Below, one piece after another: positions 1 to 64,000 of a DNA stretch of 64,000 nucleotides (positions within the stretch are counted from its first letter, which is position 1; each line of letters opens with the position of its first letter). The translations under genes and the position numbers were made by a program. Under the pieces are notes generated by a model, which saw nothing but the letters and a program-made list of their open reading frames with translations, made no database searches and had not been told where the DNA came from. Source of the stretch: Thelephora terrestris (Eukaryota > Basidiomycota > Agaricomycetes > Thelephorales > Thelephoraceae). Where the stretch lies: assembly GCA_015956445.1 (NCBI GenBank), contig WIUZ02000012.1:744001-808000 (forward strand), in the 5' to 3' direction.

Positions 1-11
1 TTCGTTTGCAG

Positions 12-2919
12 ATATGTCCAAGAACTGGAAACCAGGCTCCTCCATATGGAGACCTTGTTCAATCAGGTTACGCCTATCCTTGAGCAACTCGGTCAGTCCG
101 AGAAAAAGGGTGCATTATCCTCCACGTCCCAGACTCCCGCCTCTGTCTCTGCGTCCTCCGCCGCCGTCATCCAGAAAGTCCTTCCGCAGATGCAGGAGAT
201 GCAGGGTGTTGTTCCATCCACTCCACCCGAGTCTAAACGGACGGTAAAATTCGAGGACGAGCCGAGCGAACTTGTCTCTGAAGCCTTCGAACAACTGGCC
301 CTTGATGAACATGGTCATTTCCGGTGGATTGGAAACTCTTCCACTATGTCACTCATACAATCGTTCCGTGCATTGACTGCATCGCCACTGCACCGTGTAT
401 CGCCCATGGAAGACAACGATCCTCGCTCACCGGTGCCGACCGCCAACAAATTGTATTTCCCTGCGTCAGTTTTCTTCGGCCAAGTACGTGCTCTTCCCGG
501 GGTAGAGGAAGTGGAGTACCCGTCCCGTGATCTAGCAGACGCCCTGGTAAGTGTTCATGTGTTGCTTATCGCCCTCGTCCTATATGACTTTCTACGATTA
601 TTATGATGTCACCGAAGCTGACCATCGATATAGGTTGAAGCTTATTTCTTCCGTTTCCATTTTTTGCTTCCGGTGTTAGACAAACCGTCTTTTTTGAGAC
701 AATACCGCCTCTTGATGGACAACACGCACGACCCTCAGACAGTGGGGATCGAGACACCTTTCGTCGCGCTGACGTTCTCAGTCTTTGCTGTCGCTTCTCG
801 GTTCCTTGATGACCCGCGTCTTTCTACAGGGAAAGCGGATGAAGGGGGGATGGGCATGATCTATTACGAACGGTGCGCAGATGACGTTCTTTTCCGACGT
901 CGGAGAACTGCTAAGATGTTCCGCTTGCAGCGCCCTTATCTTGCAATATATCTCCCACGCGTCTATCCAATCCACTCACGTTCAAGGGTTCACACTCATG
1001 GCTGCATTCCTCTGTTCTGTTAATTGTCTACCCCAGGCCTGGATATTAATAGGTCAGGGTGTCCGCGCTGCCCAGGACCTCGGTCTACACGTAAGAAACC
1101 TTTTACACCGATCCTAGGATTTTCACTAACACCGCTCCCCACCGTTCAGCGTTCTCCTCGCCGCCTTCACATTTCTCCGATTGAGAAGGAGACGCTTCGC
1201 AAAATTTGGTGGGGCGTCTACGCTCTTGATCGAATGTTCGCCCTTACCCTCGGTCGACCGCTCGGCATTGAAGATTCGGATTGCGATGTGGAACTCCCTG
1301 TCGACGTTGAAGACGAGCACCTGCCACAATACTTCAACGGCGCCGTATGGACGGATAAACAGCCATCTTTGATGGCAGGCTTCATTGCTTTCGTTACCCT
1401 GTACAAGATTGCTGGTTCTATGCTCCGTAGAATCTACACTCTGGAGACCTGGAAGGGATTCTTGATGGCTGACAGAACTTGCGAGCTCCAGCAAACCGTC
1501 GAGGCGCTTGATCAAGAGCTTACCCAATGGATCGAGGATCTCCCGGCGATTTTCAAGTCGAGCTCCGTCAACGAACAGCAGGTCTCGTTGAGCACAGTCT
1601 TGTGTAGCAACTACTACTGCGTTCTGACTACGTTGCACCGTAACTTCCTTCCTGGGAAACGAGATCAGCCGGCTATCCCCAAATCTGTGGCCAAGGCGCT
1701 TTCCTCTGCCAGAGGTTGCATAAGGCTCGCGGCAGCGATGAAGAACGTCGTCCCTTCTTCTATGCACTCGACGATGTACCTCCAGAACTTGTTCAGCTCC
1801 GCCGTGATCATCCTCCTTTACGCGATGCACGTTCAAGATACCAAGGCTTCCACAGTCGCGATGGATGAAGCTAAGTCGTGTTTGGACGCAGTCGAGTCTT
1901 GGGAGGGTATTTGGCCAGGGGCGAGGAAGTGCAAAGAACTCTTGTTGGATTTGATGAACACCGCGAGGGAGGCGATCATGAAGACCAATCGCAATGGTGC
2001 TGCGAGTGGAAATGTCATCCCACCTCCGCCTTCATTGAACCACTCTCCCCAACCGGGGCCGTCGAATTCGAGGCCGGGCCCGATACAAACGCTGAAGCAA
2101 GAGCGAGCCCCAAAGAGGAACGTTCGTAATAGATCACAAGATGCTAGAAGGAATGCACACGAACGGGTAGTCGGCAGCGAAGGTACCTCCTTTGTTTAAT
2201 TTTGCATAATTTGGGCTCATGGCTCCCTCCTAGCTTCGAGGACAAGGTCAACTTCTCGTAGGCGCGTAGTGGATGATGACGAACCCGCCCGCTCTCCCAT
2301 CCGCACTCACCACAGTTCACCTTTCAGCCCCTACGTGCGGCGCGCTGTTAGTAACCACAGTTCTCCGGGTTCCGCAGGAAGCATTCCGTCCCCACCTATG
2401 TCCCACGCGGACACGATCCCCGAAGAGCAGCAGCCTGTCTTCGCTGAACCTCAGTCACCGACGTTGCCGGTTGGCCAGGGGATGTATACTTACAATACTC
2501 TCGACGGACCGCAACAACAACCACAATTCTCGCCAGACTGGAATTCGAATTCAAATGCTCTTGGTCAGGGAACGTCCACCCTCCCCGCCGAGAATTCGCT
2601 CAGCGGTTACAATGGTTCAGCATCACAAATGTACGACAATGACGCCTACCCTTCCTACGGCGGATCGTACGGTGGGATGATGGACATGTCAATCCAACCA
2701 GAAGGCTTCCCCGCCATGGGATTACCTTTCAGCGGGTTAGAGTTCATACAGAATTATCCTCCGGAAGGTTACTCGTCGGATCCAACCTCGAACAATCTGT
2801 GGCAAACCTTTGATGCGGGGGCGTTCGTACAGGATCCTGAGATGCCCTTCTCGTTCCAGGACTTCCAAGACCCAAACGTGGGGGAATTCGTGCACATGGA
2901 TGGGCAACCCTCCCAGTAG
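12..2919 (+). CDS. Fungal-specific (Zn2Cys6-type) transcription factor, 5' partial
   Basis: This is a nuclear regulator that probably binds DNA through a Zn2Cys6 cluster encoded left of the window; what remains is about 883 residues. I read five exons (12-546, 634-872, 931-1090, 1150-2182, 2234-2919), and all joins keep frame. The first visible residues (YVQELETRLLHMETLF) match the linker/coiled-coil that follows the zinc cluster in this family. The middle homology (fungal_trans) domain is clear: YFFRFHFLLPVLDKPSF, then QYISHASIQSTHVQGF, then GRPLGIEDSDCDVELP. The last ~250 residues are rich in Pro, Ser, Gln and Asn with short acidic stretches, as in activation domains. Without the 58-nt intron at 873-930 the gene would appear frameshifted; with it the family motif runs through. 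The target genes are unknown. Confidence 0.9.
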
Positions 2920-3271
2920 ACGCAGCCATAGGAAGTGGACGCGTTCGTGAGTGAAGCGCGATGTTTTGTTTTCGTCTGTTCTCCCTCTTTCGCTTCCCGC
3001 TTGTCCTTGCTTCGTTTGCCTTTTTGATACTATCGGAATCGCACCCTTAATCTCTGGCATTCGTCGTATGATTCTTTGTTACAGATGACCTAGCCTTACG
3101 CTATCTACGAAGTGTATTTTTACTTATTTAACGCTTTCTGTAATTTTCGTGGCCTGCTGGTACAATGTCTATCACCTCCACTATTTGTCTCAGATAATTC
3201 CCACGATGAAATCGATATCTGACCTTCCAGCTGTCTGATCCTTACTTCTCACCCCGGCTGCCCCTTGTAAT
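2920..3271. other. Intergenic spacer
   Basis: About 350 bp between the stop of the regulator and the start of the SDR gene in the same direction. It must hold the 3' end of one transcript and the promoter of the next. I see no ORF, repeat or RNA gene in it. Confidence 0.6.
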
Positions 3272-4295
3272 ATGCCCACCCTTGACATGAAAACTCTCCC
3301 TGCAATCTTTCCCCTCCTGGGGCTACTTTTTGTTCTGTACTGTTTATGGGGAGTATTAGACTTCATCTGGTTTCATTACCTCCGACCGAAGAGTTATGCC
3401 AAATTCCTGCATGGCACTAAACCGTATGCTCTCATTACTGGTGCTACGGATGGGATTGGGAGGAGCACGGCGAAGGTGTTGTATGCGAAGGGATTCAATC
3501 TGATTCTCCATGGGAGAAATGAGGAGAAGATGAAGCAGGTGGTCGAGGAGGTGAAGGCTGTCGACCCTGCGAGTGGATTGGACGCCAAATACTTCATTGC
3601 GGATGTCAGTCGATCCGACATCGATTTCAGAGGGATTGGGAGGCACTTCGAGGGCCTCAACATCACTTTATTCGTCAACAACGTCGGTGCATCGTTCCCC
3701 AACAACCAGCGGTACGTTCCATCCACCTTTGCGCTCACTTCATACATTCACTGAGCCTTGAGCTTGAGACAGGATCGACGAGTTGGACGAGGAATTCATC
3801 ACAAACATACTGAACATCAACGCGCGGTTTCCGTTCTTCCTCACCAGGGCTTTTCTCCCGACCCTTCGCAGGACTTCTCGGAGCGGGCCGGTGGAAGTCG
3901 TGTTTGTCGGTTCATTCGCTGGAGACGTGGCCGTTCCCTTCGTCTCGCCCTATGCCGGCTCCAAAGCGCTGATAAAACGCGTTTCCCGCATTTTGCACGC
4001 CGACGAGCGCGTTTTGTCAAGTTCCAACTTGTCGTTTGTGTACGCTAACGTTGGGGAGGTTCAGACTGGGACGATGAAGGTTGCGACCGCGCTTGCCCGA
4101 CCGCATGCGGACGATTACGCGAGGTACCTCGTGGAGAGTTTTGGGAGCGGGAGGAGATCGGTGATCCCGCATCCCGTTCACCATATTATCTATGCCATTG
4201 TTACTGGAATGCCAGAAGTCCTGGCCGATTATATTGTTTTGGCGGAGGCTAGGAATTTGTTCAAGAAGATGGAGGAGAGCAAGAAAACGAGGTGA
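3272..4295 (+). CDS. Membrane-anchored short-chain dehydrogenase (17beta-HSD12/3-ketoacyl reductase-like)
   Basis: A 320-aa NAD(P)H-dependent reductase of the SDR superfamily. There are two exons, 3272-3711 and 3773-4295, split inside an Arg codon. Residues ~9-35 form one hydrophobic membrane segment. The Rossmann motif is TGATDGIG (around residue 52), NNVG follows, and the active-site Ser and YAGSK (Tyr-x-x-x-Lys) are present in the second exon. The protein ends in KKTR, a K(-4)K(-3) ER-retrieval signal, so an ER location is likely. Layout and anchor resemble the very-long-chain 3-ketoacyl-CoA reductase/17beta-HSD12 branch, but a role in fatty-acid elongation is inference. The start is the first ATG directly before the membrane helix. 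Confidence 0.88.
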
Positions 4296-4658
4296 GGGGT
4301 TGTTGAATGTAGGGCGGAGGGTTTCATTTTCGTGCAGCTGCCGCCTGGCGGGGCTGTGCTTTTGGTAATCCGTGGATTGCGGGATGTTACATGTAACATT
4401 ATCTGACTCCAATTTGTGGTGTATCTGTGGCTAGTTAGCACCGATATCTGAATGTACATGACGCCTGTGCTTTTCTGCGAATTTGCTATTGCCGCCCACA
4501 GGGCCATACTGGTTAAACTCGAATGCCAAGACCATCAGCACAACGCCCCGATCATAACTCAGACATCTCTCTCACCCGACCACGTACCAGCATCCCCTTA
4601 GGCCGTACGCTACGCTACCTTAGGACCAACCGTCTTGTCGTCGAACAAGTTGCATACA
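4296..4658. other. Intergenic spacer
   Basis: About 360 bp between two genes in the same direction. It contains no supported ORF or repeat and is presumed 3' UTR plus promoter. Confidence 0.5.
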
Positions 4659-7137
4659 ATGGGAAAGAACTCCACTCCAGCCTCTACCGCCACGACCCAT
4701 GTGATACCACGCCCCCCCGCTGACATAGTGTACCCTAAGGGCCCATACAACTCCGAGGTGGATGCTCTCAGAGACATCGGTGGACTTCGCTACGCCTTGA
4801 ATCTCTTCCTCGCCTCTCATATGATTGAGGCGGAGAACTTCTGTACGGAGATGGACCCTTCCAAGTGAGCGCCTGTCCTCTCCCAGCCCCCCCAACGGCC
4901 TTCCACCGTCGGATAGACCCACTGAGGGAACATTTGTGGCGCATATAGGGAGCGTCTTTACTATGCGACAGGGTTTGGTCTGATCCAATGTGTCAAGGCG
5001 CTTATGTCGTACGAGGACGAGGTGATACTTTCCGCCGTTCCTCCGAGAGCGTCCGGTTAACCCATACGAAGGATCTACTCCAAGCATTATCATACGCGAA
5101 GCACGGGAATGCCATTGCGAGTCAACATCGTAAACAGAGTGCGTATTTACCGACGAGATTGATTGGTAGGGTCTTCAAGAGCCTGAATACCTCTGGGGTT
5201 GGCTGGTACAAGTCGATGACTCCGATGGAGCGCCACGCGGAGTTGGTCTATGCTGAAAGTCTGTATGAAAAGGCCATTCTGGGGATCGTCTATTCAGGTG
5301 ATTGGCTGGCATTCATCAAGGAGGCGTAAGTCTGGCTGTGCTCCCCAACGTGGATCCTGACCTCTCTAAATATCACAGGTTGAATCTCAAGACGATCATT
5401 GGGATTTATCGTGAACTTGGAGAATTTATCGAGGCGATGGACGCTGAAGCGCGAGCCCGCGGTGAACCAGAGGACCTGTCGATCGATGCTGATTTCCGTA
5501 GCGGCGTGTACCTCGGAGTTGGATGTACCCATCTCATCCTCAGCATGATGCCGGGGAAGATTCTTGCCATCGTAGAGCTCTTTGGGTACAAGGGGGACCG
5601 GATGACTGCACTAGCGTACCTGAATAAGTGCGGTGGCTGGTCACCGGATTCGAACGAACCCTCTGTTTCGCAAGGTAGTCTAATATCGAGATTCTGTGTT
5701 TGGGTTCTGATTTTAGACCCAGAACAGGAGGGTATTCGAAGGTCGATCAGTGATATGTGCTTGTTGATTTTCCACCTCGTTCTTTCGGGATTTACTTTCA
5801 ACGGGGTCGATATCAATATGGCCCAGAAAGTCCTTGACTGGAATCTCAAGAGGTTCCCAAACGGTGTGTCGCTCGTCTCAAAACCGTCCATCGCGCGTCA
5901 TTCATCTCCCATGGCAGGTGTATTTTTCCTGTTCGCCCAGGGTCGGATGAGCATGGTTCGCAGTCAGCCGGCTAAGGCGATCGAGTACTACAGGAGAGCT
6001 GCCGACGCTCAACAACAGTACAGAAACCTGCACCTTATCTCGTTCTGGGAGATAGCCACTGCCAATTTGGCGCTTTGGGACATCGAGCAGTCACTAGAAT
6101 GCTGGGTGACACTGAAAGCGGAGGCCACTGTATGTCAGACTTACTCGTGTCCAAGTCAGCTAGCTTATGGCTCCACAGTGGTCAAAAGCGACCTATGCTT
6201 TCGGCATGGCAATCTGTACATTGCACCTTCATGGAGACGAGAAGGAGGAGGAGCTTCGCAAGATGTTCGCAGAGGTTCCAAAGTTAAGGCAGAGGATTGC
6301 AGGCAAATCGATCCCGATAGAGGTGAGTTCATCACTCCGGGTGATGGTTGCCGCGCTGACAAGAATTCCCTTAGAAATTTGTCGCGAGACGAGCTGAGAA
6401 GTTTCGGGAACAAGGCGGACGCTTGTCTCTGGCTGCATTGGAATTGGCTTACCTGTTCAGTGGGATTACACACGCGCCGAGGGATGTACTGGTCAACAAG
6501 ATGCTTCCCCAAGCAAGAGCAGAACTGAGCAAATTGAAAGCTTGTCAAGATAACCCCGAAGCTTGGGGTGGGGGTATGGGCTACTGGGACGACTATTGTC
6601 TGTGTCGATTTCTAGAGGGTGTCTGTGAACGGTACCTGGCATACCCGGTGCGTGGTGGAGTTCTTCCTCTCGGGACCTTCCTTTACCTCTAAAGTAGGAT
6701 CCAGACGCTGTGATAGAGGATGGTGAAGAGAAATCTTGGTTGGATGCCGAGAAACGCGCGAAAGCAGCTTTCGATGCTGTTTTGTCGAATGGAGCGAACA
6801 TCCAAGGGGACCATCATTTGATATTCCACACTCGTACGTTCTCTCATTGACCTGTATAATCTCACGGGGATGGCTAACCGAAGCTCGTAGATTACGAGTA
6901 TGGAAGACTACTCGCTTGCCAAGGTGACGTGGATGGGGCGTTGAAACACTTCGAGTACGTGTCTGCTGGGAAATCTCCGGAGTCAAACCCAGCGGGATGG
7001 AGAGGCAAATACAGTCTAGAGGTGAGACTATTCGTCCGCTTGTACCCGGCGCCGCTGACCTTGTCCTGCTACAGAGCGCTCTGAACCTCAAGACACACGC
7101 GGCCATTGAGGCTCTTGCGCTCGGTCGTCGACTTTGA
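4659..7137 (+). CDS. IML2: IML2/TTC39 family tetratricopeptide protein
   Basis: A 644-aa protein of the Iml2/TTC39 (DUF3808) family. Yeast Iml2 is linked to clearance of protein inclusions with lipid-droplet sterol. I assign eleven exons: 4659-4864, 4949-5021, 5072-5325, 5379-5674, 5717-5863, 5918-6129, 6179-6322, 6375-6647, 6698-6833, 6891-7021 and 7075-7137; total coding length is a multiple of three. Diagnostic stretches are ALSYAKHGNAIASQHRK near the N-terminus, AIEYYRRAADAQQQYRN (a TPR-like helix pair) in the middle, and AGKSIPIEKFVARRAEKF towards the C-terminus. The 42-nt intron at 5675-5716 is in frame with the flanking exons, so a naive translation reads through it. No signal peptide; the location is probably cytosolic. 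Confidence 0.87.
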
Positions 7138-7590
7138 CGGTGAGGAACACCAACCCCTGTGAACATACACCTGATGCTGCCATTGTATCGCCATTACCAC
7201 TAATTTAATGTTTGTGTGTTTTACTTTTCTTGTCGGCCCGTCTTTCTTGTGCTCATAGAGGGGCCCGTTTGTACTTGACGTGCTTTGCCACGGACTTCTC
7301 TCTCTACTCATACACGCCATCACGAATACATACCCGCATTTCTTGTTACACACTCTGCTAGGAAGAGTATAGAAATGAAACGCTTTGCCTGTGTTGCCAC
7401 CCACGGCCTCAAATATTGGGTAAACACCTGTCCATCAAAGGCTTGAATTACCCCGCAGGACCGGTGATCGGAAAGAGAGATGCCGGCTGAGATTCATCAT
7501 CACGAGCTCTGGATGGAGGCCGACCCTCCCTCTCTCGTCTCCCCCTTCCTGCCCGCCTAGTGGAGAAGTGTACACTAAGACATTGAAAGT
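7138..7590. other. Intergenic spacer
   Basis: About 450 bp between the IML2-like gene and the acyl-CoA dehydrogenase gene, same strand. Nothing beyond the expected UTR and promoter is visible. Confidence 0.5.
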
Positions 7591-9603
7591 ATGGCTCCTC
7601 ACCCCATTGAAGCGATCACTTCCCCTTCGTCCTGGGCCATGGTACGCGCTTTCTGTTCCAAATAACGCTATCGGGGAATGGTCTCAGAGACGGATGGGTA
7701 TTCATATATTGGACCGGAGTATAGGTCGAGGACAAGTTCTCCCCATACGCAAAAGAAACGCTCGCGAAGCTAATCGCGTTCGTCGAGGTTCGTCCTCCAA
7801 AGCTCCGCCAAACAAAGTTCATGGTCCCACGAGAGATTGGGGCGGTTGCAGGAAGAAGTCATCCCCGCGCAGAAAGTTGCTCACCACCAACTTCCTGAGG
7901 GTGAAGACCGATGGAAGACGGTCATTCCGATCATTGAAGAGTTGAAGGTCAAGGCGAGGAAACTCGGGCTGTGGAATTTGTTCTTGAGTAAGACGCAGTA
8001 TCCGAAACACGGTGTGCCTCTTACGAATCTTGAGGTACGAAACGACCTTTGGCTTTAGCCGTGCGGAGTTGAATGACGATGGGTGTTCCGTATAGTATGC
8101 TGTTATGGCTGAGGTCCTTGGGCGAGGTGGACCCATGGCTTCGCAGGCGGTGAATTGTTCCGCGCCTGACACTGGCAACATGGGTGCGTGAACTTTTGTT
8201 GTTATCCGGGTCGTTTCTCACCCGTGTAACTCTCAACAGAGGTTCTGGCCAAGTACGGAACTTCTGAACAACAGAAACAGTGGTTGGTGCCTTTATTAGA
8301 CGGAAGAATTCGTTCGGCTTTCGCCATGACGGAACGATTCGGTACGGAATCATTTGAGTTTCACAGTTGTGTCGCTCAATATCGGTTCCTTAGTCTCATC
8401 TTCCGACGCGACGAACATCCGAACGTCTATCAAGCGGGAGGGAAACGAGATTGTGATCAACGGACGCAAGTGGTGCGTCCACAACCTCGGGATTACTTTT
8501 TTCCTGTGAGGTATTCATCGTGTATTATAGGTGGATCAGCGGGGCTGGGGACCCGAGGACGAAAATCCATATTGTCATGGGCAAGAGTGATCCTAACAAC
8601 TCCAATGTTCACCAGCAACAGAGTGTGGTTCTCGTCCCCGCCGACGCCCCAGGTGTAACTATCGTCCGGCCTATGAGGGTTTTCGGGTATGACGACGCTC
8701 CGGAGGGACATTGCGAAATCCTCTATGAGAATGTTCGTGTTCCCTTGAGCAACCTGGTTCTGGGGTGGGGTAAAGGCTTTGAGGTGCGTCCTTCTTCTTC
8801 GCTCTAAAAATCCACCCCGGTTCCGGTTGCCGATGCTTTTATAGATTATCCAAGGTCGTCTTGGGTGGGGGAAACAGCACCTTCCAAGTACACGCACGTT
8901 TTCTGAACTCTGTTCGCTTTTCTAGACCCGGGCGTATCCACCATTGTATGAGGTCGATTGGTCTGGCCCAGAGGGCGTTGGATACTATGATCCAACGAGT
9001 GACCGATCCGTCTCGCAAGACTTTTGGAAAGTACTTGCACCAGCATGGTTCGCCTCCGCCCTCCACACTTTCCATGACGAATCTCACCCCATTTCAGGCA
9101 CTGTTCTCGCTGATATCGCCAAGTCAAGGGCAGATATTGAAGGGGCCAGGCTTCTGGTTCTGAGTGCCGCCCTGCAAATCGACAAACACCAGGCGAAGGG
9201 CGCCCTGAAGGAGATCGGAATCGCGAAGGTTTGTGGATTCCATTGGGGAGCCGCTCAAAACAAACCGATGCGAGTCCAATAGTTCGTCGTGCCCTCGATG
9301 GCTCTTCAAGTTGTAGACCGCGCTATCCAAGCCTTCGGAGCGGAAGGTGTGTCCCAGGATCAATTCTTGGCTGAGGCCTGGGCCGGCTTGCGGACTCTCC
9401 GACTCGCTGATGTACGTGTTTCCTGTCCTATAAATTTGGTGATCCCCTCAAAGCCGCCCGCCTAGGGCCCCGACGAGGTCCACATCCGACAAGTCGGCCA
9501 ACGCGAGTTGAAGCGTGCCACCCATTTGGTTAAGAAGGCGCAAGAATCCAAGAAGAGGGAGGAAGCTTTGTTGGTAAAACACAACATCAAAACTTCTTTG
9601 TAG
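7591..9603 (+). CDS. Acyl-CoA dehydrogenase
   Basis: A 452-aa FAD-dependent acyl-CoA dehydrogenase, which introduces a trans-2 double bond into an acyl-CoA at the first step of beta-oxidation. Twelve exons keep frame: 7591-7641, 7725-7787, 7852-8034, 8096-8183, 8240-8341, 8394-8472, 8531-8783, 8845-8864 (only 20 nt), 8926-9047, 9098-9228, 9283-9411 and 9466-9603. The N-terminal helical domain reads [15 protein letters not shown]. The beta domain contains [12 protein letters not shown] and [13 protein letters not shown]. The C-terminal helices carry [15 protein letters not shown] and RLADGPDEVH, a signature shared with ACAD10/11-like and fungal cytosolic or peroxisomal forms. The usual MTEPxVASSDATN reads [13 protein letters not shown] here. 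There is no clear mitochondrial presequence and no SKL-type ending. Confidence 0.9.
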
Positions 9604-9902
9604 CCTCGATCCACTGTAATCGCTATCAGCCAATATCAGTCCCGTGGCGTTTGACCATGTGCGCTATCTTCCCGAGTGGCTTGACGAGTCTTGGCGATGG
9701 CCGAGCTCGATGTCGGCGTTCACCAATGCACCCAATATCCTCCGAGTTGCTTCACATTTCCCAGCATCGATTCATAGCACGATCCTCTCGATTGTTCTTG
9801 TGGATCTGTGGGGAGGGACCATCATTGATACTATGGCCTAAAGTTCCTTGCTTTCGACAACCCACGGTGGAGGAAGCCGGGGACCACATTCTCTCGCTGT
9901 TC
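9604..9902. other. Intergenic spacer at the edge of the transposon island
   Basis: About 300 bp after the dehydrogenase stop. I see no gene. The repeat family described below begins at about 9903. Confidence 0.4.
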
Positions 9903-12420
9903 TGAAGCTATTGTTAGTAAAGCTGAGCGCAATAACCCGCGGTTGGGTTGTTTCGTTGTGTCACGCCGAGCCACCCGATGGCGTTGAGACAGAGAAGTGT
10001 TTGGGTTCAAATTTCTTGATCTAAGGATACCGCTGTGTTGTTCCACGAATACCACGGGGTACTGCAGCAGGGGGCTTGGTGAAGTAGTAGGCTGCTTGCC
10101 CTACATTAGATGATGGAACGAGCCTAAATTTCCGCCTCACAGTTCGACTTGCAAGTCGTGCGGCCAGGCCTACTTAGTGAGTATATTTATCTCCCTTGCT
10201 TCAGCTTTGGCCCTCACAGCAGGCGAACGAACCCGCAGAATAGGACCACATTTCACTTTCCTTAGGTTGGTTTGACAACTTTATTGTCTCTTTGATCTTT
10301 GGTTAGGTTCTATTCGTACACCTTGCTCGGCATCTTATCCAGTGATCGGGATCGATTGCACACTGTACATGAACAAACGGTCAAGGCTGTATATCAAAGA
10401 TCAAGCGCAAAATTTAATGAGCGTGTGGTACCCCACGAACGGGGTGGAAACGACGATAATAAAAAAGAAGTAATGAGAGTGAGAATCGAGGCCAAGGATA
10501 ATGTAGGTTGACTAACACATCATATAGGCTGATCGACGCGAGGACAATAGAAACAAAAAAGGGAGAAAAAATGGAGTGATCACCGAGACCGAAACTGGAA
10601 GAACAATAATGGAGTAAGCAACAGACAAGATCTCGAGTGGTGACAAATACGCGACGCTGCGAGGAACTGATCAGAGCGCTGTGACCGAGGGTCGAAATTG
10701 AAAAAGGTCCATGCGGACGGATTCGCAGTTTAAGAAGGGGACTCTTCCCAAAAAAACGCTCATTCGCAACCCACCTTCTGTCGCTCTCTGCGCCCACACC
10801 CTCACACACCCGCACGCGCCTACGCCAAACCGAACAACACTCCGCGTTCCGTGGCAGGCCATTACATCCTGTCACCTTCTGGTGCCTGAGGAATGTTTGA
10901 CTTTTGCCAGGGCCATTAATATCGAGCACGATTTTCGGCGGGGTAAAAATCACTTACCCCAGGCTGGATCTTGTTCTCTTTATTTTGGGGCTTGGCAGGG
11001 GCCAAGCTTGTCGTAACTTCGGCGTCTTGGTTAGAGGTGTCCGTCCACTAGCAGATTGATGATAATTGTTCCCACCTCGCACGTATCCTTCGCCATCCTC
11101 TGGAGGCAGCGGTACCGTTGCCATCCGTGGCTTACGGGGGGGCTTGCGAAAGAAATCAGCAAATCATGGACACGCAAACAACAACGAACCATTGCGCTCA
11201 CCTGGCCTGGGAACTGCAACACCCCATGATCAGTAATCTATACCTCCAGGTTCTAATCAATGAACGTACGGTAAGAAGCCCGTCAAGGCCTCGCAGTGGT
11301 TCCAACGTCACTGGTAGTGGGAGGAAGGATTAGCCAAGTGTGGTGTAGTTTGGATCTAGCCGTAGGAGGGCACATACTTGATTAGCAGGGGGACGGCTTT
11401 CACAAGTGATACTACAGAGGAAACTCAGGGTAGCACTGCGGTCAAAGGAGGGTGAGAGGAGGTTTATATATCAGAGGGGGGACATCCTCTCCACCTAACA
11501 TACACGAGGTAGAAACCGGTACCATGGACGAGCAGATGTGTAGAAACGGAACACCGCCACGAGGGCCCATTGAATCTATATTCTCCAGAGACACCAACCA
11601 GTAGTAAAAGCATCACTGAATGGGGGGAGACGACGAGGGACGGGGTGAATTCCTCAGACGAGCTGGTCTTTAGCAGCGGGGCAACGTCCCCAGCATCGCC
11701 CAGTCAACCAGGATGCAAAAGGGGGGACGGACTTTGTGGACGTCCAGATGCACGCGTTTCGTGACCACGTCCGATCACCACGAAAATCGCGACATCAGCC
11801 TGCCGCAGCCGGGTGACGTTGACAATGGAAGACAAAGCAAGTAGGAAGGCACGATGAGTGGATGGATAGCCACCGCTGCGATGTATCGTGCTTGGACCCT
11901 TAAACGCTGGCATACAGCCCCGCGGACACGTTCCAGGACGGCCGGGACGAGTAGTTCACCGTCGTCAAGGGCCTTTGTTCGTTCTAGCAAAGGGGCCCTT
12001 AACCTCAGTTCCATCCAGGTTGGCTACCACACGCATGCCCGAGACGCCTCACGTCAGACTCCCCTGGTAGGTTCACTTGGTACGCAGTTCATCGGGGTTG
12101 AATGGCTTAGAGCCGATGATTTTGGTACCGACATGGGCCTTGGAATGGTCAGCCATGGAAACGACGCCACGGGTGTTGACCTGGTTTTCAGTACCGAAAG
12201 CGCGTCCAGACAACCAGACGACGCAGAGAAGGAACTGTGAGTCCCCGGTGGTAGGGCGATCAGTTGTGAGCTCGTTGGAGGCAAGGGTAGCGGTCGTTTC
12301 CGACCAAGGAGTGGTGGTACGGAAAACCCCTCGAGCGGGTGGGGTGCAGATCGGGCCGGGGGTGGGTAGGGGCGCGGTTGAAGGGAATGTACGGGAAGGT
12401 TTGAGACGTCGGAAGGCAAT
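9903..12420. repeat. Unclassified ~2.5 kb repeat, copy 1 (longest)
   Basis: A stretch with clear counterparts at 12840-25735 (interrupted copy 2) and 25985-28165 (copy 3). Shared landmarks in order: a 5' part with TTTCTTGATCTAAGGATACC (~10010), GTGATCGGGATCGATTGCAC (~10340), TCAAGGCTGTATATCAAAGA (~10380), CTGATCGACGCGAGGACAAT (~10530), a hairpin at ~10917-10985, a TATA-like GTTTATATATC at ~11461, and GTGAGCTCGTTGGAGGCAAG near 12267 close to the right end. No long ORF covers it and no terminal repeat is visible. Short minus-strand peptides such as ERTKALDDGELLVPAVLERV recur between copies, so the unit may carry or derive from a spliced minus-strand gene. I cannot assign it to a transposon class. 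Confidence 0.8.
10917..10985. repeat. Conserved hairpin inside repeat copy 1
   Basis: A nested palindrome. The inner arms GGGGTAA and TTACCCC enclose AAATCAC; the outer arms begin near ATCGAGCACG and return near CTTGTTCTC. The outer stem is weaker here than in copies 2 and 3. On the minus strand the loop region supplies GGGGTAAGTGATTTTTACCCC-like sequence, so a good splice donor lies inside the stem. Confidence 0.55.
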
Positions 12421-12825
12421 TTGAAGACAGAGAAAAACTAAAAACCCTCATGCTTTCGTTTTTTTTCCTTTCAAATACGTGATGGGAAAGCGTGTCCTGG
12501 CTGAATGTGATGTGCACCGAGGGGGCAGAAACAGAGGGAATGCGGGGGTGGAGACCTCTCATGCCAGTTTCCCTGGGCTTGAAAATGTACGTTTTATTGC
12601 CTGTGAAACTGTTCGGGGAATGCTCGTGGACGCGTACCGATTGTGTTGGCGGAGCCCGGCAAGATGAGAGGGGTGGTGACATCAACGGCGGGAAAGTCGC
12701 GTTGTGCATGTTTGGGATGGCGATAGTGCGAAGCCAAGGGGCGATTGCCAGCCCACGCCGTGATTGTGTGTCCTGAGCGCCGCCTTCAAGCGAAGGGGAC
12801 AAATCAGCACCCATAAGTGCATGAA
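12421..12825. other. Spacer between repeat copies 1 and 2
   Basis: About 400 bp that I do not find in the other copies. No supported gene. Confidence 0.4.
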
Positions 12826-12839
12826 GATAAAACTGTTGT

Positions 12840-12897
12840 GGGTGCACATCTTATCCAGCCTCAGTGATCGGGATCGATTGCACACTGTGAATAAAGT
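12840..12897. repeat. Repeat copy 2, left segment
   Basis: This short piece (TCAGTGATCGGGATCGATTG, then CACACTGTGAATAAAGT) matches copy 1 at about 10332-10375. It ends exactly at the left terminal repeat of the Harbinger element, with AGT as the last three bases. The sequence continues after the element at 17225. Copy 2 lacks the first ~420 bp seen in copies 1 and 3. Confidence 0.75.
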
Positions 12898-12915
12898 GAG
12901 TGACTGTCCGCAGGA
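12898..12915 (+). repeat. Harbinger left terminal inverted repeat
   Basis: GAGTGACTGTCCGCAGGA, identical over 18 bases to the inverted right end. AGT precedes it. Confidence 0.88.
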
Positions 12916-13783
12916 TTTACGCTAGGTACACACAAACCCAGATAAATATCAAACCCTTATAAGGAAACTGTCAGGACCCCGACCGTTGTGTCGGGGCGTT
13001 GGTATCGTATCTAAACCCCTCGTCTGGGACCTCAGAATGTATGCCGAGTACTATCTCAAATCAATAGATTTCCACCAACGGGTCTCGGGCCGTGTTATCG
13101 TGGGAGTCAAACAAGTTCCGCATCGCCTTTCCTCCCAACCCCCACTTCCCTTCCCTCTCGTTGGTCGTCTGACCATCCCGCCTCAGCACTAATACATTTA
13201 TGGCATGGGGTGAAACTTCTTCTGGGTTAGGGTTGTGTCGGACGGCCGCCGTTGTGCTCAAACCTAATTTTACCCGAACCGGGCACCACAGGTATCGTGA
13301 CCGCCCGCCATACACACGTTTTTACGAGGCTCATCTCCATTAGGTTTTGCCTTTCTTACATGCGAGACGATGTGCGGGTCCCTTGCTCCTCCTCTCTGTT
13401 ATCACTAAAGAGAAGGAAAGAATCACACACTCGTTAGGGTCCATGGAACCAGGTGTGAATAGTTGAAATGGTAAGCCCCTCATATCAGTCACACGCGAGA
13501 CATGTGGGTCGTGGAGTGCGGTGGACTTATGTCTGACTGTATGTTCCCTTCCTGATGAAAAGGTTTATTTCCTCCGGTTCATTCTTCAGAGTCAGCTTTT
13601 TGTTCCAGCTGTTGCATCACAACGTCATGGGTGAACTCCTGACCACGGAGCTCGATGGGCTGCAAGGTATATAAGACACAGTTTTGTAGGTAGCAACTCA
13701 TCCTTCATACCCAATTTGCCTCTCGTCGCATTCCTCTCCACTCGTTTTCCTGACTTTAACCCACTCGCTCCTTTACTATTCCA
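12916..13783. other. Harbinger 5' non-coding region
   Basis: About 870 bp between the left terminal repeat and the Myb-like gene. No ORF there resembles a known protein; it presumably holds the promoter and subterminal binding sites. Confidence 0.5.
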
Positions 13784-15374
13784 ATGGCTACTCTTGCATC
13801 TGGCCGGCAGTTCTACGTGGATCATTTCACTGCTCAAACCTTTTATCGGGAGGCAGAGAACGGGGACTGGATACCGCTGCAGCCATCTGACTATCACGCT
13901 CCAAGACCCGATGCTCACAACGTAAGAAAATTATTCATGTCATGCACTCCTCTGATCCAGTCTGCTTTTTGCAGGCCTTAACACGTGCACCGAATGACCC
14001 AGGGTTATCTTCGGTCAACCCCGCTCTGAGTGTCCCTTCCCATCTATGCATGGACACTGCTACCCAACCCCCACCCGCAACTCAAGGATATTCCGACGCC
14101 TCCCAGTTCTCCTATGAGTACCGCCAACCCATCGCCCAACCTCTGCCCTCAGTTCACAACCGTTCTTTGCCTGCTCCTATGCCCCAGAATCCTGCGCAGC
14201 CCGAACGAAACGCGAGGCGTACCCGGCGCTCAACGCGAGCGCATGATCCTGTTCGTGGTCAGAGGACCGCCCGTCAGCGTGAGGGTGGGAGGGGTCGAAC
14301 TCGCGGAGCCCCTAACTACAAGCCTCGGGAGGTTAAAGTCCTTCTTGATCTCGTCGAGGAAGAGCTCCCAATTGCCTCCAAGGGGTGGAGGGTTATCGGT
14401 TCCCAGTTCCGTGACTGGGCAGTCGTCACGGAGTACCCGGCAAGGACTAATCGCTCGTTGGAGCTAAAGTACAAACAGGTCAGTTTCTCTCCCCTTAAAG
14501 ACACAGCAGAGTCACTCAAGGCCCTCCCTCATAGCTCGTGAGAACAAGAAAACCGACAGGAGATGCAGAATGTCCGCCAGAGATCCTCCGTGCACATGAG
14601 ATTGATCACAAGATTCAATCAAAGGTTGCATGCCGGGACCTCGAGGATGGTGAGATTGCTGATTTCGAGGACGGTAACTTCCTCGATAACTCGGATGACA
14701 ACATGTCCGACTCTTATGACCCCCCTGAAGATAGCGACGAAGGCCCAGCTCCTAACAGCAACCCCGCTCCTCGAGTTCGTACGACACGTGTCAAGTCCCC
14801 ACTTCTAAGCCAAGAATCAACACGCCAATCCTCCTCCAAAGGCACCAACGTTCTCGAAAAAATTTCCCAGAGCTTTGATCCCGAGGTCCAATCCCGTCGC
14901 GAGGCTGACCGTGCTTCCTCAATGTTCCAATCCCATCAGCTCATCCTTCTTCAGTCCCAGATCCGCGATCTCAACAGCACGGTTCTTTCTCTTCGCGGCC
15001 AGCTTGACGATGCAGAGCGTCGCTGCGTCAACGCTGATCGCCGTGCTGACCGGCTTCAAAACCAAATTGATATCACTTCTGCTGTCACTCGTGCCCGCCT
15101 GCACCGATCCACCGCTCGTGTTCCCAGGCTTGCCTCACCCATCACGATCTCTTCTTCCCCTGAGTCCACTCCTGAATATAATCGCCGATACGAGGCCACC
15201 TTCCGTGATGGCAGTCGTTGCTCATGGTTTGGGAACATCAACCGCCTTGATCCCGATGATAATGTTGTTGAGGTGACCCGGGTTCCATGGAGCCCGCCCC
15301 CACATTCCCCAGCTCAATCCCCACCTCAGTCCCCATCTCTGAGCGCCCTTTATCACACTGACTGTGAGGTGTAG
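13784..15374 (+). CDS. Harbinger Myb/SANT-like DNA-binding partner protein
   Basis: A 493-aa protein in three exons (13784-13921, 13975-14478, 14535-15374). Around residues 145-220 lies a Myb/trihelix-like domain: YKPREVKVLLDLVEEELP, GWRVIGSQF, then NRSLELKYKQL and PTGDAECPPEILRAHEID. This resembles the DUF6818-type domain found beside Harbinger nucleases in fungi and oomycetes. A basic RRTRRST patch precedes it and may serve as a nuclear signal. An acidic stretch (EDGEIADFEDGNFLDNSDD), a predicted coiled coil (LQSQIRDLNSTVLSLRGQLDDA) and a Pro/Ser tail follow. In characterised Harbinger systems the Myb-like partner helps bring the nuclease to the nucleus and the element ends; that role here is inferred from context. 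Confidence 0.8.
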
Positions 15375-15684
15375 GCCATGGCATTAGTTCATAGAGAGCA
15401 AGTCGTGTTCTCCTTTCTTTCTCCGTTCATTTGTCTGTTCTTCCCTTTCGGTCAAAGGTTCCTTTCCAACTTCTGTCACTCCTTAATTCTCTTTTTTCAG
15501 CAACAACGCCGTGTTTACCTAAGCAATCATTTAATCCATTTTCGCCGCCCAACTCATCTACTCTCCTTTACTTTCTTGGTTCAACACCGGTGCCCTATCA
15601 CCTTAGCCACTTATCCCGCCCAGCTCATCGTCACTCGTTAGCCCTTTACTTCCACAAAGATATCATATTAGTCATAGATATGCT
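15375..15684. other. Spacer between the convergent Harbinger genes
   Basis: About 310 T-rich bases separating the two stop codons, likely carrying both polyadenylation regions. No gene seen. Confidence 0.5.
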
Positions 15685-17047
15685 TTAATACCATTCTTCT
15701 TGAACATGAAAAGTTCTGACACGGTCGTGTTTCCGTTGGTCAGAGAATAGAATGTCCTCAAATCCCTCCCAGATCCTCGCGCCATCACCCTCGCGCCACA
15801 TAGGAACATAGACGTTCTTGATATGATTGATTCCAACCAACCGCGTGCGAAGGTTGTGAAGGCGAAAACAGGTCTCGATGACGTCGGCCCTCCTTTCCAC
15901 ATGTTCGATATCCAAGGGAATCCGAAGCCGCCCAAAACTTCCCTGTAGTTCTCGCATTCCCCACTCTGCAGTCTGGCGGTAGGAGAGTATTGACCGTGAG
16001 AGCTCTAGTACGTGCTTCCGTTGAGCACGATCTCGAGGTAGGTTGACACGTGCCTTGAGCGGGACAATTATTTTCCCGGTAATCCGATCGTGACCTGCGG
16101 GAAATGCGGCGTCAGCGACGATGCAGTATCCATTGGGCGTTTCATGTTCTAGCTTCTCATATATCCCCTCAGCAACACGTGAATCGTGCCAGCTGCCGGG
16201 ACAATTTGTGCGACAGCCAATGATCTCTCCTGTCTGAATTGTCAGCGTCCACCAAATGAGCATAATCAATCAAACACAGACCCTTTGAGCTAAAAACAAT
16301 TACTGAGCTGATGAAATGGCTGTGAAGCCATCCATTATACGTCGCATTTTCCATCTCAATGTCATTTGAGACCTGACACGGCAGGTTCAGGCCATCAATT
16401 GAACCGAAGACGCCTTGAAGAAGCGGGTGGCGCATGGATACATAGCCACTGAGTTCAAGGAACTCATCGCCTTTAGGCCAGGTGATGGCTGCTTGAGGCA
16501 TCTGCCTCAGGACTTCAAGGAGGATTGATAAGGCAAAGCGAAGGTACCGGGAGACAGTAGAGGGGACGAGGGCAAATATTTGCTGGAGGCTGACTTGTCG
16601 CATAGTCGAGGATAACCAATGGAGGACCAGACCGAGTCCTCCTGCAGCGTCCAACGATCTCCTTCCAACTCGTGGCTGAACTGTTGTGTGCATGTCAGGG
16701 CGAGGAATTGGTTGAGTAGACCAGAGGCGTCGAAAACCGGACTCAAGAATGATATGGAAGGTGGAGGTGTCAATGCCCATGGTGGTGATAAATGCCCGGT
16801 CGTTGTGGTTCTCGTAGAGATACGCCCAAGGTGTTCCGATTCGAGGGTTGGGGGGTAAGCTCATCCGTCCGAGGTACTGCCGGCGGGGGCGTCGGTTTGC
16901 TATCGACCACGCATGATCCTCATTGGATCCTACAACAAGGACCGCAACAAGAAGACGTGCCTGGTCGAGGAACTCGCTTTCCTCGTCAATTTCGAGCTGA
17001 TGCTGGGAGGTAATGGTGTGGAGGAGGAGGTCGAGGTCGTCGTCCAT
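15685..17047 (-). CDS. PIF/Harbinger transposase (DDE_Tnp_4 nuclease)
   Basis: A 436-aa nuclease that cuts and inserts the element. Two exons on the minus strand, 17047-16282 and 16229-15685, joined by a 52-nt intron after SSKG; the join restores SSKGEIIGCRTNCPGSWHDS. The three catalytic acids can be placed: Asp in GVFGSIDGLNL, Asp in PGSWHDSRV, and Glu in TAEWGMRELQGSFGRL. The N-terminal half has the helix-r rich region typical of the family (ISTFHIILE-like STFHIILESGFRRLW). The start ATG at 17047 (MDDDLDLLL) is preferred over an in-frame upstream codon at 17086. No break is visible, so the protein looks functional. Confidence 0.88.
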
Positions 17048-17206
17048 GGTTGAGAGTTGCTGACGTGGCTGGGAGGCTCGCGCCAATTCACGGCCTGAAT
17101 ACTTTATTTGTTGAAATCCCTACGGACAGCGGCAGAATATTTCCTGGTAGATCTCGGCTACTGGCACCCTTCTACGACGGATATTTTTAATCCTACTCTA
17201 ACCAAT

Positions 17207-17224
17207 TCCTGCGGACAGTCACTC
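17207..17224 (-). repeat. Harbinger right terminal inverted repeat
   Basis: TCCTGCGGACAGTCACTC, the exact inverse of the left end, followed by AGT. Confidence 0.88.
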
Positions 17225-17358
17225 AGTGGTCAAGGCTGTATGTCAAAGATCAAGCGCAAAAATTAGTTAATGAACGTGTGGTACCCTACGAGCGGGGTGG
17301 AAACGACGATAATGAAATGAGAGTGAGAATCGAGGCCGAGAATGGTGTAGGTTGACTA
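17225..17358. repeat. Repeat copy 2, middle segment
   Basis: 134 bp between the two transposons. It matches copy 1 from about 10376 to 10512 (GGTCAAGGCTGTATGTCAAA, then CGGGGTGGAAACGACGATAA and GAGAGTGAGAATCGAGGCC). It ends in TA at the left end of the Plavaka element and resumes at 23808. Confidence 0.85.
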
Positions 17359-17374
17359 CATCAGCAAAGGTGGC
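17359..17374 (+). repeat. Plavaka left terminal inverted repeat
   Basis: CATCAGCAAAGGTGGC, preceded by TA; matches the inverted right end at 15 of 16 bases. Confidence 0.8.
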
Positions 17375-17535
17375 AGCTGGTTATTGTGACTTAATTTGTT
17401 TATTTACACTTGTCTGGATTGTGCGATCATTATTTTTTTTACCATCGCGGCACATTTCACACGAGAAAATAATGAGTTTAGTAAGCAGGAAAATAATATG
17501 CGCCATAAGAGCTGATGTTACAAGGTACACGGGAA

Positions 17536-20500
17536 CTAGGATAACATTGTGAAGGCATGGTAATCAATGTACTTGTTAAGATAGAAAGCCTTGAAAACAT
17601 CGAGTGTGTTGGTGAAATTGATTTCCCTTGGGATGGGAGTGTCGTTCTTGAAAACGGGCAGAAGATGTGCGGCGCGGATGATGGAGTCAATGTGCACAAC
17701 GGACATAATCCTGTACCCGTCCCTGTCGAAGTCCGGTTCGAGGATCCACAAGCCGTTGTCTGGATCCGGATCGGTGAATGCCTTGCAGAACTCGTGGACG
17801 AGCGCACATTCATAAAGCTCCTCCTCGAGCGTGAACGAAAAAAATAGATGGACCCTTGCAACCTCGAGACCTCTTCCTCCTGCTATGTCTGACCCAGTGT
17901 GGAGCAGGACGCAATCGCGGCGGGGTGCCACAATACCACTGGTCTTCCACTTCGGGGTAGATCGGATTGTCTCGCGGTATAGTCCTTCGACACCGGAGGG
18001 GTTGCTGGGGGCGTGGAGGATAGCTTTTGCAGAATGGAAGATGGAGATATCTTCAATGAGGTCGACGTCTGGGCAGGAAGAGATGGAAGGTGTTCCAGTG
18101 GAATTTGGATTCTGCTGGTGGAAGAGGAAGACCCGAATGAGATCCTGGAGGTTTTCTTGTTCGATATGTCTTCCGAGCTCCCAGATTGATGTCAGGGGGT
18201 ATCCGCGTGCTGTACCAACATTCAGAAACAGTTGGGTATATTGATAATGGAAGATACTCACCCCGCTTTTGCGCAAGAGCAACATCGCTCAGCACGGGTG
18301 GTCCGTCTGCTGGATTCATTGCATGTGTGGGTAGCTCGTCCACCGGACCTGTCATATCCTCGTCCTCATCAGCGTCGAGGTCCTGGCCATCCTCACTGCT
18401 GTATTCTGTATCATCTTCGGAACCCTCTACATCGCTGTTGTCGCTGCTGATAGCCTCGAGGATGTCGTAGAGCTTCTTGAGTGCCTCACCAAGGCAGGTG
18501 CCATCAAGCATGCCACGCGATGCAAAATCAGTTCGTGCGGCTGTGAGCTTGTCGTTTCGAGTATTGATGATAAGCATTTGACCGAGTGCATCATAGCGGT
18601 TGGATTGGCGCCACGGTTTTTTGACGGCCGTGATGTGCTTCGACTCAGTGATCGATGAGGAAAGCCCATTCAGTGCCCCAAATTTCTCAATATGGTGATG
18701 ATAGTGGGTGAGGGCGTGTTGGCGGGGGAGTGAGAACCCGGTGGGGCGAACACCTTTCTCCTGAAAGATCTTTCGGTAGTGATGGAACCGGTTGAGGGCG
18801 TTGTCGAGAGCAATGATTGAATCCTCAGTGAGGGTGTCCTGCCGTGCAATGTAGCAGAAATCTAAGAATGCGATGAAAGTCTTGATGATGTCAATGGGAA
18901 CAATTCCTTCCAGTGCCGTGGTAAAGACCTGGGTGAGGTTAGTGTACGAGCCTGGTTGAGCCCCAAAGCGCTTACCTTCATGAAGGCCTTGGAGTCATTT
19001 CCGGTCCATTGCTGGAAGTTTCGCCCCTGTTTAAACCGACGGAGACCAGGGAATAGCGGTACTAGGGCAACCCTGGGGAGCACGAGGTGAGAAACGATCA
19101 AAAAATGAATGAAATAGCATACCTCCGATCAATCTCATCAAGAAGTTGTGAACCCTTTGAGGCGCCGTGCTCGAGTTTAAGAAATTCTTCGACCCAGGTA
19201 ACGAGGTGATCTTTGAATGTCCCCTTGATGGCTTGGTGGAGAAGGTCCGGAGTAAGAAGTTCGTAAATATCGGCTCGTGGGAAGTTTGTCGTGAATGGCT
19301 AGAATCAACCATCAGTTTTCGATCAAAAACAGATGGTGGCAGCGGCGGGAAACCTACCAGAAAGTCGGGGATAATGCCGTGGTCGAACCAGAGAGTGTCG
19401 TTGTCCTCCGTCGAGAGAAGCGTGAGCAGTTGCTCCCGCGTGCGGAGTTCTGCAGCCGGGTTATCGAGATGTTTGTGATGGGCGTTACACCTAGAAGGGC
19501 GCTGATCAGCATGCAAGTGCCTCCCAAGTATCTTGACTGCTGTGGAGTGTACAGACGTAAAGCACCACCCATAAACTATCCCCGCAGCAACTGATTGCTC
19601 GGGGTAGTCAGCGATGTGTGGGCCGAGTCCATATATTGCTCGGCGGAAGTAATGATCGGAACATCGGACGAGGTCCCAGGTCTTCATGTAAGGCTTGATA
19701 GAGTTGTTGATCGTAGTTAGGCACCCATGGAAGAGACGTCGGCGGAAATCCCGGAATAGCTCGTCCTTCGTGTCATCCCGGAATAGCTCGTCCTTCGTGT
19801 CATCCCGGGTACCTGTGGATGTTAAGTCAGACTGAGCATTCGTGAACAATTGTGACTACCTTTTGGGATTGGGAGGAAACCGATTAGAACGAGCGCGTCC
19901 TTGTGAGCGCGTCGAAGACGGTTGTGCACGTTGCCAACCGAGAGGTAAACCGGGTGGTATGACTGCTGACCTGTCGCAACAGAGACAGTCGTCTTGTCGG
20001 TGCCGAGCATGACGGGTACAAACATACACCCATGTGTCGCAGGGTCTCTCGAAATAACATCCTGTCGTAAGATGTTAGTAATGAATGACGTGAAGGCTGA
20101 CCAACATACACATTGGTCCCAGGCCCAGTTACCGCTCATGAAGTCGTGATACTGTCGCTTCTCGTCTTCGAAGTCACGATGTGGGGTGTGGTCAATACCC
20201 GAGGCGAACTCAGGGTTTGCAAGTATGTGGTGGATGACCTGCCTGGGGTCGCGGTACCAAAGGTGGTAGTCGGTCTTCATCCATTCCGGTACCGGACCAC
20301 TCTCGGGGCGCAGCCACTGGTACTGGGCGGTGTAGGATTTCCACTGGACATTTCCTAATTCAATAGCATCGATCTTGGCATGGAGGTCTTTGTGATCAGT
20401 GATGGGTGGTACGTCGCCATGGGGGACAAGCGTCGCTTTCCAGATGTCAAGAAGTTGATCAATTAGGTTTTGAGAAAGATGGGCCTTGAGGTACAGAATT

Positions 20501-20818
20501 TCGGCGAGCTCAAATGAGGCTCGCGATGGGAAGGGGGTCCAGTCGTCCATTGGCTTGGATGGTGGTGGATCTGGCGGTGTCCCTGGCGGAAGAAAATTTC
20601 CGTGGTGATCACAGGGCATCGCTGCGAGATCTGTGAGCACTAACATAGCAATTAATTGGGAACAAGTTCCTACCGTTGAGTCGCGGGTGAAAAACACGAT
20701 AGATCCCTTGGATGGGGTTGGCAGTGGGTTGGCGATGGGTGGAGGAATGTTGGGTCAGGCCGCGAGAGGATTTGCAAACCTTCCCACATTTGCTGCAGAC
20801 GAAGAAAGACCGGTCCAT
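17536..20818 (-). CDS. Plavaka transposase
   Basis: A large multi-exon transposase on the minus strand. The N-terminus carries a C2H2 zinc finger (CSKCGKVCKSSRGLTQHSSTH). The core includes DDWTPFPSRASFELAEIL and YHDFMSGNWAWDQC, then DVISRDPATHGCMFVPVMLG, where Asp residues typical of the family lie, and SVGNVHNRLRRAHKDALVLI. It continues through HKHLDNPAAELRTREQL and RRFKQGRNFQQWTGNDSKA, an acidic linker, and the usual C-terminal block ending AHLLPVFKNDTPIP and FKAFYLNKYIDYHAFTML. Introns interrupt the gene around 20620-20680, 20060-20110, 19813-19865, 19480-19560, 19300-19360, 19080-19140, 18925-18975 and 18210-18265; exact joins were not all fixed. All major blocks are open, so the gene looks whole. 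A 27-bp tandem duplication lies at 19751-19804. Confidence 0.85.
19751..19804 (-). repeat. 27-bp in-frame tandem duplication in the transposase
   Basis: Two adjacent identical 27-bp units (19751-19777 and 19778-19804) encode the nine residues DDTKDELFR twice. The duplication keeps frame and the flanking family sequence continues on both sides. Confidence 0.85.
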
Positions 20819-21649
20819 AGGCGCTATCCAGAGCAGCCTGCGATGGGTGTCGGGGAAGGCGAGGAAGGTTTGTTTGATGTCGACAAGACTGGGGAGGCGG
20901 CCGTGACGTGGCTGTGGTCAAGACTTGAGAACCACGGTCATCGGTCCCCGGTCACCGGTCACAAGCGGTGGTGGGCCACATCTTCAGGTGATCCCACGTT
21001 GTGACACAAAGGTCACAACAGTTCTTCGAAGTCGACGAGGTCGACGGTCAACTTCCACTCGCTTTTACCCCCACTGTCACCTTCCTCTTTTTTTTCCATC
21101 TTTTTCGTCCACTTGGCTCCTCTGATCATCTTTCACTACGTCTCTTGACTGATTAAATATGAGCCATCAGGCTTTATTTAGCAATATTGTCAATTTCCTC
21201 GACGCCGATTGTGTCGGATCCCCCAAGAGGTCTTCGATTCCTGCGATGCTAACCGTGTCGGTTTCCCCGATGCCAATCACATGCACGATTGGAATGCAAA
21301 TTGTCACCCTCACCTTGTCCTCGTGGTGAGTATTTGTTGTCGCCCAGCCCATCCAAAGACGTTTTGATCATTCGAATCCCAGGGCAAGTGACAAGACTCC
21401 TCCGAAACGGCCCATGTGTGCATTCTTTCTCAGCACATGCCTCGCTTTTGAGGAAGAGAAGTGGCTTGTGTACGTTTTGACTAAGCTCCGATCGCTCTGC
21501 GTCCGAACGCTTGCCTTCAAATTTGAATTTGGCCATTGCTATAAGACACAACTGGTAAGCTACTGCGTCTCACCCATCCCATCCATCTATCCGCTTTTAT
21601 TATTTTTACTTACCACTACACCACTCGTTTCTAGTTTCTCTCTCACCCT
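20819..21649. other. Divergent promoter region inside the Plavaka element
   Basis: About 830 bp between the transposase start (minus) and the companion gene start (plus). It is G-rich near the transposase, T-rich from 21060 to 21120 and pyrimidine-rich just before 21650. No supported ORF. It probably drives both genes. Confidence 0.5.
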
Positions 21650-23499
21650 ATGCCAGTTGGAACTCGCGCCGCAAACAAGAATGCACGCCCAGCAGCGCCC
21701 GTGATGACTGAGCGAGCAAAAGTCAAAGCTGGCATCAAACCACCTCGTAAGAAGACCCAGAAGAAGGATGACCAAATCCGCGAGCTCCAAGCACGTCTGG
21801 CTGCTTTCGAGCATGCCGATGAAGCCCCTGCTGTTTCGAAGGAGCCTTTGGTCAGTCAGCCGACTGCTCCTCACTCGAGCAAATGACTAACAGCCCTCAG
21901 TTCATGAGAGGCAGTAGCCCTGACGACACCGACATGTTGGCTGCTGACTCTGAGGCTGTGACCGAAGTCGACTCAGATGAGTTCGTCATTGTCAACGGGA
22001 AAAGGATCCTCTCGAACGGCTATGACCCTCGGTACGTGACATTAATCCAATACCAATTAAGCTCTGAATGACTCGTTCATACAGGGCGCTGAAGCGCAAC
22101 AAAGCATACAGCTCGTTCAATGAGGTTCGGCCAACTCTCCGCAACAAACCATCCGGGCTCATCAACAATTGGCCTCAAGTTTTAACCAGGACGAATCCAG
22201 CTACACATCGCCAGTCTTCGCCTCGGATACCATCAACCCCGTCATCTGTAACTCGAGTCCTTCCTGCAACCCCGTCGCCGCTAACATCCTCTTGGCAACA
22301 ATCCCCATCTTCAATCATATCAAATGTGGATCCCTTCGATTCTATCACGCCGACACAGAACGCCGACACTCCTTTTCTTGGCCACCCCTCTTTTCCATCC
22401 CACCAAGCACATCAACAGTCTTCGAATGTCATCCCACAACAGTTCTTCCAGGCAATGCCCCCCCCCACCGCGGTAAGATCGCCCCCCCCCCCCCCCCGCC
22501 GACCACGAGTAGCACTAATGTTCGATGCAACCAGCCTTGCTCATTCCCTAGGAAGTACAAGGATGAAGAAGGCAACTTCCAGACTCCTGGACTGAAGGAT
22601 TTGCCTTTCGACATACATAATAATTTCCGCGATAAGTTCATCCGTCATATCATGGAACTTGTGTGCGCCGGGGTGACACCCTGGACCAACCCTCTTGTCC
22701 CCGCCTACCAGCATGAGTTCAACCTCATCTACCCAGGGTACCACTATCGCCTACATGCCAAAGACGCAGTGGTCCTTCCGACCAACCGGGAGCTTGGAGT
22801 GCTCCGAAACCAAATCGGCGCCAAGGGTCTCCAAGCGGTCATTGAGTTCCTCCCCACCCAATACACTAATCGCATGCTTGACTCTAAGGTGCAGAGAGCT
22901 GCTTACGTCAGTACCCTTCTCAACTCGAAGCAGCGACCATTTATCTGGGAGTATTTCCGACCCGGAACAATCGAGGTTCCTGCCGGTCAAGAGAAGTACT
23001 ATGATGAGGTCTGTTTTTACCCTGCTTACATGTCAGGTGTATTAAAGTATTGTCTTCCAGAAACGTCGAGGCCCGTTCCAATCGATTCCCGTCCTCCGCG
23101 CCTTCGCAGTATACTTCTCATCACATGGCATCCGGACGCGACCCGAAGGTTCCGAACGTCCGGTTGGCGCGCTTGCACTTGCAGCAGCAGCAGTAAGTTC
23201 AAACCCACCTTCTATTGTACGCCCATTTCAATTCTGCCCAGGTCGAACGCGGGTACCTCGCACACCGTAGTGGTGACTATGTCCCAACTTCAAAGGAATT
23301 CTCCACCACAAACTGCCTTCCACAGACAGAAATGTATCTCGAAAAGATCTATGGCCTCACTGATGACAACTGGAAGGGAATATTCGATGCACTCCACCGG
23401 CTCCAAGAGACCTCTGCGCGCGAGGACAAAATCCGAGCAGGGGTGGTCCCGGAGCAGCACGAACCTTTACTTCCTGAAGACCCTCCCAGCCCCGCCTAG
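21650..23499 (+). CDS. Plavaka-borne companion protein, unknown function
   Basis: A gene inside the transposon ends, divergent from the transposase. Supported exons: 21650-21850 (a basic Lys/Ala-rich start, then KKDDQIRELQARLAAFEHAD, probably coiled coil), 21901-22031 (acidic; DSDEFVIVNGKRILSNGYDP), 22085 to about 22470 (Ser/Thr/Pro-rich linker), about 22512-23005 (a folded-looking domain with PGLKDLPFDIHNNFRDKF, LVCAGVTPWTNPLVPAYQHE, ELGVLRNQIGAKGLQAVIEF, PFIWEYFRPGTIEVPAGQEK), and 23060-23499 in at least two exons (SQYTSHHMASGRDPKVPNVR; EMYLEKIYGLTDDNWKGIFD). I recognise no catalytic motif. A helper for end binding or for countering host silencing would fit the context but is a guess. The exon count between 22085 and 23240 is provisional. 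Confidence 0.65.
22482..22497 (+). repeat. Sixteen-base poly-C tract
   Basis: An uninterrupted run of C in what is most likely an intron of the companion gene (donor GTAAGATC at 22473). A nine-base C run lies just upstream at 22458. Runs of this length are prone to slippage and to sequencing error. Confidence 0.85.
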
Positions 23500-23791
23500 T
23501 TGTCGCGCTCAACACTGAGCTGGATACCCTGTCGAGTCTCCCGTACCTACAAAATAGTTACTTCATCACTATCTGTCAGGTTTCTTAAATCCCTATGCCT
23601 CAGACTCGGATAACCATGCCTTAGATTAGTCCTATTTTAATTCGTGCTTTTAATCATATTATTTTCACAACGTAAAACGCCCGACGAAATAATGAGTCGA
23701 AGTTATACAAAATCGGGGGCCTACGTTATAAAGTCAATTATTTTCGATTATGCGCGGGATAACCGCGGATAACCGCAAAAAGAACCCCGAT
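23500..23791. other. Plavaka right subterminal non-coding region
   Basis: About 290 bp, AT-rich from 23600, with tandem GGATAACCGC units before the terminal repeat. No ORF. Confidence 0.5.
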
Positions 23792-23807
23792 GCCACGTTT
23801 GCTGATG
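23792..23807 (-). repeat. Plavaka right terminal inverted repeat
   Basis: GCCACGTTTGCTGATG, inverse of the left end with one mismatch, followed by TA. Confidence 0.8.
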
Positions 23808-25735
23808 TATCACATCATAGGCTGATCGACGCGAGGACAATAGAAACAAAAAAGTCGAGCGGATGAAGAAAAAAATGGAGTGGCCACCAAGACCGAAACT
23901 GGATGAACAATAATGAACTAAGCAGCATCTGAACAACAGATAAGATCCCGAGCAGTGACCAATACGCGACGCTGCTAGGAACTGATCAAAGCGTTGTGAC
24001 CGGGGGTCGCAATTGAAAACAAAAGGTGTAAAAGGTCCATGTGATTGGATTCGCACTATAAGAAGGGATTTCAACAACTTTTGTCGCTCTCCGCACGCAC
24101 ATCCTCACACGCACCTGCACACGCACCTACCCCAAACCAGCACCCCATGTTCAACAGGGCCATCACGCCTTGTCACCCTCTGGTGATTGACCGATGTTTG
24201 ACTTTTGCCAGGGCCTTTAATATAGAGCACGACCTTCGGCGGGGTAAAAATCACTTACCCCAGGCTGGATCTCGTTCTCTATATAAAAGGGCTTGGCAGA
24301 AGCCAAGGTAGTCAAAACTTCGGCATTTTGGTTAGAAGTGTCCCGAATCCACTGAGCAGATTGATTATGATTGTTCCCACCTCGAATGTCGCCTTCATTG
24401 TCCACGGGAGGCAGCGGGATTGTCGCCATCCGTGGCGCACAGGGGGTCTTGCGAAAGAAATCAATAAATCATACACGGCCAAGCAGCAACAATTCATCGC
24501 ATTCACCTCAAAATTCCGGGCCGGAAAATTCTTAGGAAAGAGATCAGCAAATCATACACGCACAAAAAACAAGCCATTGCACTTACCTGGCCTGGAAACT
24601 GCAACACCCCGTAATCAGTTTTACACTTTCAGGTTCGACTCAGTGAACATACGGTGAGGAGCCCTCCAAGCCCTTGCAACGGTTCTTGGGTCACTGACAA
24701 CGGGAGGAAGGATTAGCCAATTATAAGGCGATTTGGATCTAGCCGCAAGGGGGCATACTTGGTTGGTCCGGTTCTGGAAAAGTTGTTCGGAAGTGATACT
24801 GCAGAGAGGGAGCTCAGGGTAGCACAGCGATCAAAAGGATGGTGGGAGGGGGTTTATATGTCGGAAGGAGCACATCCTTCCCACCCGCAATGTACACGAG
24901 GCATTGCAACCAAATCCTCATTTAACCTGTCGTAGAAACTGGTACTGCGGATGAGCAAGATGTGTAAAAACGGAACACCGCCATGAGGACTCACTGAGCC
25001 TATGTTCTTCGGTCACTGAATGGGGGGAGACGACGAGGGACGGGGTGATCCTCTCGGATGAGCTGGTTTGTAGTAGCGGGGCAACGTCCCCAACATTGCC
25101 CAGTCAACCGGGATGCGAAAGGGGGGGACAGACGTGGTGTGGACGTCTAGATGCAGGCGTTTCGTGACCACTTCCGATCACCACGAGAATCGCGACACAG
25201 GCCGCAGCCAGGTGACTTTTACAGGAAATCGTGCCTGGGTATTCAAACGCCGGTATACAGCCCGGCGGACACGTTCCAGGACGGCCGAGACGAGTCGTCC
25301 ACCGTCACCAAGGGCCTTTGTTCGTTCTAGAATAGTCTCGGCTCCATTCAGTCTGACCACCACATGCATGCCTGAGATGCCTCCCGGCGGACTCCCCTAG
25401 TAGGTCCACTTGGTACGCTCTTCAACAGGGTCAAATGGCTTGGAGCCGATGATTTTGGTACCGACATAGGCCTTGGAATGGTCAATGATGGAAATGACGC
25501 CACAGGTGTTGATCTGGGTTTCAGTACCGAAAGCGCGTGCAGACAACCTAACGACGCAGAGAAGGAAATGTGGGTCCCGGTAGTAGGGCGATCAATTGTG
25601 AGCTCGTTGGAGGCAAGAGAGTCATAGCGGTCGTTTCCGACCAAGGAGTGGTGGTACGGTAAACCCCTCGACTGGGTGGGGTACAGATCGGCCCGGGTGG
25701 GTAGACTCAGGCGCGGTTGAAGGGAATGTACGGGA
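23808..25735. repeat. Repeat copy 2, right segment
   Basis: Resumes the repeat from TCACATCATAGGCTGATCGA through the hairpin (24219-24288), a TATA-like GTTTATATGTC (~24854) and GTGAGCTCGTTGGAGGCAAG (~25598), and ends near GGGAATGTACGGGAAGATT. The match to copy 1 (10515-12405) is high throughout, with scattered substitutions and short indels. Minus-strand peptides shared with copy 1 include ERTKALGDGGRLVSAVLERV and HSKAYVGTKIIGSKPF. Confidence 0.85.
24219..24288. repeat. Conserved hairpin inside repeat copy 2
   Basis: The inner arms GGGGTAA/TTACCCC are identical to copies 1 and 3. The outer arms TATAGAGCACGA and TCGTTCTCTATA pair well with one or two mismatches. Confidence 0.65.
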
Positions 25736-25984
25736 AGATTTGCACTACCTCGGTCGCAGAGGGTGTTGAGCGTGTCCCGATGGGTGCAGGAGGGTCAGAC
25801 GGATCTGATTTTGGACAACGCGGGTAAACGGTAGGGCACGACTTCGGACACGTTCGGCGGAAACAACGCAGGAGACGCATCCACCTACGGGGCATACCGT
25901 GGTCATCGCCAGGTGAGCCTACCACTTTGGAATGCCTCCTGAGTAAGAACGTTGAATGTACAGAACATTCGTACTTCTAACTGT

Positions 25985-28165
25985 TTTGTAGCCATAGTCG
26001 GTAAAGCTGGGTGCCGTAAGTCGTAATTGGATCGTTTCATTGTACCATACCGAGTGATTCGACGAGGTTGAGAAGTGTTCGCGTTTAAGTTTCTTGATCT
26101 AAGGATACCGTAAACGCTATGTTGCGGAGTATTTGGGGCCTGTTCACAAGCACCATGCGCTATTGCAGCCGGAGGTTTAGAGACCTGTTTTAAATTACTA
26201 CTCTGCCTTTCCTATATCGAATAATGAAGCAAGCTTGACTTACTGCCTTGTGATTAAGGTCTAAGGACTCGTGCGGTTTGGTATCGGCGAGGTCCGGACC
26301 TCCCTTGCTTCAGCTTTGGCCCTCACAGCGCCCGAAAGTATCCTGCGAACCCGCAAAATCGGCTGCGTATCACATTCCACTTCTCAAAAACCGGGTCGAC
26401 AACCTTATTGTCTTCTTTGATCTTTGGTTGTGGGTGCTTTGCGTCCACCTTGTTCGGCAGCTTCTCCGCTGGTGATCGGAATTAATTTCATGCTACGTGG
26501 GCGTAAACGTTAAGGTTTTGAATTTCCAAGTTCAAGCGTAGAAGAGGTGTAATAAAAATGTTGCCAGAAAAAATGTTGCCAAAGATACCCCATGGGTAGG
26601 TGGAAACAGAGATAGGAAAAAGAAAAGATGAGAGTGAGGCCCAGGGTGATGTAGGTCGACTATCACACCATTAGGCCGATCGACGTGTGGACAATAAGGA
26701 CAAAAAATGAAGAGAAAAAATGGAATGGTCGTCAAGACCGAAATCAGAAGAACAATAAACAGGCGCATCCCTTGACCGACATGTAAGACCTCGAGCGGTG
26801 ACAAATACACAACGCTGTGGTCAAGGGTTGGAATTGGAATAAAAGAGGTCCATGCTGACATCTCGAATCCGCCAGTATAAGAGCTGGGAGTATCTTCATA
26901 AGAAACCCTCGTTCGTAACCCATCGTCCACCTTCGCCTACACCCGGGCCGCACACCTCCGCCAAACCCAAACTCCACGCACCACGGTCAATCACATCCCC
27001 TCAATAATCGTTTGGCTTTTGCCAAGGCCATTAATATAGAGCACGAGTTTCGGCGGGGTAAAAATCACTTACCCCAGGTTGGGCCTCGTACTCTATATAT
27101 TCGGGCTTGGTGGGAGCCAAGCTTATGAAGATTTTGACCCCTTGGTCAGAAGCGTTCCTCCACTGAGCAGATCGATCGTGATTGTCCCCACCTTGCGTAT
27201 CATCATCGCCCATAGGGGGCAAGGGAACCGTCCCAAGCCGTGGCGTTGGGGGGGTCTTGCAAAAAAAATAATAATTAACAATCATACACAGCCAAACAGC
27301 AACAAATCATTGCACCCACCTTGCCTGGGAATTGTAGGAGCTGCAACAACCGTGATCAATAGCTTACGCTTCTAGGTTCGACTCCAGAAACTTACGACGA
27401 GAAGTCCCCCCGTAGGGTCCCGAAGCGGTTCTAGGGCCATGGTACCCAGCGCTGGAGGAAGGATCAGCCAGATGTCAGGTAGTTTGGGCTTAGCTGCAAG
27501 GGAAGGCGTACTTAATGGATGTAAACAGTTGTATATGGGCTGCAGCGAGTAGGAGAATTTAGGGAACAGTACGGAGTTCAAAGGAAGGTGGGAGGGGGTC
27601 TATTTATTAGAGGGGGCACATCCTTCCCACCTACAGCTGTACACGAGGCGTTGCCCACAGAATCCTCATCCAACCTTTCGTAGAACCGGTATGAAGTGGA
27701 CGAGCGGATGTGTAGAAACGGAGCACTGCCGCAAGGACTCACTGCATCTATATTTTCCAGCGACTAAGCAGTAGAGAAAAGTGTCGATGAATGGGAGGAT
27801 GGACGTGCAAAGGGGTGGGTCTTACAAGATCGGACGAGCTGGTCCGTGGCAGCGGGGCAACTTCCCCAACTAGTCAACCAGGATGCGAATGGAGAGGACG
27901 CACTCTATGGGAACGTCCAGATACACCTGTCTCGTGACCACACGAATCGCGACAGATTGGGCGCAGCCACTTGATTTTGACAGGAAGGGTGATGGGGAGG
28001 CAACGACAATAGAAAGGCGCGAGCCTCGAGGAATAGAGGAATAGCTACCACTGCAATTTATCATGCTTGGGCCCTTAATGAACGCTGGGATACAGCCCCG
28101 AGAACACGTTGCAGGACGGCTGGGACGGGTGTTCACCGTCGCCAAGGGCCTTGGTCGTCCTAGCA
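25985..28165. repeat. Repeat copy 3 (right end truncated, more diverged)
   Basis: Begins with the same 5' part as copy 1 (TTTCTTGATCTAAGGATACC at ~26090, CTCCCTTGCTTCAGCTTTGG at ~26301, CTTTGATCTTTGGTTG at ~26434), contains the hairpin at 27032-27098, a TATA-like element near 27600 and ACAGCCCCGAGAACACGTTG near 28091, and stops matching at about 28165. Several internal stretches are shorter than in copy 1. It is the most diverged copy. Confidence 0.75.
27032..27098. repeat. Conserved hairpin inside repeat copy 3
   Basis: The outer arms TATAGAGCACGAG and CTCGTACTCTATA pair over 13 positions with a single mismatch. The inner GGGGTAA/TTACCCC stem is unchanged. This is the best-formed example in the window. 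Confidence 0.7.
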
Positions 28166-28335
28166 GAGGAAGCCTTTGTCCATGAAGGGAGTCGTGTTGA
28201 AAGTGGGCTCAGCAAGTCGTAAATGAAGGGCAGGACGGGGATCATGGAAAGGTTCACGATTGATTCAGATAGTAAATCACGATTAGAGGCCGGTCAAAGC
28301 GAAGGCAGTGAGCCTGGCGGTCCAGGGGGACCGCC

Positions 28336-29567
28336 CTATGTCATCATCGTCTTGAACATCTTCGCCACCTTCTCCGCGGCGCCCGGCTGAACAAACATCT
28401 GTAAGTTGTCCCAAGTCTGCTGTGCCTTCTTCCCCGCCCTCGTAAACATCTCCTCCTCAAACAGCCGCATCGCCTTCCGTACCTTATCCTTGTCCCAACC
28501 ATCCTTCAATGCACCCGCAAGCGCCTGTCCGAGCAACATAGCGTCCCACATCGCCAGGTTGACACCTTCGCCCGCGAATGGTGTCATCAAGTGAGCAGCG
28601 TCACTGATGACGGTGACCCCGTCGCGCTGAGGCCAGGAAAATCCGATGGGAAGCATATACATAGTTCTCGGTGTCAGCGTATCCTCGTCCGCCTTCGTAA
28701 TCGAGTCCTGCAGCTTCTCGTCCCATCCACCGTAGTACTGGTCTTTCAATTCTTCCTCGCGTTGGTCCAGTCTATGCCGCAGGTCGAGACCCATGATTCG
28801 TCTGTGAGTTGCACCGCGTAGACACGGATCGAGTCGTCTCCGTTACGCTGACCACAGATGACTTTGCGGTCGTGAAGGCTGAATAGGGTACCGGCACCGA
28901 CGAAGGAGGAGAGCGTAGGGTTGCGAGCGGATACGTTCCGGTGACGGACCTCGACGACGGAAACTCCGGAATAATGGGGTTTCGTCTCGGAAACGAGTGG
29001 GCGAATTTTGGACCAAGCTCCATCGCATCCTATCAGGATATCGAACCCGATTGCCTCGGGCTGGTTCTCGAAGATCAAAGTATAGGTTTCGTCGGCGCTT
29101 TGCTTTGCTCCTTTGACTCTGTGTCCCCATTTGATAGCATCTTGAGGGATGGACTCGAGAAGGAGGGTGCGGAGTTGAGTGCGGTCGACTTCAGGACGGG
29201 TGCCTTGGCCTGGTTCGGAGCCGGGGCATTCGTTGTAGAGGATGGTGGAAGTGTGATCTGTGATGCGCGTGGCTTCGCCCTCAGGGCGAAGGATCTTGGA
29301 GAGTTCGGATGTGAGGTTTGAGGCTTCCATGGCGGCAAGGCCTGATTCTTGATGTAGGTCCAGCGAACCACCTATACGGACGGGTAATCGTCAGCCTCTC
29401 AGGAAAAATGACAGAGATAATACAAGTCCCATACCTTGTTCATAGCGGTGTTCTTTGGAAGCATCGAGTTCGTAGATAGTGAAGGGAATCCCAGCCAGAT
29501 GGAGGATACGGGCAAGCGTGAGCCCAGCTGGGCCAGCGCCAGTTATAGCTATTCTGGGGTGAGACAT
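28336..29567 (-). CDS. TetX-like FAD-dependent monooxygenase (apparent frameshift)
   Basis: A class A flavoprotein monooxygenase of about 390 aa. Exon 1 is 29567-29435 and exon 2 runs from 29371 to the stop at 28336. Visible motifs: the GxGxxG dinucleotide fold ITGAGPAGLTLARIL at the start, GGSLDLHQESGLAAM (the TetX/FAD monooxygenase signature), the DG motif LIGCDGAWSKIR, and the second FAD motif VISDAAHLMTPFAGEGVNLA. The usual Gly before Asp in that motif is Ser. Between TCGIDWT and EEELKDQYYGGW (28750-28770) the reading frame moves by one base with no usable intron, which is either a recent inactivating indel or an assembly error. The substrate is unknown. Confidence 0.82.
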
Positions 29568-30053
29568 GGCGGGGTGGTTGTGTGGTGCGTGCTGTCGGTT
29601 CTTTGGGTTATATGTCGCTAGCTGGCGCCGGCGAACCTCCAGGACCTTGTGCCGCCCAAACGTTTGCCGTAGCGGCATAAGGCCCCCGAGATCTGAAGGC
29701 AATAGTGAATGAGCGCGCTGTCTGCAAGCCGTCTGTCTGATCAGTGAAGGCCACATTGCAAGCATCTTCTTAGTCGTCTGGTATCAAGATCCTAACGTTT
29801 CGGCTGCTCAATGCTCGGGGGAGTTGTCCGTAAGACAAGACCGGGACCGATCCCGACACGTCAGATGGATTTGCCACGACTGAAGAACCTGAGAAAGGCA
29901 TTCAGTTAACTGTTAAGGAAAGCGCAGCCGTTTGGCGGTGGGTCCCGGCCGTCCGAGGGTAGGTTCGTTCACAGTTTCCCACAGTCACTCCTTCCATCAA
30001 CTTTCCAGCACATCTGCTTCCGGTGTTCGGAAACCCCTGATCCCAAGGGCATC
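29568..30053. promoter_or_regulatory. Divergent promoter region
   Basis: About 485 bp between the monooxygenase (minus) and the putative mitochondrial protein (plus), so it must contain both promoters. No ORF or repeat is evident, and I cannot point to specific sites. Confidence 0.45.
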
Positions 30054-30827
30054 ATGTCTCTCACTACAATAGCTCGGCGCAGGCTAATGATCCGCCCACC
30101 TCTCACGCGACATACCTCAACCTCCCCTCCGTCACCCACCTCAAATGCCGCATCATCCTCTACCCAACTGCCACCCGAGAAAATGCGAGCCCTCATCTCG
30201 CTCTACCACCAATCCAAAGATTTCATCTCCCCTGCCAACTTATCCGACAAGATTGACGAAGTCTTTGCGAAGGACTTTTACGCGAACAGCACCTCGTTCG
30301 CTGGTTACTGGAACCTTGTAGGCATGCTGGTGGAACGGACCAACTCTCCAGTCATTGGAAGTCCGCACACCAGGGACCAACTCCAACCTCACAGATGGTT
30401 TGTGGGTCCCGCGGCGAAGAGGGAACAGATGGTCTTCAACGCGTTGTACGGGGTTGACGAAGATATGCCGGGATTGGAAACTTTGTTGGACGAGGAGGGG
30501 AAGATACGCGAGAATACAGAGGTGAATGAGGATGCGAAAAGTTCCTCATGAAAATGGTGAGCGTCTGCCGCCTCCACGCTTCTTGGTTGGGACGGGTTGA
30601 CTGACCTGCGCGTGCAGCTGTACTTAGACTCGGAGACTCAACTGTATACTCTGCCTAATGTCGATCCGGTGTGGGATGAGCACCACCCCTCGTTCTTTTG
30701 TTACGGTTCACTCGAACTCAAAGAGTGGGCCGTCGGGCATCTCAAATCTCAAATGGGCTCCTTAAAACCGGCCCACGCCGTCCTCCTGAAAAGAACGCCG
30801 GATCATCCACGATACCCAAACTTTTAG
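30054..30827 (+). CDS. Putative mitochondrial protein, function unknown
   Basis: The N-terminus (MSLTTIARRRLMIRPPLTRH) is basic, hydroxylated and lacks acids, as expected for a mitochondrial presequence. The body contains SLYHQSKDFISPANLSDKID and PHRWFVGPAAKREQMVFNAL; the last exon, 30618-30827, contains DSETQLYTLPNVDPVWDEHH. Two joins are possible. A donor at 30522 gives a 96-nt intron and keeps frame. The stronger-looking donor at 30557 gives a 62-nt intron and the sequence KFLMKMLYLDSETQLY, but would need one extra base in an A run near 30538. I do not recognise the family. Confidence 0.6.
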
Positions 30828-31769
30828 CATCCCCCAGAGAAAAGTCGCCTGACCATGAAATTGTCAAGCCTTCAAGCAAGCATGGACTCTGTCCCTGTGG
30901 GTGGGTCAAGTTCGCCATTCTCCAGGAAGCGACCAGTTCGGAAGGAACTTGGAAGGAACCCACCGATAACAACGCGCCTCAATAATCACCACGGTACTCC
31001 GGTCTTGACGCTGGCGCGACAGAATCCCCCAAATGGAGCTTGTCGAGGGTCCAAACTATTTGTTCAGCGTTTCATGTCTGGCACCTGATTCAGACAAATG
31101 CGGCCGGAACGTGGGCCCAGGATGGGTGTTTGGGGAAAAGACCACGGTTACTGCCCCAGAACCGTCCCCCCAGCACGCGTATATGCCGGGAGAACGGGAT
31201 GGTCCTCAATTGAGCCTGTTGACACATTCGCTCTTGGCGCTCAGTGGGGGTGGTGCCTGGCACGAGACACCCTGAGACATCCTTGAGAATTCCACGAAGA
31301 TCGGCACAGCTGTCGAAGTGAATAAGCAAGAGAGCTCGAGTCTAGGCCCCAAAGAGATCATGATCACTCAAGATCAACTGGCATGAAGTTCCGGATCATT
31401 CATACCTGCGCAGACACTAGACATTCCCCTCAAACGAGCCGCCGCGGGGATGAACTCGGAGATAATAACGTACAATTTCTATTTACTGTTTCGAGGTTCT
31501 GCTTAGCTACGTCCCTTGGGAACTCTCGTGTGTCTATATTCAAATCGTCCAACCAATCTTCAAAAGAATCAAAGAAGAAAGTATGCTCGTCGTTGAAAAA
31601 TGAGTTGGAGGGGGACAAAGAGGGGGGAGGGAGTGAACAAACGGTCTACAATCGTCATTGAGAGTCAGAGGGAATGATCCTCCTCCCGATCGCTTCGTCC
31701 CATCTATGGCAAATCATGAAAATCAAAAGGATATCGGCGCCACCAGTGACTTGGAGCCTGAGAAAATCT
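30828..31769. other. Intergenic region
   Basis: About 940 bp between two convergent genes. Short ORFs exist but none looks like a protein I know. No repeat matches elsewhere in the window. Confidence 0.5.
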
Positions 31770-33343
31770 TCAAGCCGGAGGGGTATCGATGCTCCTGGAC
31801 GCAGGGCTAGGAGGCGGGGTCAACCTTGCCTTCTCCTTCACAACAGAAGTCCAGCTGCGATATTCAGTCATAGGTCCCCCAGCCTTCTCCAAGTCGAGCG
31901 CTGTGAGATACTCCTTTCCCATCTGGAAAAGGCCGTAGTACCGAGGCTGGGTCCATAGAAACAGTCTACTGCTGTGTTTGGCGCTAATGTTCTCGTAATC
32001 GTCTGATTGACAGAAGCGGAAGCAAGGATGACGTAAATCAGAGTTGAGGAATGGTGAGCAAAGCACAGCGAGGGTCCGCTCACTCTGAAGCTCCTTGCGA
32101 AGGTCAAGCCAGGTTTGCGTCTTGTCGGTCAGGATCACGGTTACTCCCCAGCGTACCGCCTGTTGGGGTGGAATTAACCGAGCGCCGAACTCCATTAACC
32201 GGATTACGTCCGAGGGAGAAATTCAAACGAACCTCCATCATGTGTGCCGTCTCGTTCACAGTCCAGACCATTATTTCCTTTCCGGCAGCCTTACAGCTAT
32301 TCCTGAACCTATGAGCCGAGCATGAGATCAGACATGTGACAAGAAGAGTTCCAGGTTCCGGAAGAAATGTACCTTTCCCCAGCAGCGGTCGCTAAAGAAG
32401 CGAAGGACATTGAAAAGACCTCGCAACTTTCCCAGAAGTGCTTCTTCACAAGCGCGGGACTGACACCGATGTAGGACCGCCTGCAGTACGGAAGGATCTT
32501 CTCGGCATGAGGCAGGAACCTCGGGTGCCAGAGGCCAAGCAGGATCCGGGGAGCTAACGCCGTTTGCCAATCATCGTAGGACGATATGATCGTGTGCATG
32601 AGGTTGAACAAACGAGGGGGATCGTTCTGCACTTTGACGTCTATGTTAAACCTTACGTGGTGGTTCTCGGACTAAATGGGTGGAATGAATTCTGATGAGC
32701 CCTGCAGGGGGGGTGGACCAGTGGCGCTACTTACTCTCATCAGGAGCTCGATCGTTTGAGCAAAAGTGGGGATGGCCTGGCGGGGTTCCTTGAGGGTCCG
32801 AACGTGTTCTATACCTCCTTCTCCGTACCACTTCAACTCCCGAATTATTCCTGAAAAAAAGTTAATCACGCTTCAGTGGTTGTGCCGGTAACCCAAAAAA
32901 CCTTCGCCATCTGTCGTTCTTTCAAGAGCTGTAGAAAATACATCAGTAAAACTTTTGGGGTAAGAAAATGAGCTCATATGGACGTACTCGGATCATGGAA
33001 CATGACCACAACATCGTCGACGGATACGTGTACGTCTGACAACGGAGGTTACGCGACACGCCGGGTCAGAGCTTTGGGAGACGGCAAGTACCGCTCTCTA
33101 TTCCTTCGGCACCGTCTCGAATTGCGGCCTCGAAGCTTGCGAGGGTATTCTCTGGGTACCTTGCGGAAGCCTACGAGAGGAAACCGGGGGTCAGAGGTTA
33201 CGCCCGGCGATTGCCAGGGGGTGCCTGGAACATACTCCACGATGACCCCAACATTCTAAACAAGGAGGTTAGTAATAACACTTGAGGCGGCCGGAGCTCA
33301 TCCGGTTGGAAGGTGTGTTACCAGGAAGCTTGACTGAGGACAT
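31770..33343 (-). CDS. Glycerophosphodiester phosphodiesterase
   Basis: A 331-aa enzyme that hydrolyses glycerophosphodiesters to glycerol 3-phosphate and an alcohol. Ten exons on the minus strand: 33343-33322, 33255-33236 (20 nt), 33170-33092, 33035-32988, 32928-32902 (27 nt), 32850-32735, 32671-32373, 32308-32233, 32159-32084 and 32002-31770. The catalytic core appears only after splicing: CWGHRGASARYPENTL (His-Arg), DGAEGIESDVHVS (Glu, Asp) and VMFHDPTLERTTDGEG (second His). HVRFNIDVKVQNDP and RRSYIGVSP follow, as in fungal GDPD proteins. The C-terminal ~20 residues are Pro/Ser-rich. No signal peptide, so the enzyme is probably cytosolic or on membrane surfaces like the yeast Pgc1 group; that placement is inference. 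Confidence 0.88.
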
Positions 33344-33764
33344 GGTTATGCCTGGAAGAGAATAAAACCTGAAACCTGAGAGAGAGGGGAAAAGAGGGGG
33401 AATGGGGGAGTCCGGAGGAGAGTTGCTGGGCAATATAAGGGACGCGGGATCCGAAGGTGGTGATCGGGATCAGTAAAGAATAAAGTGCGTCCATGTTTTG
33501 GCAAGAACGTGGATGTCGGTGCTGGTGTGGGTCGTCTGTTGAGTATAGGTTATCTCGTACTCGCCGTCGCACGTTTAACATTCAGCATCGAGTCCTTCCT
33601 GAATCAGACTTGAAGGAGATTAAGGTGTTCAAGAACGTGGGAACCCAATTGGAACTGGCCTTATCAATCAATAGGCGCGAAAGCTAAAGCGCTAAACACA
33701 GAGCAGTGCAAACGGTGGATTAGATACGCTGTGGCGATTTCTACCTATTGGACTAGTACAGCAA
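33344..33764. other. Intergenic spacer
   Basis: About 420 bp, upstream of the phosphodiesterase and downstream of the acyltransferase. It contains the phosphodiesterase promoter; nothing else is visible. Confidence 0.5.
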
Positions 33765-35014
33765 TTACTTTTGATCTGGCCGACCAACAAGCACCATCCC
33801 CTCATCCTCCTCCGTCTCAACCCCGTTTTCACTTCCGCCCATTCGGCTTGATGAGACGCTTGGGGTAGAAAGTTCCGCCTCGGTGTCCGATTCGCGCGAG
33901 AACGTGGGTGATGTGTCAATAGAGGGCAGATTAGGCGTCGGTGTTTGTTCTCGTATGTCCCTAGTCTGCGATGCCGGGATTACATCCTTTTTCGGTGGGT
34001 GCTGGGGTTGGAAATCCATCGGTTCTGATATATCGCGTAAAGCTTGCAACATCTGTTCGCGAGTTCGTGTGGCCAGATCGCCAACATCGGCAGGCGTGAG
34101 ACCGGTCGTACTAATCGGTGGTAAGACTAAAAGTGGAGCAACGAACAAAACTGGGTGAGGAAGACATGATCAACGTCAAGGAGGTCTTGAACTCACCCCG
34201 GATCTTGAGCTCGCCACCTTCCAAGTGACCCTTATGATACAATCTCCAATAGTTCTCACATACAACGGGAGTGATGGGTATGCCGGCTTGGACTGCGGTG
34301 TGGAATGCGCCTTTCTTGAAAGGGAGTAGGTCGTGATGCTTACGCATCGAACGTGTGCCTTCAGGAAACAACCATAACGAGGTTTTATTCTTCTTCATGA
34401 AATCTCCGGCGGCCTTGAGTGATTCCACGGCCGTTGAATTGTTTCTCCGGTCCACGAAGACCGCACCCGATGCCACAAGATATCCTCCCAACAGCGGAGC
34501 CCACATAAGTTCTTTCTTTGCCATGATAGACGCATGCTTCGGGAAAATCCTGGATGACGTGGTGATTCGGCGGGCCCGCACACAGGCAAGCGGAAACGAA
34601 TATGGACGATAAATCAATTTCACGTGTCGAGATGGGAGCGATAGCGATAATTGAGTGGACGTACCTCCCGAGGAGAAGGATGTCGAGCCCGCTTTGATGA
34701 TTTCCTACGAGAACGGCAGGTCTGGTATCAAGATGCTCTTCACCCTCTACGACGAATTTGATATCCAATAGTTTTCCTGCAAGGGTATAAAATGACCTGG
34801 CCACGACCCAGTTGATGTCGAACCTATGGCCGGCCAGCGACATGCCCATGGCGACAATCATGCCCCATACTGAGCAGAGTCCGAGGGCGGAATAGTAGGC
34901 GACGACGCGGAAGTAGTAACGTGCGGTTGGGTTTGTATCGGTGGCGTATTTGAGGAGGAGGTAGGGGACGGAAACGTATGCGAGTGGCTTGAAGAGAGCG
35001 GTAACGATCCACAT
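33765..35014 (-). CDS. SLC1: 1-acyl-sn-glycerol-3-phosphate acyltransferase
   Basis: A 354-aa membrane enzyme that acylates lysophosphatidic acid to phosphatidic acid in the ER or lipid droplets. Three exons on the minus strand: 35014-34665, 34549-34197 and 34126-33765. The first ~90 residues hold two hydrophobic segments. Motif I is NHQSGLD, motif III is WLFPEGTRSM, and IPITPVVCENYWRLY plus VLPPISTTGLTPADV complete the family pattern. The 112-nt intron between exons 1 and 2 stays partly open and disguises motif order in raw translation. The C-terminal ~75 residues are an added Pro/Ser/Glu-rich tail. The start at 35014 is the first ATG before the first hydrophobic helix; a short upstream exon cannot be excluded. 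Confidence 0.9.
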
Positions 35015-37550
35015 CCTGAACAATCCGGTTGGTCTAAAGGGTTGCGTCCGCCGTCGTCGGTAGAAGGGGAGAATTATCGATTAGAGGAATGTTGGGTGTG
35101 GCGAGTGTCCCAGATCCCGCCTCGGCTCTCTCCTGCCTTTTCGGGCAGCCCCCGCTCGCCCTTCCGATTTTACACACTGAAGGGAAAAAAGCGAGGAAAA
35201 ACTACAGCAAGACTTTTCGAGCCCCATTCACGTTCGTGTATTGTGCATCGTCCATACCACGTTGCTTATGACCCGAGTCGCACTGTAGGTAACTTTACGT
35301 CGATCCAGGATCCTTTCTTTTTTTGGTGTGGGAGTTGAACACCACCTTGCCGTTAAGAGTGCAAGACCGCTTTACGAGACACCCGGGTGAAGTATCTTGA
35401 TAGATGGCACTACAGGGGCCCCGCAGTCGGGTGAGGTAACGATCCCACCCCCTACGTCCACGATGAACCGGTGCAACTACGGTATCAACTAGGTCACCCT
35501 GCTTTCCTCGCCTACCACTCGCTGTTGTCTAGCAGCAATTCCTCCAATGTCTGAGGCACTCATGATCTTGGTTTTCGTGGCCTTTTGTCAGGCTCATTGT
35601 CGGACTATTCCATCAGCTTTGACTATCGTCTGCGCCCACCGATCGTGAGTTCCTCGTTCTGGGTGAAACTTCTTGCGACGAGACCCACGTCAAGGGAAGG
35701 TCAAGTGACAAACTTTGCCATGTGAACGAGGGTGTGATGAAGATTCCCGACGGTGAACGTTTGAACAGCGGTGGGCACCATGCAACGAGGGGGTTCGTTG
35801 ATTGTGACCCGGACAGTGTCTCCCTGGCCCGCATCCATAGAAAGACTCGCCACCCTGATTGTTCCGCGTACAGGCCCGACCACGATACAATCACGAAAAA
35901 AAGATCTGTTGCTCCAGGACAAACTGAACGAGGTCCGATTAAAGAGCATAAATAAACTCTGGGTTATCGCCGACTGCGTGCCCAATTCTTCCGTGCCTTC
36001 GACCTGTGGCCGCCTGACGAAAGCCTTTATGTGTACCAACCATATGAGACGTTGGGTTGACGTGAGAAATTAGGGGTGTTTTCGTAACCTTCAACGGCGA
36101 GCGGCGCTGCAGAAACTTCTGAAGCGGGCACTGTGGCCCACACTCCCGCGCTGGAAAACCGGACCGTGAAATTCCTTTATAGCGCCGGTGATTGCCGATG
36201 GCACGAGTACCGGGCGCTTGGATAGCCAAGTGTTGAACCGCGCCCATCACTTATACAACTGGATACACCTTCTCCCCTGTCCAAAGAATGACACGAACAC
36301 GACCCTCGTCGACTGCAAATTTTTTGCTCTGTGCAATATTTGCTGGGACAGTTGGTCCAGTACCCAGTGAACGATGCTGTCCACCCGTGCACGGCAGGAA
36401 GGTCGCATTCGATTGAAACCGCACCAGTATCCTCATCGACGTCGCTTTATGACATTTCTCTACCTCCTCGTCGATTGGAGGATGCAATGGGGGTGGCTGT
36501 ACACGCCTCCGAAAGGCCCTCGTAAATCATTGCTCTTCGATGCGCGACCACTACCTGAGAGCACGCGCGAAGCTTGAAGAGAGGCGCTGCCACGAGCCGC
36601 GGCCAATCACGAACGATGTGAACGTCCAACCTCGGCCCCGAGGTCGGGTGCCTCAGTAATGCCACTGGTTCCTTCCGCTCTTGATCCTTTACTGACGGAC
36701 CACGCTCTAGTCTCCAGGCGATCACGACCATTGCTGGGGGGAGTCAAGTTCCGCAGTAGGAAGTAACCGCAAGCCGAAATTCAATTTCAGACTCTAGTGC
36801 GGGGCGGAGAAAGAAGGCTGGGTGTCAGGAGGGGTGGATGTCTGCGCGAGCCGACATCCACCAAGTCAACCGACCTCCCGTCGATCCGCACTTTTCCGAT
36901 ATGTCATAACTGCCGTGGAATGACATGGCGGAGGAAGGAGATTGAAAGGTGCAGCTCAGTAAAAACGCTCAATCCTCGCCTAAGCCCAAGGGACCTCAAT
37001 TATTTCTTGAATCGAGGCGAGCTCCTCAATGAGGTTGGTCCCCAGCACCACAAGTTTTCAAAGGGGTTAGACAAACCCCCCCAGACGAGAGTGATTTGGG
37101 GGTCTCCGGCAAAGTTTCGTTCCAATTGCTGCCGTGCGGTGTTCCTAGTCGTGTCTTGGCGATGCTCATCGACACCGAAGTCCGTAAGTACTCCGCACCT
37201 CCATGTATCCTGACCTCTTTATGTGCGTCGACTCAAACACCGACACGCCGCTTGTGGACGTGATGGTGCGGTATACTGGCGGAATCTCCTGACCTCCTTC
37301 GGGCGCAGTGCGATATTCATCCCCCAAACGGCGCATCATCCCCCCGCTCCCCTCCATTCTCCCGCACTCTTACCCACCCAAGCCCACCAATGGCCTGAGA
37401 AGGCATCGACACCCAATCTCACGTGAGTTGCTCGCAGGATGCTATAAAGGCGACCTCGCTGCAGCTGTTGACTTCAGCCTCCCACATTCCAACTCGTGCT
37501 CCAAACTCGCCCTCTGAACTTCACCGACCGACCTCCTCGATCTTCGCAAT
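35015..37550. other. 2.5 kb region without a supported gene
   Basis: Many short ORFs exist on both strands but none shows family motifs, consistent splicing or similarity to other parts of the window. It includes the promoter of the acyltransferase at its left, a tRNA-like fragment at 35325-35390, and the promoter of the orphan gene at its right. Confidence 0.5.
35325..35390 (-). tRNA. tRNA-Lys(CUU)-like fragment
   Basis: On the minus strand the 3' half looks like a tRNA: anticodon-loop sequence CTCTTAA, a near B-box TGTTCAACTCC with T-loop TTCAACT, and a 3' acceptor-like CCACACC that can pair with GGTGT at the 5' side. The D-arm is too short to fold normally and the anticodon stem has a bulge. 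It is most likely a decayed gene or a chance match. Confidence 0.28.
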
Positions 37551-40224
37551 ATGGAACAGAATTTACAAGAGGAACAGCTCAAACGCACAAAGGAAATCTC
37601 TCGTACGATCCGCCAAGCGATCAGGGATTCTCTTCCCGGCCCGCCTGACCAGTTCCTTACCTTGATGATTCCCGGCAAGGTCCTCAACTTTGATGTGAGC
37701 AGGTTCAGAAAACAAAATATCTTGTCATTGACGAGTGTCGAATCATAGCAATTCTGCAAAGATTTTGACGCGAGTGGAAGGCGCAAGACAGCTTTACCCT
37801 CGCGCGAAGTTCAGCTCGCCGAGGCCATCCTCTGCGATGACATGCCTACCCTCGGTCCCCTTCAACTTGGACCGACCGGAAGGTCCGTCTCTCGGAGCTA
37901 CGCTGCCACTCTTAGCAAGTTCTGCCCAGCTGGTGTGTATACTCGATCTCGGTGCAGATTGCACATCTGATCGATCTTTGTTAAGGGTCTACCATTGGCA
38001 TCTCCGAGGAGGTGGCTACCGACAAGCTCTCCAACTCCGAGAAACGTTACCAGAACGCGATGAGCTGGCTCACTTGGCGCGACCCAAACAACAAAAACAA
38101 GACCCGGGTGGATCTGTACCGCCAGAAGCAGGCCGAATACACCAACGCCTTTGAACACAAGACCAAAGCGTTCCGCTTGGCCCTCGACAGCGTGTCCAAG
38201 GACAAGACCGTCGATGAACAACGTCAGGAGTACGACGAGTGGGTCTCCGAGAATTACAAGACTTACAACAACCTCATCCAAGCGGCATACATGGACTGGG
38301 TCACGATGGGAAAGAAGGAGGAGGTCGAGTACTATTTCTCGATCGTCGATAATGACTCGGCCATGGCTCGGGTTGAAGCCAGCAAGGTAAATTACCCCGC
38401 CCTGTCATGTTCTGTGATTTGGAGCCGACCATCCTTTGCAGGAATCCATGCGCCTATCGGTCGTCACGGATGAGACTGGATCCTCGGAATATCAGAGGGT
38501 GAGGTTGGACCCTGACAATTGGTACTCTCACATCTTTGGTTCCACAAGTCATTTGTTCACCGGATTTCCCCTCTAGGGCATTGTTTGCAAGGAACAAAGC
38601 CGACGCTGGACCTCAAGGCGAAACCGTCGAAAGTCTGACTTTCCAGATTAGCCGCTTAGAGAAGATCAACTTCCTCCTCGAATCAATGAGAAAAGTGCGC
38701 CTGGTTTCAGTATGCTTGATGACCACTGACCTCTCTTCTAGCACTCCGAGTTAATTCCGGTTGGCCATGCAACCAATCTCGTGGATGCGGCGGCGACAGA
38801 CCAGGATGCAGAGGCGGTGGGTGAAAGATTCCTTAAGGCGCGCAAGGCTTACGACGAGCTTGTCGCAAAGCGGTGGGTTATCCCTGATCCCTCCGGTGCT
38901 TCTTCCCCTGACGTGTTTTGATTGCTTATCCGTAGAAAAGAGGGGGCCGATGCTGAGGGCGGGGAACCGGGAGACGCTGAGTGAGCACCTCAATCGATCA
39001 TCAATCACTTCTTGGGCACATCATTTATGGATCCCCTAGACATAATTCGGTTTCCACGGAGCTCAATGAGGCACGGAAGGCCCTACGTGAGCATTTCGAA
39101 AAGGTGGACAAGAAGAACGTCAGGGAGCTCTCGAGCAACGACCGAGAAGCGCTGCAAGAACTCGTTGGCGATGGAGGTACACGCCTGGGGTCCCAGATTG
39201 AGGTAAACAACGAGAAGATCAGGGGTTTGAAGGAGCAGCGCGCCGATATTCAGCGCACAAACGGGAAGACTGACGCAGCGGCAACCGTTCAGGATGATTT
39301 TGCTGACAAGGCAGGCATCCCGCGTGCTCCACCCAGCGCCCTCGACGTGAAAAAGGAGGGTTCCTGGACCTCAATCACGGTCGAAGTTTCCTCTAGCTCC
39401 TCTCGCGACTCCCAAGAATCATCCGCCACGTCCGTCACGGTCGATGCGTCCTACGGGTGGGGCTGGAATCGCGTCTCCGCGAGCGTGTCCCATCAGCAAT
39501 CTCAGGCTGCAGCCTCAAAGGAGATGGCAAACGCCTCTATGAAGATCTCGTTCGAGTGCATGCGTGTTGATATCACCAGGCCTTGGCTCCGCGCTGAACT
39601 GTTCTACGATCACGATCTCCGAGTCGCCGAGGGAGACTTGTACGTGTTTCCGTGTATATCACCTAGTTCGAAACCAACATCCATCTTCACCCACAGCGTT
39701 AGCCCCGGAAACAGACTTCCGTCGTTGATCGACCGTGCGCACCCCGAATATAGTAAGGTTGATGATGATAAACGGTCAGAGGATATGGGCAGATATGACC
39801 TGTTCCCGATGTACCCTACCTGTGAGATCGCCTCTCATTCACCCTCCGTCGTATCGCTGATAATTTTGGTCCTCGTAGCGTTTTTGATCGCTGCCAACGT
39901 AGTTCTCGAAATCCACGGCGAGTCGTCCTCGATCCAAAGCCACCTCAGCAGTTCCTCCACGAGCGGCAGCGTAGGCATCAACTACGGGCCGTTCGCTCTC
40001 GGTGGCAGTGCAGCCCACTCTAACAGCAACAGCGAAACTACTTGCAGTGCGACTGCGGCAGGTTGCAGGTCGGTGTTTCAACCGTGGTGCACTAGGATTC
40101 TCGACTGATGATTTGGAACAAACACAGGATCACCATAAAGTCTCCTCAGATCGTTGGATGGATCTCCCAGATCGTCCCTGAGCTTCCCCGTCCACACAAC
40201 CCCTTCACTCCGGACTATGATTGA
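37551..40224 (+). CDS. Large conserved-looking protein of unknown function
   Basis: A 704-aa protein in eleven exons: 37551-37694, 37749-37932, 37986-38386, 38442-38521, 38577-38694, 38742-38872, 38936-38980, 39040-39639, 39697-39821, 39879-40068 and 40128-40224; total coding length is a multiple of three. The N-terminus is helical and charged (EEQLKRTKEISRTIRQAIRD). The centre has heptad-rich, likely coiled-coil segments (LTFQISRLEKINFLLESMRK; EARKALREHFEKVDKKNV). A Ser-rich stretch (SSSSSRDSQESSATSVTVD) precedes a compact part (RPWLRAELFYDHDLRVAEGD). It ends ITIKSPQIVGWISQIVPELP. Two in-frame 57-nt introns (39640-39696, 39822-39878) are easily read through. No signal peptide or obvious catalytic motif. 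Confidence 0.75.
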
Positions 40225-40809
40225 TTTGCTGAATCGCGGTAACGACGTTGTCTCAGGACCTCGTCATTTGGTACAAGTTGTTCTAGGATTGTGACTCGGT
40301 TTCTTTCTTGATGTTTTCTTTCCCAAAAGGGGAGAGAGGAGGTGTGTTGGGCTGTTCAGATCATACGGGTCAGCCCTGTATTTTGTGGCTTCTTCTTGGA
40401 TTCGCTGCTATCAGTATCTAGCTTCTTGTAAGCACCGAATCGATGTTGATTTGTGTCCCCTTATCCTCCTAGACATGAGGAAGTTTGAGTGGTGTGACGT
40501 CAAAAGTTTTCGCTGGGGGTGTTTGAGATCGAGGGTTGAAATCGTTAAACTCGAGCAATCGTGGGTGGTGAACTGCACGTCCCTCGCGATTGGTTTATTG
40601 GGCACTTTGAGATTCGCGACTGGAGGCTGTGGCAATCTGGATCGGCGCCATGGTCGGGAGCGCCCGATCGCTATCAACGCAACTCCCCTGTATCGCATTC
40701 AGGTGTGGGTTGAACAAGCTAACGAGACAGAAACTGCAAGTCTAAGGTCCAAATGGATGACGATATGTTTTACAACTCATGGTCAAGCTACAGTAAAGCC
40801 TCGATTACA
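40225..40809. other. Intergenic region between convergent genes
   Basis: About 585 bp. A 170-codon ORF crosses it on the plus strand into the proteasome gene, but it has no family features and overlaps the opposite-strand exon, so I treat it as chance. Confidence 0.5.
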
Positions 40810-41978
40810 TTACGCGGTTTTCATTTCAGCGTCTTCGTCCTTTTTGGCTAAATCGTGCTTCTTTAACAGAGCATCGACCTCTGCTGGGCGATAGATCTTC
40901 GACTTGGGCTTCTTTGTTACGGGGTCTACTGTCAAAGTTGCGAATTCCACTAAAGGATCGGGTCAGCGAGGCTACAGAATCGTACAATAAAAAGTTGGCC
41001 TACATTTTTCACTCCCGAGGGTGGTACTGTCCATTGTCTTGCTCATCACCCGTAGGACCAAAGCTACGGCGTCTTCTACGGAAATTTCGTCCTTGTAATC
41101 TTGTTTCAGCAAGCTCTGTGCTGTTCCGTTGTTGGCACCGATACACGTAGCCTTCCAGCCGGAGTAGTTTCCCGAAGGATCGCTGTGGTACAATTGGAAC
41201 TGGCAATGTGGGTCATATCCGGCATAAAGTAGGGAGACACCAAAGGGGCGAAGACCTATTGCATGGCGTTAGTGACATGTAGCGTTATCAGACCAGACGC
41301 CATACCTCCGTATTGAGTATAACCTTGTTTCAAATCACATAGGCGTTGCGTCAGTAATTCGACGGGGATATCCTCATTGTAGGAATATAGATGTCTCTGA
41401 GCGGCGGTTCTTGCGTAGTTTACAAGGGAGTTTGCATCTGCTGTGATACCAGCAACACCAGCAATGACGTTGCTGTACGTTCACCTTGGTCAGATGGCGG
41501 AAGTAATGACGATGGCAGTGGGACGCACGAATTGAGAAGAAAGATTTTCTCCCCGCTCCCACCATAACCACCCTCCTTCGTTCCAGACAGATCGAGGAGC
41601 TTGCCAGTCACCTTCTTCTCTGCCGCAAGAACGACGCCATCCTTTGCGAGAACACCGAGCACGGTGCCGGCGTGGGAGATGGCCTCCATGGCATACTCGA
41701 CTACGATCGTGAACACCCACTGAAATCGGAGAACGACACGGCAACAGCTCACTTTGGTATAATCGCCCTGGACGGTGCTTTGATTAGCAAACTCAAACGC
41801 GGACATAGGCTAAGCACCCACCCTCAGGGGAGAAGATCGTCGTTCGACCTGGATGATAGGGTGGTTATGGTACCGCAAATCGATCGCAAAAGATCGGACA
41901 CGTACTGTCATATCTTCGAGCCTAAGCCGACCACGCGTGAGTTCTGCCCTTGCGGATGAGAAGGTGACGACTTGCCAT
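40810..41978 (-). CDS. PRE9: 20S proteasome subunit alpha 3 (PSMA4/Pre9)
   Basis: A 263-aa alpha-type subunit of the 20S proteasome ring. Eight exons on the minus strand: 41978-41976 (ATG alone), 41921-41906, 41848-41822, 41767-41753 (15 nt), 41700-41529, 41472-41306, 41255-41004 and 40949-40810. Splicing yields [20 protein letters not shown] and then [20 protein letters not shown], the N-terminal alpha-subunit signature. [20 protein letters not shown] and [20 protein letters not shown] follow. A Gly-rich insertion near [18 protein letters not shown] lies after the [10 protein letters not shown] strand. The first intron appears to be GC-AG, directly after the start codon (ATG then GCAAGT). 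The C-terminus is acidic/lysine-rich ([11 protein letters not shown]). Confidence 0.93.
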
Positions 41979-42489
41979 GGCTAAGGGAGATTATTGAGAT
42001 GTTGGACTGCAAGTGCTTGCAAGTGAATGGAGTACGCGTCCTTCGATGAGAGCCACGTGGGAAATCTCCCATGGGACCATGCGATGAACAGGCGCCCAGA
42101 GCTTCGCAAGTATCGTCATCTCTCATATTGACCATGGCTTAGAGCTTTCTGTAATAATACGTTTGCCACCGGATTGCGCCAATCTCACACCCGCGCTTCG
42201 TCAAGAGCCTTGTGTCGACGGTTGCGTTTGCATGCGAACAGTTGAACCCTTCTCAAAAACCCTCACACCACCGGGTCTTGATTTGGAAAATGCGCGCCAG
42301 CAGGGCAGCTTGTGCCCGCCTGTGTTTACAGAAAAATCTGTGTCGTTACAATTTCTCCATCCAAAGGAAACCAAGTACTAGCCATCTAGATGCGCCAACC
42401 CATGCATCGCGCAGACTACAGCATCCCTGGCAAAGCTCAAGCAACCCCAGAAGGACTGAGGGAAGAACTGCCGTTACCAGTGCCTTTAC
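41979..42489. other. Intergenic spacer
   Basis: About 510 bp between the proteasome gene promoter (left) and the 3' end of the F-box-like gene. No supported feature. Confidence 0.45.
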
Positions 42490-43140
42490 CTAGTACTCGT
42501 TGCAAATCTCCACATTTGCGATTGGAACACCAGCACGCTCCCTGACCTCCCTGACCTCCTTGAGCATCTCAACGCACTCTTCCGCATTATCATCGATGAC
42601 TACTAGTCTGGAGAGAGCGGGACATATCGCAGCTTGATCAACCAGTCCGATCCAATAACCGAGTGGCCCTACGGTATTCCACTTCAACGTCAAGCATTCC
42701 AACCCTTTCAGATACCGAAGAAGGGTAAACAAGAAGACCGTGTCCACGCCCCCAGTAGAATTCCGAAAAGAAACACGAAGCTTGCGCACACTGTGGAACG
42801 GTAAACCGCCGAACGTGGACCGGGCGTAGGGCGCATGTGCATCTAGATCGATGGATCGTGTCAATTTGGAATTACATGATCCACAAAACATGATTGTGAT
42901 GTTTTCCTCGAAGCCGATAGAGACTGTTGGAGTATCGCTTATCCTCGGTAGCTGGCGTTCGAATGAAAGTGGTAAAATTGGGGTGAGGGGGATATCGCGG
43001 GCATTGATGAACATGAGGAGAACGCTGTGTGCGCTCGGCAAACGGAGGGAAGGGAGTATTGGACTTGCTACGGGCGGGAAAACCCGCTCGTCTAGTATCT
43101 TGATCGTGATCTCTTCTATGGACGAACGAATTTCACCCAT
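42490..43140 (-). CDS. F-box-protein-like sequence without a visible F-box
   Basis: A single-exon 216-aa ORF. The sequence style (LPFHSVRKLRVSFRNSTG, FTLLRYLKGLECLTLKWNTV, ICPALSRLVVIDDNAEECVE) is that of the C-terminal LRR-like half of agaricomycete F-box proteins, which often end with repeated 'alarm' leucines and a short hydrophilic tail. No LPxELLxxI-type F-box occurs in or directly before it. It may be a truncated copy, a family member that lost the F-box, or an unrelated LRR-like protein. Confidence 0.5.
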   Translation of the reverse strand: MGEIRSSIEEITIKILDERVFPPVASPILPSLRLPSAHSVLLMFINARDIPLTPILPLSFERQLPRISDTPTVSIGFEENITIMFCGSCNSKLTRSIDLDAHAPYARSTFGGLPFHSVRKLRVSFRNSTGGVDTVFLFTLLRYLKGLECLTLKWNTVGPLGYWIGLVDQAAICPALSRLVVIDDNAEECVEMLKEVREVRERAGVPIANVEICNEY

Positions 43141-43539
43141 CTTCTATTCTAACATATCATCACCTGTGCCGCCGCCATACCTCAGGTTTACTGAGGAACG
43201 GCGCCCTTCTGAGATGAATTTTGAATCGCGCCGGCGCCTGGTCGTACTATGTTCCCACTGCGCCGATCACCAGCATCGCCAGTCAATACTAAACATGAGG
43301 ACCCTAGGCAGTCGCCCACGGCGTTCCGCTCATGTCTCCTTATAAGACTCGAGGAAATAAATCGAGCCTCATCTGACCCAGCGAAATCCACTCAGGATGG
43401 GCGGTACTCTTGACCAGTATTCGTGCGTGTTTTCCTTCCGGCGGGCTCAAGGCGCAGAACGTGCGGGCTAGCCTAATCCTTTGTCGCCAGCGCAATACAA
43501 AGGGTTCGTTTTGCAACCGACACGAAGCTTCAGACCGAG
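43141..43539. other. Spacer with the start of a duplicated block
   Basis: About 400 bp. From about 43395 the sequence is similar to 46640-46790 (CAGGATGGGCGGTACTC versus CAGGATGGGTGGTATTC), so the duplication that produced the two DUF6533-like genes includes upstream sequence. Confidence 0.5.
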
Positions 43540-45066
43540 CACTGAGACTGGTCCAGTACATGTATGTCAGCGCAACTGTTTTATCTATCTACGATCACTT
43601 GCTCTTGTTCGATGATGAGGTAAAGGTTCAAACACCTCCGCCTTTTCGATCGTTGACACGTTGACGCCTTACCTTCAAGGTTCGGTACTTTTGGAAGGTC
43701 CGGCAGCCTTGGAGTTTGTCCCATTGTTCGTGCGATGTATACAGAGCTGACAGACAGACAGTATTTTGCCCATACTTCCTTGTGCGTCCTCCAGCGACTT
43801 CACTCTCCTTTCCGAGGGTCCTAAACGCACAATGTGGTTGCGCGTGGTTGGTAGTATCGTGGCCTGGCCATTGGATTTCAGTTCTGGCGAGTTTACTTTA
43901 TCATATTGGCTCCGGGTGGCCCCAATGTACGCTGAGCACAAAATGCCCTTGAAGAACTCTGACATCATTTGTAGTTTATGTGAGAAATCCAGCTAATGCT
44001 GCCTGAGCGAGAGACGGAGCTGGCGCTGACACCACATTCTCTAGATATACCGCCGATAGGTTCACCCAGTTGATCGTGCTTACGATTTTCTTTGCTTACT
44101 CAGATGGCTTTGTCACGCTGAGGTGCGTCGCGTTTCTTCAAACCATCGAGCGTTTGGTTTGACCTCGCCTCAGGACATATGCAATCACTTTCAGAAACAA
44201 GATACTCACGACCTACTTGGTGACTCTGTCACTGGCGAGATTCATCTTATCAGTCACGGGGTTTCTGATTCTCGGTAACCACAATCTGCAGGTGATACAT
44301 CTCCCACCTTTCAAACCAAATGCTGAATGATTTCTCCGCTCCCAATCTCCGGCCTAAAAGAATGCTACGATTTCGATCGGGACAACGTTCGGTGCGTAGT
44401 TGCTCAGAGGTCGCAGGAGATAGACGTTCATAAAGCATACGTGGGTAGAAGTTTCCGCGTTTGCCATCGTCGTTTGGCACATCTACCGTAACAAAGACGT
44501 CCTCAAGATTGCGGGGGTGGTTCGCGCGATCGTGTCACAGGCGACCATATATTTCATCGTTATCGCCGTTTTGCAGGTGTTCACCCAAATTGCCCTTAAC
44601 TTTGCAGAGGTATGTTGTCCCGCTTGCGGCGTGGGATGCAACTAATGGATTCACCACGATTACTACAGCCCGACCACGCTCAATCATTTTTATTAGCGTG
44701 AGCGTGCAGTCGATTCTAGGCGTATGGGATTTAACCACTAACGAGTTCCTCAGCATATTCGGCTTGTGCGCTGTCTCACGCCCTGAGGCACCTTCAAAAA
44801 TGTAACTGATCTCGTCTTCCAGCATCTACCCATCCTTGACCATACGTTGCGTCATTTCACTGAGAAAGTCCGTGGATCCAGAGGGAGAGCAAACGTGGAA
44901 ATTGGAACACCTCACCAGCATCGATTTTACTAGTTACCCTCCAGTGGACACACAGTATTCGGCCGCTTGCGAAACCGTTGAAATAGATCCTGTCGGCGCT
45001 TCGCCTGGCTGGATACACGTGCGCGAGCCACAGGGTCCGATGATGGAGGTTGGGCTGGGCGTATGA
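43540..45066 (+). CDS. DUF6533-like seven-helix membrane protein, copy A (exon model unresolved)
   Basis: DUF6533 proteins are large fungal families of putative seven-transmembrane proteins with no known ligand. Recognisable parts: YMYVSATVLSIYDHLLLFDD (helix 1 and the family's YD..L.FD.E signature) up to 43620; VRYFWKVRQPWSLS after an intron at 43681; FVTLRTYAITFRNKIL (~44115-44200) followed by YLVTLSLARFILSVTGFLIL; VWHIYRNKDVLKIAGVVRAI and YFIVIAVLQVFTQIALNFAE (~44470-44600); and the cytoplasmic tail ISLRKSVDPEGEQTWKLEHL ending at 45066. No clean ATG precedes the first helix and the segment at 43700-44030 does not splice convincingly, so the gene may be decayed. Copy B (46790-48291) has the same layout. 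Confidence 0.55.
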
Positions 45067-45479
45067 AGGAGGCTTGATGGTTGTCTGACACTGGGAGTAC
45101 ACGGGTGCAAAGCCTTGCCCGGACATCAGAAATCTGTATCGCCGACATGCACCTGGGAGCTTCCGTTCGTAATTGTTAAATACATATTATCCATTCCCCA
45201 CCAGTGACGCCTGTCGCGAAACCATTGAGCGGTCGGTTCAAATCCACGGGACAGAACATGGGGGGTATAACCTCCTTTATTGCGCCGCGACACCGTGCGC
45301 TGATAGGCATGGGAGTACAGCACGCAGGAAGTGAGGGAGACTAGCGAGGGTTAGCGGTATCGCTCGGTTGGCAGGTCTACGCATCTGTTTACGATGACCA
45401 AATAAACGCCTACAAACGCGAGGCTGACCCCCTGATCGACTTGCTTGCATTCGGGAAACTCTTTGCTTACTAGGTCTCG

Positions 45480-46016
45480 ATGCCTCCATTAACCGACATC
45501 CTCCACAGAACCCTCGTTGTCGGGTTGCTTGGGGCCACCGTCGCCGGGGTGGGCGTTGGGTGGGGGGTCCACAAGGATACACTCAGGAGAGGACAAGGTT
45601 CGTGAGACGTTGCCGCTTTGTGCAATTTGCCACGTTTTTCTGCGTTGTGCGTTTTTGGATTGATGCCAACGCGTGTACTGAGTTCCTGATTTCCTGCTTG
45701 TATCCTTGAATCTCTCGCTGTGATGATGGGCTAATCTGCGTCTTGCGTTCCATCTTGCAGAGGTATGTTCTGGGGTTCCAGGGCATCGGTTTCCCGGGAA
45801 ATTAACTCTGTGGAGCTTTAGTTGTTGGAAAAGAGAAACGCAGAGGCTGCTGGTTTACGAGGGGTGAGCAATTGGTTCTCATTCATACACGAATCGCTGA
45901 TATACGTTGGCCGATTCCTATCTCCCCTTCCTCCATAGTTGACCGTTGAGCAAGCAGTGCAGAGGGAGCAAGAGCTCGCAGAGGCTGCACAGAATGTCTT
46001 TAAGGCTCAGAAGTAA
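45480..46016 (+). CDS. COX14-like small mitochondrial membrane protein
   Basis: A 79-aa protein from four exons: 45480-45597, 45761-45762 (two bases, AG), 45822-45863 and 45939-46016. The N-terminus TDILHRTLVVGLLGATVAGV is a short charged start followed by a single glycine-rich membrane helix, as in the COX14-type cytochrome oxidase assembly proteins of fungi. The tail is a charged helix (QELLEKRNAEAAGLRG, then LTVEQAVQREQELAEAAQNV). The 2-nt exon is required: skipping it breaks the frame, including it makes the Glu codon in QELLEK. A mitochondrial inner-membrane location and a role in cytochrome c oxidase assembly are inferred from the family resemblance only. Confidence 0.6.
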
Positions 46017-46789
46017 CCAAACCCATCTTCCAAAGGTTCGACTGTCTTGCCCGTTCTTCGCCGAAGCCGTTCCTTACGTCCGTCCTTACATCAAGTGTCT
46101 CATCGTCCCTCACCCATCTCTTCCTTAGATCGGCTGGTACGCGGCCATCGCGCTCCAGATACTTGGCAGGGTGGAGCCGCAACCTGCGACGCGTTGGCGA
46201 TCCAGTACTCACATGCATTGTTGATATCCCTAATACATATAATTTTTGCACGTTGCCCTCACTTACATACCCCTTGTTCCCAGGCAACAGTGTCAAAGGA
46301 CTAACGTCCTCAGCTGAGCGGGTCCTCCCCCCACAGCAGTCCCCCCCCTCGTATCCTCCTCCACTGCTCTGAATTTGAGGCTGGATTGCAGCCCTAGGCA
46401 GGTCCATTTTTCATCAGCGAACCTTGATCGGGACTGCCAGGGTCCTGTCAACTTCAGCAAGGACAGGGAGTCGTATAACCAATCACAGAGCCTCACGGAG
46501 TTATAATCGATTGCCGGACTTTCCACTCTCGTTCGATGATGTCGATGATAAATAGACTTGACCCTGCTCGCCAACCGCACTGGCTCTCTTCTCCCAACAC
46601 ACCTCGACAGAATCCTCCAGCTCTCGTCTGGCCTAGCGTAACCCAGGATGGGTGGTATTCTGGATCAATCATCGTGCGTGCTTTCCCTCTGGTGAGCCCA
46701 AAGTGCACAACACGCAAACTAAATCCTCTGTCGCCAGCGCAGTGCAAAGGGTTCGTCATGCAGCAGACACAAACCTAGACCGGGGACTG
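46017..46789. other. Spacer including the copy B upstream block
   Basis: About 770 bp. The right part (from ~46640) matches 43395-43540 upstream of copy A. No other feature seen. Confidence 0.45.
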
Positions 46790-48291
46790 AGATCTGAACT
46801 CAGTACTTGTATATCAGCGCAACTGCGTTATGTATCTATGATCACTTGCTCTTGTTTGATGACGAGGTGTGATTACTGGATTCAAACACCTCCTACTTTC
46901 TGACCGTTGACGTCTTCCTTTTGAAGGTTCGTTACTATTGGAAGGATCGACGGTCTTGGAGTTCGTCTTGCTTTTCTTGTGTTGTATGCGGAAAGCTGAC
47001 AAACGGATAGTGTTTGCCTTATACTTCCTAGTGTGTCCACCAGATCACTACTTCACTCTCCCCTCCGAGGGTCCTTAACGGGGTTACACGTGCTAGTATC
47101 GTTGCATTCTTGTCGGATTCCACTTCTGGCGTGTCTACTTTGTCATATTAACGCCGGATGGTCCTGAGGTAACGCTGAGCCAAAAATGCTCTTCAATAAC
47201 GCTTATATTGTTTACAGCTCATGTAAGAAATCGAGCCGATGTTGACCGGCGTTGACATCGCATTCTCTAGATACACTGCCGATACGTTCGTCCAACTGAG
47301 CGTGACCGTGATTTCTTTGGCTTGCTTAGACGGCCTTATCACGCTGAGGTGCGTCGTGTTTCTTCAATTCGGTATTTTGCGTGATCTCCCCTTAGGACGT
47401 ATGCAATAACGTTCAGAAACAAGTTACTCACGACCTACTTGGCGACACTGGCACTGACGAGATTTGTCATCTCAGTCACGGGGTTCATGATTTTCCAGAG
47501 CCATCGTCTGCAGGTAATCCATCATCATCCCCCCCCCAATTGCAAACCACATTTCTAAGTTGTTTCCGCGCCCGGTTTCCGGCCCAAGATCGCTACGGTT
47601 TCGTTTGGGACAACCTTCGGTACGTAGTCGCCTAGAGGTTGCGGTAGAGTGTTTTGTTCACGGGAAATGGAACGCCTGAGTAGACATTTCTGCGTTCAGC
47701 ATCGTCGTTTGGTACGTCTGTCGTAACAAGCACACGCTCAAGACTTCGGGGCTGGTTCGCACGATCGTAGCGCAGGCCACCATATATTTCATCATCACCG
47801 TCGTTGTGCAAATATTTAGCCAGGTAGCCCTTAACTTCACGAAGGTGTGATCTCTAGTTCACGCATCGTAGTGCGTCGCTCATAATTGCCGCAGAACGAC
47901 TACTTTGAAACACTTTCGTTTGGGTGAGCGTACAGTCGGTTCTGGGTGTAAGCAATTTGAACACTGATGGATTCTCGCTACGTGAAGTGTATATGGCCTG
48001 TACGCCGTCTCGCGCCCCGACTTCCCTTCACATATGCAACTCATCTCGTCTTCCAGAATTTACCCTCCCTTGATCACACGTTTCGTCCTTTCGCTGAGAA
48101 AGTCCGCGGACCCAGGGGGAGGGCAAGAGCGGACGTTGGAACATCTCACCAGTATCAAGTTTGCTAGTGGCCCTCCAGCGGACGAGTCCGCTGGCGAGAC
48201 AATCGAAATGAATCCTGTCAACGTTTCGCGTGGGTGGATACGGGGTAGACAAGGCCACTCGGGCAAAGGGATGGACGATCTATCATATTAA
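46790..48291 (+). CDS. DUF6533-like seven-helix membrane protein, copy B (exon model unresolved)
   Basis: The partner of copy A, with the same order of blocks: TQYLYISATALCIYDHLLLF (to ~46869), VRYYWKDRRSWSSS after a 56-60 nt intron at ~46927, a conserved block near 47395-47515 that contains the equivalent of copy A's RTYAITFRNK region, an IYRNK-equivalent near 47710 (WYVCRNKHTLKTSG), and the tail LSLRKSADPGGGQERTLEHL ending at 48291. Identity to copy A is roughly three quarters by eye across the block. As in copy A, I cannot build a full model with a clean start, and one or both may be pseudogenes. Confidence 0.5.
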
Positions 48292-48509
48292 CCTCCGCAG
48301 TTGGGGTCTTGAACAGGACTAAATAATCGATAGGTCGTGGGTAATGACGGTTTCAGATCTACACGAAATCAAGGTCGTTCAGCGACAACTAATCCCCTTC
48401 AATACTAGTGTGGGGAAGAGAAAAGCGTACACGAGGGATAGAGAAATCAAAGACGAGCTTTACAGCGACTGCACGAGGGTATAAGGAAAACAACGCCGAG
48501 GCAACGACG

Positions 48510-49534
48510 TCACATCGCAAGTTCTGCCAGTAACTTCTTCAGCATTTCTTCCTCGTTCAGTTCTGCTGGTTGCTCTGCTACAAAGATCAGCCGACCTCGT
48601 GATGATGAAGACCGTGACCATGAACCTACCTGCCATTGTTCTCGTAGCGCCTGGTGGCAGATGTATTGGTACAGGCTCCACAACCTGTAACATCTCGTTC
48701 AGTTCGTCTTGTTCGAGATACGCCAAATCCTCCTTCAGCTCATCCTCCTTCAGCTCATCCTCCTCCAGCTCATCCTCCTTCAGATCATCCTCCTCCAGCT
48801 CATCCTCCTTCAGATCATCCTCCTCCAGCTCATCCTCCTTCAGCTCGTCCTCCTTCAGCTCATCCTTAACACAAGTGAGGTTTCAATCATAGTAGAGGAT
48901 CCGCGGGGAGGTAACGCACCTCGTCAAGGTCAAAACAAATCGGTCCACTCGAAATCTGCCTCTGGACCTCAGTCGCAAGGCGTGCCTGTTCTTGGAGATC
49001 CGCAATAATCTTGTTAACCTTGTCGATCGAGCTGAATACCCACAGATGAGTACACGCATCTCTGGAAGGCTATGTAATAAACATACAGGTCACCGTGGAT
49101 CGTATACAAAGCATTGGCCGCTTTCTCCATCGCAGGAATATGTTCCCGGTTTATCTTTACAGACCCGAGCGTGTTCACAGTCATCTCCAATTGGGACTTT
49201 GTTCCATGTAGCTTCTCCAGCTCGATCTCCAGCATCTTCTTCCGCTTCAGTGCAGCGAGAGAAACTGCATCCGCGTGTACGCAGAAACGACACAACCGTT
49301 TGTTCAGCACAGATGAACAGTAGTCACACCCCAGGAAGATGAGATCGACACACCAGCAGGCTTGTTCGTCATGGCGTTAGCCTTAGCCTCAGCCATCTCC
49401 TCCTCAACCTTCTTCAACAAATACTCCTCTTTCTTTCCAATCATCTGCAGTTGGTGGCGCAGGCCAACGATGACATCCCTCGACATCTGCTGCGCATCCT
49501 TTCGTCCCCAAATCCAGGCCATCCAACCGGCCAT
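48510..49534 (-). CDS. SNF7: ESCRT-III subunit Snf7/Vps32 (CHMP4) with acidic repeat
   Basis: A 257-aa ESCRT-III protein that polymerises on endosomal membranes to drive multivesicular-body formation. Five exons on the minus strand: 49534-49354, 49264-49087, 49031-48920, 48864-48630 and 48577-48510. The start MAGWMAWIWGRKDAQQMSRD and the basic helix hairpin QLQMIGKKEEYLLKKVEEEM, LAALKRKKMLEIELEKLHGT and INREHIPAMEKAANALYTIH follow the family. SIDKVNKIIADLQEQARLAT matches helix 4. Between helix 4 and the terminal MIM-like helix (EEEMLKKLLAELAM) is a run of nine five-residue units of the type DELKE, DELEE and DDLKE, absent from typical family members and explaining the extra length. Confidence 0.9.
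48730..48864 (-). repeat. 15-bp coding minisatellite in SNF7
   Basis: Nine consecutive 15-bp units (minus-strand reading GATGAGCTGAAGGAG and variants) encode DELKE/DELEE/DDLKE. Units alternate in a partly ordered pattern, which suggests duplication of pairs of units. There is no spacer between units. Confidence 0.9.
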
Positions 49535-49689
49535 ACCGTTTATCGTTTCGTGGAGTGACGTTTATCGAGGTGGTGGCGAGTATCGCAGTGCGGCAAGGAT
49601 TTATTGCACTAGTCACGCCGGCTGAGATGGCGGAAGCGGACAAACAGATATCGTTTTGGGAGGATCGCAGCAGGCCCTAGATGATCCCT

Positions 49690-50034
49690 AACGGAAGCGC
49701 CTAAATTGACATACCAATCTGTACCCAGGAAAGTCACGCCTTCTGGGAATTGATGAAACACGTCTAGACCCTTGATTGTTACGTCCGCGCCCTTGATGAG
49801 CTTCTTCCCTGCGAGGATCTGCAGGAGTGTGGATTTGCCAGCTATGTTTGGAACCGGCGATGAGATTTCCGACCGAGAGAGAGAGAGAGAGGCTGACCTC
49901 CGTTTGCGCCGATGAGCAAAGTCCTTGAACCCATTGGAAGAGAAAGCGAGACATCATCTAGAGCGGGTTCGAGGGCACCCCGGGAGAAAATGTGAGATTA
50001 TCTACTGACTCACTGAGACGGCGGGACTGGACAT
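49690..50034 (-). pseudogene. 5' fragment of a CAF16-like ABC ATPase
   Basis: On the minus strand from 50034: MSSPAVS, then NLTFSPGVP, then (after a change of frame) LEPALDDVSLSLPMGSRTLL and IGANG; across an intron the Walker A motif is completed as GANGAGKSTLLQILAGKKL and the fragment goes on to GVTFLGTDW. Nothing corresponding to the signature motif, Walker B or H-loop follows; instead the SNF7 upstream region begins. Caf16 is a soluble ABC ATPase linked to CCR4-NOT and Mediator. The frame change and missing two-thirds argue for a gene fragment, with a complete copy presumably elsewhere. Confidence 0.65.
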
Positions 50035-50085
50035 GACGCGAACACGTGATCGGTTTATGCGCGCTTCAGTACTATCGGAACGGCG

Positions 50086-51860
50086 ATGATTACGCGCCAC
50101 TCTCCACCTTCACTCTCGATGGATAACCAGCCGATCACGGTTCTGCAAAATACTACGAATGTTCACAGCGACGGAACTACGCTACATGCTTTTTTTCAAC
50201 GTCATAAACGCCCTGCGGATGACGAAACGACTGGGCCGCTCAATAAGAAACCTAGGGCGGAGGTGACTACGGAGAGCCAGGAGGCTGAATCTCAAGACTT
50301 CGTTGATGATGCTGTGGAGGAGGTGTGCGTGCCTAGAACGAACACGTTCAAGATGCTACGGAATATGTATCGGGCGAGGAACGTCTTCGCCCAACCATCC
50401 AGTGTGTATCCCGTTTCTTGTGTAGGCAGAAGCTAACGGCTGCTGTTAGTACCAACGAACAAGGTATTAGAGAGCTTCGTATCGTCGGGGAAGGCGGACA
50501 CGTTTTATTGTCACTCTCTCAGGGACAATACTTCGTTCTCGCCGCCGTACACTTGTGCCTTCTCCAACGGTGAGGGCGTACGCCACGCAAAAGTCACGAT
50601 ACTCATTGAAAGCCACGGCCAGGCTCGAAACGTGGCGAGAACTCCTTATTGGCCGTCGCGGCAGAAGATGGCGCAGTTCACATACTCAACACAGCCAAGC
50701 GGAAAGATTGGGATTGTGGTATGAGCAATTTGAACCGTTCTGCGTGTTTGCGCTGACCATCTACACAGAACCGCAAAGGACTATACTCGCTGCCCACTCC
50801 AACGCTATATTCGACTTGAAGTGGCATCCGAGCGATGAATATATTGCGACTGCATCGGGCGACCAGACGATCGTCATCTCTTCTGTCCATCACGAGCGCC
50901 GGCTCACCACTTTGTTTGGACATACGCAGTCTGTGAAATGCCTTGCGTGGGAGCCGGAGAATGGAAATGTGCTGTGTAGCGGCGGTCGTGACGGTGCCAT
51001 CCTCGTTTGGGACTTGCGGGTGGGGGAGAAGTGGAGACCGTCAACGCACAGTAGGGAGCTTGGACCAAGTTTGGTCATGCCGCAGGCGCACAAAAATATT
51101 GGGACGAGGTGCACTCCCAATGGACGGAAAGTCGCAAGGAGCATCACCAGCCTGACGTACGCCGTCGGAAAACCGTATTCCATCATCAGTAGTTGCGCAT
51201 TTGATGGGTAAGTTGGGCCTGCTTGGTATATTGATCAATTTCTCACGCGTTGACCTTGATAGCGTTCTACGGGAATGGGACATCCGGCTTCCCAGCCAGA
51301 AATCCAAGCTTCCAAAAAAGCAGACCCGCCCGATACACATGTCTCCCATGGATCCCACTGTTGAATGTGACTCTTCCTCCAGCCGACGTCCGCGAGGGAT
51401 CACCAGCATTTCAGTCGGCACCGGTCCCACTGAAGGCTTGTTGTTCGCCCTGGCCAACGATTCCAATATTCACACCTTCAGCGCGGATACCCTTACGCCA
51501 ATCTCTTCTTCAAGGTTTTCTCACGAGACGATGCGGACGAACTCGTTTTACATCAAGTCCGCGATTTCACCCTGCGGAAAGTGGATGATCACAGGCTCAT
51601 CGGACCGAAAGGCTTTCTTGTACGATGTCAGCAACGCCTCGAGGAACTTTGAAATCTCCCCTTGGGAGGGAAAGGGTGGTGTGGTTGAGTTGGAAGGGAG
51701 CCGTTCAGAGGTGGGAGCTGTGGATTGGGGCCACGATATCTTTGCGGCTTGTTACGATAGGGTCGTGAGGGTTTGGAGGCCGGATATTGAGACCCGTCGG
51801 TTGTGCGAAGATGATCCTGAGGAGCAGAAGTGGAATTGGAATTGGGCAAAGCGGTTATGA
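50086..51860 (+). CDS. CDT2: CDT2/DTL-type WD40 protein (CRL4 substrate receptor)
   Basis: A 522-aa WD40 protein resembling Cdt2, the receptor that brings PCNA-bound substrates such as Cdt1 to the CUL4-DDB1 ubiquitin ligase during S phase. Five exons: 50086-50401, 50450-50569, 50623-50718, 50769-51207 and 51263-51860. Repeats visible include SLLAVAAEDGAVHILNT, ILAAHSNAIFDLKWHPSDEY, LFGHTQSVKCLAWEPENGNV and ISPCGKWMITGSSDRKAFLY. The ends of several repeats carry WDxR-type motifs (ILVWDLRVG, LREWDIRLP) used to contact DDB1. The disordered N-terminus has TTLHAFFQRHKRP, similar to a PCNA-binding box but without the first Gln. The start could also be the in-frame ATG at 50119. Confidence 0.83.
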
Positions 51861-52304
51861 TTATGTGGGTGTTTTGCCTCGCTTTGGACGGGCTCGATGT
51901 CCGGTTTTAGGCCAATGGCAAGCCAAACTCGACAAGTCGAGCCGCAAAGGTCCAAGTACTAGTAGCAACGATAGCGCTCCGCCCCGATCGGAATTCTATC
52001 GAGTGGCCGTGCGGGTTTGGAGGGATGTTGACAGGATATTGGTATATTGACTGCGTGATGTACTGTTCGGTATTAGGGTGTATTAGCCAGCTTACGCGTA
52101 GGTATCTACGTTTCTCGACCTTGGTGGAAGGTGCCAGAATATCGGACCCACCCCTCGGAACGTAATTCCCACGAGCCACGCGGGCGACGCGCGTACCCTG
52201 TCCCTTGTCTCATCCTGACTTTGCGGCGGTTTATAAACTCTGGTTGTTCATCGCCGCTTCCGCCATCCTTTAATCCCCACTACCAACACCTTAATATCTC
52301 TATC
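51861..52304. other. Intergenic spacer
   Basis: About 440 bp between CDT2 and CDC48, both on +. It includes the CDC48 promoter. No ORF or repeat stands out. Confidence 0.5.
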
Positions 52305-55171
<2,867 letters not shown>

Positions 55172-55420
55172 GCCGTGCTACTATCGTTTCCCCCTTTTAT
55201 GTTTCGTTTCCTTGATTCCTGTCTTCGTTGAAGTAAAATAGACAAAACGCTCCATGTACTACTACCATTATCAACAACTGGTTGGGTATGATAGGAGAAT
55301 AATCATCTCCATATCTCGACAGTTCCTTCTGGCGTAGAAGAGGTGAAGTATGGATGAGTTCGCTTGCCCTCGCATGCCGTTCGAAGGGCTCCGTGAATAT
55401 GTCTCTGCAGAGATAGTGTT

Positions 55421-56273
55421 TTAATGTATGTGGGGGTCACCTTCCGCGTCCTTTCTGTCCGTAGTTGCGGGCCCATTTGAGCGTTTGTCAGCCGTAGGCT
55501 CCTCGACTGGCGGGTAAGCTGAGGTCTGTTCAACGTCCATAGCATCCTGGTCTTCGTTCTTCGTTCTTTCTACCCCAACGTCGTCAGTATCCCCCCTCAC
55601 CGTCTGTTCTTCGGCGGGTTTTGGCGGCACAACGCTAGCCGCCACCGTCACGGAAGGCTTTGTCGACTCCTCGACTTTCTTTGCTACTGAAGATCAGATC
55701 TCCCATGATCGACGAGTGTTCTCGGGCTGACCTGGTTCGTCCTTTGACTCTCTTTTTTGAGAGTCTCGAAGGAGGTTTCTCAAGCTTGCCCTTACTTCGG
55801 AGGGGTACAATCTTTCTGACCTTGCGCGGAACTCGCCAACAGCGCGTTCGACGAGTGGGAACCTCATCTGGCCATGAGCTTCCAGTTCTCTTTGGACCGC
55901 GGGGGACGCGCTTTACTAGTGACTCACCTATCGAGTTCTGCTGTGAGTTCTCGATGAACCGCCTCTTGGGGCAGGTACTCGAGTTTACGATCCGACTGAA
56001 GCTTTTGGCGGGCAATGACCTCCACTTTCCCGAGTAGAGGCCCTACAACCTCCTAAACATCGCACGCAAGGCCTTCTGTCACCCTTCGAACGGGGAAAAG
56101 CCTGTGCAGACTCACGCTTTTCTGAAAATCTGATAACATTTCTCGTCTGAGCCGGTCGAATTCGCCAGACTTCTTGTACCTGAAGGATCGTGAGCGCGTC
56201 GGCCCAATGATCGTCGGTAGACTCGGCCTAGCGCTTACTCTGCGACGAGCTGTGCTGGATTTGTTATGGACAT
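55421..56273 (-). CDS. SHG1: SHG1/BOD1-domain protein (COMPASS subunit Shg1-like)
   Basis: A 206-aa protein in five exons on the minus strand: 56273-56239, 56179-56116, 56052-55928, 55862-55732 and 55686-55421. The spliced N-terminus reads AQLVAEYKKSGEFDRLRREM, then LSDFQKSEVVGPLLGKVEVI and ARQKLQSDRKLEYLPQEAV, the SHG1 domain shared with yeast Shg1 and metazoan BOD1 proteins. Shg1 is an accessory subunit of the Set1/COMPASS histone H3K4 methyltransferase. RFPLVERAVGEFRARSERLY continues the domain. The last exon is a disordered Pro/Glu/Asp-rich tail. Raw translation hides the gene because the exons are 35-131 nt. It is divergent from HEM12. Confidence 0.82.
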
Positions 56274-56633
56274 GGTTGCTGTGAGGACGATATCTGACAG
56301 GAACTCGCGTGCATGTGCGGCGCACGCGGTAGCACCGGCGCGTGGAGATTGCCGCACGTCGAGTTTTAAACTCCACGATTGAGCGCTGGGCGCTGCAGCG
56401 GCTGATCGGTCGTGATCGGCCCATAAAATGCCCTAAGCCCCCGATTCTCTCCCAATCCCAATACCTCTTTCCTTTCCTCCTCTACTGCTATCCGACCCCA
56501 AACACACGCGTTTGCGGAACGTGCGTGTCATTTACTGCAACTGTTGTACCCTTTGGGCTCATAATAGGGTATTCAATTTCGCAGGCTCGCCTACTTGAGA
56601 AACCGGAAGCAAATTTTGAACAGCAGGTGGAAG
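56274..56633. promoter_or_regulatory. Divergent SHG1/HEM12 promoter
   Basis: 360 bp between the two start codons on opposite strands, GC-rich near SHG1 and pyrimidine-rich (CCAATCCCAATACC, CTTTCCTTTCCTCC-like) near HEM12. Both promoters must lie here. Confidence 0.6.
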
Positions 56634-57915
56634 ATGGTCGCAGCGCATGATTTCCCAGAGTTGAAGAACGATCTGCTCTTGCGAGCCGCTCGAGGTACCT
56701 GTTCTGGTCAAGGGTTGTTGTAGCTGAAGATCCTAGCGGTGTTTAGGTGAAGTGACGGAAAGGGCACCCGTCTGGGTCATGAGACAAGCTGGCCGTTATC
56801 TACCCGGTATAGTCCGCTATTACTGCGCTCAAGTTATAAAGGACCCTCATCCCATGTTTTTGGTATTTTTCCTAGAGTTTCGTAAGGTCCGCGAGAGTCA
56901 TGGATTTTTCGAGATTTGCAGGACGCCTAGCCTCGCCTGCGAGATCACCCTCCAACCGATCCGCAGATACTCTGGGCTAATTGACGCTGCGATCATTTTT
57001 TCCGATATTCTCGTCGTTCCACAGGCGATGGGTTTAGAGGTGATTATGAATCCTGGTCCACACTTTCCGGACCCCCTGAACACCCCCGAAGACGTGCACA
57101 CGAAACTGCACAAGGTCGTTGACGTGGAGATGGAGCTGGGATACGTGTATGAGGCCATAACTTTGACGAGGAAAAAACTCAACGGCGAAGTCCCCTTGAT
57201 TGGGTTTGTGGGTGCACCTTGGACCTTGTTTGCGTACATGATTGAAGGTGGGGGGAGCAAAACGCTACAGAAGTCCAAGAGTTGGCTGTACATGTATCCT
57301 TCGGAATCGAAGGACTTGCTTCACAGGATAGCGGAGGTCTGTGTGGAATTCCTTGTCGGCCAAGCGACGGCCGGGGCACAGGTAGGGGGAAGGATAACGC
57401 GGTCACGCTTTGATTGACTTACGGTTGCCGTTCCTTAGTTCCTTCAAGTTTTCGACTCTTGGGCTGGTGAACTTTCACCTCACGATTTTGCCGAGTTCTC
57501 GTTGCCTTCCCTCGAATATATCGCCAGAGAAGTTCGTCGGAGACTGAGGGATCAAGGGCTTCCAATCGTTCCCCTCACCCTCTTTCCTAAAGGAGCGAAC
57601 ACCTCCCTGGAAAGGATCGCTCAGAGGAGCGGTTACGATGTTATTGGGCTGGATTGGTGCATCGAACTGTCCGTTGCTCGGGAAATAGCCGGTCCAAATG
57701 TTGCGCTCCAAGGAAACCTGGACCCGAACGTGTTGTATGGCGGGAAGGAAGCGATTGAACGGGAGGTTAAGAGGATGTGCGAGGGTTTTAAAGGCGGGAG
57801 GGAGACGAGGGCGTGGATTGCAAACTTGGGGCATGGGATCACGCCCGGGGTCGACCCTGAAGACCTCAGGTTCTTCTTCGAATGTGTACACAAGTATTCT
57901 GCGACTTATCCCTAG
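56634..57915 (+). CDS. HEM12: Uroporphyrinogen decarboxylase
   Basis: A 367-aa cytosolic enzyme that removes four carboxyl groups from uroporphyrinogen III to give coproporphyrinogen III in haem synthesis. Four exons: 56634-56694, 56747-56806, 56876-57381 and 57439-57915. The N-terminal signature is complete after splicing: ERAPVWVMRQAGRYLPEFRK, with the substrate-binding Arg residues and later Asp in IIFSDILVVPQAMGLEV. The second signature is IGFVGAPWTLFAYMIEGGGS. VALQGNLDPNVLYG and NLGHGITPGVDPEDLRFF close the barrel. The length matches the family. Confidence 0.96.
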
Positions 57916-58182
57916 TGTAATGCTTTCTTTGCTTAGATTTTTTAATGGAATGTAGACTAGGGCTTCGCCCATGTTCCCGTAAACTGACCGAAGAGACGGT
58001 ACGGTACCTGTAATGAAAGTGGGCGTCTGGGCATCACTATAGTATAACCTGACCTCCATCGTCGTCGTGTCGCCGGACCACCGTATTCAACGAGCTGTTC
58101 ACAACCTAATCACTTGCAACTCCTGTCGCTTCTTCTACCCCATCGGCGCCCGGGATCAGCATTCAGTCACGGGCTATACAAC

Positions 58183-60088
58183 ATGGAATCGGCGACCGCG
58201 GACACCACCATCCTGACCGCGAGGCGTACTATCACTTTCCTGGTCTCGCTCCTCGTTGCTTTATGCTCTGGAACGAACTACGTGCGTAATCTTGTGTCAG
58301 ACGCAAGTGATGCTTGGGACGGCTGAGAACATCTGGCAGGTCTATTCCGGTGCGTTGCATCAACAATGGAGCGACGCACGAAGAAAATAGTGAGAATCAT
58401 TTAGCGTACGGTCCACAGCTCGGCCAACGTCTACAATTATCATACGCGAAGCAGAACCTGGTCGGTCTGAGCGGAAATCGTATGACCACCCAAACCGTTG
58501 ATTATTCAGTTGATGATCTCATCAAAACCCCCACAGTCGGCGTGTACGGGTCAGCGCCATTTGTGGGGAAACTCGCGGACTCGAGAGGGCCTCGACTCTC
58601 TCTGACCCTCGCTTTTATTCTGCTTCTGACCGGATACCTGGGTATCAAGACGGTATACGATGTTTCAGGGAACAGTGCGAAACCTGTCGGGGACGATACG
58701 TTGTTTATACTCATGCTTTTTTCGTTAATCTCTGGGATCGGCAGTAACTCAGGTTATCCTGCAGCGCTGAATACCGTTGCAAAGAGTTTCCCGAACAAGA
58801 TAGTAAGTTCCGGCTTTGGACCGGTAACGTCGACTGCCATGCTCACCCCTCTCTTGAATATAGAGAACCACTGCGACCGGCATCATAGTTTCTGGGTTCG
58901 GGTTGTCGGCTTTCGTTTTTTCCACGATCGCACGCACGATATTCCCTGGCAACACTTCCGGCTTCTTGCTCACTCTAGCACTCGGGACAGCCTTGCCAAT
59001 GGTGCTCGGCTGGCTCTTGATTCGCCCTTGCCCATACCCCGAACCCGCAACAAAGGCGACCCCCGAGAGCGATAATCTCGAAGAACCGGTCGATACGAGT
59101 TTCCTCCCAACCGAGACAACGCGACTGATTCGAAAGAATGGTCACTCCAACCCCCATAGTATTACTGGCCTAACTCTCCTGCGCACCACCGATTTCTGGA
59201 TACTATTCTTGATTATGTCACTTTGTGAGTGTTTCCATCATGAAAACGGGGTTTGTTGACCGAACAACCCAAGTAACCGGATCGGGTATCATGTGTGAGC
59301 GAAGGAATCGGATTATTTCGCACACAAGAAACATTGAGAGGACGAAAATATTCATATTCAGGGATAAACAATGTTGGGCTGATGGCTCGCGCACTCATGC
59401 TCAAGGATAATGCAAGCCCTGACGAGAGGGAGTGTGTGAAGTGGCAGACACTCCAAGTTTCAACGCTGAGCATTGCGAGCTGCGTCGGTCGCATTTCAAT
59501 CGGTATGTCACCCTATGGCGCTATTTTGGTGAGGCTCAAACTTTCTACCGGACAGGCATGGCAGCGGATTTCGCAAATCACAGAGGAACGAGACGTTCTC
59601 GGTGTCTCTCTATAGTTGCCATGTTTTTCCTCATCTCTCAGCTAGTTGGCCTTCGCGTTCAGGACATTAAACATCTCCAGTACGCGGTTCTCTTGGTTGG
59701 TTTTTCGTATGGTGGGGTGTTCGGACTCATGCCGACCATCATCATCGAATGGTTTGGAATGGGTCCGTGCAGCCGTTCGTTTCCTCTGAGACTCCAAGGA
59801 CTAACATACCCTTCGGATTCCCTTCCTTCTTCGTTGTTGAACGGTTGCACAGCCCACTTCGGACAAAACTTGGGCCTCGTTTCCGTGTCCCCGATTTTTG
59901 CGGGGAACATTTTCTCGGTGATATTCGGGCGGGTTTTCGACGCACATTCGTCGCACGGCGAGTACGGCATGCATTGCTTTGAGGGAGCGCGATGTTACTC
60001 CGCGAGCTTGTATGTAACCGCTCTGGCTTGCTTCTGCGCTTTGGCGTTGGCATTCTTGGCCGCGAAAAGAGACAAGAAGTATCGATAG
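58183..60088 (+). CDS. MFS transporter, Mch1/nodulin-like type, copy 1
   Basis: A 471-aa polytopic membrane transporter in nine exons: 58183-58281, 58340-58349 (10 nt), 58405-58479, 58537-58802, 58864-59224, 59274-59294 (21 nt), 59362-59502, 59556-59762 and 59853-60088. The first helix reads TFLVSLLVALCSGTNYVYSA; YGPQLGQRLQLSYAKQNLVG and PFVGKLADSRGPRLSLT (MFS motif A region) follow, then TGIIVSGFGLSAFVFSTIAR and SGIMWINNVGLMARALM. Order and motifs match the fungal Mch1 group of monocarboxylate-transporter-like MFS proteins. The hydrophilic loop around PATKATPESDNLEEPVDTS separates the two six-helix halves. The substrate is unknown. Copy 2 follows directly with the same exon lengths. Confidence 0.87.
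58340..58349 (+). other. 10-nt microexon (MFS copy 1)
   Basis: GTCTATTCCG, bordered by CAG and GT. It supplies Val-Tyr-Ser and the first base of Ala. The identical position and length recur in copy 2 (60744-60753). Confidence 0.8.
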
Positions 60089-60580
60089 AACCCGACAATT
60101 CAACTGCTATGACGAGGGCCTCTGTTGCCGTGACCTTCAGGCAGGTGTTGACATCGGTTGCTCATGTTATCGAGTCACTCATGATTGTTTGCTTGATAGG
60201 CAGCAATCTGATTCTATGAACCCTCGACGACATTGTCAAAGACCGCAGATTCCGTTTCTGATGGAGAGCTCCCGTCCTAGGAAGTCGAGCCGGCAGTCAT
60301 CGTAGATTGTCCCACATGTTGGTATTTCCGTTTGTAAATGTACTGGTGTATTCGTTCAAGCACGAGTCCTGCCTCGTGCGCCACGCTTCTTTTGGTGACC
60401 AGCCAGGTGGAGCGTATTGAGTACATCTCGCCAACTGCCGAGCTCCTTGGTGCTGCGACATCACTACGTTCGACAAGTATTACAGCTCCATTATTTGCCA
60501 CTCCTCTGGCTTGCTGTACAGGACGCATCTCTAATCCGTCTACGAGCGGGAAATCACTATCCAGTCGCGGGTGATACGAA
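60089..60580. other. Spacer between the tandem MFS genes
   Basis: About 490 bp with no supported ORF. It contains the promoter of copy 2. I see no clear match to the region upstream of copy 1, so the duplicated block seems to be mainly coding. Confidence 0.5.
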
Positions 60581-62472
60581 ATGGAAGGAACGACCACTGA
60601 CTCCACCATACTGAACGTGAGGCGTACCACCACTTTCCTGGTCTCGCTTTTGGTCGCTTTGTGTTCTGGAACGAACTACGTGTGTAATCTCATGTCGCAC
60701 GCTCGTGATATTCGTGCGAACTGAAAACATTCGAACCCCCTAGGTTTATTCCGGTGTGTTCCATTCACACAAAAATGTGGTGCACGAGCGAGGACAATTT
60801 AATCCATCTAGCTTATGGTCCACAACTCGGATCTCGCCTACGGTTGTCACACACGCAACAGAACTTGGTCGGCCTGAGCGGAAATCGTACGGCTCAAACC
60901 CTTGATCATGTGCACAGTCGATGAGCTCATCAAATCCTCCGCAGTCGGTGTGTATGGGTCAGCACCATTTGTTGGGAAACTTGCAGATTCGAGAGGGCCG
61001 CGGCTCTCTCTGACCCTCTCTTTTTTCCTGCTCCTGACCGGGTACTTGGGTATCAGAGCGGTGTACGATGCTTCAGAGGATAACACGAAGCCTGCAGGAG
61101 GCGGAACACTGTTTACGCTCATCCTGTTCGAGTTCCTCTCCGGGATGGGCAGCGACGCAGGTTATTTTTCGGCGCTCAAGACTGTTGCAAGAAGTTTCCC
61201 CAACAAGATCGTCAGTCTTAGCTCTGGGTCTACAAGGTCGACCACACTCACCCCTCTCTTGGATGTAGCGGACGACTGTGATAGGGATAATCGTTTCCGG
61301 CTTCGGGTTGTCAGCCTTTATCTTTTCTACGATAGCACAGACGATCTTCCTTGGGAACACTTCCGGCTTCTTGCTCACGCTAGCACTCGGGACGGCCTGC
61401 CCGATGGTTCTTGGCTGGTTCTTGGTCCGCCCTTGCCCGTATCCCGAACATGCAGCACAAACGACCATCGAGAGCGATCGTCGGGAAGAACAAGATGATA
61501 CGACGTCCCCCCCAAACGAGACCACCCAGTTGATCAGCAAGAGTGACCACACGCAACTCCCTAGTATCACTGGCCTAACCCTGATGCGTACCATTGACTT
61601 CTGGGTGCTATTCTGGATTATGTCGCTCTGTGAGTGTGTGTGTTATGGCAACGGGGATCGTTGACCAAACGTCTCAAGTAATTGGTTCGGGGATCATGTG
61701 TGAGCAAAGAAATCGGATCATCCCATGTGCAAGAAATATTTAGAGGGCGGGGTTCTTCAGGGATAAACAATGTCGGGCTTATGGCTCGTGCACTTGCGCT
61801 CAAGGAGAATGCAGACGCCGGTGAGGAAGAGAACGTGAGGTGGCAGACACTCCAAGTTTCGACGTTGAGCATCGCGAGTTGCGTTGGTCGTATCTTGATT
61901 GGTATATTTCCCTCGATGTGCAGTTTTGACAAGGTTAAAACTTTTTGCTGGATAGGCGTCACAGCAGACTTCGCAAACCACAGAGGGACAAGGCGTGCTC
62001 GGTGCCTTTCTATCGTCGCCGCGTCTTTCGTTGTTTCTCAGCTGGTTGGCCTTGGTGTCCAGGACATCAAACACCTGCAATACGCGGTTGTCTTGGTCGG
62101 TATTTCATATGGTGGGGTGTTCGGACTGTTGCCAACAATCATCATCGAATGGTTTGGAATGGGTCCGTATACAGTTGCTCATTTCCGTCTAAACTGCGAG
62201 AACTCACGCCCTCTTCCTCGTCGAATGGTCAAACAGACCACTTCTCAGAGAACTGGGGCCTTGTTTCCCTATCCCCGCTCGTAATGGGGAACATATTTTC
62301 CATGGTCTTCGGGCGGATTTTCGACGCCCATTCATCACATAGCGAGCATGGTATGCGTTGCTTTGAGGGAGCGCGGTGTTACTCCGCGAGTCTGTACATG
62401 ACCACCTTGGCTTGCCTTGGTGCCTTTATGTTGGCTGTTGTAGCTGCGAAACGAGACCAGAAGTATGGATAG
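60581..62472 (+). CDS. MFS transporter, Mch1/nodulin-like type, copy 2
   Basis: A 471-aa paralogue of copy 1 with exons 60581-60679, 60744-60753, 60812-60886, 60945-61210, 61269-61629, 61679-61699, 61761-61901, 61956-62162 and 62237-62472. Every exon has exactly the same length as its counterpart. Differences are spread over the protein, with the highest density in the central loop (EHAAQTTIESDRREEQDDTT) and the last exon start (DHFSENWGLVSLSPLVMGN). Introns differ more than exons. All splice sites are canonical and no stop interrupts the model, so both copies appear functional. Different cargo or expression is possible but not shown. Confidence 0.87.
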
Positions 62473-63117
62473 AACTCTTGACAGCCCATAGGCAACCACT
62501 GTTGACACCAGAAATGAACTCTTAACATACTATCCTGCAATGACCACTCAATTTGCCATCTGGTTGTCCATGGGTAAGGTCAAACAGTTTACCAAACACC
62601 GCTATGTCATTCAATGAGGGCTTGTAGTGGGTTATGTTTGTGGTGTAGATAAAGGAAAGACGATAGCAGGGTACATGCTAAGACGTGCGAGAGTGGAAGA
62701 TATCATGGACAACGAAGGAGAAGAGTAAACCAAAAAATGTTGCACAGCTGAAAGCGTGGAAGCGAGGGGGCTGGGACGGGGGGGTACGAGGTGATAGGAT
62801 GGTGTGCGTGTCAAAGCGGAAAACCAAATGAATGAACGATGAAGCGCTTGAAACCGGGTCAAACAATAATTACAAGGGAAAGCGGCGCAAAGGTTACGCC
62901 CATTATGGTATGCCAAGGATATGTGCAGCGGGAATAAGCAAGGAAAACAATTGGACGATTGGACCTTGATTTCGGGGATATCACGTGGAATGGCAAGCAG
63001 AATGCATGAGATCGAGCGGACGAAGAGCAGGGTGCACAGAGTTCGAGGCTTGATCGTAGCCTCCAGGACCACGACTCAGTGGTGCAAGAAGTGGGATATG
63101 AAAACTCAACCAGTACC
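62473..63117. other. Intergenic region
   Basis: About 645 bp between two convergent genes. No supported ORF or repeat; presumably the two 3' UTRs. Confidence 0.5.
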
Positions 63118-64000
63118 TCAAGCCTCACTGAAACTGCTCCTTCTCCTCCTCGAGCTCCTCAAGCTTGGCTTCTCCGTACGGCTCGTGGGTATTGAAACCG
63201 CTCCCGCGTTTTCAGAGACCCATGCAGAGTCCTCCCTCACCTCACTCAAAGCCACGCTTCCGCTCCTGTTCGCCGAACGTGTCACGACGGCCAGGTCGCA
63301 TAGGGAGCTTGAAGCCTGGTGCTTGGGCCTCTTTCCTGCCAAGGTAGGGAGTTTCGAAGGGAGTGCGGGCGAGCTAGGGGTGGGAGTTTTCGGCGGGGCC
63401 TTCTTCGTGGCCGTGGTATTACCGTTGGAATTGGAATTCTCGTCGGACTTGGTATTGATGTTCATCAGCATGGGCTTTGACGTTGTGCTCCTCGTGGTCG
63501 TCCCATGAGCTAGCCTGGGTATCTTATTCGGCGGCTGCGCGCTACTGACGGGCTTCTTGCTCTTTACTGGACTTCCGGTGGTGAGATTATTTGCCTGCCC
63601 CGGCATGATTCTGTTCTTCAGGCTTGTGGTCGATCGGGTCACCCTGGTTGGTCGCTGTTCCGAAGCCGCGACTCTCGTGGTAGGCGCAGCGGAGCGAGGG
63701 GCAGTCTTCTTGACTTTCTGTGGCCGAACTGGACTTGTGGTATCCGTAGTCGTCGTAGTCGTCGTGGTTGTCGCCGCGATGATCGGCGGGAAAACTTCGT
63801 CAGTGTCCTCTTCCTCCCAGTCGTTCGTGCTTTTCCGCTTAGCCACTGGGGTCTTTCGAGGTTGACCAGGTGGGGAAATGAGCTTCGCCTTCTCCTGGGC
63901 GGCAGCGACATGTCTGCTCGGAGTCACAGGCGGCAGCTGCTTTGTAATGAGTGTTGTGGCGGCAGCGGCCGTTGTCGAAGCCTCGTTCATCTCCTCGTCC
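63118..64000 (-). CDS. Low-complexity, basic protein, partial at right edge
   Basis: An open frame on the minus strand from the window edge (reading DEEMNEASTTAAAA) to a stop at 63118, so at least 293 residues of a C-terminal part. It is rich in Thr, Ser, Pro, Lys and Ala with poly-Thr (IIAATTTTTTTTTDTTS) and many basic pairs (KKTAPRS, RSSRRRRSS). No folded domain is visible. The composition suits a disordered tail of a nuclear or cytoskeletal protein, for example the tail of a motor or chromatin protein, but the family cannot be named. The ATG at 63990 is probably internal. Confidence 0.6.
   Translation of the reverse strand, partial: DEEMNEASTTAAAATTLITKQLPPVTPSRHVAAAQEKAKLISPPGQPRKTPVAKRKSTNDWEEEDTDEVFPPIIAATTTTTTTTTDTTSPVRPQKVKKTAPRSAAPTTRVAASEQRPTRVTRSTTSLKNRIMPGQANNLTTGSPVKSKKPVSSAQPPNKIPRLAHGTTTRSTTSKPMLMNINTKSDENSNSNGNTTATKKAPPKTPTPSSPALPSKLPTLAGKRPKHQASSSLCDLAVVTRSANRSGSVALSEVREDSAWVSENAGAVSIPTSRTEKPSLRSSRRRRSSFSEA

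Follow-up and report, generated by a model that had tools for sequence, protein, structure and literature searches.

The window analyzed here is a 64,000-nucleotide stretch of the Thelephora terrestris genome (contig C4, positions 744001 to 808000; genome of 40.6 Mb in 60 contigs), and it contains three direct copies of a repeat with a unit of approximately 2.5 kb. Self-BLAST places copy 1, which is uninterrupted, at 9897 to 12403 on the plus strand. Copy 2, in the same orientation, is divided into three pieces by two DNA transposons. Its first piece (12838–12897, left edge approximate) shares an identical 26-bp run with copy 1 at 10340 and ends in the target-site AGT (12895–12897); its 131-bp middle piece (17228–17358) is 84% identical to 10379–10514 and ends in the target-site TA (17357–17358); and its last piece (23808–25742) starts with the target-site TA (23808–23809). 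Copy 3 (25981–28169, plus strand) is again uninterrupted. Mutual identity across the self-BLAST pieces ranges from 66% to 84%. The initial annotation had expected the three copies to align end to end. When this alignment was run, the pieces proved to be in register at both insertion sites, but the copies do not correspond over their full lengths: roughly 400 bp at the start of copy 1 has no counterpart in copy 2, and the match of copy 3 to copy 1 ends near 11993 of 12403, leaving copy 3 without about 400 bp from the 3′ part of copy 1.

The final segment of copy 2 (23820–25740) served as query in a genome search. Seven of the nine matches listed are at the window locus itself, and the remaining two are short (about 105 bp) and both on contig C23. 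Because the repeat is found at length at a single locus among the matches listed, it looks like a local triplication rather than a dispersed repeat. Among the matches listed by tblastx of copy against copy, no coding frame is prominent: all six frames give alignments, and these are broken at many points. Neither the long ORF of copy 1 (10417–10953; E up to 0.01) nor the ORF at the right edge of copy 1 (12263–12850; E up to 0.001) has a Pfam match, and at gathering scores Rfam has no match in the window.

The first insertion in copy 2 is a 4327-bp Harbinger-type element (12898–17224) bounded by perfect terminal inverted repeats (TIRs; 18 of 18 bp, GAGTGACTGTCCGCAGGA), with the second copy of the target-site AGT at its right flank (17225–17227, plus strand). 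It contains two predicted genes. On the minus strand, a 436-residue transposase (15685–17047) with one intron (16281–16230) matches the DDE_Tnp_4 profile PF13359 from end to end in the spliced model (positions 1–158 of 158, E = 4e-25). PF13359 is the family typical of the PIF/Harbinger superfamily, and likely positions of the D, D, and E can be recognized by eye. A phmmer search of this transposase against the Protein Data Bank gave no matches at E up to 1. On the plus strand, the second gene (13784–15374; exons 13784–13921, 13975–14478, and 14535–15374) encodes 493 residues with a DUF6818 match (E = 2e-8).

The second insertion is a 6449-bp Plavaka element (17359–23807) whose termini, CATCAGCAAA and TTTGCTGATG, form TIRs matching at 16 of 17 bp, with one mismatch; TA lies at both flanks. 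Its transposase gene (17536–20818, minus strand) is predicted to encode 978 residues and to contain seven introns, with an N-terminal C2H2 finger that scores below the curated cut-off. The spliced model matches PF18759 in two stretches (E = 4e-110); the best of these covers profile positions 3–243 of 325 and does not reach the profile end, which counts against the explanation preferred below. A 27-bp unit repeated 2.3 times in frame (19748–19808) lies within this gene. The second gene (21650–23499, plus strand; 527 residues, five introns) has a weak match to DUF6532, below the curated cut-off. No TET/JBP domain was detected in either Plavaka gene model at E up to 0.1. All gene models, two per element, were built with a simple dynamic programme followed by hand correction, and all four, with their predicted introns, contain no frameshift and no stop read-through. 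For the third intron of the Plavaka transposase, several donors are possible among the predicted splice sites, which counts against the same explanation.

These results confirm the boundaries and the AGT and TA flanks reported by the initial annotation, and they support its description of copy 2 as carrying two DNA transposons that appear complete and belong to different superfamilies. Inverted repeats of 18 bp (perfect) and 17 bp (near perfect), each accompanied by a flanking duplication and a matching transposase inside, are not a chance occurrence.

Relatives of the Harbinger-type element elsewhere in the genome were used to examine its target site. Its end sequence, with at most one mismatch, has 67 matches in the genome, compared with one for a reversed control. 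The miniature inverted-repeat elements (MITEs) were surveyed at 30 of these 67 loci, at 19 loci from a search with the element, and at the element itself, and loci without a second end were excluded from the flank count. Among the 20 distinct two-ended MITEs, 15 have identical 3-bp flanks, every one of the form ANT; in the other five the flanks are not identical, which counts against the duplication reading. The AGT target duplication is thus supported by MITE relatives rather than by paralogous empty sites. A 3-bp ANT duplication defines the Pangu group, whereas PIF/Harbinger proper uses TWA (Han et al. 2015, PMC4482050). Because its target is ANT and not TWA, the element would belong with the Pangu group (Harbinger2 of Repbase); since its TIR starts with GA, "Pangu-like" is the fair label. 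The name Harbinger used in the initial annotation therefore holds at the level of the superfamily, through DDE_Tnp_4, but not in the narrow sense.

Pangu elements, part of PHIS (PIF/Harbinger-ISL2EU-Spy), are described as having TIRs of 11 to 40 bp that usually start with AG or GG and an average length of 3.5 kb, and are known in basidiomycetes (PMC4482050). The window element shares with them the 3-bp ANT duplication, two genes, a DDE transposase, a TIR length within this range, and a basidiomycete host. It differs in its greater length (4.3 kb), in its 18-bp TIR starting with GA, and in the DUF6818 match of its second gene. One MITE among its relatives does start with GG. Like PIF/Harbinger in the narrow sense, it encodes a DDE transposase, carries a second gene, and is accompanied by short MITE relatives elsewhere in the genome, but its AGT target (ANT in relatives) departs from the TWA of that group (PMC4482050).

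PlavakaB elements, of the CMCT clade and characterized by C(2)C and H(3–4)H motifs between the second D and the E, have CATCA..TGATG termini and target duplications of 2 or 3 bp (PMC12730594). The window Plavaka appears to be a PlavakaB element by its termini and duplication length: it has the PF18759 transposase and the CATCA..TGATG termini, with a 2-bp duplication here and 2 or 3 bp elsewhere in the genome. It departs from PlavakaB in its second gene, with the weak DUF6532 match, and in showing no TET/JBP domain at E up to 0.1, as is likewise the case in many Plavaka families.

A partial relative of the window Plavaka, 98% identical and corresponding to element bases 3293–6449, is present on contig C5; an insert whose ends read CACTG..CAGTG interrupts this relative in turn. 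Plavaka copies on contigs C8, C58, and C60 constitute another subfamily and are 98.4% to 99.4% identical to one another over aligned pieces. Their flanks are TAG/TAT on C8, CCC/CCC on C58 (a CC or CCC duplication), and TA/TA on C60. The C8 flanks differ by one base, which counts against a clean duplication and fits 3 bp with one change. This C8 copy lies within a Pangu-type MITE, and removing it under the assumption of a 3-bp duplication with one base changed restores exactly the usual 187-bp length of the MITE. The C60 copy lies within a 492-bp Pangu-type element that has ATT/ATT flanks. For the C58 copy, no Pangu match was found in the part of the left flank covered, where internal repeats can be seen by eye; coverage of its right flank was 18 bases.

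The uninterrupted repeat copies were compared with copy 2 at both insertion sites. For Plavaka, self-BLAST aligns 10379–10514 of copy 1 with 17228–17358 and 10513–11203 with 23808–24508, and the two alignments overlap by exactly the 2-bp TA. Copy 3 reads through the same site with a single TA (GACTATCACA). For the Harbinger-type element, copy 1 (CATGAACAAACGGTCAAGG) and copy 3 (GGCGTAAACGTTAAGG) have an uninterrupted join in the correct place, but AGT is absent from both, with AAACG where copy 2 has AAAGT, which counts against an exact empty site. Hence the paralogous empty site is exact for Plavaka and shown in position only for the Harbinger-type element. The initial annotation had reported single-copy empty sites for both insertions in copies 1 and 3; this stands for Plavaka, with its one TA, whereas at the Harbinger site the join is present without AGT, and the string it quoted for that site, GTGAATAAAGT, has a single occurrence in the window, which lies in copy 2.

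This arrangement is very probably the outcome of two cut-and-paste events, independent of each other, in the middle copy of a local triplication that was already in place. Insertion of the Harbinger-type element at an ANT site would have been carried out by its own DDE transposase, probably together with the second protein of the element, yielding AGT at both ends; the Plavaka element would have been inserted by its own transposase at TA, yielding TA at both ends. We infer that the proteins encoded by each element were responsible for its insertion, that both elements are active now or were in the recent past, and that the triplication predates both insertions. Because neither element lies inside the other, the order of insertion is not readable. 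Divergence among the repeat copies (66% to 84% identity) far exceeds that among the Plavaka relatives of C8, C58, and C60, which favors this explanation, as do the flanking duplications, the self-BLAST overlap of exactly TA, the uninterrupted predicted frames with their domain matches, the ANT flanks of the MITEs, and the 98% identical relative on C5. Against this explanation, no second full-length copy of the Harbinger-type element is present among the matches listed, and the best long relatives are fragmented and 72% to 73% identical. Each insertion is ordinary for its own family, and both elements are of known kinds.

The spacing of the elements might instead suggest that they arrived as one composite unit, as they are just 131 bp apart (134 bp with AGT). 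We give this almost no credence, since the DNA separating them is part of copy 2 and keeps the register of copies 1 and 3, and each element has a separate target duplication. The initial annotation had proposed that a neutral repeat served as a landing pad, and it is true that one copy was hit twice while the other two carry no insertions. An attraction of transposons to the repeat itself is nevertheless very improbable: the repeat occurs at length at this locus only, among the matches listed, and hence offers no replicate; two random insertions in approximately 2.4 kb would be 131 bp or less apart about one time in ten, by our own arithmetic; and it is not the repeat that is met again at other places in the genome but Plavaka, lying within or next to Pangu-type elements.

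That recurrence raises another reading of the closeness, in which Plavaka prefers Pangu-type elements, or permissive spots that they mark, over chance sites. The window is one of three Plavaka–Pangu cases, on three contigs (C4, C8, and C60), the other two being the copies within the 187-bp MITE and the 492-bp element. With TIR markers alone (48 Pangu-type and 45 Plavaka loci), ends lie at most 200 bp apart at C4 and C8, giving three pairs, since each end of the C8 MITE is counted separately, against 0.02 expected if positions were uniform. We added a 12-base Pangu subterminal word (88 sites, five in the reversed control) and, for Plavaka ends, one further pattern (16 matches, one in the control). 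With these wider markers, three of the 55 Plavaka loci have a Pangu marker no more than 200 bp away and four have one no more than 500 bp away, the fourth being on C2 at 398 bp. The expected means at 200 and 500 bp are 0.09 and 0.19 under local shifts of 2 to 50 kb, and 0.08 and 0.17 under uniform rotation. The probability of at least three loci within 200 bp is about 5e-5, and that of at least two, which approximates leaving the window out, is 0.002 to 0.003; in this shift test some contig ends were set at the highest coordinate seen, and each family is only partly captured by its end patterns. BLAST with the element sequences as queries (E = 1e-4) recovered the C8 case alone among the loci and missed C60, which was noticed by eye in 41 bases and then confirmed with a wider Pangu library. 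Matches of four other Plavaka loci to this library lay outside the Pangu-matching parts of the library loci; they are other shared repeats and were not counted.

Plavaka seems to lie in or beside Pangu-type elements more often than chance would have it. Against a preference, the cases are few, and the 12-base marker was picked after the sighting at C60, TIR markers alone giving C4 and C8. The C58 copy has no Pangu match in the part of its left flank covered, and none of the doubly ended short Plavaka elements is within 200 bp of a marker. The window Plavaka sits outside its Pangu-type neighbor, and Pangu-type MITEs are also found near each other at a few places, which fits generally permissive spots as well. 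On balance, it is possible but unlikely that such a preference accounts for the closeness at this locus. The general form of the idea is slightly more doubtful still: that PlavakaB in this genome favors Pangu-type (Harbinger2) elements, or sites at most a few hundred bases from them, for insertion, their ends serving as target. A literature search, mostly at the level of listings, found no report of Plavaka inside Pangu elements.

The locus provides a compact, internally controlled example in which elements of two DNA transposon superfamilies, their genes uninterrupted, are found together with empty sites, and it allowed the ANT target to be worked out from MITEs in a fungus. The association between Plavaka and Pangu-type elements merits testing; if it holds in other fungi, it would offer a case in which the homing of one DNA transposon on another could be tested.

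The locally triplicated repeat of the window contains a block of ~105 bp (10894-10995, 24195-24296 and 27010-27113) that is also present at two places on contig C23 of the T. terrestris genome (L008, L009), with 72-77% identity. In repeat copy 2, which carries the Plavaka insertion, this block includes an inverted pair, GGGGTAA/TTACCCC, at 24241 and a TATA-like stretch at 24280. Two further local duplications lie in the window, one at 43368-45016 and 46623-48241 (71% identity) and the other at 58155-60091 and 60553-62475 (75% identity); the latter encloses an ORF resembling an MFS transporter, with a match just below the cut-off. A tandem repeat with a 15-bp unit occupies 48727-48866 (9.3 copies, 90% matches).

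Elsewhere in the genome, two Pangu-type MITEs, short elements sharing the ends of the window's Harbinger-type element, lie directly head to tail at C12:1059625-1059999 (L067, L068), and the terminal repeat of the second seems to lack its first bases. A partial relative of the window's Plavaka at C5:734632-738517 (L031, L032), 98% identical to it, is split by an insert of ~0.7 kb with ends CACTG..CAGTG and an apparent 3-bp duplication, AGA; the insert looks like a CACTA-type element. Plavaka sequence also falls within a 4578-bp stretch that is identical between a locus on C45 (L038) and one on C12 (L039), reflecting either a recent duplication or an assembly duplicate. Short elements of ~150 bp with Plavaka ends occur on contigs C8, C12, C23, C45 and C56, where eight pairs of opposed Plavaka ends have start positions 133 bp apart. 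These short elements are likely Plavaka MITEs.
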